From a virus, in IMG/VR virus record IMGVR_UViG_3300025151_000138, positions 1 through 34,953 of that record: a stretch of DNA of 34,953 bases; one strand, given 5' to 3'. Shown one piece after another: positions 1-34,953 of this stretch. The first letter of the stretch is position 1; every line of letters starts with the position of its first letter. The position numbers and the translations under genes were made by a program. The notes below the pieces were generated by a model. The model did no database searches. It was given only the letters and a program-made list of their open reading frames with translations, and was not told the DNA's origin.

Positions 1-276
1 AATAGTGTATCTAAAACTCTTAGTGGCTATCTAACACAAACTGACTGGATTGTCATCAGGGAACAGGACAATGGTACTGCAAAGCCAGCAGACCTTGCAC
101 AGTGGCGTACAGACCTAAGAGCAAAAGCTGATGCACTAGAGACTGCTATTGATGATAAGTCAGATGTTGCAGGTCTTGAGGCTATGACAGTGTTTACACA
201 AGAGATGGTAGATGCTGGTAAAAAAGCTTCTGAGTTTAATGATTGGCCTGTTAATCCTAGAGAAAGTGCAGTATAA
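1..276 (+). CDS. Tail-assembly-chaperone-like protein, C-terminal part (5' end outside window)
   Basis: Frame 1 is open from the first base to a TAA at 274-276, giving the last 91 residues of a protein whose start lies to the left. The visible part holds TDW-x-V-x-R-E followed by an arginine- and alanine-rich helix (QWRTDLRAKADALETAID). This arrangement, TDW then W-x-x-x-R-x-x-L-R, is typical of the C-terminal domain of small phage tail fibre assembly/chaperone proteins (Phage_tail_APC type). That identification is from memory of the family. It lies directly before other tail genes, three bases ahead of the next start. It could equally be the end of a longer fibre or baseplate protein. Confidence 0.6.
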   Translation, partial: NSVSKTLSGYLTQTDWIVIREQDNGTAKPADLAQWRTDLRAKADALETAIDDKSDVAGLEAMTVFTQEMVDAGKKASEFNDWPVNPRESAV

Positions 277-279
277 TAG

Positions 280-654
280 ATGAAACTATTAGCTGCCATA
301 ACTCTTGTTGCTTGTTTTACAATACTGCCCAGTTGTGTGACAGCACAAGAAACTTGGAAGAAAGGTGATAAGGTAGCAGCATTTTTTATCTGTAAAGAAG
401 AAAAAGATATAATGGATATTGTTTTAGCTGACTCTAAAGGTATACAAAACTTTAAAGGTTTAATAGTAGAAAAAAGAATTACCAGAGATTGTATTGCTCT
501 TAGACCACCAGCAATGTTTATTGTCGATGATGTAATTGGAAGCTATAAAGACTATAAGGGTGAAGAAACTGCAATAATGAAAATAGTATCACCTAAAAAT
601 AAACTATTAGCAGGTTATATAGTAGCGGCTGGAATACCAGATAAAGGAATTTAA
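280..654 (+). CDS. Small secreted protein or lipoprotein, unknown function
   Basis: This 124-aa protein opens with a clear signal peptide: MKLL, a hydrophobic core to about residue 16, then LPSC at 16-19 and VTA-Q at 20-23. It could be a lipoprotein lipidated at Cys19 (imperfect lipobox, Pro at -2) or be cut after Ala22. The mature part has no motif I recognise. A small exported protein among tail genes could be a moron-type cell-surface or superinfection-exclusion factor, or a minor virion component; this is inference. No good ribosome-binding site precedes the ATG. It starts 3 bases after the upstream stop, so it is probably translationally coupled. Confidence 0.7.
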   Translation: MKLLAAITLVACFTILPSCVTAQETWKKGDKVAAFFICKEEKDIMDIVLADSKGIQNFKGLIVEKRITRDCIALRPPAMFIVDDVIGSYKDYKGEETAIMKIVSPKNKLLAGYIVAAGIPDKGI

Positions 655-656
655 TA

Positions 657-1562
657 ATGGCAAGTACATATACTACTCGCATTAGACTAGAGAAGCAAGG
701 TGATGGAGAAAACCCTAATAGTTGGGGTGCAATTCTAAATCAAAATGTAATTGATCTGGTTGATGATGCTATTGCTGCATATACTACTATTGTAGTATCT
801 TCTGCAGATGTAACATTGACAACTGCTGATGGTACATCAGATCAGGCTAGATCAGCTTTTCTTGAATTATCAGGAACTGTATCTTCTAGTCTTAATATAC
901 TTGTGCCTGAACAATCAAAAGGTTTTATTGTAAATGATAAAACTACTAGAGAAAATTCTGCTACTATAACAGTTAAAACTGATTCTGGTAGTGGCACTGC
1001 AATTGCATCAGGTGAAATACGTCAATTAGTTTGTGATAAAGTTTCAGTATTTTCTTTAACAGAGAGCACTGAAGGTCTTGCTCTTTTATCTGCGTCTAAT
1101 ACATTTACTGATACGAATACATTTGCATCTGCTGTAGGTTTTGCTACTAGTGTTTCTGCCACTGAAATATTTGCTAGTGCTGCAGCATTTAACTCTGTTA
1201 CAACTTCAGTTCAAAATGTAGGTAAGGCAACCTTTACAAAACAAGTTGCAGGTACACCTGTAACGCTTACTGATGCAGCATCTATCGCATTAAATTTAAC
1301 TACAGGTACAAACTTTATTGTTAGTTTAGGTGGTAATCGTACATTAGAAAATCCTAGTAATGCTGTTGTAGGACAGACAGGGCAGATATATGTTATTCAA
1401 GATGGTACGGGAAGTAGAACATTAGCGTTTGGCGATGCTTATAATTTTCCAAATAATAGCACGCCTGTTATGTCTACATCTGCAAGTTCAGTAGATTTAC
1501 TAGTATATAATGTAAGAGGTGTTTCAGCTATAGATACAGTTTTTGTTTCATCTTTTGGATAA
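657..1562 (+). CDS. Tail fibre-like virion protein
   Basis: 301 aa. The first 40 residues contain R-L-E-K-Q-G-D-G-E-N-P-N-S-W-G-x-x-L-N-Q-N and a helix. This G-x-G-E-x-x-x-x-WG-x-x-x-N-x-N signature begins many marine phage fibre or fibre-adaptor proteins. The rest is Ser/Thr/Ala/Val-rich and probably beta-structured. The C-terminus (about 225-301: GGNRTLENPSN, GQTGQIYVIQDGTGSRTL) matches a domain that recurs at the ends of pelagic phage fibres. It is therefore likely an exposed tail fibre or its adaptor, in the virion and contacting the host. AAAGGA lies 8 bases before the ATG. Fibre assignment is by family resemblance only. Confidence 0.7.
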   Translation: MASTYTTRIRLEKQGDGENPNSWGAILNQNVIDLVDDAIAAYTTIVVSSADVTLTTADGTSDQARSAFLELSGTVSSSLNILVPEQSKGFIVNDKTTRENSATITVKTDSGSGTAIASGEIRQLVCDKVSVFSLTESTEGLALLSASNTFTDTNTFASAVGFATSVSATEIFASAAAFNSVTTSVQNVGKATFTKQVAGTPVTLTDAASIALNLTTGTNFIVSLGGNRTLENPSNAVVGQTGQIYVIQDGTGSRTLAFGDAYNFPNNSTPVMSTSASSVDLLVYNVRGVSAIDTVFVSSFG

Positions 1563-1569
1563 AATATAA

Positions 1570-3444
1570 ATGTCTTCTACTGCATCAACTCTTTCTAAAT
1601 TTAATTTTAAACCCGGTATTCGTCGTGAGTCAACTCAGTACTCTGAGGAAGGATCATGGTTTGATTGTGATCGTGTAAGATTTAGAGAAGGTAAACCTGA
1701 AAATATAAGAGGTTATCAAAAGCATACTACTAATGATATACTTGGTGTAGGCAGAGACTTAAAAACTTGGATTAATAATAATACAGTTAAACTTTTATCT
1801 GTAGGTACGGAAAAGAAACTATATCTTCTTGATGGTGATTTTCCTTATGATATTACACCAATTGTAAATACAGTTAGTATTGGTAATATTGGAACACAGG
1901 GTAGCTTTTCTACTAGTGTAGGTTCACCACTTATTGAGGTAAGTCTTAATAATAGCGGTGTTAGTATTGGAGACTTTATTGAGTTTTCAAATACCTCTAT
2001 TAACGGATTTGGTACAAATGGTGCAGACTTTTCTACCTCTGCATTTGGTGGTCCTGTATTTGAAGCTGTAAGTGTATCAGGTTTAAATCATTTTTATATT
2101 AGTGTAGCAAGCGTTGCTACAAGCACAGAGACAAACCAAGGTCATGGTGTAGCAGGTTTTCTTCTTGCTACAGGACAGCTAAATCCAATTCAAGGTTTAG
2201 GTTATGGTGCAGGAGTATATAATGCTGGTGCTTCTACAACAGGAGAACGAGCATGGAATAGTCCTGCTGACTCGTCTAATATTACTTTTCTTGCAACACA
2301 GTGGTCCTTGGATAACTTTGGTGAAGACCTTCTTGCTGTTCGTCGCGGAAGTAACTTACTTCACTGGGATGCAGATGCAAGTACTACTCCAGTAAGAACT
2401 TCAATTGTAGGAACTGCTCCTTCTCAAATAAATAGTATTGTTGTTTCACCTAATGATCGTCATGTTCTTGCATTTGGTACAGAAGAATATGGTACATCTA
2501 CATTTAATCCTCTACTTATTAGATGGTCTGATCAAGAAAACTATGCTAACTGGATACCTTCAGTTTCTTCTACAGCAGGAGAGTTACAGCTAATTGACGG
2601 TACACAAATTCAAGGTGGTATTCGTTCACGTAATGCTATTCACGTATGGACAGATAAAGCAATGTATGCTTTGCAGTTTGTTGGTCCACCATTTATATTT
2701 AATCTTACACAACTAGGTTCTAACTGTGGCTTGATTGGTCCACATGCAGCAATTAATGTAGACGGTGCAAGTTTCTGGATGAGTGACAATAACTTCTTTG
2801 TCTTTGATGGTAGAGTACGAAAACTAAATTGCACAGTAAGACGTTATCTTTATGATGATTTTAATATGACTAATAAAGATAAAGTCTTCGCAGGAGTTAA
2901 TGCAGAGTTTCATGAAGTTATTTGGTTGTATCCTAAAGAAGGTTCTTCTGAACCTAATGCCTATGTTATTTATAACTTTATGGAAGACACATGGTATTAC
3001 GGTACGTCTTTCTACACAACATTTAATAATAGCGATGTGTTCTTAAATACAATTGCAACAGGAAGAGTTTCTGCTACTGCAGATACATATATCTGGGACA
3101 ATGAACCTACATCTGTCTTTACTGGCGATGGTCAAGCGTTGTCTTCTTTTCTTGAGTCTGCAGACTTTGACATTCAAGATGGCGATCAGATTATGTTTAT
3201 GAATAAAATTGTTCCTGACTATACAATAAATCAAGGTTCAATTAAGTTTTCAATTAATACTAAAATGTATCCTGCTGCTACTACAATTGAAAAAGGACCA
3301 TACACTATTAATAACGCTACACAGAAGATTGACTTTCGTGCACGTGGAAGACAGGCAAACATTAGAGTATCTACTGCTGACTCAGGCACTTCATGGAAGT
3401 GGGGCAGTGTTCGACTAGGACTACAACCAGATGGTAAACGATAA
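1570..3444 (+). CDS. Tail nozzle / packaged-DNA-stabilisation-like protein (P22 gp10-like)
   Basis: 624 aa. The N-terminus F-K-P-G-I-R-R-E-S-T-Q-Y-(x5)-W-F-D-C-D-R-V-R-F-R-E-G-x-P-E is a strongly conserved opening in podophage proteins related to P22 gp10 and T7 gp12-type nozzle proteins. The body has many W-, G- and D-rich blades (for example WSDQENYANW near residue 320, then LQLIDGTQIQGG and AMYALQFVGPP), consistent with a beta-propeller. It likely forms the distal tail tube that retains packaged DNA. The ribosome-binding site is weak. The stop overlaps the next start (TAATG). I am confident of the structural role and less so of the exact equivalent. Confidence 0.75.
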   Translation: MSSTASTLSKFNFKPGIRRESTQYSEEGSWFDCDRVRFREGKPENIRGYQKHTTNDILGVGRDLKTWINNNTVKLLSVGTEKKLYLLDGDFPYDITPIVNTVSIGNIGTQGSFSTSVGSPLIEVSLNNSGVSIGDFIEFSNTSINGFGTNGADFSTSAFGGPVFEAVSVSGLNHFYISVASVATSTETNQGHGVAGFLLATGQLNPIQGLGYGAGVYNAGASTTGERAWNSPADSSNITFLATQWSLDNFGEDLLAVRRGSNLLHWDADASTTPVRTSIVGTAPSQINSIVVSPNDRHVLAFGTEEYGTSTFNPLLIRWSDQENYANWIPSVSSTAGELQLIDGTQIQGGIRSRNAIHVWTDKAMYALQFVGPPFIFNLTQLGSNCGLIGPHAAINVDGASFWMSDNNFFVFDGRVRKLNCTVRRYLYDDFNMTNKDKVFAGVNAEFHEVIWLYPKEGSSEPNAYVIYNFMEDTWYYGTSFYTTFNNSDVFLNTIATGRVSATADTYIWDNEPTSVFTGDGQALSSFLESADFDIQDGDQIMFMNKIVPDYTINQGSIKFSINTKMYPAATTIEKGPYTINNATQKIDFRARGRQANIRVSTADSGTSWKWGSVRLGLQPDGKR

Positions 3445-3719
3445 TGGCTTTTCTTTATCCTGAACTACCCCAGTATGCACACTTAGATAAGAATGATGTA
3501 GAAAAACTATACAATCTTTTACTTTCATATGCTGGAGAATTAAAGTTTCTTCTTGAAGCAAGAGATGTACTGGTTGATAGTACACCTGCATCTAAAGTTT
3601 TAACAGTAGTTACAGTAGCTTCTATAGGAAGACCTGCTAATGGAGATGTAGTATTTGCTGCAAGTGCAGGTAAATATAGAGGTTATGTAAGTGGAACAGG
3701 ATGGGTGGACTTTCATTAA
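3444..3719 (+). CDS. Conserved small phage virion-associated protein
   Basis: 91 aa, starting on the TAATG overlap with the nozzle-like gene. The N-terminal half (residues 1-45) is helical and acidic. The C-terminal half is beta-like and ends GKYRGYVSGTGWVDF, a motif I associate with small proteins and fibre ends in marine phage tail regions. The protein is hydrophilic, with no signal peptide or membrane segment. Tight coupling to neighbours suggests a minor tail component. No specific function can be assigned. Confidence 0.65.
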   Translation: MAFLYPELPQYAHLDKNDVEKLYNLLLSYAGELKFLLEARDVLVDSTPASKVLTVVTVASIGRPANGDVVFAASAGKYRGYVSGTGWVDFH

Positions 3720-3925
3720 TGAATGATATATTTAAAACAGCACAATTTTTACAAGACAGTAATTATATTATGAATATAAATAAAGGTCTAGTACAGCCAC
3801 CTGAATATACTACAGGTTCACCTATGGCATATTCACAAGCACCATTGTATAATAATCCTAATACTTTACATGCTGATATGACACAAGCACAATCAAACTA
3901 TATGAATCCAAAACAGGTACTATAA
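3719..3925 (+). CDS. Small hypothetical protein in tail operon
   Basis: 68 aa. I place the start at the ATG of the TAATG overlap (MNDIFKTAQF). An in-frame ATG lies 18 bases upstream, inside the previous gene, but the coupled ATG follows a GGTGG ribosome-binding site. The protein is rich in Asn, Gln, Tyr and Pro and looks disordered, similar in composition to the N-terminus of the large protein that follows one base later. No motif is recognised. It may be a short virion peptide or a scaffold for the next protein (inference). Confidence 0.55.
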   Translation: MNDIFKTAQFLQDSNYIMNINKGLVQPPEYTTGSPMAYSQAPLYNNPNTLHADMTQAQSNYMNPKQVL

Positions 3926-3926
3926 G

Positions 3927-6900
3927 ATGAACTATATTAATCCAGATGCACCAGCAGCAGGGCTTACTCGTTTACTAAATATGCGAGATAATAATCCTGC
4001 TATGCAGTTAGCTTATATGCCTACTAAAGATATAGCCGCTATGGGTAGAATGGGTGGACTAGAATTTAATCCTTATTCAGGTATACCACAAGCACGTGGT
4101 GTTGCTGCAGTGGCAGAGGGTGGTAGTATTGATAAAGCACCACTGTCACCTATGGCAGATGAACTTGCAAGCCGTGGACGTTATGGTGACACTATGTTGT
4201 TGCATGTACGTCCTGATGAATTACAAGGACTTGCATCTCTTGGTACATTAACAATCAATCCTGATACAGGACTACCAGAAGCATTTAATTTTAAATCACT
4301 TCTTCCTGCAGTAGGTGCAATTGCTGGTAGTATTCTTCTTGGTCCGGCTTTTGGTGCTGTAGTTGGACCTGCGTTTGGCGTTGGTATTGGTGCAGGACTT
4401 GGATCATTTGCTGGTGGTCTTGCGGCTGGGCAAAAGCCGGGACAAGCTGCACTAGGTGGTTTAATATCAGGTGCTACAGCAGGATTTATGCAGGGACTTA
4501 CACCGGGATTAGAACAAACACCGGGAACAGGTATAGACCCACTAGTGACAGCACCAGCGGGCGAGAGTGTAGGTAATATATATCCTTCAGGATCAGTAAA
4601 TTTAGGAGAAGCAGGAGTATTTGGTGGCGGTCGCGAGGCAATCAAAGACATTACGGCAAGGACGCTACCATTTGAAAGTATTGTAGATACTGCTGCTTTT
4701 AATGCACTACCAGAAAGTACTATAGCTTATGGGACACAATTAGGACAACCATCTTTTCAAACTATAAGCGGTAAAGCTGTAAAGGAAGGATTGTTTACTC
4801 CTGCTTTACCTGCTACAGGAATTACACCACAACAAGCGATAGATGCTGGTGCTATAATACCAGATATGACTGTAGCACAAAGAGCAAGTCAAGTTCTTAC
4901 TAGCCCTACAACCTACGTTGGTGCAGGTCTTAGCACCATGTTAACACCACCACCTGCTCCAGAGTTTGAAGAACCTGAACCATTAGAACTTGGTTCATCA
5001 TCATATGTACCACGTAAGCGTACACTTGTTGGTGGTCAACCACGTGAACCTGAAACAACTGCAGAGATACTTGCACGTATGACAGGTGGTGGTGATGCAC
5101 AACCTCTTGCAAGTCAGTTCAGATACATATCAGAAGGTGGTTTAGTTGCATTGCAAGAAGGTGGTCAAGCTAAACAATTTATTGATCAACCTAAATTAAC
5201 TCAAATGTCTATAACACCAGAAAGTCAAAGAGTAAGGAATGATACTTCTCAACCTCAACAAAATATATCTAATAGATTTTTTGATGAGTTAGAAAGTAAA
5301 GGTGGTATTATGGCTATAATGTCTCGTTTACTTCTAAGAAATAATCCAGAAGCTATACAATTTGTAAATCAAAATGCTTCAATTCCTAATTCTTCTTCTG
5401 GTGGTTTAACCTCATTTGATACAGCAGATAGGGGGTTATATACAAAGTATTCTGGTGGTTTAGTTGCACTTCAAGAAGGTGGTACACCTGAACAGGGAGT
5501 ATTACAATCACAACAAACACCAGTTCTACAACAACAGGAACAACAGATATCTGAGCGTGCACGGCAGGATGAACTATTACAACGTGATCAGGCAATGTCA
5601 CGTGGACAGCAGTTTATTGAACAACCTACAGGTAATCAACAACTGTTTCAACAGATGCAAAATGTAGGTCAAGTTATTGGACAACAAGTAGCACAAGGAC
5701 CAGAATCATATGCAACTCCATCGGGTCAGTCAGCTGCTCCTTCTTCCTTTGTTTCTGGTACTAGCTTTGGGTTTAACACAGGTGGGTTGGTAGGGTTAGC
5801 TGAAGGTGGTGTAGTTTCTCTAAAACGAGGTGGTGAACCTGATCAAATAGAAAATGTACTGCCTGTAACTTTACAGTCTACAATGAAAAGATTAGGAATT
5901 AAAGATGCTACTCCTTTTCTAGAGTTTGCACAAAAGACAAAACAGATTGAAAGTTCTGGTGGTGTTAATAGAATTAATCCAAATAGTAGTGCCAGAGGAG
6001 ACTTTCAATGGTTAACTAAAGTTAATCCTAAAGCAAAAAAAGGTGTGCACGGTTCAGTTAAAACTGCAGTTAATAGAACTATAGCTTCATATAAAAGAAT
6101 GGGTCAAGATATTCCTCAGTGGTTAAAAACTTTAGATAAAAATTCTACTAAAAGTACAAAAGATTTAGAAGCAAATGTATTATCTTTAACACCTGATCAA
6201 GAACTAGAATTATTTTTTGGTAATATAGGTGAAGCAGTAGATAGTGATAAGTACTTAACTGAAATTGCTAAAGGTAATAAACAAGCAATGTTTGAAGCAT
6301 ATAGTGATATACATCACACAAGAGGGCAAAAAGATAAATCTACTAAAGATAGAGCCATTAAAACATTCTTTAGTGGTATGCCTGAACTTGATATAGATAA
6401 TCCTGTTCCAACAACTAAAGACATGTATGATGATAAACCTTTTAGTTCTGTTTATTCAGGTATGCCCGCTGTACAAAAAGAAACTCAAATGGCTAAGTTA
6501 GCTGATACAGAAAATGACGCAGGAATACTTTCTATATTAAAAAATATACTTAGTGGTGAAGATAAACAATATGAAGTACAGTCAGGAGATACTTTATCTG
6601 CTATCGCAAAACAACAAGGCATGTCTTTGGATGAGTTGCTTGAAGCAAATAAAAATATTTCTAATCCTAATGTTATTAGACAAGGACAAGAAATAACTGT
6701 TCCTGATCAAAGTTCCTTTTTAGATAGAGTACGTGGTGCACTAGGTTATGCACAGGGTGGTGATATTGGTCAGTACTTTGAAGGTCAGGTAGTTGGCAAT
6801 GGTGATGGTATGTCTGATCAAATACTCTTTGAAGTAGAAGGTAATAATCCTGACAAAGCCTTGCTAAGTCGTGACGAATATGTTATACCTGCAGATGTAG

Positions 6901-7043
6901 TAGCAATGCTTGGTAATGGTTCTTCTAATGCAGGATCAGATCAGTTAGATAATTTTATTAAGGGTGTACGTCAAGAATCTTTTGGGACACAAAAGCAACA
7001 AAGAGAACTTAATGCACAACAAGGTTTAAGAGGGTTAGTATAA
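3927..7043 (+). CDS. Large virion protein with transglycosylase-like and LysM domains
   Basis: 1038 aa. In order: two related short modules at 32-57 and 95-120 sharing G-x-L-x-x-NP-x-(T/S)-G-(L/I)-P; a Gly/Ala-rich hydrophobic zipper at about 128-190; GG-L-V-A-L-Q-E-GG at 404-413 and 510-519 and a variant at 619-628; Gln-rich stretches at 520-600; a lysozyme-like segment at about 655-800 with the putative catalytic Glu675 in QIESSGG followed by ARGDFQWL; a LysM domain at 882-926 (YEVQSGDTLSAIA to ITVP); and a C-terminal module with LLSRDEYVIPADVVAMLGNGS at about 979-999. It is likely a virion-associated peptidoglycan-degrading protein used at DNA entry. LysM is firm, transglycosylase probable, role inferred. 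The stop overlaps the next start. Confidence 0.78.
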   Translation: MNYINPDAPAAGLTRLLNMRDNNPAMQLAYMPTKDIAAMGRMGGLEFNPYSGIPQARGVAAVAEGGSIDKAPLSPMADELASRGRYGDTMLLHVRPDELQGLASLGTLTINPDTGLPEAFNFKSLLPAVGAIAGSILLGPAFGAVVGPAFGVGIGAGLGSFAGGLAAGQKPGQAALGGLISGATAGFMQGLTPGLEQTPGTGIDPLVTAPAGESVGNIYPSGSVNLGEAGVFGGGREAIKDITARTLPFESIVDTAAFNALPESTIAYGTQLGQPSFQTISGKAVKEGLFTPALPATGITPQQAIDAGAIIPDMTVAQRASQVLTSPTTYVGAGLSTMLTPPPAPEFEEPEPLELGSSSYVPRKRTLVGGQPREPETTAEILARMTGGGDAQPLASQFRYISEGGLVALQEGGQAKQFIDQPKLTQMSITPESQRVRNDTSQPQQNISNRFFDELESKGGIMAIMSRLLLRNNPEAIQFVNQNASIPNSSSGGLTSFDTADRGLYTKYSGGLVALQEGGTPEQGVLQSQQTPVLQQQEQQISERARQDELLQRDQAMSRGQQFIEQPTGNQQLFQQMQNVGQVIGQQVAQGPESYATPSGQSAAPSSFVSGTSFGFNTGGLVGLAEGGVVSLKRGGEPDQIENVLPVTLQSTMKRLGIKDATPFLEFAQKTKQIESSGGVNRINPNSSARGDFQWLTKVNPKAKKGVHGSVKTAVNRTIASYKRMGQDIPQWLKTLDKNSTKSTKDLEANVLSLTPDQELELFFGNIGEAVDSDKYLTEIAKGNKQAMFEAYSDIHHTRGQKDKSTKDRAIKTFFSGMPELDIDNPVPTTKDMYDDKPFSSVYSGMPAVQKETQMAKLADTENDAGILSILKNILSGEDKQYEVQSGDTLSAIAKQQGMSLDELLEANKNISNPNVIRQGQEITVPDQSSFLDRVRGALGYAQGGDIGQYFEGQVVGNGDGMSDQILFEVEGNNPDKALLSRDEYVIPADVVAMLGNGSSNAGSDQLDNFIKGVRQESFGTQKQQRELNAQQGLRGLV

Positions 7044-7702
7044 TGGGCGGATCAATAGGTACACCTGTAGCACCTACAACACCAGCACCTACAACACCAG
7101 CACCTACAACACCATCAACTCCACAGTTGGTAAATCGTGGTGCAGGTGTGTCTACACTACCAGTGTCACCAACAGGTCCAACAGGTTCAACAGGTCCAAC
7201 AGGTCTTCCAAGTGTATCTAATAAAGGTGGTGGTTCTGCTACTTTACCCTCTCCTACATTTGCTAGTGATCCAGTAGTAGCACAACCGTTACCACCTGTA
7301 CCACAGTTTCAATCAACAGCAGGTTTGTTTTCACCACTATTTTCACAACCTGCACCACCTATTATACAACAAGGTAATAAGGGTGGTGGTAGAACTGTTT
7401 CTCCCTCTACAGGTTTAACAAGTATACCTTTAGAACCATATGGTAGTTCTACTAATTCAACAGGAACTAGAGATGTAACAGATGTAACTGAATTATCAAG
7501 AACTACTTTTGATCCTGCATTAACTGCACGTGATACATTAGATAGAATAGAACTAATGGAGAAAAGATTTGCAGACCAAGATGCGGCAGAAGCAGCGGCA
7601 GCAGCTAGTGCACCTACTGCAGCAGAAAGACGGGCAGAAGAAGACAGACTATTTGCAGAGAGACAAAGAAGATTTCAGGAGCATCAAGCAATAGGTCATT
7701 AA
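7043..7702 (+). CDS. Pro/Thr-rich repetitive protein, probably virion-associated
   Basis: 219 aa, starting on a TAATG overlap and preceded by AGAGGG. The N-terminus holds three APTTP repeats. A short collagen-like run of G-P-T-G-S-T-G-P-T-G triplets follows at about 45-54. Three N-(K/R)-G-x-G-x-x-T-x-P/S blocks start near residues 31, 60 and 112. The C-terminal third (about 155-215) is an Ala/Glu/Arg-rich helix, probably a coiled coil. The composition suggests a disordered linker or spike followed by an oligomerisation helix. I know no family for it. Its place between two internal-virion-type genes suggests a structural role. Confidence 0.6.
   Translation: MGGSIGTPVAPTTPAPTTPAPTTPSTPQLVNRGAGVSTLPVSPTGPTGSTGPTGLPSVSNKGGGSATLPSPTFASDPVVAQPLPPVPQFQSTAGLFSPLFSQPAPPIIQQGNKGGGRTVSPSTGLTSIPLEPYGSSTNSTGTRDVTDVTELSRTTFDPALTARDTLDRIELMEKRFADQDAAEAAAAASAPTAAERRAEEDRLFAERQRRFQEHQAIGH
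7070..7114 (+). repeat. Three perfect 15-bp tandem repeats encoding APTTP
   Basis: The 15-bp unit GCACCTACAACACCA occurs three times head to tail without mismatch at 7070-7084, 7085-7099 and 7100-7114, within the N-terminal coding region of the Pro/Thr-rich gene. Perfect conservation including third positions points to recent slippage or duplication, so copy number may vary between related phages. Confidence 0.9.
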
Positions 7703-7720
7703 TAACAACAATAATAAAGA

Positions 7721-8152
7721 ATGAAACTAATAAGAATTGAACAAAACTGTGTAGAAGTTACTTGGCCTTATGTAAAGCATTTTATTAAAAAACCTGTAGA
7801 CAGGAGCATGAATGAAAGAGATATAGATGATGTTTACCTTTCTCTTCTCCACAATCAAATGCAGCTATGGGTTTTGGCAAGTGAAGAAGAAGGAATACTA
7901 GGAGCATGTATCACACAGTTGATACAGTATCCAAAATATAAAGCATTGTCTTTACCACTGGTAGGAACTAAGCCACATACAATAAGCAAGTGGTACGAGT
8001 ACACAATGGACAATAATTCTCCACTAATGCAGTGGGGTAAAGAGCAAGGAGCAGTAAGACTTGAGTGTTATGTCAGGGATGGCTGGCTAAAGTACACTAA
8101 GAAGTTTAACTTTAAAAAGTATTATACTACGATTGTAAAGGAAATTGAGTGA
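7721..8152 (+). CDS. GNAT-like phage protein
   Basis: 143 aa. The central QLWVLASEEEGILGACITQLIQYP and C-terminal GAVRLECYVRDGWLKYTKKFNFKKYYT follow the beta-strand/helix order of GNAT acyltransferase folds, including the terminal R-x-G-W-x-K-x-x-x-x-F-x-F segment. Such proteins sit among virion-assembly genes in many podophages, comparable in place to T7 gp13. The classical acetyl-CoA loop (R/Q-x-x-G-x-G/A) is not obvious, so it may not be an active enzyme. Its stop overlaps the next ATG (TGATG). The preceding ribosome-binding site is poor (AATAAAGA). Confidence 0.6.
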   Translation: MKLIRIEQNCVEVTWPYVKHFIKKPVDRSMNERDIDDVYLSLLHNQMQLWVLASEEEGILGACITQLIQYPKYKALSLPLVGTKPHTISKWYEYTMDNNSPLMQWGKEQGAVRLECYVRDGWLKYTKKFNFKKYYTTIVKEIE

Positions 8153-10266
8153 TGGAAGCAAACAAGTTGATCAATGATCTTTCGATAGCAGAAAAGATTG
8201 AACTGTACAACTGTCTCTATGAAGACTTGTCAGGTAAAGGTATTGATGGAGATACTGAACTTGCACATGTCAACGTGGAAGAGATGGCAGTTCTGCGTGC
8301 TATGGGTGGATCAGGCACAATCAACCCACACACCAATCTAATTCAGTTTGGTGGTGGTGGCGGTTCTCCTCCTCCACCTCCTCCTACTACACAGACTGTT
8401 ACTCAACAAGCTACTATTCCTGATGAGCTAAAACCATTTGTTACTGATGTTCTAGAAAAATCAAAAGCTATTCAAGAACGTAGAGAAGAGGAAGGTTATG
8501 TACCGTTCTCTGGTCCACGTATTGCAGAGTTTTCTCCTGAACAAACACAAGCATTTGAACAGATTAAAGGACTTGTAGGAACAGGTCAACAGTATTTTGA
8601 TCCTGCTGCTAGACTTACAGCATCCAGTGCATTTGCACCTACTGGACCGCAAGTCGGACAGTTTATGAATCCTTACATACAGAATGTTGTAGACATACAA
8701 CAACGTGAAGCACGTAGAGCAGGTGATATTGAAAGGCAACAACTAGGTGCACAGGCTGTAGGTGCTGGTGGTTTTGGTGGTTCTCGTCAGGCAATTCTTG
8801 AAGCTGAACAGTCACGCAATCTACAACAGCAACTAGGTGATATTCAGGCACGTGGTTTAGCTGCAGCATATGAAGATGCACAGGCACGTCTACAACAGCA
8901 ACGTGAACGTGAACGTCTTGCAGGTTCACAGTTTGCTACACTAGGACAAGTAGCACCGGGACAGTCTTTCAGAGAGTTGTCTGCACTTGAAGCTATTGGT
9001 GCACAAAGGCAACAGCAAGCACAACAAGCATTGGATATTGCACAACAAGAATATGAGATTGCTCGTACATTCCCAGAGCGTACATTGCAAGACTATCAGT
9101 CAATCATTCGTGGTTATGCTGCACCTATACCTGCATCTACTGTACAGCGTACACAGACTACTCGACCTGCTCCTTCATTCTTACAACAAGCAGCAGGACT
9201 TGGTGGACTTGCTCTTGGTGCAGCAAGTGCATTTAAAAAGGAAGGTGGACTTGTTGGTTTAAAAAATGGTGGTCCACCTGCTACTGCAGCAGAACAAGGT
9301 GTTCCTGATAAAGAAGAGGAATATTCACCTTTTATCCAAGATGTATTTGTTAGTCCTTATAGATCAATAGTTGCACAAATAGAGGCAGCTAGAGAAAGAG
9401 AAAAAGCAAAACAAGATATAGGTAGACAAAGATTTTTTGGAACTAGAGAAGGTTTAGAAAAAGCAAAAGAAAATGTAGAACAAAAGAAACAAGATTATAG
9501 AGATATTAAAGCATTACCTTTTAGTGCTTTTAGAACACAAACTGCTGAAACTCCAGAACAAATACAAAGTGTTTTAAAGGATACAAGAGCAAAAGCTAAA
9601 GAAGAAGAAGCAAAATTAGCAGAAGGAAAAAAGAAAGCTGAAGAAGCAGCAAAGATACCCACAAAGCCGCCTGTTTCAGAACCTGCTTTTGGTAGTTTTG
9701 CTTCATTGCGGGAAGCGCAGAAAAAAGCAGCGGAAGCTGAAGCTAGAGGTTTTGAAGCAAAAGCTGAATTATTAGCAAAACAAAAAGAAGACTTAGGTTA
9801 TGGTATGGCAGACTTTGCTCAAGGGTTATTAAAGTTTGCTGCCGCTGATCCTGAAAAGGCCACAACTCAACAGTTAGCTGAAGCATTTAGTGATATGCCT
9901 GAGAAAGCTAAAGAAGCTACAATACAAAAAAGAGCACTTGAACTTGCTGAAGCAGGACTTGAAACTGAAAAAGCAACTGCAATAGCTAATAGAGAAAAAG
10001 ATATTCTTGAAATGAAAATTGCATATGATAAAGCTGTAGCAGGTACAGGTATTAATCCTAAAGAAGCAGAAACAATAATGGAACTGATATCTTTAGGAGA
10101 TGTTGTAAAGCTAAAAGCAATGCTTCCTGCGCTTTCACGATCAGCCGCATTCGCTGCCTCTCAAGCTATTAAAGCTATTGAAGGTAGAGCGGAGGGAAAT
10201 AGGACTGCACCATCATCTTCCCGTGAAGAAGTATCTGTTCGTCTAGCATCAGATAAAGGGCAGTAA
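8152..10266 (+). CDS. Q-rich internal virion / ejection-type protein
   Basis: 704 aa from the ATG in the TGATG overlap; a GTG three bases upstream is also possible. Residues 33-66 repeat the module seen in the 1038-aa protein: D-T-E-L-A-H-V, then G-x-G-T-I-N-P-H-T-N-L. A glycine run and six prolines follow (67-78). Residues 160-320 are Gln/Arg/Ala-rich helices including GAGGFGGSRQAILEAE, common in marine phage virion proteins. GG-L-V-G-L-x-x-GG lies at 365-374, and long charged coiled-coil regions at about 400-620. Size, composition and place before a 1243-aa protein fit a T7 gp14/gp15-type internal core or ejection protein; this is inference from context. Confidence 0.65.
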   Translation: MEANKLINDLSIAEKIELYNCLYEDLSGKGIDGDTELAHVNVEEMAVLRAMGGSGTINPHTNLIQFGGGGGSPPPPPPTTQTVTQQATIPDELKPFVTDVLEKSKAIQERREEEGYVPFSGPRIAEFSPEQTQAFEQIKGLVGTGQQYFDPAARLTASSAFAPTGPQVGQFMNPYIQNVVDIQQREARRAGDIERQQLGAQAVGAGGFGGSRQAILEAEQSRNLQQQLGDIQARGLAAAYEDAQARLQQQRERERLAGSQFATLGQVAPGQSFRELSALEAIGAQRQQQAQQALDIAQQEYEIARTFPERTLQDYQSIIRGYAAPIPASTVQRTQTTRPAPSFLQQAAGLGGLALGAASAFKKEGGLVGLKNGGPPATAAEQGVPDKEEEYSPFIQDVFVSPYRSIVAQIEAAREREKAKQDIGRQRFFGTREGLEKAKENVEQKKQDYRDIKALPFSAFRTQTAETPEQIQSVLKDTRAKAKEEEAKLAEGKKKAEEAAKIPTKPPVSEPAFGSFASLREAQKKAAEAEARGFEAKAELLAKQKEDLGYGMADFAQGLLKFAAADPEKATTQQLAEAFSDMPEKAKEATIQKRALELAEAGLETEKATAIANREKDILEMKIAYDKAVAGTGINPKEAETIMELISLGDVVKLKAMLPALSRSAAFAASQAIKAIEGRAEGNRTAPSSSREEVSVRLASDKGQ

Positions 10267-10273
10267 AAAGTAA

Positions 10274-13200
10274 ATGTCTGAAGAACAACAGGTAGGAACA
10301 ACATACGAGGGACTATTACAGAATCAAGATATCATTGATTCTATGTACTATTCTCTTGAGTCGTTGGGTGAACCAGTTGCTTATGGTGATAATAAATTAA
10401 TACTAGATACTTTTCTAACAAAGAAAAGATACTTTGATACTAATTTATTATCTACTATAGGTGTTGCTTCTGATGTGGAAGATATGGATGATGTTGGTCG
10501 TCAACTTCTTGCACGGTCAATGAATGCTGTTGATCAGTTACCTAACTTTGGAGAAGGGTCTGCACCAAAAGGGGCAGCAATTGCAGACTATTTTCTAGCA
10601 GGTGTGAGTGATCCTACCAATTTAGCTTCTGCTATTGCAGGTGCATTTACTCTTGGTGCTGGTGGTGCTGCAGGATTAGCAGCAAAAGAAGCTGCAAAGT
10701 TGGGTGTAAGACAAGCACTAAAAGCTAAGATTAAAAACTTTGCATCACCTGCCGTTTTAAAAAGTCTAGCTGTAGAAGGTACAGTTGCAGGTGCGGGTGG
10801 TGCATATCAAGGTTATGAACGACAAAGTGTAGAGAAGGACATTGGTCTACGTAAAGAGATTGATCCTACCACTGTTGCATTACAAGGTATATTAGAAGGT
10901 ACAATCAGTCCTGTTGCGGGTGTAGCAGCTAGTATGTTAGGAACTGTAGCAGCTAAACCATTTAAGTCTGGCTTTGAGATGGCAAGGACTGTTGTCCCTG
11001 AAGTTGAAAGAGCAGCTTCATGGATGGAACGTAATCTTCTACCTACCGCAGGTGTGTCTGAAGTTCAGCGTAGACTTATTGAACGTAATGCAGGACAAGC
11101 ATCTTCACTTAAAGATCAAGCAGATAAACTTACAGAACAGTTTAATAGTATATTATCCAAAACAAAAGAAGATCAACCTCTTTTCAGTAAACAAGAAATA
11201 GAAGGTGAGAATAGTTTAATTAATAAAGCATTGCAAGGTGATGCAGCTTCTATTAGAGAAGTAACCGCAAGAGATGCAGAAGCAGGTAGAATTATAAATG
11301 ACTTTTTTGATCTACGAGAAGAAGCATTTAAGTATGGCAGAGATGCTGCATTAAATAAACAAACAAAAGGAATTTTTGATAAAGATTCTAACTACGTTCG
11401 TAGTGTTCCTGAAGCATATGCAGTAAACAAAAGAACACAAAACTTTGATGAATTTATAAAAGAAAATCCAACTATTCTTACAGAATTAAAATCTGCTATG
11501 GCAGCAGACCCAACAAATGTAAGGTGGGAAAAGTACACTAAAGAATATATCACAACTGATGGACGTATAATTAGTGATGCAGCTGAGAATGAATTTGTTT
11601 TACAAGCAGCTAAAAATTTATACCAACCATCACGTAGTATGCGAAAAGAAACAGGTGCATTTGAAAAGAAGTTAGATCAAAATGCACTTCCTAATGTTGT
11701 AAGAAAAATACTTGGATATAATAATCGTCCTGCTTTGCGTATAACAGAAACAATCAACGGTATTGTAGATACAGCAGCAAGAGCAAACACTGCTAGAGAT
11801 ATTGTTAATGATGCGCTAAATAGAGGTGCTGCTGTTGCAGCTAAAAGTCCAGCAGAAGCAAGAGAAATATTTAGGCAGAAGTTTCCTGATCAAGATATAA
11901 CTGATGTTATGTCTGTTACTGGCACGGTTAAACCTGCTAAGTATCAAGGTAGTGAGATTGAAGAGACGGTTATGAATGTACCGTTTCAACGCATAGATGA
12001 AAAATTAAAAAATATCTACATAACAAAAGATGAAGGCGTAAGATTAAAAGAACTATTTGATACAAATTTCTTTGGTCATCAAGCTGCAGAAAAAGATAAC
12101 CTAATTGGTGCAGCTATGCGTTCTTTCTTAGGCACACAGGCTTTTGCTAAGGCAGGTAAGACAGTCTATAGTCCTATAGCTATGATTCGTAATGCTATAG
12201 GCGCTGCAGGTTATGCTGCATCTAGTGGTAACACTAAAGGATTGATTGACGGTGGTAGATACATAGGTAATCTACTAAAGAAAGGTGGTACAAATAATCC
12301 TGAGTTAAGAACAGCTATACGAGAGTTTCAGGATTTAGGTTTACAAGGATCAAACATTGATCTTAATCAAACTTTAAGACGATTTGGTGATGTTACCGAT
12401 AGAATGGATGATGGTAATATCATGCAAAAGTTTATGGTTAGTGGTGGTCTTAGCACATTTGGTAAACCGGGTAAGGCAGTTGCTAAAGCAGCAAGAGAAT
12501 CATACGGTGCTATTGATGATGCTGCTAAATTTGCAGTGTTTATGAATGAAAGACAACAAGCTAAAAAAGTATTTGATTCTTTTTCTCCTGAGATACAGCA
12601 AAGAAAACTAGCAGAGTTTCAACAGCAGTATAGCGTAATAAATCCTACACGTGAAGACTATATCAACGAGCAAGCTGCAATTAAGACAGGTAATGTAACA
12701 CCACTATATGGTCGTATTCCTCCGTTGTTAGAAAAGATGCGAGCATTTCCTATCATTGGTTCATTTACTGCCTATCCTGCAGAACGTCTTCGCAACGTAT
12801 ATCAAATTCTTAAAACTGGAACTGACGAAATGGTTGAAGGTTTTGAGACAGGTAATGCAGCGTTACGTAACCAAGGCATTAAAAGACTTGCTTCTTTATA
12901 TGCAATGCAGGGTGCGATATATACAGGTGCATATGGTATTAACGCTGCTCTTGGAGAGAACGAAACAGTAGACAAGATGAGAGCAAGTCTACCTGACTGG
13001 CAGAAAAACTCTGCACTGATTGTAACAGGTAGAACAAAAGATGGTATGCCTACATATGTAGATGTTAGTTATCTAAATCCTGATCAATATGTTATTGGAG
13101 GTATTGTACCTCTTATGATGAAAGCATCACGTGGTGAAGATGTAAGTAAAGATTTAGATGAGTCTATTGTTCAAGCAGGAAAGAAACTATTTGAACCTTA

Positions 13201-14005
13201 TGTGTCTCCTTCTCTTGCACTAGAAGCAGCTATGGATTTAGGTAATGTAGTTACGGGTAAATCAACTGACGTTGCCAGAGACTTAGCCTCTATGGGTAAA
13301 GCATTAGAACCGGGATACACTAAGTTTGTGCGAGACATGGCACAGGATGCAGAGGCATTTGAGAAGTTTGGTACTCCCGGTTCAGATGTAGAACGGTTCT
13401 TCTATCCTCAAAGGTTTGGTACAGTAGATGAACCTGCTGAAGGATTTATTGATTTACTGCAAAAGAATGGTTTAGGTTTTCCCGGCTTGAGAGAGGAAGT
13501 ATTTAATCCCAAGAGAGTTATGGGATATACTCTTAATACAATTAATTCTAATGCACGGCAGAACTTTAATAGCTTTGCAGGTAAACTTGCTGACATGCTT
13601 GCCGATCCTAGATCAAGGTATGACTATGAAGAAGTTATGAAAGAATATAATGAAGTTCTTCAAGAGCAGTTTACTGCACAACAGGCTATTCGTAAACTGT
13701 TTCAAGACATGGACGGAATAATAGGTAAACAAGAATTAATAAAAAATCTAAACTCATATGATCTACGTGGTGTAGTACCATCTAAAAAGGTTATACGTGG
13801 TATTTTAAATGGTCGTGCTGCACCTACTACAAAAGCAGACAAAAGGCAATTCTGGTTGGATATAAATAGAAATTTATATGAGAAAACTGGTGAGTACTAC
13901 ACTCAAGAAATAGCAGATTTAAGACGCAACATGGCTAAATTAGAAAGGTTCTATCGTGGTGCTGATTTACGTGGTGATCCACCAGATATAAAGATAGGAG
14001 AATAA
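10274..14005 (+). CDS. Large internal virion (DNA ejection) protein
   Basis: 1243 aa, the largest gene here. It has an acidic N-terminus (MSEEQQVGTTYEGLL), Gly/Ala-rich hydrophobic stretches at about 105-140 and 205-225 that could insert into membrane, and long helical regions. Near the middle is KAGKTVYSPIAMIRNAIGAAGY, and later a TKDGMPTYVDVSYLNPDQY segment. Size, amphipathic glycine-rich segments and position at the end of the virion operon resemble the giant internal core proteins of podophages (T7 gp16 or equivalents), which extend the tail through the envelope. I see no N-terminal lytic transglycosylase motif; that activity seems to sit in the 1038-aa protein. No strong Shine-Dalgarno is present. 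Confidence 0.7.
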   Translation: MSEEQQVGTTYEGLLQNQDIIDSMYYSLESLGEPVAYGDNKLILDTFLTKKRYFDTNLLSTIGVASDVEDMDDVGRQLLARSMNAVDQLPNFGEGSAPKGAAIADYFLAGVSDPTNLASAIAGAFTLGAGGAAGLAAKEAAKLGVRQALKAKIKNFASPAVLKSLAVEGTVAGAGGAYQGYERQSVEKDIGLRKEIDPTTVALQGILEGTISPVAGVAASMLGTVAAKPFKSGFEMARTVVPEVERAASWMERNLLPTAGVSEVQRRLIERNAGQASSLKDQADKLTEQFNSILSKTKEDQPLFSKQEIEGENSLINKALQGDAASIREVTARDAEAGRIINDFFDLREEAFKYGRDAALNKQTKGIFDKDSNYVRSVPEAYAVNKRTQNFDEFIKENPTILTELKSAMAADPTNVRWEKYTKEYITTDGRIISDAAENEFVLQAAKNLYQPSRSMRKETGAFEKKLDQNALPNVVRKILGYNNRPALRITETINGIVDTAARANTARDIVNDALNRGAAVAAKSPAEAREIFRQKFPDQDITDVMSVTGTVKPAKYQGSEIEETVMNVPFQRIDEKLKNIYITKDEGVRLKELFDTNFFGHQAAEKDNLIGAAMRSFLGTQAFAKAGKTVYSPIAMIRNAIGAAGYAASSGNTKGLIDGGRYIGNLLKKGGTNNPELRTAIREFQDLGLQGSNIDLNQTLRRFGDVTDRMDDGNIMQKFMVSGGLSTFGKPGKAVAKAARESYGAIDDAAKFAVFMNERQQAKKVFDSFSPEIQQRKLAEFQQQYSVINPTREDYINEQAAIKTGNVTPLYGRIPPLLEKMRAFPIIGSFTAYPAERLRNVYQILKTGTDEMVEGFETGNAALRNQGIKRLASLYAMQGAIYTGAYGINAALGENETVDKMRASLPDWQKNSALIVTGRTKDGMPTYVDVSYLNPDQYVIGGIVPLMMKASRGEDVSKDLDESIVQAGKKLFEPYVSPSLALEAAMDLGNVVTGKSTDVARDLASMGKALEPGYTKFVRDMAQDAEAFEKFGTPGSDVERFFYPQRFGTVDEPAEGFIDLLQKNGLGFPGLREEVFNPKRVMGYTLNTINSNARQNFNSFAGKLADMLADPRSRYDYEEVMKEYNEVLQEQFTAQQAIRKLFQDMDGIIGKQELIKNLNSYDLRGVVPSKKVIRGILNGRAAPTTKADKRQFWLDINRNLYEKTGEYYTQEIADLRRNMAKLERFYRGADLRGDPPDIKIGE

Positions 14006-14007
14006 CT

Positions 14008-14802
14008 ATGGGAATACCTTCCTCAGTTACAAGATTTGGAAAGCATGAACCATTTGAATTACAGGTAGCTCGTAATCAAATATTTGATCATAAGTCTATT
14101 TTTAAATTTGGATTTAATCCTGATGTAGATGATGCACTTGAAACTGTATGGGCGCAGGGTGGCTTGTATTCTTACCTGTCTTCAGCAACTACTCTTTATA
14201 TTTCTAGTTCATCTACTGCAGATGATGTAGCAGGTACAGGTGCAAGAACTGCTACAGTTTCAGGTCTGGATGCAGATTATAATGAAGTATCTGTAACAGT
14301 AGATTTAGATGGACAGAATGGTGTACAATTAGGAGATGCATCAAACTGGATACGAGTCTTTAGAGTTACGGTTGATACGGCAGGAACTGGTGGGCAGAAT
14401 GCTGGTGTTATTTATATAGGTGATGAATCTTCTCCAACATCAGGTGTGCCTACAAATAAGTATGCTACTATAGCTATAGGAGACAACCAAACTCTAATGG
14501 CTTTATGGACTGTTCCAGCAGGATATACAGCATACCTATATCAAATAGATATTACGGTAGCTACTACACAGAATAATAAATACTGTACAGGCACTGTACT
14601 AGCAAGACCTTATGGTGGTGTTTTTCAGGTCAAAGATAAATTTGTAAAAGGTGAAAGCAGTCACAAACAAGAATATCAAGTACCTTTAAAGTTTGAAGAA
14701 AAAACTGATTTAGAAATTAGAGCAATAGGTGACAGTAGTGGTGCTAATATTGCTATTAGTGCAGGACTTGATTTAATCTATATTAGAAACGAATCAAACT
14801 AA
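14008..14802 (+). CDS. Beta-rich virion structural protein
   Basis: 264 aa, preceded by a good AGGAGA site. The composition (Thr, Gly, Ser, Val, Asp) and alternating pattern suggest a beta-sandwich. Motifs include TGARTATVSGLDADYNEV, a N-x-G-V-I-Y-I-G region and LMALWTVPAGYTAYLYQID, which recur together in a family found in many marine podophages. It lacks signal peptide and membrane segments. Likely a decoration, head fibre or tail-surface protein; which one is not determinable. The stop overlaps the next start (TAATG). Confidence 0.65.
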   Translation: MGIPSSVTRFGKHEPFELQVARNQIFDHKSIFKFGFNPDVDDALETVWAQGGLYSYLSSATTLYISSSSTADDVAGTGARTATVSGLDADYNEVSVTVDLDGQNGVQLGDASNWIRVFRVTVDTAGTGGQNAGVIYIGDESSPTSGVPTNKYATIAIGDNQTLMALWTVPAGYTAYLYQIDITVATTQNNKYCTGTVLARPYGGVFQVKDKFVKGESSHKQEYQVPLKFEEKTDLEIRAIGDSSGANIAISAGLDLIYIRNESN

Positions 14803-15194
14803 TGCAGATGGACGCACAGTTTTTGTTTCAGGTGGGAGCAGTAGTTGCTTCTCTGTCTGGCGCATGGGCATTGGTGCGTGCACAAGTAAATACCTTGAAG
14901 GCAACTCAAGAAGAAATTAAAAATAATGTTGATGAATTAAATAGAGAACTTGATGAAGCAGAGAATAATGTAGCTGTACTAAGACAGCAGATAAAAGTAT
15001 TGTCTGATATTCTTAGTCCAGATAATCTTGCTGCTGAACACAAAAGAAAAGGTCAAGTTCATGAACAAATTAAAAAATTACAAGAAGAAGTTTCAAGTTT
15101 GCAACACATGCATAATGGTCGTCATCCCTTTATAGATGAACTATCTAGCAGTCATCATGCTCCTCGTCCTCAGAAAACCAAGAACAATTCATAA
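14802..15194 (+). CDS. Membrane-anchored coiled-coil protein at end of virion operon
   Basis: 130 aa. Residues about 8-26 (FLFQVGAVVASLSGAWALV) form one transmembrane segment, followed by a heptad-like coiled coil (30-65), a linker, a second helix and a His/Pro/Lys-rich tail. This N-in, single-pass, coiled-coil layout resembles inner-membrane spanins and some holin-associated proteins. A better i-spanin candidate lies on the other strand at 15682-15903, so the role is open. The start overlaps the previous stop. The last 50 bases overlap the small terminase gene on the opposite strand, tail to tail. Confidence 0.65.
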   Translation: MQMDAQFLFQVGAVVASLSGAWALVRAQVNTLKATQEEIKNNVDELNRELDEAENNVAVLRQQIKVLSDILSPDNLAAEHKRKGQVHEQIKKLQEEVSSLQHMHNGRHPFIDELSSSHHAPRPQKTKNNS

Positions 15195-15582
15195 ATATTT
15201 TAGATGTTCTTTCTTCACCTAATATCTCTAAGCTATTAACTATCTCTTGTTCTAATTCAGCGATAGACTTAACAGCTTCTTCTTCCTTTGTAGAACGAAT
15301 GCGGGACAGTACCTCTAGTGCCTTAATTGCACTGTTGGTATGTCCTGCACTCTTAGCATAATTGTACTGGTTTTCTACCTCTGCAATAACATCAATGCGT
15401 GTCTCAAGTTCCTTTTCAAGTTCTTCAATACGCTCGTTAATCTCAGGTCGTTGCTTTAACCTGTGACCTTGTGTATGTGCAGACGTATCAGAATACCCTG
15501 CAGCTTTAGCAGCTTCAGTAGCATTACGATACATTACATAGGCTTGACAGAACTTCTCTTGCTTTAGATTAAGTTCCTTCAT
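15145..15582 (-). CDS. terS: Terminase small subunit
   Basis: 145 aa. The N-terminus L-N-L-K-Q-E-K-F-C-Q-A-Y followed by NATEAAKAAGYS and a later RPEINERIEELEKE is the classic small-terminase pattern (Terminase_2 type): a HTH DNA-recognition domain at about 5-50, then an oligomerisation helix and an acidic C-terminus. It would recognise viral DNA and load the large subunit. No large terminase is in the window. It is the last gene of the minus arm, starting on an ATGA overlap with the o-spanin gene. Its 3' end overlaps the converging plus-strand gene by 50 bp. Confidence 0.85.
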   Translation of the reverse strand: MKELNLKQEKFCQAYVMYRNATEAAKAAGYSDTSAHTQGHRLKQRPEINERIEELEKELETRIDVIAEVENQYNYAKSAGHTNSAIKALEVLSRIRSTKEEEAVKSIAELEQEIVNSLEILGEERTSKIFMNCSWFSEDEEHDDC

Positions 15583-15821
15583 TTACAAAACTTTTCCCAT
15601 GTAAGGTTGTGACTTAGTATCTGACGAGCAGTGTCGTTAGAAAGAGAGTCAGCATCGCTGATCATAATTGGAAAGGACCAACTACAGAACGCCGCCTCTC
15701 CTCCAACGCTTTCGCAACCGCTTAACAACATCACCGTCAGACATACGGCTAACTTCGTTTTCAATTTTGTTTCTCTCCTGTGTATTCTTAACTGCCTGTT
15801 CAAGTTCTTTCTTCTGGGCAT
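15579..15821 (-). CDS. Rz1-like outer-membrane lipoprotein (o-spanin)
   Basis: 80 aa from the ATG at 15821, which has AGGAAGAG just upstream; an in-frame TTG eight codons earlier is less likely. A basic leader is followed by a hydrophobic signal and the lipobox LLSGC. The short mature part ends S-x-x-T-A-R-Q-I-L-S-H-N-L-T-W-E-K-F-C, a pattern seen in many small phage lipoproteins encoded beside Rz-like genes. It would be lipidated at the cysteine and work with the i-spanin to fuse inner and outer membranes at lysis. Its 5' part overlaps the i-spanin gene out of frame over 140 bp, the usual Rz/Rz1 arrangement. Confidence 0.75.
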   Translation of the reverse strand: MPRRKNLNRQLRIHRRETKLKTKLAVCLTVMLLSGCESVGGEAAFCSWSFPIMISDADSLSNDTARQILSHNLTWEKFCK

Positions 15822-15903
15822 TATCTCTTCCTGCCTTGAACGCAAAGATCAAGGGCAATATCTTGGTAAAAATATTTAACACAGAAGAAAAGAGAGAAAG
15901 CAT
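15682..15903 (-). CDS. Rz-like inner-membrane protein (i-spanin)
   Basis: 73 aa. It has an N-terminal membrane anchor (MLSLFSSVLNIFTKILPLIFAF), then a charged coiled coil with RNKIENEVSRM and the end D-G-D-V-V-K-R-L-R-K-R-W. The terminal D-V-x-x-R-L-R-x-R-W motif is common in short Rz-like proteins. The gene starts on the TAATG overlap with the holin stop, with GGTAGG upstream, and overlaps the o-spanin gene in another frame. Predicted to span the periplasm with the o-spanin after peptidoglycan is degraded. Short compared with lambda Rz, so assignment rests on architecture and motif. Confidence 0.75.
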   Translation of the reverse strand: MLSLFSSVLNIFTKILPLIFAFKAGRDNAQKKELEQAVKNTQERNKIENEVSRMSDGDVVKRLRKRWRRGGVL

Positions 15904-16145
15904 TAGCCTACCTTTTCAGTCTTGCCTTCAGCAACCTTAACTTCTTCAGGTTTTACTTCAGGCTTTCCTGTCTCTTTGGCTTTACCAATAGTAAGACTTA
16001 GAAACTCTACTACTTTATATACTTTACCAAGGATTGTGTCAGGATCAGGTGTTTTAGTTCCTGCGATAATAAGACTTGCAATTGTAATAACACCAGTAAC
16101 AGTGCTAAGAATAACGTCTGAATTATTAGTAATAAGTTCAAGCAT
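15903..16145 (-). CDS. Holin-like membrane protein
   Basis: 80 aa, with an ideal AAAGGAG six bases before the ATG. It has one strong hydrophobic segment (about 11-28, VILSTVTGVITIASLIIA), followed by T-K-T-P-D-P-D-T, Y-K-V-V-E-F-L-S-L-x-I-G-K-A-K and a charged Lys/Glu-rich tail. The TP-x-P-x-T...E-x-L-x-L...GKAK layout is familiar from small proteins of podophage lysis cassettes. The position directly ahead of Rz/Rz1 and TerS matches T7 genes 17.5-18-18.5-18.7 in content. A pinholin or canonical holin role is inferred. No endolysin is adjacent. Confidence 0.7.
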   Translation of the reverse strand: MLELITNNSDVILSTVTGVITIASLIIAGTKTPDPDTILGKVYKVVEFLSLTIGKAKETGKPEVKPEEVKVAEGKTEKVG

Positions 16146-16156
16146 ATGATTCTCCT

Positions 16157-18454
16157 TTAAGCTGCCTGTTTAGTAATTAGATTAGTGTAGTAAACTTTGT
16201 CTGCTTGCTTTGAAGTTTTATATACTTCTGATACAAGCGTATTGTCTCCATGCATACACACATTCATTTCTATATCTTCGTTATCAAATAACTTTTCACA
16301 GTCCTGTGCCATTGCAAGAAGTTCACCAGTAGTCCAAAACTCTGAACCATTTGTTTCTACCTTCATGTACTTCATTCTACCATCTTCTAGTTTTTCTTCT
16401 AGATCAATCTCTGTTTCATCAGGGAATGAACAGTCAAAACCAAACAGATGAAAGTTTCTAAAGCCAAAGATATGCATCATTCCTATTGCTCTCATAGCTG
16501 CACAAGTACCACCATTAACAAACGTAGTATTTTCAGGTATATTTAAGCTCTCATTAATCTTTAGGCTTTGACCTTCTTGATTCTTAACTGTGTTTGCTAC
16601 TGCCTGTGAATAAGCGTGCCAACCATATACCTGATCAGTCTTTGACTTTAGTAGTTCTGTAACTGAAGGATCAGTCATAGATGCAATGAAGAACATTGTA
16701 CTAGGATCAACCTTATCAAATAAGGTAGATCGTACAACACCATGAGTACTCTCACCTTCAATGGGTCGAGGGTCTAGTATAACACATGCCCATGGCTTTA
16801 TGCCAGCCTTTAGTAACTTAGGATAGCTGTGCTTCACACAGACAATTCGTGCATTTGTTTTCTTTTGCAGCTTCTTCACTTGCTTAAAGTCAGTAGATGA
16901 TCCACCAGATACAATGATTGCATGTTCGTCATGCACATGACAGTTTCGGATCATGTCCCATCTATCAATAAGCTCTACGTTTCTGTTGATGTTGTCAACA
17001 ATATTGTCCTTTGGCACAGAGTCACGTGGTTGGACAATAATAGGAACACGCCTCAATTCTGCAGGTATGTCATCAAGACTGTCATCATTAAGTAGAACAG
17101 CAAGATGTGTATGTCCACCACCTTTTACCCTATCTTGAGAAGGAAGAACAGTTATACGTTTGTCTTTGAGAGATTCAACCAATCTATTCGTACCAAGATA
17201 TTCATCACCAAGAATATTACCGTCCTTATCTTTGGAAAAGAAATCATCAAAGACAACAACAGGTGCATGTTTTAGGTAACTGTAATCAGATTGTACAGTT
17301 TCTTCACTGTGTCCACCATCAATGTAAGCAAATGAAACATCTTTTAAATTATCTTTTGCTTTATTCAATGTTTCTTTTGAGTCACCTTTAAATAACTCAA
17401 AGGTAAATGTCTTGTCCTTTTCTGCCATCTTTGTGGCAAACTCTGTAAGACGTTTTGTTACAGCCTCTAAAGTGTTGTGTGCTTTAGAGTTTAGCTCTAC
17501 CTTATCTAACTCTTCAGTAGCTTCTTCAAATAAATCAAAGCCAGTGTAATGTACCTTGTCACTCTTCTCAAATGCAGCAAGAGACATTTCAATAGCACGC
17601 CCACCATTCCACGTACCAACTTCTACAATGCTATCCTTTGCGTACTCACGTACAAGATCAGCAAGCTGACGATAGCGTGGTAGATTAACATCAGGTGCTA
17701 CAGTATCTTTAGATAACTTTTTCTTGAGGTTGCCTTTGTAGTGTACCATGTATTCAGACAAGGGAGAATTAGCAAATGCAGCAAGACCGTCTACATTTGG
17801 AGTTAGGTTATGTGCTTTCAATCCATGTGCAAGATAAATTTTAAGTAGACGTTCAAAGATAAAACCATCATGCCATTCACGATATGATATTACTTCTCCT
17901 ATATCGTAGCAACCACGCAAATCTGCCAACAGATAATGCGGAGACTGATAATCAAGATTGAAAGCAATAAAAGAAGTTTCACTATAGTCAACATCTTTCC
18001 TGCCTAAGTAAACCAACTCTGCCTTTTCAGGAACAATGGTATCTAAATTTTTCTGAGAGAAAGGCTTAGTAGTTATTGTATCAGCATCCAACCAAATAAG
18101 CCAGCCACCCTTTGCTTCTTTATCTCCTATCTCTAAAGATAGATCAGTCATAGCATATACTTTATGTGACCACTTAATAGCATCCATGCGCCAGTTATAC
18201 TGCATCTGACCACCTTCAGTACCATCATGGTCTTTCATACGCTCACGATAATCAAGCATATCTTGAACATCATTTAGATTACGATACTCAATAACTTCTG
18301 ACTGTGGAAACTCTGCTACTAATTCTTCAGGACAGTCATGGTAGTAAGCAATCAACTTTAGATCGTTCTTCCAAAACTTTGCTACAGACTCTAGCATATT
18401 TTTAGCATAGCTTATATAACCACTATCACTAAATGATGTTACAAACTTAGTCAT
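16157..18454 (-). CDS. Three-domain fusion: glycosyltransferase, SAM methyltransferase, DUF115/MptE-like
   Basis: 765 aa from the ATG at 18454; a GTG at 18463 lies closer to the GGGAG site and cannot be excluded. Numbered from the GTG: residues 1-250 are a glycosyltransferase-like domain with WLDAD at 124-128. Residues 255-460 are a class I SAM methyltransferase of the Methyltransf_24 type, with EVGTWNGG at 281-288, AYIDGGHSEETVQSDY at 379-394 and VVFDDFF at 403-409. Residues 500-750 are a DUF115/MptE-like domain (AIIVSGGSS at 515-523, GIKPWACVILDPRP at 554-567, HLFGFDCS at 672-679), as found in Maf flagellin glycosyltransferases. All expected motifs are present. It may build or transfer a methylated sugar onto a virion, cell-surface or DNA target; the substrate is unknown. 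It overlaps the upstream glycosyltransferase gene. Confidence 0.8.
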   Translation of the reverse strand: MTKFVTSFSDSGYISYAKNMLESVAKFWKNDLKLIAYYHDCPEELVAEFPQSEVIEYRNLNDVQDMLDYRERMKDHDGTEGGQMQYNWRMDAIKWSHKVYAMTDLSLEIGDKEAKGGWLIWLDADTITTKPFSQKNLDTIVPEKAELVYLGRKDVDYSETSFIAFNLDYQSPHYLLADLRGCYDIGEVISYREWHDGFIFERLLKIYLAHGLKAHNLTPNVDGLAAFANSPLSEYMVHYKGNLKKKLSKDTVAPDVNLPRYRQLADLVREYAKDSIVEVGTWNGGRAIEMSLAAFEKSDKVHYTGFDLFEEATEELDKVELNSKAHNTLEAVTKRLTEFATKMAEKDKTFTFELFKGDSKETLNKAKDNLKDVSFAYIDGGHSEETVQSDYSYLKHAPVVVFDDFFSKDKDGNILGDEYLGTNRLVESLKDKRITVLPSQDRVKGGGHTHLAVLLNDDSLDDIPAELRRVPIIVQPRDSVPKDNIVDNINRNVELIDRWDMIRNCHVHDEHAIIVSGGSSTDFKQVKKLQKKTNARIVCVKHSYPKLLKAGIKPWACVILDPRPIEGESTHGVVRSTLFDKVDPSTMFFIASMTDPSVTELLKSKTDQVYGWHAYSQAVANTVKNQEGQSLKINESLNIPENTTFVNGGTCAAMRAIGMMHIFGFRNFHLFGFDCSFPDETEIDLEEKLEDGRMKYMKVETNGSEFWTTGELLAMAQDCEKLFDNEDIEMNVCMHGDNTLVSEVYKTSKQADKVYYTNLITKQAA

Positions 18455-19184
18455 ATTGTTCACTCATCTCCCTATATAATTCATTCCATTCTTTTGCATA
18501 TTGATTATCAATATCTCTTTTACCTTCCCAGTTTCTAAATAGTGGTCCACCTGTTGTGAAGTGTACACACTTAGGATCAATATCTTCAGATGAATGACCA
18601 TCAAGCCAGTTCCATTCTTCAGTTATCTGACCTATTGATTCTGCCCAATGCATACCATGTAACCAACCTCCGCTACTAGTGTTCACATCAGATACAGTTA
18701 GTTCATTTAATTCTGGATTGCCACAGTTAAATAACATAAAGCTTGACCAGTTCTTTCTAAAGTAAGTCTGCTGTAATTTATTATCCATTTTATATTTGTC
18801 ATTAGGTTGGTACTTATGATGTACACAAGCTACAGAAAAATCTCTATAAGCGAAGAGGTTAAATAGTTTATTTATATCATCTCTCATATACATATCACAG
18901 TCCATAAATAAGGCATGTCCTTGATGTACATTTAGAAAGGGTACAAGAAAACGTGTGAAACTAAACTCAGTAGAAAAAGGTTTACCGTCAAATGAATCTA
19001 CCTGCTGACCATCCTTTATAATCTTTGTTCGCCAGTATAAACCTGTTCGCCTTACACTGTCCTGTTTTAGTCTAACAATATTTACAGGTGAGGATGAATA
19101 TTTATTTATGCTGTATTCAAGAACATCACAGTAAACTTTTTCTTTAGGATCGTAACCAATGTATATTGTGGGAAGACTACTCAT
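18447..19184 (-). CDS. Glycosyltransferase (GT8-like fold)
   Basis: 245 aa from the ATG at 19184, chosen for the strong GAGGAAG site just upstream; a TTG at 19202 opens the longer frame. It begins IYIGYDPKEKVYCDVLEYSI, typical of GT-A glycosyltransferases related to family 8. The metal-binding DxD motif is M-D-C-D-M at 94-98, preceded by FTRFLVPFL. Later residues WLHGMHWAE, WNWLDGH and CVHFTTGGP fit the acceptor and C-terminal regions. Likely transfers a sugar from a nucleotide donor in the cytoplasm. It is followed by the glycosyltransferase-methyltransferase-DUF115 fusion, whose start it overlaps, so the two probably act on one product. Confidence 0.75.
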   Translation of the reverse strand: MSSLPTIYIGYDPKEKVYCDVLEYSINKYSSSPVNIVRLKQDSVRRTGLYWRTKIIKDGQQVDSFDGKPFSTEFSFTRFLVPFLNVHQGHALFMDCDMYMRDDINKLFNLFAYRDFSVACVHHKYQPNDKYKMDNKLQQTYFRKNWSSFMLFNCGNPELNELTVSDVNTSSGGWLHGMHWAESIGQITEEWNWLDGHSSEDIDPKCVHFTTGGPLFRNWEGKRDIDNQYAKEWNELYREMSEQYD

Positions 19185-19413
19185 CAGCAGCTTCCTCTGC
19201 AATCTTTTCTGTAAGTTCTTTAAAGGTAATAAACTCTGAGGGTATCATAAAATATTCTAGTGTTATTAACATAGCATTCTTTAGCTCATCTTCAATTAGA
19301 TCACTACTAAGATCATCTAATATAACTGTCTTTAATATTTCTACAACAAGATTATCACAGGTGGTAGTTGTTAAATCTACTTTAATTGTTGGTTCAGTGT
19401 CTAAAAAACTCAT
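19177..19413 (-). CDS. Small acidic hypothetical protein
   Basis: 78 aa with a good AAAGGA site five bases before the ATG. Acidic and largely helical, rich in Glu, Leu, Ile and Thr, ending EKIAEEAADE; no membrane segment or cysteine motif. It starts just downstream of the heat-shock gene's terminator and overlaps the glycosyltransferase start by eight bases, so it is co-translated with that gene. I do not recognise a family. Confidence 0.6.
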   Translation of the reverse strand: MSFLDTEPTIKVDLTTTTCDNLVVEILKTVILDDLSSDLIEDELKNAMLITLEYFMIPSEFITFKELTEKIAEEAADE

Positions 19414-19423
19414 GATGTTCCTT

Positions 19424-19461
19424 TATAAAAAGGGGTGCGCTGGAGGTAATAGCACACCCCT
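19424..19461 (-). terminator. Intrinsic terminator after the small heat-shock gene
   Basis: Read on the minus strand, arms AGGGGTGTGCT and AGCGCACCCCT pair over 11 bp with one G-U wobble and a 9-nt loop, followed at once by five T residues (TTTTTATAAAG). The same sequence read on the plus strand has a C-A mismatch instead of the wobble, so the hairpin is better on the minus transcript. It sits 12 bases past the heat-shock stop and just ahead of the next gene's ribosome-binding site, so it may act as a partial terminator or attenuator for the lysis arm. Confidence 0.8.
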
Positions 19462-19472
19462 AAGTATTATGC

Positions 19473-19889
19473 CTACTTTATAACAATTAATTTAGGTTGC
19501 TCTTCTTCTGGAACAACTTCTTCCAATGTAATAGTAAGAAGACCATCACGTAAGTTTGCGTCTCTTACTTCCATAGCATCAGATAAAGAAAATGATTTAC
19601 GGAACTTACGTGCCGCAATACCTGTCACAATATAGTTTCTATTATCATCGCCATCTCTATCACCAACAATAGTAAGAATATTATCCTTTAATTCAATAGT
19701 TATATTTTCTTTTGAGTAACCAGCAACAGCAAGTGTTACCTTATAAAAATTATCTTCCTTCTCTAGATCATGAGGTGGAAACGCACCAACATTGCTTGGT
19801 ACACGTTTAAATAAATCTTCAAAAGTACATCCCAACATGTAGTCTGGAAGTGTCTTTGAATTGGCGTTAATGTAATCAATAAAGTTCAT
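19473..19889 (-). CDS. hsp20: Small heat-shock protein (Hsp20/IbpA family)
   Basis: 138 aa from the ATG at 19889, chosen for the GAGGAG site upstream; a longer frame to 19946 has no such support. The alpha-crystallin domain (about 38-128) shows the IbpA pattern: Y-K-V-T-L-A-V-A-G-Y-x-K-E-N-I, then GIAARKFRKSFSL, and the signature A-N-L-R-D-G-L-L-T-I-T-L. The C-terminus P-K-L-I-V-I-K carries the I-x-I-type oligomer contact. An ATP-independent holdase that likely protects virion or replication proteins; related genes are known in marine phages. It has its own sigma70-like promoter and intrinsic terminator, making it a one-gene cassette within the minus arm. Confidence 0.9.
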   Translation of the reverse strand: MNFIDYINANSKTLPDYMLGCTFEDLFKRVPSNVGAFPPHDLEKEDNFYKVTLAVAGYSKENITIELKDNILTIVGDRDGDDNRNYIVTGIAARKFRKSFSLSDAMEVRDANLRDGLLTITLEEVVPEEEQPKLIVIK

Positions 19890-19946
19890 TGTTGTCTCCT
19901 CGTTAAGCAAGTTAATTAAGTACACCACTATGGTCGTACCATGCAT

Positions 19947-19975
19947 ATACTACTACAGTATACAATCGTTGTCAA
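19947..19975 (-). promoter_or_regulatory. Sigma70-like promoter for the heat-shock cassette
   Basis: On the minus strand a perfect -35 TTGACA (19975-19970) is separated by exactly 17 bp from TAGTAT (19952-19947), a 4/6 match to the -10 consensus. It lies in the 94-bp gap between the oxygenase stop and the heat-shock ATG, one of the few real intergenic spaces in this arm. The start site would be near 19940. TATATG at a 20-bp spacing is a poorer alternative -10. Confidence 0.65.
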
Positions 19976-19983
19976 GAAAAAAG

Positions 19984-20550
19984 TTAAGTAAACCTTTCTC
20001 CTCTAAACCAACAGACAAGAGAGCATCGTTCTCCTTCTTTCACTTTTGTAACACGGTGGAAGATAAAGGAAGGAAAGACAGCAATGCTACCTGTCCTTCT
20101 CATATCTTTAAGAGTAGCAAACCTATCTCCTGCTTGAGGGTGCACCCACTTCTGTACCTGAAGATCACCACCCTTAAACTCACTGTTCAGTGAAACACAT
20201 ACTGTTAGCTTTCTTGTATAAGGATCGGAAGGAAGTTCTACACCAGCATCCATGTGCCAGTCGTAGAACTGTCCCTTACCATAGAAGGATACCTGTGGAC
20301 TTTCAAAACAATTCATGTGAAAGTTCCAACCTGCTTCCTTGTTAGCTGTCTCTGCGTACAGTTGTAGAATGGAAGTAAGTTCAGGATTTTCTAGCCAAGC
20401 AATCCTGCTATTCCTTACTTCTTCAAGACGGACATTGTCACCACTTTCATATACGTCAGCTTCCTGGCTGTCTATTTCTTTAGCAATATTTAGAAAGCCA
20501 TCACATAGTTCTTTAGGTATAACTTCTTTATACGTATGGTATGTAAGCAT
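19984..20550 (-). CDS. 2-oxoglutarate/Fe(II)-dependent oxygenase
   Basis: 188 aa from the ATG of the TAATG overlap with the RNR stop. It has the prolyl-4-hydroxylase-type core: the iron ligands H99-x-D101 in DWHMDAG, the distal H165 in FIFHRV, and R175 ten residues later for 2-oxoglutarate. GG-D-L and the G-S-I-A-V-F-P-S strand fit the double-stranded beta-helix fold. It would hydroxylate a substrate with O2 and 2-oxoglutarate. Phage members are common and their targets (proteins, DNA bases, sugars) are mostly unknown. It lies between RNR and the heat-shock and glycosyltransferase genes. All catalytic residues are present. Confidence 0.85.
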   Translation of the reverse strand: MLTYHTYKEVIPKELCDGFLNIAKEIDSQEADVYESGDNVRLEEVRNSRIAWLENPELTSILQLYAETANKEAGWNFHMNCFESPQVSFYGKGQFYDWHMDAGVELPSDPYTRKLTVCVSLNSEFKGGDLQVQKWVHPQAGDRFATLKDMRRTGSIAVFPSFIFHRVTKVKEGERCSLVCWFRGERFT

Positions 20551-22235
20551 TAAACTCCACAACTCCCACCATGTCCAGTAATATCACAAATGTCATGTGT
20601 CTCAAGACCTTCTTCAAACTCTTCACCTAACTTATCAACAGCTTCGCTGTAAGGAACAGACGTTAGTGGTTGCCCACCACGGCATGAATCAGGGTATACA
20701 GTAAAGCCACGTAACCTATGTGCGTAAGAAGCAAGAGTGTTAGTAAAGTCCATAACAGTGTCTTCATTGTTCAACTTGCTTCCCCATGTTGGTAGGTTGA
20801 TTGTCGAAGAGATTGACATATCAACGTAGTCCTGAACGTCTGCTTGAAATTTCATACGCCTCTTATAATCTTCTGCAAGATCAAGAGCAGACTCAATCTC
20901 ATTAGGATCAGTACCATACAGATCAATAAGTTCCTGTGCTGCACTGTCTACTACGTATTGATAATGCCAACGTGTACCACCTTTTAAATACCTCCTCTTG
21001 TACGCTACAGCGAAGATAGGTTCTACACCTGTACTAGTACCTGCAAGAATACCAATGCTTCCTGTTGGTGCAATAGCACGGTTAGCTACTGGTCTGCTGC
21101 AGTTAAACTCATCAGCAGTCTTCTTTGAAACTTCATCACTAACACCTTTGTATACACCTAACCACTTATGTAACTCAGGTGTTACCTCATACTTAGAACC
21201 ACGCTTGATCAACCACTCATGCATACCCATCAAACCAAGACCTAATCTACGGTTCTTGATGCGAACATCATATACCTTTTCATATGGTAGCTTTGCTTTT
21301 AATGTACCACAGATAAGAAACTTAGTTGCAAGTTCAACTATATCTTTAAACTCTTGAAGATTATCAACTCTTCCAAGGTTGATTGATCCTAGATTACATA
21401 CGTCCGAATCATCCGCTGAACAAACTTCCGTACAAGCATTGCGAAGTGTTTCATTTTCTTTATCAAAGAAGTTAAAACTAAATCCCGGTTCTGCTGTTTG
21501 CAACGCTTGTCGTACATTCTGTTTAAAAGTAGACCCAACATCACCTGTCTCCCAGTAGTTTAATAACCATTCAGTATCGTAGTTTACACTGATATTTGTC
21601 ATGTCTAGTGGTGCAATGAAGTTAAAGTCTTGTTCTTTAATCTGACCAATAGAAAACTCTGTATTACCAACTGGCATATCGTACCAGTTCTTACTGGTAA
21701 GAAACTTTTCTATGTCAGAATGTTTCCAATTAAGGCTGGCATAAATAGCAGATCGTCTGCTACCACCCTGCATAACTCGTCTACCAATCTCATTGATCAT
21801 CATCATCTTTGGTATAGGACCAGATGCAAGACCACCAGTACCAGACAGCACTCTACCTTCTTCACGATACACAGAGTAATCAACACCAATACCACCACCT
21901 GTCATCAGGCATGACTCTGCCTTCCATGAAAGGTTTGCCCAGTCTTCACGTGTATCTTCTTCTGCACGTAGAAGGTAGCAGTTGTTGAAAAATTTATTTG
22001 TGCGACCAGCGTAGTACAAATACCTGCCACCGGGAATAAATTTTAGATCAGTAATGTATTCCTTTAGCTGCTCTTTTTCGTCTTCCTTCAGATAAGGACT
22101 ACATACATCATCAACAAGAACTGAAGCTAGGCTTGACCATGTTTCACAACCATGATGTGCATACTTATGTTTGAAGATATCTTCACTAAACTTGGAACGG
22201 AACATTGGATTTTCATTGGATCGAAATGTAGGCAT
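20550..22235 (-). CDS. nrdJ: Ribonucleotide reductase, class II (adenosylcobalamin-dependent) type
   Basis: 561 aa. It makes deoxynucleotides from ribonucleotides. Visible features: redox cysteines C86 (FNNCYLL) and C280 (VCNLGSINL), the catalytic N-x-C-x-E at 266-270, RRSAIYASLNW at 160-169, RNR core motifs RPVANRAIAPTGSIGILAGTS and a GLMGMHEW segment, and a C-terminal cysteine pair C550/C559. It is a single polypeptide with no NrdB partner nearby and too short for a class I NrdA, so a B12-dependent class II enzyme is the best call. A class II enzyme would need cobalamin from the host. The gene is preceded by GGAGAA and coupled to the oxygenase. Confidence 0.85.
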   Translation of the reverse strand: MPTFRSNENPMFRSKFSEDIFKHKYAHHGCETWSSLASVLVDDVCSPYLKEDEKEQLKEYITDLKFIPGGRYLYYAGRTNKFFNNCYLLRAEEDTREDWANLSWKAESCLMTGGGIGVDYSVYREEGRVLSGTGGLASGPIPKMMMINEIGRRVMQGGSRRSAIYASLNWKHSDIEKFLTSKNWYDMPVGNTEFSIGQIKEQDFNFIAPLDMTNISVNYDTEWLLNYWETGDVGSTFKQNVRQALQTAEPGFSFNFFDKENETLRNACTEVCSADDSDVCNLGSINLGRVDNLQEFKDIVELATKFLICGTLKAKLPYEKVYDVRIKNRRLGLGLMGMHEWLIKRGSKYEVTPELHKWLGVYKGVSDEVSKKTADEFNCSRPVANRAIAPTGSIGILAGTSTGVEPIFAVAYKRRYLKGGTRWHYQYVVDSAAQELIDLYGTDPNEIESALDLAEDYKRRMKFQADVQDYVDMSISSTINLPTWGSKLNNEDTVMDFTNTLASYAHRLRGFTVYPDSCRGGQPLTSVPYSEAVDKLGEEFEEGLETHDICDITGHGGSCGV

Positions 22236-22240
22236 TTATT

Positions 22241-22555
22241 CTATTCTCCCTTGGTTACATGATCGTGGACATAAAGCATGATTATCGCATAGTGAATAAT
22301 CTTTAGCAAGTCCTTCCTGTTCTTCCCTTCCTTGTTACCATATCTCTTCCAGTATTTTAATATGTTACCCATAACAAAACCTTCACCATGCCCACTGTCA
22401 AGGATGATATCTGTGGCTTGATATTTACCTTTTGCATAATGTTCTTTATATGTAGATGAAATGTACTCATGCATCTCATCTATATAGTCTCCTTCGTCAA
22501 ACTTAAAACTTGGTAAACTAGAATACATCTTAACAATCTCTGTGTCTCTATCCAT
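22241..22555 (-). CDS. DUF3310-like protein
   Basis: 104 aa from the ATG at 22555, which follows AGGAGA; the longer frame to 22669 overlaps the next gene and has no such site. The C-terminal half contains G-F-V-M-G-N-I-L-K-Y-W-K-R-Y-G-N-K-E-G, then R-K-D-L-L-K-I-I-H-Y. This corresponds to the G-N-x-x-K-Y-x-x-R...K...E/D-D-L-x-K-x-x-x-Y core of DUF3310 (SaV-like) proteins found in many phages. The function is not established; nucleotide-related roles have been proposed for the family. It lies in the nucleotide and recombination gene block. Confidence 0.7.
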   Translation of the reverse strand: MDRDTEIVKMYSSLPSFKFDEGDYIDEMHEYISSTYKEHYAKGKYQATDIILDSGHGEGFVMGNILKYWKRYGNKEGKNRKDLLKIIHYAIIMLYVHDHVTKGE

Positions 22556-22565
22556 TTGTTTTCTC

Positions 22566-22910
22566 CTAGTCGAATGTAAGGACGGCATTGATACGCCTAC
22601 GAACATATTTAATCTCCTTAGATTTAAGAACCTTGAATGCAAAGCTACGAACATAGTCTGCATCCACACCTGCTATATCACAGACAGTACTAAAATCTTC
22701 AGCAGTAACACCTACAGAGGCAAAGAACCATGCCTTTGCAGAATCACGTGCTGTCTTAGACTCTACTGATTCTCTATTGTTTTCTGGTTTGGTAGCATCA
22801 AGCATTGCCTGTAAGACAACACCAAGAAACATTATCTGTTCAGGACTTGTTGTTTTGTTTTCTACGAGACTTTCTACTTCTACCAGAAACTTTTCTGTTC
22901 CTTCTCTCAT
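22566..22910 (-). CDS. Conserved phage protein, possibly DNA-binding
   Basis: 114 aa, all helical. The C-terminal half has A-K-A-W-F-F-A, D-F-S-T-V-C-D-I-A-G-V-D-A-D-Y-V-R-S-F and a basic K-Y-V-R-R-R. The A-x-x-WF...DF-x-x-VC-x-x-A-G-x-D-x-x-x-V-R pattern is widespread in small phage proteins and looks like a helix-turn-helix. No enzyme motif. It overlaps the 3' end of the endonuclease I gene by 71 bp in another frame, so its start could be further in; an internal ATG (MFLGV) is available. Confidence 0.6.
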   Translation of the reverse strand: MREGTEKFLVEVESLVENKTTSPEQIMFLGVVLQAMLDATKPENNRESVESKTARDSAKAWFFASVGVTAEDFSTVCDIAGVDADYVRSFAFKVLKSKEIKYVRRRINAVLTFD

Positions 22911-23280
22911 CTAGCCAACTGTCAGGAATACCATCAGAGAGTTTACAAAACATAAAGTCGTTCTTGTTACACCAGTCTGCATAGGTAGTCTTTGCTCCTT
23001 TGTTTAATTTCTTGTTAGGGTTATCGAATACAAATCTTACATCCAAGTCAGGATTAGACTGCCTAAGAAAAAGATGTTTCTTTCTATCGTCAAGAGTAAA
23101 CCTACCCTTCACTTCTAATATAATACCAGAAGGAAGAATAAAGTCAGGTAGATATTTTTTAGATTCAATCCACATGTACGGAATGTAGTGTGGTTCAAAC
23201 TCAAAGTCAATATTTAAATCTATCAGATAGTCTGCTGCTCTACGTTCAGAGCGTGATCTAAACTTGTAGTTCTGGGACAT
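22840..23280 (-). CDS. T7 endonuclease I-like Holliday junction resolvase
   Basis: 146 aa from the ATG at 23280. It shows the Phage_endo_I pattern: K-F-R-S-R-S-E (E12), F-E-F-E-P-H-Y-I-P-Y, Y-L-P-D-F-I-L-P-S-G-I-I-L-E-V-K (D46, E56, K58), D-L-D-V-R-F-V-F and K-G-A-K-T-T-Y-A-D-W. These align with the catalytic E20, D55, E65 and K67 of the T7 enzyme. It resolves branched replication and recombination intermediates and helps degrade host DNA. An unusual strongly basic tail (R/K/S/N-rich, last ~20 residues) lies over the start of the next gene and may be a by-product of the overlap. Confidence 0.9.
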   Translation of the reverse strand: MSQNYKFRSRSERRAADYLIDLNIDFEFEPHYIPYMWIESKKYLPDFILPSGIILEVKGRFTLDDRKKHLFLRQSNPDLDVRFVFDNPNKKLNKGAKTTYADWCNKNDFMFCKLSDGIPDSWLDERRNRKVSGRSRKSRRKQNNKS

Positions 23281-24115
23281 TCGGTTCACGATCTACATTA
23301 GTTAAATACTTTACACTGTTTGCGTACTGGAATGCACGTAATCCCTTACCATTGTTAGCATCCGACCAACAATCAAACTTATAAGGGCAATAGTTACAAC
23401 CAGTAGCCAACTGCATATTCCCAGACTTACCGTCAGGAACATCATCATAACAACGAGAAGGTGGTTCACTATCTTTGATAGCATCTCTAAGATAGTCAAT
23501 CTTTTGTGAAGCATTTATCATCTCCATTTGATGTACTGGACAATAAGCTATCTGACCTGTTGTCTTGTCAATAACAACCCATCCAGCTTCCTTGGCATTG
23601 TTAGCTTGAGCATACGCAGATAACTGTGCAACATAACCAAAAGGATCATCTTTGAATACCATACCCTCAGTAAACTTCTTGAAAGAAAATGACGATGCAC
23701 TTTTAAAGTCAACAAGAACATCATCAACCACTGCATCCTGATGACCAACAACATCATTTAGTACTACCTGTTTCTGTTGATCAGATACTTTATGACCAGC
23801 AGCTTTGGAAAGAAAGACAAGAAGTGCTTCAAGGATATCCCCATACAGGAACTTGATATAATCAGACCCAGCTAATTCTTCCTGTTCAGTTGATCTGACA
23901 GAGTACCATACTTTTCTTGCTGGTTGACCAATCATTGATAGCCTTAAATTATTTCTTGGCTTTCTTTCCTCAGTAAGAGCATTGACAACAGCATCAGCAA
24001 CATCCTTGGCAAGTTCCTGCAGAGCAGTAGCAGGAATCTTTGTAGGTTCATTACTGGTGAACAGACTGTAAATGTCTTCTACCAAAGTATCAATTGTTTT
24101 CTGTGCTGTTGTCAT
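23258..24115 (-). CDS. Cas4/RecB-like PD-(D/E)XK exonuclease with cysteine cluster
   Basis: 285 aa. Motifs: Y-G-D-I-L-E (E96), G-H-Q-D-A-V-V (D127), V-L-V-D-F-K-S-A-S (D136, K138) and Y-V-A-Q-L-S-A-Y-A (Q164), the order expected for RecB/Cas4-family nucleases. C222, C240, C243 and C249 (GCNYCPYKFDCW) can bind an Fe-S cluster. Likely the phage 5' exonuclease for host DNA breakdown and recombination, taking the place of T7 gp6 beside the T7-like endonuclease I. No ribosome-binding site precedes the start, which follows the HTH gene stop by five bases. It overlaps the endonuclease I gene by 23 bp. Confidence 0.85.
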   Translation of the reverse strand: MTTAQKTIDTLVEDIYSLFTSNEPTKIPATALQELAKDVADAVVNALTEERKPRNNLRLSMIGQPARKVWYSVRSTEQEELAGSDYIKFLYGDILEALLVFLSKAAGHKVSDQQKQVVLNDVVGHQDAVVDDVLVDFKSASSFSFKKFTEGMVFKDDPFGYVAQLSAYAQANNAKEAGWVVIDKTTGQIAYCPVHQMEMINASQKIDYLRDAIKDSEPPSRCYDDVPDGKSGNMQLATGCNYCPYKFDCWSDANNGKGLRAFQYANSVKYLTNVDREPNVPELQV

Positions 24116-24120
24116 TTTAA

Positions 24121-24336
24121 TTACGCTGATGCTTGCGGTTCAGCCATCAAACGATAACGAGTATACGTTTCACCTTCAGTCGTTTTAGCGGTAACTGTAT
24201 CAATATCAAAGCCACGACTGCGAAGACGAGAAATATCTGCAGTAAGATTCTCTGACCATCCACGTTGAATAGCAGTCTTACGAGTTACACGCATCTTCTT
24301 ACGCAAAGCACTAAGTAGTTTACCTTCATTAGTCAT
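24121..24336 (-). CDS. Small winged-helix/HTH protein
   Basis: 71 aa, with AAAGGA eight bases before the ATG. The sequence K-L-L-S-A-L-R-K...V-T-R-K-T-A-I...N-L-T-A-D-I-S-R-L-R-S-R-G-F-D-I-D-T-V, then Y-T-R-Y-R-L, matches the small helix-turn-helix/winged domain (HTH_39 type) in many phage and prophage proteins. A recognition helix at about 29-42 and a beta-wing at 44-63 can be placed. It may regulate the cassette around it; the inverted repeats in the 100 bp upstream are possible sites, though this is inference. Confidence 0.7.
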   Translation of the reverse strand: MTNEGKLLSALRKKMRVTRKTAIQRGWSENLTADISRLRSRGFDIDTVTAKTTEGETYTRYRLMAEPQASA

Positions 24337-24369
24337 AGTCTAGTTCCTTTGTTGAGTTAATTACATAGT

Positions 24370-24423
24370 CTGACAGTCCCTCTCCACACCTGTCAGCAAT
24401 CGTTGCTCTAAGATAATAGCAAC
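24370..24423. repeat. Two inverted repeats between the SSB and HTH genes
   Basis: CTGACAG (24370-24376) and CTGTCAG (24390-24396) form a perfect 7-bp inverted repeat around 13 bases. GTTGCT (24402-24407) and AGCAAC (24418-24423) form a perfect 6-bp one around 10 bases. In addition GTCCCT at 24376-24381, inside the first loop, is complementary to AGGGAC at 24431-24436, so alternative or pseudoknotted folds are possible. No T-tract follows, so a simple terminator is unlikely. Operator for the adjacent HTH protein or a structured leader are the options. Confidence 0.5.
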
Positions 24424-24439
24424 CCCGTGTTAGGGACGG

Positions 24440-24910
24440 TTAGAACGGAATGTCCTCACCTACTTGTTCGTTATTTCCTACAGTGTAACCACCTTCTACT
24501 GCAGAGAAATCCTTATTGTCACCGTATGAAATAAGATCAACAACCTGCACACCCATCAGGTCAGATGCTACACCCTTCTTCTTGTTGTACTCCCATTCAT
24601 ATGTAGCAAACTTAACATTGACCATACTACCGTTACCAATAAGACTACCGTCCCAGTTATTATTCTGTGAGTCTTTAACGATAGGTGCAGGACGCTCAGA
24701 GCCATCACGCTTGTAGACTTTGCGCTTGATCTTTACAAAGTCTCCACGATCATCACCCTTGTTCTGCACGTTAAGACCAAGGCTTTCAACCAAACTCTTA
24801 GTATCCTCATCTAAACAAACATCGACAGAGTATACTGGTTCGTAGGTTGTGTTGGGAGAAAGAATGCTTGCCCAATAAGCCTTGCCAGAAATAATATGTA
24901 CATCACTCAT
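24440..24910 (-). CDS. Single-stranded DNA-binding protein (T7 gp2.5-like)
   Basis: 156 aa from the ATG at 24910, chosen for AAAGGAAAG upstream; a frame to 24961 would run across the leader hairpin. Residues 1-130 are beta-rich with aromatic and basic residues as in OB folds (AYWASILSP, VNVKFATYEWEY, GVQVVDLISY). The acidic tip ends NNEQVGEDIPF, the D/E-x-I-P-F type end that SSBs use to bind partner enzymes. It coats ssDNA during replication and recombination. It has its own promoter-like sequence and leader, suggesting high expression. A T7 gp2.5-like relation is inferred from size and context. Confidence 0.8.
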   Translation of the reverse strand: MSDVHIISGKAYWASILSPNTTYEPVYSVDVCLDEDTKSLVESLGLNVQNKGDDRGDFVKIKRKVYKRDGSERPAPIVKDSQNNNWDGSLIGNGSMVNVKFATYEWEYNKKKGVASDLMGVQVVDLISYGDNKDFSAVEGGYTVGNNEQVGEDIPF

Positions 24911-24935
24911 GTTAACTTTCCTTTCAGTTTTAATC

Positions 24936-24950
24936 GCCACACCATGTGGC
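24936..24950. repeat. Leader hairpin upstream of the SSB gene
   Basis: GCCACA-CCA-TGTGGC is a perfect 6-bp inverted repeat with a 3-base loop. It lies between the predicted transcription start (about 24965) and the SSB ATG (24910), so it would be in the 5' leader. It may stabilise the mRNA or serve as an operator. SSBs of some phages repress their own translation, so a protein-binding leader is conceivable here. Confidence 0.55.
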
Positions 24951-24971
24951 TTTTCATTCAACGATTTGCGA

Positions 24972-25000
24972 AGTATGCCTGACCTTAATCAGATAGTCAA
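24972..25000 (-). promoter_or_regulatory. Sigma70-like promoter for the SSB gene
   Basis: Minus strand TTGACT (25000-24995, 5/6) is followed after exactly 17 bp by CATACT (24977-24972, 4/6). It lies in the gap ahead of the SSB gene; the -35 overlaps the stop of the upstream gene. Same geometry as the heat-shock promoter at 19947-19975, which supports both. Confidence 0.6.
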
Positions 25001-25587
25001 GCACTTTTTTTCAGTGGTGGTAATTTTTTTAATGCTACTGCATAGTCCATCAACTCCTCTTGTCCTACGTTATAACAGGGTCTAACAAATTTACCATCTG
25101 CTCTATTAAAGTTCTCTTCTTTAATCAGCATATGGCAGGGGTAAAATCCTTTCAGCATAAAGTTATTATCTGATAGCTTTATGACCAAGGCGAATAGATC
25201 AATAACTTCAAGACACTTATTACTTACAGCAAGTAGTCTACCATACACATGATCTGTTGTCTTAACGTCAACGGTAAGACCATCAAGAAGTAAATCTCCT
25301 TTATCAGTTCCTCTCTCCATTGAACGTATACCAATATCCATAACACCATCTGGATACTCACCAATCATTTTGTACAGTGCTAACTCTCCACCAACACCAA
25401 GGATATCAAACTTATAAGGATCATTTTTGTCTCGTTTAGCTGCAGTATCCTTTACACTTTTCTTTCTATTATTATTATAACGTGCCTGACCTATCTCAGT
25501 GTATAATTTAATTTCAGTATCTGATAATTGTATCAGTGTGTTTCTGACCAGTTCCGGCCTATCTTGTACTCGCTGTCTAGTGGGCAT
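24997..25587 (-). CDS. PD-(D/E)XK nuclease-fold protein
   Basis: 196 aa. The core G-V-G-G-E-L-A-L-Y (E68), K-G-D-L-L-L-D-G-L-T-V-D-V-K-T-T (D98, D107, K109) has the E...D...D-x-K layout of restriction-endonuclease-like folds. Small proteins with a G-D-L...V-D-V-K-T-T core are common beside phage DNA polymerase genes and usually unnamed. It might cut host or mispaired DNA. The start is inside the 3' end of the polymerase gene (55-bp overlap in another frame). Its stop lies in the SSB promoter. Confidence 0.65.
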   Translation of the reverse strand: MPTRQRVQDRPELVRNTLIQLSDTEIKLYTEIGQARYNNNRKKSVKDTAAKRDKNDPYKFDILGVGGELALYKMIGEYPDGVMDIGIRSMERGTDKGDLLLDGLTVDVKTTDHVYGRLLAVSNKCLEVIDLFALVIKLSDNNFMLKGFYPCHMLIKEENFNRADGKFVRPCYNVGQEELMDYAVALKKLPPLKKSA

Positions 25588-27254
25588 TTAATTTTCAAAC
25601 TCCTTTCTGTATTCTTCATTGCAAGTTTTGTTAGTTCACCAAATCTATCAGCTTGTGGTCTGTATACCTCATGCTGATACTCATCGTGTATGGATGCAAC
25701 TAACTTAGCTTTGACCTGATGCTGCCGCACCAAACTATTTATTTCAATTAGCCATTGCTTACAGATAACTGCACCTGCACCTTGAATGAGAAGATTGACT
25801 GCTGCATGTTGGTTGCGAACCTTCAACCATCTACCATCAAGACCTTTAAGATAACCTCTTTGACTTGCCCTGTCAACCCTTTCTCTTAACAAAGCAAGAG
25901 CAGGTACGTTACCAAGAAATGTATCTATTAGACGTTGACCATCTTGTGATGTACCGCCAACGATCTGACCTATCTTTGCTGCACCTGCACCATAGATAAA
26001 CGCATAGATAAATGTCTTGGCCTGATCACGTGTATCAAGACCTGCTGCCTTTTGGTTTGCTGTATGAATGTCACCTTCCACAACTTCTTTTGTAAAGGAA
26101 GGATCGTTAAGATAGTGGGCTAATGCCCGTAGTTCAAGCGAAGAAGCATCGCAACCAACAAGAACATTAGCTGCATCTCCAACAGTCCAGCATTCTCTAC
26201 ACTCCTTACCATACGGTGAATAAGATGCAGGAACTTGTGCCATGTTTGGAGAATGATGTGCCATCCTACCAGAGATAGCACGTAATGTAAGAACTTGTCC
26301 ATGTACTTTACCATCCTCATGTACCGCATCAATCCATGATTGGACCTGTGCAATACGTTTCTTTAACGTAAGATATTCTGCAATCATCTGTGCTTCAGGG
26401 ATATCAACTCCGCGAAGCACAGATTCATCTACGATTGCATGTCCTTTTTCAGTGAACTTATCTGGTTGCCAGCCACATCTAGTTAGTCTATTAACGATCT
26501 GCTGACGACTGGCAAGATTAAATGTTTGGTAGTCAATTGAAGTGTGTGGTCCTGCAACTGTTGTTGGGTCTTGTATATGCCGCAGACCCACAGAAGAAAG
26601 ACTACCATCTTTTTTGTAACGAGGTGTAACCTCTTTAACCGCCACAGGAATAGGAACAAATCTTGTTTGAACTTCTCGTTCCAATTCAAATGACTTGTCT
26701 TGTAACCGTGCGGTAAGGCTAGTTGCTTTCTGTAAATCAAGAGTAAACCCATTCCTTTCTTGTTGACTGACCAACGCACGTATCTTGTACTCAAGATCAA
26801 TAGAACGTCGATCAATCTTTTGTATGTCTGGTTGAAGGTTGATCCATACCCGTTCAGTTATGTCCACATCTCTCTTACAATATGTGACCATCTCTTCTGA
26901 TAGGTGACTAAAATCTTTAAAGTCAATCTTATTGAACTGAAGTTTCTCACCCCATGCCTCAAGAGAATGACCGTCTTCTCTAACAGGATTAGTTAGTTGA
27001 GACAGTATCAATGTGTCCTCTACCTGTGACAGTTTGATCTGTGTACCTAACAATCTGTTAAGGGTAGGTGCATCAAACGATATACCATTATGCATTATAA
27101 ACTTGTTCACTCGTTTAGCAAAGATGGGAAACGTCTTGATGCACTGATCACCCTTCCAGACATGGTGCTTACCTGTTTCTCTGTCCTTTGCTACGATACA
27201 GTACACCAGTGTAGCGTTGAGAGAATCAGTTTCAATGTCTAGAACTACATCCAT
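25533..27254 (-). CDS. DNA polymerase, family A (T7 gp5-like) with 3'-5' exonuclease
   Basis: 573 aa. Exonuclease domain: D6-I-E8 (Exo I), H-N-G-I-S-F-D61 (Exo II), Y125-C-K-R-D129 (Exo III). Polymerase domain: motif A G-C-D369-A-S-S-L-E-L-R, motif B R409-D-Q-A-K413-T-F-I-Y417-A-F-I-Y-G, motif C H523-D524-E525. All catalytic residues are present. The residue aligned with E. coli Pol I F762 is Tyr417, as in T7. About 130 residues shorter than T7 gp5, so the thioredoxin-binding insertion is probably missing (inference). The start overlaps the primase-helicase stop (TAATG). It replicates the phage genome with the primase-helicase and SSB. Confidence 0.93.
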   Translation of the reverse strand: MDVVLDIETDSLNATLVYCIVAKDRETGKHHVWKGDQCIKTFPIFAKRVNKFIMHNGISFDAPTLNRLLGTQIKLSQVEDTLILSQLTNPVREDGHSLEAWGEKLQFNKIDFKDFSHLSEEMVTYCKRDVDITERVWINLQPDIQKIDRRSIDLEYKIRALVSQQERNGFTLDLQKATSLTARLQDKSFELEREVQTRFVPIPVAVKEVTPRYKKDGSLSSVGLRHIQDPTTVAGPHTSIDYQTFNLASRQQIVNRLTRCGWQPDKFTEKGHAIVDESVLRGVDIPEAQMIAEYLTLKKRIAQVQSWIDAVHEDGKVHGQVLTLRAISGRMAHHSPNMAQVPASYSPYGKECRECWTVGDAANVLVGCDASSLELRALAHYLNDPSFTKEVVEGDIHTANQKAAGLDTRDQAKTFIYAFIYGAGAAKIGQIVGGTSQDGQRLIDTFLGNVPALALLRERVDRASQRGYLKGLDGRWLKVRNQHAAVNLLIQGAGAVICKQWLIEINSLVRQHQVKAKLVASIHDEYQHEVYRPQADRFGELTKLAMKNTERSLKIKCPLDSEYKIGRNWSETH

Positions 27255-28903
27255 TAGAGTACCTCTTCTAAGTTATCTTCCTCCCCATTATCACCTAGAT
27301 TGTCTACTTCTGTCAAGCGTCCTGTATCACTATTAAAGAACAAGTGACATGCAACACCAGTATCTCCTGCGTATCTGTTCTTTAGTACGCGAATGGTTGT
27401 AGTGTTAGCAATGTTAGGATCATCTGATTGCTGATCACGTTCCATAGCTACCACTGCATCAGACAACTGTGCAATAGATTGTGATCCACGTAGATGAGCA
27501 AGGCTAACTTCCTTACCATCTTCATGCCCCTTGTCACCACTGCCTCTGCGTAAGTGAGAGACAAGCAACAGTGCTACGTTAGTCTCTTCAACAATAGATC
27601 GTAGCTTGGTCATCAAGTTGTCAATGTTTCTACGTTCATCATCACCCTCTAAGCCTGACACTAGAATGGACAAGTGATCAAGGAATATCCACTTGCAGTC
27701 CAAGGCTTTGATCATGTAGCGAATGCGACCAAGTATCTCATCAGTCTTCATACTACCAAAGTGATCGAAGGCAAAGAACCTACGTGTACCTACCGTTGCT
27801 TCTTGCCATGTGGTCAGGTCTTCACGGCTGAACTGCTCTCGTATCTCTCTGATATACAGTCGAGCGTTAGCTTCAACTGACATTAGATGAAAGATAGTTG
27901 AACGTACATTCTCTTCCAAAGAGATAACACCAATGTTTTCTTCTGTGTTATTCAGAACATGGTGCATAAGTTCTCTGATCACACTTGACTTACCAGTACC
28001 TGTACCTGCAGTGAACGTAACAAGTTCACCAGTACGAATACCATACAGCTTGTCATTGATACCCTGCCAAGGATAGAGACAGGTCTTGTAGTTACCTTCC
28101 TCGTACAGTGCATCACCCATATCAGCAAGATTAAGAATACCTGCTGGTGTATAAATCTTAGCGTTCCACCATGCACGGGTAAACTCTTCACGCTTACCAC
28201 TCTGAATGTATTCACAAGCATCTTTGTACTCAAGGTGTACGATCTTGCATTGGTTAGGTTCAAAGAGAGAGGCAACCTGCTTTGCTGCCTTGCGTCCTGA
28301 ATCATCATTGTCAAAGCACAGGACGATGTTCTCGTACTGTGACAAGTATTCTAGATTTGCTTTGCAGTTGCGTAGTGCAGATGCTGCACCGTCCTTGATG
28401 GAAAGGACAGGCCATTTACTACCAAGCATTTCATATGCTGCGAGTGCATCAAGTTCACCCTCACAGATAGTGACATACTTACCACCCTGATTGAATAGGT
28501 TCTGTCCAAAGAGTGTACCCTGTCCGACATTACCAATGGCTCGAATGTCCTTGGGTAAATTACGAACCTTGTCACCTACATGATTGTTGTCCTTGTCATA
28601 GTAAGGATATAGATGTTGTACAATCTTATTAGAGTTATCTTTTACTGTACGTACATTATACTTCTTACAAGTAGCCTCTGATATTTTACGGTCAGGAATG
28701 CTAGTGATCTGTCCGTTAACTGTCATTGGTCGTACTGTGCTTTGTTGTGGTTGCATTGTCATGTCTTCCATATCGTTTGATTTAAAGTAAGTAGAACAAC
28801 TGAAACAGTATGAGTGTCCATCACTGTATGTCATACATGCATCACTTGAGTCACATGCAGGACAAGGACCACGCTTCACCACGTGGCTTTCCGTTTGCAT
28901 CAT
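27254..28903 (-). CDS. Primase-helicase (T7 gp4-like)
   Basis: 549 aa; ATGATG offers two adjacent starts. Zinc-binding primase domain with C14, C17, C33, C36. TOPRIM domain with ICEGELDALAAYE (E148) and CFDNDDSG (D198, D200). DnaB/RecA-type helicase with Walker A AGTGTGKSS (299-307), Walker B-like W-I-F-L-D-H-L-S-I-L and a later R-G-S-Q-S-I-A-Q-L-S-D segment. It unwinds the fork and primes lagging-strand synthesis. Both activities are in one chain as in T7. The start overlaps the stop of the preceding small gene, and its stop overlaps the polymerase start, so the three are coupled. Confidence 0.93.
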   Translation of the reverse strand: MMQTESHVVKRGPCPACDSSDACMTYSDGHSYCFSCSTYFKSNDMEDMTMQPQQSTVRPMTVNGQITSIPDRKISEATCKKYNVRTVKDNSNKIVQHLYPYYDKDNNHVGDKVRNLPKDIRAIGNVGQGTLFGQNLFNQGGKYVTICEGELDALAAYEMLGSKWPVLSIKDGAASALRNCKANLEYLSQYENIVLCFDNDDSGRKAAKQVASLFEPNQCKIVHLEYKDACEYIQSGKREEFTRAWWNAKIYTPAGILNLADMGDALYEEGNYKTCLYPWQGINDKLYGIRTGELVTFTAGTGTGKSSVIRELMHHVLNNTEENIGVISLEENVRSTIFHLMSVEANARLYIREIREQFSREDLTTWQEATVGTRRFFAFDHFGSMKTDEILGRIRYMIKALDCKWIFLDHLSILVSGLEGDDERRNIDNLMTKLRSIVEETNVALLLVSHLRRGSGDKGHEDGKEVSLAHLRGSQSIAQLSDAVVAMERDQQSDDPNIANTTTIRVLKNRYAGDTGVACHLFFNSDTGRLTEVDNLGDNGEEDNLEEVL

Positions 28904-29094
28904 AGTTTCACAATCCTATAAACAGTTTCGCTTGTGTCACCATAGACTGTCAGTTTACGCTGACTATGACTTAATCTATTAGAGTATTTAAGATGGTTAG
29001 TCAAGGACTTTATTGACTCAAGAACATCACGCATCTCGTCTAGTGTTCCTGTATCAATAGATTGATTGATGGTCTTGTTCACCAGACGGTACAT
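28900..29094 (-). CDS. Small helical hypothetical protein before the primase-helicase
   Basis: 64 aa with AAGGAACGAG before the ATG. Basic and helical (MYRLVNKTINQS, EMRDVLESIKSLTNHLKY), ending in a short strand. The stop overlaps the primase-helicase start, and its own start lies inside the preceding 53-aa gene. No family recognised; the close coupling suggests a replication-associated accessory role. Confidence 0.6.
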   Translation of the reverse strand: MYRLVNKTINQSIDTGTLDEMRDVLESIKSLTNHLKYSNRLSHSQRKLTVYGDTSETVYRIVKL

Positions 29095-29215
29095 CTTTTC
29101 TCGTTCCTTTGTGTTTAAGTTTACGTGAGTAGAGTGTTTTGTCCTTGACTACCTTGTGTCCCAAGGCACGCATCCAACGCCAGTTAGGATCACGCTGCTT
29201 GGCTTTCTTCTTCAT
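29054..29215 (-). CDS. Very basic 53-aa protein
   Basis: ATG at 29215 with AGAGGAG upstream, stop TGA at 29054. The sequence begins MKKKAKQRDPNWRWMRALGHK and contains at least fifteen Lys/Arg, so it probably binds nucleic acid. Its 3' part overlaps the next gene by 41 bp in another frame. Support comes from the strong ribosome-binding site and the unbroken chain of overlapping or adjacent small genes. No function known. Confidence 0.6.
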   Translation of the reverse strand: MKKKAKQRDPNWRWMRALGHKVVKDKTLYSRKLKHKGTRKDVPSGEQDHQSIY

Positions 29216-29220
29216 TGCAC

Positions 29221-29397
29221 TTACTCCTCTTGGTTGTTTAGTAACTCATCGACAAACGCCATATCACCTGCCATAATCTCCTCTGTTTCAATGGAAGCTA
29301 ACTTCTTTGCTTCCTTTCTGTTATAACCTTCTTCCATATAAGTAGACAGTAACTCACGGAAGATTGTCTTACGATCTTTTTCCCACAGGTTTTTCAT
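29221..29397 (-). CDS. Acidic/helical 58-aa protein
   Basis: ATG at 29397 overlaps the upstream stop (ATGA) and has GAGGACAGGG nearby; TAA at 29221. The sequence MKNLWEKDRKTIFRELLSTY is followed by an alternating Lys/Glu helix (MEEGYNRKEAKKLASIETEE) and an acidic end. Stop lies six bases before the next start and overlaps that gene's ribosome-binding site, so translation is coupled. Family unknown. Confidence 0.6.
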   Translation of the reverse strand: MKNLWEKDRKTIFRELLSTYMEEGYNRKEAKKLASIETEEIMAGDMAFVDELLNNQEE

Positions 29398-29540
29398 TTA
29401 CCCTGTCCTCTGTACCTTTTCCAGTTCTTACGCTTATGTTTATTTTTTGGATTAGTATTGTTTGAATGACCAATGCTTGTCTGTTGGTGCTTATTCAATT
29501 CAATCTTGCTGTTAGTTCCTATGTCTTTTTTACTTGCCAT
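29394..29540 (-). CDS. Small basic 48-aa protein downstream of thyX
   Basis: ATG at 29540, inside the last codons of thyX, TGA at 29394 overlapping the next ATG. Begins MASKKDIGTNSKIELNKHQQ and ends in a Lys/Arg-rich run, KHKRKNWKRYRGQGK. Low-complexity and probably disordered; nucleic-acid binding is likely by charge. Called from gene coupling on both sides; the ribosome-binding site is not strong. Confidence 0.55.
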   Translation of the reverse strand: MASKKDIGTNSKIELNKHQQTSIGHSNNTNPKNKHKRKNWKRYRGQGK

Positions 29541-30213
29541 TAGTTAATGCTTCCCATGATACAGGATATAAATCCTTAATGATTACGTTCCAATTTTCTG
29601 CTAGTTCTTGTATCTCTTTTTGTGCGTGCTTGTCAATACGTAACTTGTAAGCACGTGCAAATGCAGCAAGAGAACCAGTAACATAATAACTCGTATACAT
29701 TGACTGAGGCAAGACCATCCTTGCTTGTTCAGGACACACACCTTTTCTTAATAGATTTTCATACGTCCACTTGCATGTGTTCAATGCATGTTGATATACG
29801 TCAACCAATGCTGGCGGCACACCTTGTACAGTAGGATTAATATCTATCCCTTTCTCACTACTACCTTGCTTGGCATTGTCTGCTTTACCTCTCCACATAT
29901 CTGGAGTGTAAAACTCTGGAGTATCGTCAACATACCGTCTACTAACTTCATTATAACTAAATCCTATTGTATGTTTGAACCTTTGCCTTGCAACAAAGAT
30001 AGGAATAGTTTCACGTAATGTTATTATGCAATGTGTGAAGGGTGTGAAGTGATTGTGCTTGGCAAGGTAACGTATCAACGCAGTGTCCTTCGATGACAGT
30101 TCTCTACGAACACTATGGTTTACTTCCCAATCACTTTCCTTGTCAAAGGATACACGTGCAGAATTTACTACAGTTAAGTCTGTGCCAAGACAAGATATAA
30201 GTTCAGTTTGCAT
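29530..30213 (-). CDS. thyX: Flavin-dependent thymidylate synthase ThyX
   Basis: 227 aa. Makes dTMP from dUMP using FAD, methylene-tetrahydrofolate and NADPH. The ThyX core is clear: H-N-H-F-T-P-F-T-H near 53-61, and R-Q-R-F-K-H-T-I-G-F-S-Y-N-E-V-S-R-R-Y at 76-94. The usual R-H-R-x7-S reads K80-H81-T82 with one extra residue before the serine, a variation I believe is shared by other phage ThyX proteins. Later G-V-C-P-E-Q-A-R-M-V-L-P and a R-A-Y-K-L-R segment fit the fold. Pairs with the RNR to supply dTTP. The start overlaps the preceding coiled-coil gene. Confidence 0.9.
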   Translation of the reverse strand: MQTELISCLGTDLTVVNSARVSFDKESDWEVNHSVRRELSSKDTALIRYLAKHNHFTPFTHCIITLRETIPIFVARQRFKHTIGFSYNEVSRRYVDDTPEFYTPDMWRGKADNAKQGSSEKGIDINPTVQGVPPALVDVYQHALNTCKWTYENLLRKGVCPEQARMVLPQSMYTSYYVTGSLAAFARAYKLRIDKHAQKEIQELAENWNVIIKDLYPVSWEALTNGK

Positions 30214-30379
30214 TTAGTTTTCTTTCTGAAAATTCTTCTAACTTTGCTTCTGCTGCAGATAATTTATCTTTTAAATAATCTACTTGTTCTTTAAGTTCTT
30301 TCGTTCTTTTGTATTGTTCATACAGTTGTTCATTTAATATCTTAACTTCTTTTTTCAAGGCAAATATTTCTGTTGTCAT
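30203..30379 (-). CDS. 58-aa coiled-coil protein
   Basis: ATG at 30379 overlapping the upstream stop (ATGA), stop TGA at 30203, 11 bp inside the thyX start. Almost the whole protein is a heptad-patterned, Lys/Glu-rich helix (EVKILNEQLYEQYKRTKELK, then LKDKLSAAEAKLEEF). It probably dimerises. Without it the 160 bp ahead of thyX would be a rare gap in this arm. No function assigned. Confidence 0.65.
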   Translation of the reverse strand: MTTEIFALKKEVKILNEQLYEQYKRTKELKEQVDYLKDKLSAAEAKLEEFSERKLNAN

Positions 30380-30669
30380 AACAAAAACTCCTTAATAATT
30401 TTATTTCGTACAGTTGTTATACCTTTTGCAATCTCAAATAAATTATCATGTTGTAGTTTACTTGCAGGTTCAATATCATTTACCAAGTCTAGTAAATCAT
30501 TTAGTTCTTTTACCAAGCTAGGCATAACTCCTGTTGTATATCTACTCATTCTCATTTCTTCTTCTTCAATTAATCCCGACAAGAATATACGTACTCTCAT
30601 AGGATCAAGATGATTTAATTCTACTCTAGATATTTCTTCTGTAAATTGTTTGATGTTATCTAACAACAT
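30376..30669 (-). CDS. Hypothetical helical protein
   Basis: 97 aa. Helical and acidic: MLLDNIKQFTEEISRVELNH, RIFLSGLIEEEEMRMSRY, SLVKELNDLLDLVNDI. No membrane segment or metal motif. Starts on a TAATG overlap and ends on an ATGA overlap, so it is firmly placed in the operon. I know no family for it. Confidence 0.6.
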   Translation of the reverse strand: MLLDNIKQFTEEISRVELNHLDPMRVRIFLSGLIEEEEMRMSRYTTGVMPSLVKELNDLLDLVNDIEPASKLQHDNLFEIAKGITTVRNKIIKEFLL

Positions 30670-30977
30670 TAGAAGCTGTCCGTAAATCCAGAGTCAGGAA
30701 AGTCTAGTTCAATATCTCGTTCACATATCCTCTTCTTCCTAAGAGAATCAATATAGTTTACTAGACAATCTAATTCAAATATTAAATCAGAAGATAATTG
30801 TTTTATCATTAGGCTTGGATCAGACAGACAATCTTTTACTAAATCTTCAAGAGCAACTTTAAATAAAGTTCTCAAGCCTTGATCATCTTCATGATCATAC
30901 ACTGCAACATACAATCCATCATTATGTATTTCAAGTTGGATACGTGCAACCCGCTTTGGCATTTCTTTAACAAGCAT
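30669..30977 (-). CDS. Hypothetical protein
   Basis: 102 aa, preceded by AAAGGAAC. The first 40 residues are beta-like (ARIQLEIHNDGLYVAVYDHE), the remainder helical with a basic patch (SLRKKRICERD) and an acidic end (IELDFPDSGF). No known domain recognised. Stop overlaps the next start. Confidence 0.6.
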   Translation of the reverse strand: MLVKEMPKRVARIQLEIHNDGLYVAVYDHEDDQGLRTLFKVALEDLVKDCLSDPSLMIKQLSSDLIFELDCLVNYIDSLRKKRICERDIELDFPDSGFTDSF

Positions 30978-30988
30978 AATAGTTCCTT

Positions 30989-31171
30989 TCAGTCTGTTGG
31001 ATATTCTACATCTTCACCGTGCTGCTTGATGACACTGATAAAGTTTGCATGGTCCATTAACATATTCATAAGAGATTGTCTAGGTACTTTTATTTCCCTT
31101 GCATTCTTTCTTGCTTTATCTACTGCTAAGTGCAGAAGATCAAAGTCTTCGTCGCTTGTGTACAGTTTCAT
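30989..31171 (-). CDS. Small hypothetical protein downstream of the 31.2-kb hairpin
   Basis: 60 aa with GAGGCGAGG immediately before the ATG. The sequence reads MKLYTSDEDFDLLHLAVDKA, a basic helix (RKNAREIKVPRQSLMNMLMD) and an end with HGEDVEYPTD. It could be a small DNA- or protein-binding helix bundle. Its ribosome-binding site begins about ten bases after the strong hairpin at 31189-31226, so its translation or transcription is likely affected by that structure. Confidence 0.6.
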   Translation of the reverse strand: MKLYTSDEDFDLLHLAVDKARKNAREIKVPRQSLMNMLMDHANFISVIKQHGEDVEYPTD

Positions 31172-31188
31172 CCTCGCCTCTTAAATTA

Positions 31189-31226
31189 GGGACAAGCCTA
31201 CTACACTGGTGTAGCAGACCTGTCCC
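31189..31226 (-). promoter_or_regulatory. Long intercistronic RNA hairpin
   Basis: The two 18-base arms (31189-31206 and 31209-31226) pair completely on the minus-strand RNA, with three G-U wobbles and a 2-base loop. On the plus strand the three wobbles become A-C/C-A mismatches, so the structure is meant for the minus transcript. It lies 11 bases after one stop and 18 before the next start. It is followed by TAATTTAAGAGG rather than a T-tract, so RNA processing, mRNA stabilisation or attenuation is more likely than plain termination. Confidence 0.75.
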
Positions 31227-31237
31227 ATTACAACAAG

Positions 31238-31426
31238 CTAGTGGATTTGGTTTAAGTAGGAAGGAACTTCAAAGTCGTAGTCGTCTTCCCATTCTTCAAG
31301 ACCGTTGAGAAAGTCATTGATATCCTCAATGTCTACCTCTTCCAGATAGTTTGCGTCCACAACATCCATGAGGTATGCACGCATATAGTTTGGAATGTCT
31401 TGATGATCTTTGTACTTGTAAACCAT
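31238..31426 (-). CDS. Highly acidic 62-aa protein
   Basis: By count 17 Asp/Glu against 3 Lys/Arg in 62 residues, concentrated in residues 24-56 (ANYLEEVDIEDINDFLNGLE, then EWEDDYDFE). GAAAGG precedes the ATG. Such small, strongly acidic early phage proteins are often inhibitors of host nucleic-acid-binding proteins (DNA mimics), but no similarity to Ocr, Gam or anti-CRISPR families is seen. It is followed by the strong hairpin. Function unknown. Confidence 0.6.
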   Translation of the reverse strand: MVYKYKDHQDIPNYMRAYLMDVVDANYLEEVDIEDINDFLNGLEEWEDDYDFEVPSYLNQIH

Positions 31427-31449
31427 AACAGTATCCTTTCTATTTGTTG

Positions 31450-32349
31450 TTATGCTACTTCAAGATAGTCAGCAAACACCTTGCTGCCAAGCCATTTGCT
31501 AACCTGTTCTTGACGCTTGAACAGTGTACCATTATCACCTGCCTTAGTCAAGTCGAAGCGACCGTCATCACCGTGGCTGGCATAGTGGGTCATAGCTGAC
31601 ACAACGGAGAAGATGTTCTTTCCACGTGTCTGTACCTCGTCAAGGTACTGTGCAAACAGACGATCTGACAGACCATTACGTTTCTTAGGATCATCTGTCG
31701 TACCAGTGGTGAGAGTACGGAACAGGTTCATCACCTTACGACTGTCCCAGATACGAGTGTCTGCCCACTGCTGATACTGATTGACGACATGTTTGTGACG
31801 CTCAATACTATCATCGAATGCTTGAATAAACCCATCGACTTGGAAGTTCTTGGTGTGACGCTTACGTGCCACATCAAAATGTCCGTTGATCTGTCCATTG
31901 GTGCAGAAGAAATCAATCACTCCACCATAGAAGACAACAGAAGAAGAACCATCAAAGGTATTCTTCATGATGTACCGCAACCCAATATCAGTACTGTGTC
32001 CTGTTTTAGTTTCAACAGTACGTTTCATCTTAGGTAGAACGTACTCTGCATAGCAGACTGCACCACCCTTGGTGATATGATCTTTGATCTGTACATCTTC
32101 CAACACTGATGGATCAAAGTGATTGACCATCTGTTCCTGCAAGGGAATGAGAACCTCTTCGTTCTCTACGACACGGTAGTTAGACTTGACGACAGACAAA
32201 CAACTATCCTCTTCACTGATACCATCACCCTTGGTTAGCATCTTGTAGTTCTGTGGTACAAGACCACTGATGATACCAACAACTTCCTGCTCAAAGACAG
32301 GAAAAAAGATTTCACGGTCGTTCTTTGTCGTAAGATGTTCCAACATCAT
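31450..32349 (-). CDS. DUF932-domain phage protein
   Basis: About 299 aa from the ATG at 32349, or three bases later; AAGGAG lies just upstream, whereas the longer frame to 32436 has no such site. The segment V-V-K-S-N-Y-R-V-V-E-N-E-E-V-L-I-P-L is the characteristic start of DUF932 (phage/plasmid-like) proteins, followed by G-G-x-V-C-Y-A-E and C-T-N-G-Q, with an A-x-x-H-Y-A-S-H near the C-terminus. The family is widespread in plasmids and phages and its biochemical role is not settled. It is the largest gene among the early-type small genes. Its 5' end overlaps a 61-aa gene. Confidence 0.8.
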   Translation of the reverse strand: MMLEHLTTKNDREIFFPVFEQEVVGIISGLVPQNYKMLTKGDGISEEDSCLSVVKSNYRVVENEEVLIPLQEQMVNHFDPSVLEDVQIKDHITKGGAVCYAEYVLPKMKRTVETKTGHSTDIGLRYIMKNTFDGSSSVVFYGGVIDFFCTNGQINGHFDVARKRHTKNFQVDGFIQAFDDSIERHKHVVNQYQQWADTRIWDSRKVMNLFRTLTTGTTDDPKKRNGLSDRLFAQYLDEVQTRGKNIFSVVSAMTHYASHGDDGRFDLTKAGDNGTLFKRQEQVSKWLGSKVFADYLEVA

Positions 32350-32497
32350 ATAACTCCTTGTACTTGGTTGCTTCAATAATTGAACGGAATAGTTTAGTCC
32401 TAGTTCTTTCCCGTCCATCTTCACTGACAGAAACAATTATAACTCTATAATTATCTTTGTCAAATCTTTCTATATAAGAATAACAACTGTCTTTCAT
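32312..32497 (-). CDS. 61-aa hypothetical protein
   Basis: AAAGAG precedes the ATG at 32497, which follows the preceding stop by two bases. Beta-like N-terminal half (YSYIERFDKDNYRVIIVSVS), then a basic helix (RTRTKLFRSIIEATKYKELY). Its 3' end overlaps the DUF932 gene by 38 bp in another frame. Placement is supported by coupling and ribosome-binding site; function unknown. Confidence 0.5.
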   Translation of the reverse strand: MKDSCYSYIERFDKDNYRVIIVSVSEDGRERTRTKLFRSIIEATKYKELYDVGTSYDKERP

Positions 32498-32499
32498 TG

Positions 32500-32655
32500 T
32501 TACTCTTTCTGTTCTATATTGTCAAGTCTTTCTTTTACATCTTCTAGTTGAATGTAATTTATCACACCATGTCCACCAGAAGTAAGTAACATAGCAGGTG
32601 CTAGACAACCTGACAAGACTGTTGCTGCCACCATGATGGCGATCCATTTTTCCAT
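32500..32655 (-). CDS. Small 51-aa lipoprotein
   Basis: ATG at 32655 with GAAAGG upstream, TAA at 32500. MEKWIAIMVAATVLSGCLAP is a short signal peptide with the lipobox V-L-S-G-C17. The mature part is about 34 residues and ends in a charged helix (LEDVKERLDNIEQKE). Likely lipidated and exported. In an early-type gene cluster this could be a superinfection-exclusion lipoprotein; a second o-spanin is possible but less likely given the cassette at 15.6-16.1 kb. It overlaps the upstream gene by 55 bp. Confidence 0.65.
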   Translation of the reverse strand: MEKWIAIMVAATVLSGCLAPAMLLTSGGHGVINYIQLEDVKERLDNIEQKE

Positions 32656-33095
32656 GTCGCAAACCTTTCTTTTTCGCCAAGGTAATAGTTACGGTACGCC
32701 TTGATAACATTGATATTTTTGTATTCATCAGGCATACACTGTGGTGGGTCTTCCCAACCTGTTGCTTGTAGTTCGTAGGGTAGTTGCATTAAATTAGAAA
32801 CAATTCCTTTCCGCTCTGTTGCGTGCATCTTAGCGTATCTCTTGCTGTACTCACGGCAGGTATGGGATAGCAACCTATACAACCAACGATAGTGGTGCTT
32901 ACTCTGCCTTGCCCACACTGCTGACGGGTGATTTTTGTGTGTGGACTTGTAGCATTCTATGCTTGGCACACCGTCAAGTTCATGGTGTGCGGTTGATAGT
33001 AGTTGTGCATACTCAAGAATCATCTTGACAATATGCTTGTCGCAATGATATTCTGCACAAACTTGTGGGTCGTTGTGTAAATAGAATATATTCAT
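32601..33095 (-). CDS. Conserved phage protein, possible Pyr_excise-like DNA repair protein
   Basis: 164 aa. M-N-I-F-Y-L-x-x-D-P-x-x-C-A-E-Y-H-C-D-K-H-I-V-K-M-I at the start, then Y-A-Q-L-L-S-T-A-H, T-H-K-N-H-P-S-A-V-W, H-Y-R-W-L-Y and the ending A-Y-R-N-Y-Y. This is a well-conserved phage family. I recall members being annotated as pyrimidine-dimer DNA glycosylase-like, but the similarity to T4 endonuclease V is weak by eye, so the function is tentative. Conserved His and Cys residues could bind metal. The start overlaps the upstream stop (TAATG). Confidence 0.6.
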   Translation of the reverse strand: MNIFYLHNDPQVCAEYHCDKHIVKMILEYAQLLSTAHHELDGVPSIECYKSTHKNHPSAVWARQSKHHYRWLYRLLSHTCREYSKRYAKMHATERKGIVSNLMQLPYELQATGWEDPPQCMPDEYKNINVIKAYRNYYLGEKERFATWKNGSPSWWQQQSCQVV

Positions 33096-33286
33096 TACTC
33101 TTCTTCCTCTAGTGATTCGAGAACGTCTTTCAACTTAAACCCAAGACGAACAAGTCCTTCGACATATTCGTCTTTACTTATTACACCATAGTCATGTAAT
33201 GTATTCAACTTGTCTACCTTTCTCTGCCAAAACTCTTCGACAGGTACAACATTACTATTGTTCTGCTTCGTCATACGACATACCAT
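33095..33286 (-). CDS. Small hypothetical protein
   Basis: 63 aa from the ATG at 33286, chosen for GGAG six bases upstream (an ATG at 33274 is also possible). Helical: VEEFWQRKVDKLNTLHDYGV, ISKDEYVEGLVRLGF and an acidic end ESLEEEE. The D-Y-G-V-I-S-x-D-E-Y-x-x-x-L-x-x-L-G helix-loop-helix resembles small phage proteins of unknown function. It overlaps the preceding gene. Confidence 0.55.
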   Translation of the reverse strand: MVCRMTKQNNSNVVPVEEFWQRKVDKLNTLHDYGVISKDEYVEGLVRLGFKLKDVLESLEEEE

Positions 33287-33413
33287 ACTTCTCTCTCCAT
33301 GTTTCACAGTACTCAAGATACTCTGACTTGCATCTCATTGGATCGAAGTACCAACGAGGCATACGATCATAGCGGCGTTCCATTTCGTCTCGCCATTCAA
33401 AGAATGTCATCAT
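33255..33413 (-). CDS. 52-aa hypothetical protein
   Basis: I choose the ATG at 33413, preceded by AAGGAG nine bases upstream and overlapping the previous stop (ATGATGA); the longer open frame to 33542 lies over the two-TM gene. Sequence rich in Trp, Arg, Tyr and Glu (MMTFFEWRDEMERRYDRMPR). No known family. Confidence 0.5.
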   Translation of the reverse strand: MMTFFEWRDEMERRYDRMPRWYFDPMRCKSEYLEYCETWREKYGMSYDEAEQ

Positions 33414-33574
33414 AGTTTTAATCTCCTTGCAGCTATGCTGCATAGCATCAGTATCACACCGTACAGCATGACCATTACAGAAAGCCAATGCTCTTGCACT
33501 GACTCGTTGTAGTATGTGCCAAGCAAACCTGCAATAGCACACACCACACCGATTACAAGCATTAGGTTAGCCAT
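33410..33574 (-). CDS. 54-aa protein with two membrane segments
   Basis: ATG at 33574 with GAAGAA upstream, TGA at 33410 overlapping the next start. Two hydrophobic stretches (about 3-20, NLMLVIGVVCAIAGLLGT, and about 31-47, LSVMVMLYGVILMLCSI) are separated by a short polar loop, and the end is basic (ARRLKL). This is the shape of a small holin or membrane-active early protein. Since a holin candidate already sits beside the spanins, this one may alter the host membrane or exclude other phages (inference). Confidence 0.6.
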   Translation of the reverse strand: MANLMLVIGVVCAIAGLLGTYYNESVQEHWLSVMVMLYGVILMLCSIAARRLKL

Positions 33575-33803
33575 CTATATTCTTCCATGATTTTATACCA
33601 CTATAATCTGTGGACAACAAGATACGACTCTCCTCACCGTAACCATCTTTGTACAAGGTAGCAATCTCTTGCTCATTGCCTTCTGAATCGACAGCAACGA
33701 CAGAAACGGTGTGAAAGTATCCCGCTTTTGATTGTGAAGGTACAGTATTCTGCATCAGCTTTAGTTCTGACACACCAAATACATTTGTTGGTCCTACTCG
33801 CAT
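33567..33803 (-). CDS. 78-aa hypothetical protein
   Basis: ATG at 33803 with GAGGAG seven bases upstream. Largely beta-like (YFHTVSVVAVDSEGNEQEIA, then SRILLSTDYSGIKSW). No signal, membrane or metal motif. Stop lies just inside the next gene's leader, with a start five bases beyond. No family recognised. Confidence 0.55.
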   Translation of the reverse strand: MRVGPTNVFGVSELKLMQNTVPSQSKAGYFHTVSVVAVDSEGNEQEIATLYKDGYGEESRILLSTDYSGIKSWKNIDG

Positions 33804-33807
33804 AGTC

Positions 33808-33963
33808 TTACTCCTCTTCCAGTAGTTCTAGTTGACGCTCATTGTTGACTGCATTAACCAACAACGAAATCTGTTCATCGTTCAATACTTTCTCCATATT
33901 TTGGAGATGCGTATCGGAACTTTCTTGTAGTTCTTTGCGGATTTGTTTGATTGATTTAGTCAT
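33808..33963 (-). CDS. 51-aa helical protein
   Basis: ATG at 33963 overlaps the upstream stop (ATGA); TAA at 33808, within the ribosome-binding site region of the next gene. Lys/Glu/Gln/Asn-rich helix (MTKSIKQIRKELQESSDTHL ... LELLEEE), with no known motif. Supported by overlap on the upstream side and by filling an otherwise empty 150-bp stretch. Confidence 0.55.
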   Translation of the reverse strand: MTKSIKQIRKELQESSDTHLQNMEKVLNDEQISLLVNAVNNERQLELLEEE

Positions 33964-34166
33964 GGTCTTACCTTCACTTGTGTTTCATCGTATTCAATCT
34001 GAGCATCAAGATTGTCCCAATCCAGATCACTAAGTTCCGCTGCTTGGTCTTCTGCCTTCATACGGATAAAGCCTCGCTCCGTATCTGTCAAGGGACGGTC
34101 GCTATCGACTGTGATTACAGTTGATTGCTGGACGGTACGGTATACCGTTATTTCGTATTCACTCAT
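33960..34166 (-). CDS. 68-aa hypothetical protein
   Basis: Start set at the ATG at 34166, which has AAAGGAG seven bases upstream; the longer frame to 34223 overlaps the ParB-like gene. A beta-like N-terminus (YEITVYRTVQQSTVITVDSD) is followed by a helix and an acidic segment (ELSDLDWDNLDAQIEYDE). Reminiscent of small phage proteins with a strand-then-helix layout, but no family is certain. Confidence 0.55.
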   Translation of the reverse strand: MSEYEITVYRTVQQSTVITVDSDRPLTDTERGFIRMKAEDQAAELSDLDWDNLDAQIEYDETQVKVRP

Positions 34167-34170
34167 TGTC

Positions 34171-34953
34171 TTACTCCTTTGCCTTTTTCTTTTCAATGCG
34201 AAAGATTTCTTTCTTGTAGTCACTCACGTTTGCAAGATAGTTAAACTTATGGCGTGACCGTTTGAGATTGTCAAGAAACTTTTCAAAGTCAAACGTACTG
34301 TTCTCCAATGCTTCAAGTAAAGCACCATGAAACTGTTGTTTTCCCACAACATTATGTGCAAAGGTAGGATTAGTCGCGCACCTCTGCATTCGCTTGATCT
34401 TAGACAGTCTATCTTTAACATGTTCCTCGTTGAAGGAATCATATTTCAAATTGCCTTCTTTAAAATTCCAACTACCACTTTTGTAACTGGATGTTTTATT
34501 AAAGATTGCAATAAGAATACTATGAGACACAGTATATTCTTCTTTATATTTCTTATATATATTATATACATTTGCTGTCTCAGGACGTTGTGACCAGTAG
34601 TTTGCAAAGTCTGTTAACGTCCAGTTACGTTGGTGTGTGTTCATGTTGATGAGGTTCATGTCATTGTGACTGTCATCAATCATAATGTAAAAAGGTTTGG
34701 ACAACATCTTTGCTACCTCATATCTATGTTGTCCATCGACAATAACAAGAGACTCGTTCTCTTCTCGCACTACAATTGGTCGTAAACGTAGCACATCGTT
34801 ACGCTCGACTGACTTTTTCAATCTGTCCACATTAATATAGTTTATGTCACGATTACCATGAACACCTTGCAAAGTATGGTATAAGTCATCACTTGGATTT
34901 ACTTTGTAAATCTTATTAGATACTTGCAAGTTCTTCGTTGTCTTCTTGAAGAA
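34171..34953 (-). CDS. ParB-N-like protein (5' end may lie outside window)
   Basis: The frame is open to the right edge (34953). The only start in the window is a TTG at 34929, so the true start may be outside; 252 aa are visible from the TTG. The ParB/Srx core is present: R-P-I-V-V-R-E-E-N-E-S-L-V-I-V-D-G-Q-H-R-Y-E-V-A at about 50-73, including the G-Q-H-R motif of ParB-N domains. The rest is helical and Lys-rich, suggesting DNA binding. Some phage ParB-N proteins act as CTP- or nucleotide-using regulators or nucleases. No partner ParA is seen. Confidence 0.7.
   Translation of the reverse strand, partial: FFKKTTKNLQVSNKIYKVNPSDDLYHTLQGVHGNRDINYINVDRLKKSVERNDVLRLRPIVVREENESLVIVDGQHRYEVAKMLSKPFYIMIDDSHNDMNLINMNTHQRNWTLTDFANYWSQRPETANVYNIYKKYKEEYTVSHSILIAIFNKTSSYKSGSWNFKEGNLKYDSFNEEHVKDRLSKIKRMQRCATNPTFAHNVVGKQQFHGALLEALENSTFDFEKFLDNLKRSRHKFNYLANVSDYKKEIFRIEKKKAKE

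Follow-up and report, generated by a model that had tools for sequence, protein, structure and literature searches.

A single phage protein combining a GT6-like glycosyltransferase, a methyltransferase exchanged as a cassette, and a Maf-like DUF115 domain

The fused gene and its relatives

The window analysed here, that is, the whole stretch of 34,953 bases, is an entire IMG/VR virus record from an uncultured aquatic phage. Its minus strand carries an open reading frame (ORF) for a 765-aa protein in which a glycosyltransferase (GT), a methyltransferase (MT) and a DUF115 domain follow one another (Table 1). The frame runs from an ATG at 18454 to a stop at 16157-16159 with no internal stops, and the plus strand of the same interval is crowded with them. 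A sequence-only reading of this DNA had placed three domains in a single chain of this length, which our analysis bears out with the strand added; the enzyme classes that it gave to the three domains were correct, and the motifs that it quoted were all found (WLDADT at residues 121-126, EVGTWNGG at 278-285, AYIDGGHSEE at 376-385, AIIVSGGSS at 512-520 and LFGFDCS at 670-676).

Relatives of the protein are encoded in 299-304 IMG/VR stretches in each of three overlapping scans, the best 80 of which were analysed per scan, with overlap between the lists. One intact GT-MT-DUF115 ORF is present in 178 of 216 loci, a number that includes refetched stretches of identical contigs, and no frame error was found. 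With about 300 stretches per scan encoding relatives and this many intact copies, the fusion protein is not an artefact. One further locus of the 216 was scored as a fusion whose DUF115 match is split; in 28 others the ORF is GT-DUF115, mostly of about 540 aa, and lacks the MT. Removal of identical proteins from the first sets left 121 unique full-length proteins, 120 of them with the MT domain. The GT-A domain also occurs as its own gene, in the fragments L210-L214, in phage MW202713 and in Pelagibacter phage Mosig; the last two are the only matches in INPHARED, with the GT part alone. PDB sequence searches gave no significant relative, and no published description of a GT-MT-DUF115 fusion was found in the literature searched, the coverage of which was partial. 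A BREX paper returned by the DUF115 search was discarded, since the passage in question concerns DUF1156 and not DUF115.

Table 1. Position of the fused gene, its domains and motifs, and neighbouring genes in the window
Feature	Coordinates	Strand	Basis
Fused GT-MT-DUF115 protein, 765 aa	16157..18454	minus	single ORF; Pfam; intact relatives
Domain 1, residues 1-245, predicted GT-A glycosyltransferase, GT6-like fold	17720..18454	minus	Foldseek, predicted model
DxD motif D123-A124-D125	18080..18088	minus	invariant in alignment A1
Conserved motif E193-W-H-D-G197	17864..17878	minus	invariant in alignment A1
Domain 2, residues 250-460, SAM-dependent O-methyltransferase, sugar-OMT/COMT fold	17075..17707	minus	PF13578; predicted fold
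SAM motif I, E278-G285 (EVGTWNGG)	17600..17623	minus	conservation
D379 of the IDGGH motif, presumed metal/catalytic Asp	17318..17320	minus	invariant in alignment A1
D403-D404, presumed metal ligands	17243..17248	minus	ligand role by analogy with sugar-OMT relatives
Domain 3, residues 470-753, DUF115/MptE-like, Maf-like glycosyltransferase fold	16196..17047	minus	PF01973; predicted fold
SGGSS loop S516-S520, nucleotide-binding-type	16895..16909	minus	S516 and G518 invariant
G672-F-D674 of LFGFDCS	16433..16441	minus	G672 and D674 invariant in alignments A1 and A3
Partner GT8-like glycosyltransferase (phrog_28018)	18447..19202	minus	phrog_28018 E 1e-44; Glyco_transf_8 E 0.0046
Terminase small subunit, downstream of the glycan module	15145..15582	minus	phrog_51 E 1.9e-20
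Large virion structural protein phrog_22602, end of structural arm	10274..14005	plus	PHROG match

Genomic neighbourhood

The gene directly preceding the fusion is indeed GT8-like, as had been proposed, with an 8-base overlap between the two. Of 80 fetched loci, 79 were found to have a homologue of it and 67 the terminase small subunit. Fusion and GT8-like gene are both present in seven of seven long relatives compared (records of 35 to 59 kb, window included), and are therefore part of the common gene set of the group. Among isolates, the most similar polymerase (48%) belongs to Pelagibacter phage HTVC104P, which has the replication genes in common and no glycan module. In the window's lineage the module does not adjoin the head protein gene, and in the fused clade it lies on the strand opposite the structural genes, behind a ribonucleotide reductase. 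In G007, a member of the clade without MT, the GT8-like gene and the fusion stand directly behind the phrog_22602 protein, on the structural strand.

Upstream of the module, positions 19473-24115 of the window carry genes for Hsp20, a 2OG-Fe(II) oxygenase, ribonucleotide reductase, an endonuclease and a Cas4-type exonuclease. The structural operon includes a Thr/Pro-rich protein (7043-7702) with GPTGSTGPTGLP collagen-like stretches. A general coupling of prolyl hydroxylation to glycosylation was considered and rejected, because, of 20 long records, just 10 contain the oxygenase (19984-20562) and a single one the Thr/Pro-rich protein. In the L004 record an unrelated-looking ORF replaces the phrog_22602 structural protein between genes about 95% identical to the window's, likely an exchange of a virion gene.

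The three domains

The predicted model of domain 1 resembles bovine alpha-1,3-galactosyltransferase (1g93) and other GT6 chains (Foldseek, E about 3e-6), and both Asp of its DxD motif are retained in 120 of 121 unique proteins, the exception being L180. Pfam gave only a weak DUF1647 match (E 0.014) and the GT6 profile none at E up to 1, for which reason we call the domain GT6-like and do not file it as GT6: its predicted fold and DxD agree with that family, but its sequence profile does not. The GT-A assignment made earlier for this third of the protein is thus backed by the predicted fold, which is GT-A/GT6, and not by profile searches. The WHD of the EWHDG motif, retained in 121 of 121 proteins, resembles the WHD catalytic region of GT6 enzymes, by analogy of motif.

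For the middle and last thirds, the expected profile matches were both above the Pfam cut-off. Methyltransf_24 (PF13578) matches residues 277-404 (E 2.8e-8) and MptE-like (PF01973, formerly DUF115/MAF_flag10) residues 484-679 (E 5.8e-16), and both profiles match 28 of the 28 relatives in alignment A1; TylF (PF05711) matches 10 of these 28, at best with 2.2e-5. The predicted model of domain 2 matches CalS11, MycF, SpnH, NovP, COMT and TrmR (Z about 14-15), with the sugar O-methyltransferases CalS11, SpnH, MycF and NovP among the top fold matches. E278, G280 and D307 are retained in all 120 unique proteins with the MT domain, and D379 is replaced, by Gly, in L180 only. Positions 403-404 are less constant, with Asp-Asp in 103 of the 120, Asn-Asn in 15, and Asn-Gly and Asp-Asn in one each. 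By comparison with the sugar-OMT relatives, D379 and D403-D404 are presumed to bind the metal.

Domain 3 was modelled alone with a pLDDT of 86.3; like the whole-chain model, it was built on a shallow alignment (28 and 33 sequences). Its closest fold match among solved structures is the central domain of Maf, the flagellin glycosyltransferase of Magnetospirillum magneticum (5mu5; Z 19.4, rmsd 3.3, 229 residues aligned), followed by M. jannaschii HPPK/MptE (8SD5, Z 14.9), SteA (11.6), thiamin pyrophosphokinases (Z 8-9) and sialyltransferases (7.5-8.7). The link between DUF115 and Maf drawn in the sequence-only reading is therefore apt, Maf being the closest solved relative by fold. Pfam's family name and the second rank of the archaeal enzyme could suggest a pterin diphosphokinase that feeds the folate metabolism of the infected cell, but Maf lies 4.5 Z units above and the domain is fused to, and co-occurs with, glycosyltransferases, which makes such a role extremely improbable. 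Since Maf outscores MptE, the name MptE-like is not the best guide, and a glycosyltransferase role for domain 3 seems the better reading.

Domain 3 shares with Maf 5MU5 both PF01973 and the fold of the central domain. In the full-length model (pLDDT 77.8, pTM 0.44), MT and DUF115 align in order with residues 7-500 of 5MU5 (Z 19.3), with a poor inter-domain fit (rmsd 15.3). The N-terminal domain of Maf is described as a degenerate Rossmann fold with weak similarity to methyltransferases (PMC11339370), whereas the Rossmann domain of the phage fusion retains its SAM motifs. The fusion also differs in its carrier, a phage, and in the extra GT6-like domain in front. The alignment of domain 3 to 5MU5 stops at chain residue 502, and the phage protein ends about 12 residues past DUF115. 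As the C-terminal helical bundle domain is missing, domain 3 is Maf-like and the fusion protein is not filed as a Maf. The N-terminal domain of Maf, whose likeness to methyltransferases is unexplained, may have arisen from an MT-DUF115 order of this kind, although the link is weak. The same DUF115 fold is found in two proteins of uncultured Caudovirales in UniProt/BFVD, both with automatic names only: A0A6J7X5Q0 (714 aa; Methyltransferase domain containing protein; 32% identical in the DUF115 domain) and A0A6J5L5C1 (540 aa).

Exchange of the methyltransferase domain

In contrast to the nearly invariant GT DxD and DUF115 motifs, the MT domain is variable, and our results show that it is an exchanged cassette, present in diverged versions in phages otherwise about 95% identical. 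The sequence-only reading had missed this exchange, as well as the loss of the presumed metal site in some phages and the version without MT. Outside the MT domain, in the remainder of the gene and in flanks of some 6 kb upstream and 2 kb downstream, identity between the window and L004 is mostly about 95%, with single identity windows dropping to 79-89%. Across the MT domain it is only 65-76%; between L004 and L008 the pattern is reversed. L114 (Asp-Asp) and L127-L129 (Asn-Asn, from three metagenomes) repeat the MT-confined divergence independently, and L020 and L051 show a shorter exchange. L004 by itself could be a chimeric contig, but the case of L114 and L127-L129 argues against chimerism as a general explanation.

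In AU tests on groups chosen after the identities were seen, the MT data reject two placements, that of L004 in the window group (p 0.0006) and that of L114 together with L127/L129 (p 0.025). In the GT+DUF115 data, grouping L004 and the remaining Asn-Asn phages was not rejected (p 0.29); evidence for the exchange therefore comes from the MT data and the identity profiles. The altered state at 403-404 takes five changes on the MT tree and at least nine on the GT+DUF115 tree. Close pairs with a single deviating domain number six for MT (two events), two for GT (one event) and none for DUF115; the exchange is therefore not unique to MT. Median dN/dS is 0.08-0.09 in two groups of Asn-Asn alleles and 0.11 in Asp-Asp alleles. 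Both forms are under purifying selection, and the Asn-Asn alleles are thus not decaying freely.

One explanation, compatible with any target of the enzyme, is that the Asn-Asn alleles are inactive remnants shuffled by ordinary recombination that has no functional meaning. Altered presumed metal ligands in 17 of 120 unique proteins, the GT-confined exchange, and L180, which lost GT and MT residues and carries a separate methyltransferase gene, are in line with this; the dN/dS of the Asn-Asn alleles, as low as that of the Asp-Asp ones, and the retained SAM motifs speak against it, and we consider it possible but somewhat doubtful. In the Asn-Asn form, activity may be lost or altered. Tentatively, phages of a single population might use the MT domain as a recombinational methyl switch for a virion glycan, in which Asp-Asp forms methylate and Asn-Asn forms do not, or act differently, on a conserved scaffold of two glycosyltransferases, with selection for variation of the particle surface.

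Unfused modules beside virion genes

In another phage lineage, the L266 locus carries two DUF115 genes, a GT8-like, a GT6-like and an MT gene as separate adjacent genes. They are flanked by the major head protein (phrog_9953, E 2.7e-86) on one side and by phrog_20268 with the tail protein phrog_6013 on the other, and the GT6-like and MT products match the window's domain profiles with E 2.7e-21 and 4.8e-41. This locus is the strongest functional hint for the fusion. Standalone DUF115 genes have similar neighbours: in L262 the gene follows the phrog_9953 major head protein and shares an operon with portal and tail genes, and in L264, L265, L270 and L272 DUF115 precedes homologous tail genes. 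Upstream of it, L264, L265 and L272 also have a homologue of the head protein. All of the DUF115 matches in L264, L265, L266, L270 and L272 are above the PF01973 cut-off. Because these loci share one head-protein lineage, the position of standalone DUF115 counts as one genomic context, not six; the scans for it gave few loci, none of them in INPHARED. In L261 a terminase, a structural protein, a sulfotransferase and DUF115 adjoin one another.

Of the two tandem DUF115 genes of L266 (4186-5903), the first weakly matches a PHROG alpha-2,3-sialyltransferase (E 0.001). In L265 (4317-5786), a 490-aa ORF has DUF115 in its C-terminal half behind a different N-terminal part, possibly an independent fusion.

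Proposed function

Taken as a whole, the fusion is probably a phage enzyme for virion glycosylation with optional O-methylation; its target, its donors and the order of its steps are inferred. The Maf-like DUF115 domain would most likely transfer a sugar onto Ser/Thr of a virion protein, as its fold and the neighbours of its unfused relatives suggest. The GT6-like domain and its GT8-like partner would extend the glycan from host-made sugar nucleotides, and the middle domain would cap a sugar hydroxyl with a methyl group from SAM, probably with the help of a divalent metal, the fusion holding sequential steps on a single chain. Methylation would be an optional step, with MT absent in one clade and exchanged in two forms elsewhere, and the Asp-Asp/Asn-Asn exchange would make the exposed glycan end differ between phages.

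A virion protein, the host surface and DNA had been named as possible targets. The first is the best supported, because the unfused modules of the L266 type sit between head and tail genes and because the G007 module lies in the structural operon. The earlier reading connected DUF115, by way of Maf, with nonulosonic acids, which Maf transfers from CMP-NulO to flagellin. A donor of this class made by the phage is not supported: neither NeuB nor a CMP-sugar synthetase turned up in 12 long relatives, so the sugar donor would have to be host-derived or of a different class. Counting against the virion are the distance of the module from the head protein gene in the window's lineage, its opposite strand in the fused clade, and HTVC104P, which is related by its replication genes and lacks the module.

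The enzyme could instead remodel a polysaccharide or protein of the host surface during infection, for superinfection exclusion or release. Glycosyltransferases of pelagiphages have been interpreted as modifying LPS (PMC9599517), and the relative of domain 1 in phage Mosig lies in a glycan island with glycosyltransferases, methyltransferases and a sulfotransferase, a setting just as compatible with surface modification. A bacterial DUF115 gene adjoins a Wzz-type exopolysaccharide gene (L263), and the place behind the ribonucleotide reductase in the fused clade is on the replication strand. Against these stand the unfused homologues between virion genes in the other lineage and the G007 module in its structural operon; a host-surface target is the main rival to the virion, though an unlikely one. 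DNA is disfavoured. Phage DNA glycosylation exists in general, and the MT domain matches phrog_2675, labelled DNA methyltransferase (E 1.7e-7), so that glycosyltransferases and MT might hypermodify phage DNA; but no thymidylate-synthase-type base hydroxymethylase was found in the 12 long relatives, by fold the MT matches methyltransferases acting on small molecules, sugars and tRNA, and DUF115 matches a protein glycosyltransferase, which leaves this highly improbable.

For virion glycosylation by such a chain there is a counterpart in A064R of chlorovirus PBCV-1, in which two GTs are joined to a class I SAM MT and the first GT is of the retaining GT-A type with a DXD motif (PMC9614988). A064R assembles the outer portion of the major capsid glycan and methylates it, with all three domain activities demonstrated in vitro, and its mutants are antigenic variants (PMC9614988). 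The resemblance, two GTs and an MT on a single chain, is functional; domain order and families differ, and the chlorovirus infects an alga. By this analogy, A064R is the best functional precedent for the phage fusion. For mycobacteriophages Che8 and Rita, phage-encoded glycosyltransferases and glycans on the major capsid protein are reported (as cited in PMC11256854). Their capsid glycosylation is not known to involve DUF115 or a fused methyltransferase.

If virion glycosylation is correct, a widespread group of uncultured phages would use a single modular enzyme to produce a protein-linked glycan of their own, with methylation optional, and Maf-type protein glycosylation would be linked to virions. 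The cassette exchange suggests that glycan decoration differs among close phages, as in the chlorovirus antigenic variants.

Copies in cellular bins

A genome scan with GT-domain patterns found no cellular copies. A cellular origin was rejected after DUF115 patterns gave only two phage-like contigs, L180 and L181, in bins of GTDB metagenome-assembled genomes named Sneathiella and Flavobacteriaceae; bin membership does not establish the host. In L180 the fusion (4567-6909) is degenerate, with DAD of the GT changed to NTN, MT residues lost too and DUF115 intact, and a separate methyltransferase gene lies directly downstream (6869-7531). Behind the GT-DUF115 fusion of L181 stands a 304-aa gene (6827-7738) with no Pfam or PHROG match, which by eye is similar to an ORF of MW202713 (L082:4792-5613) and perhaps codes for a GT-B enzyme.
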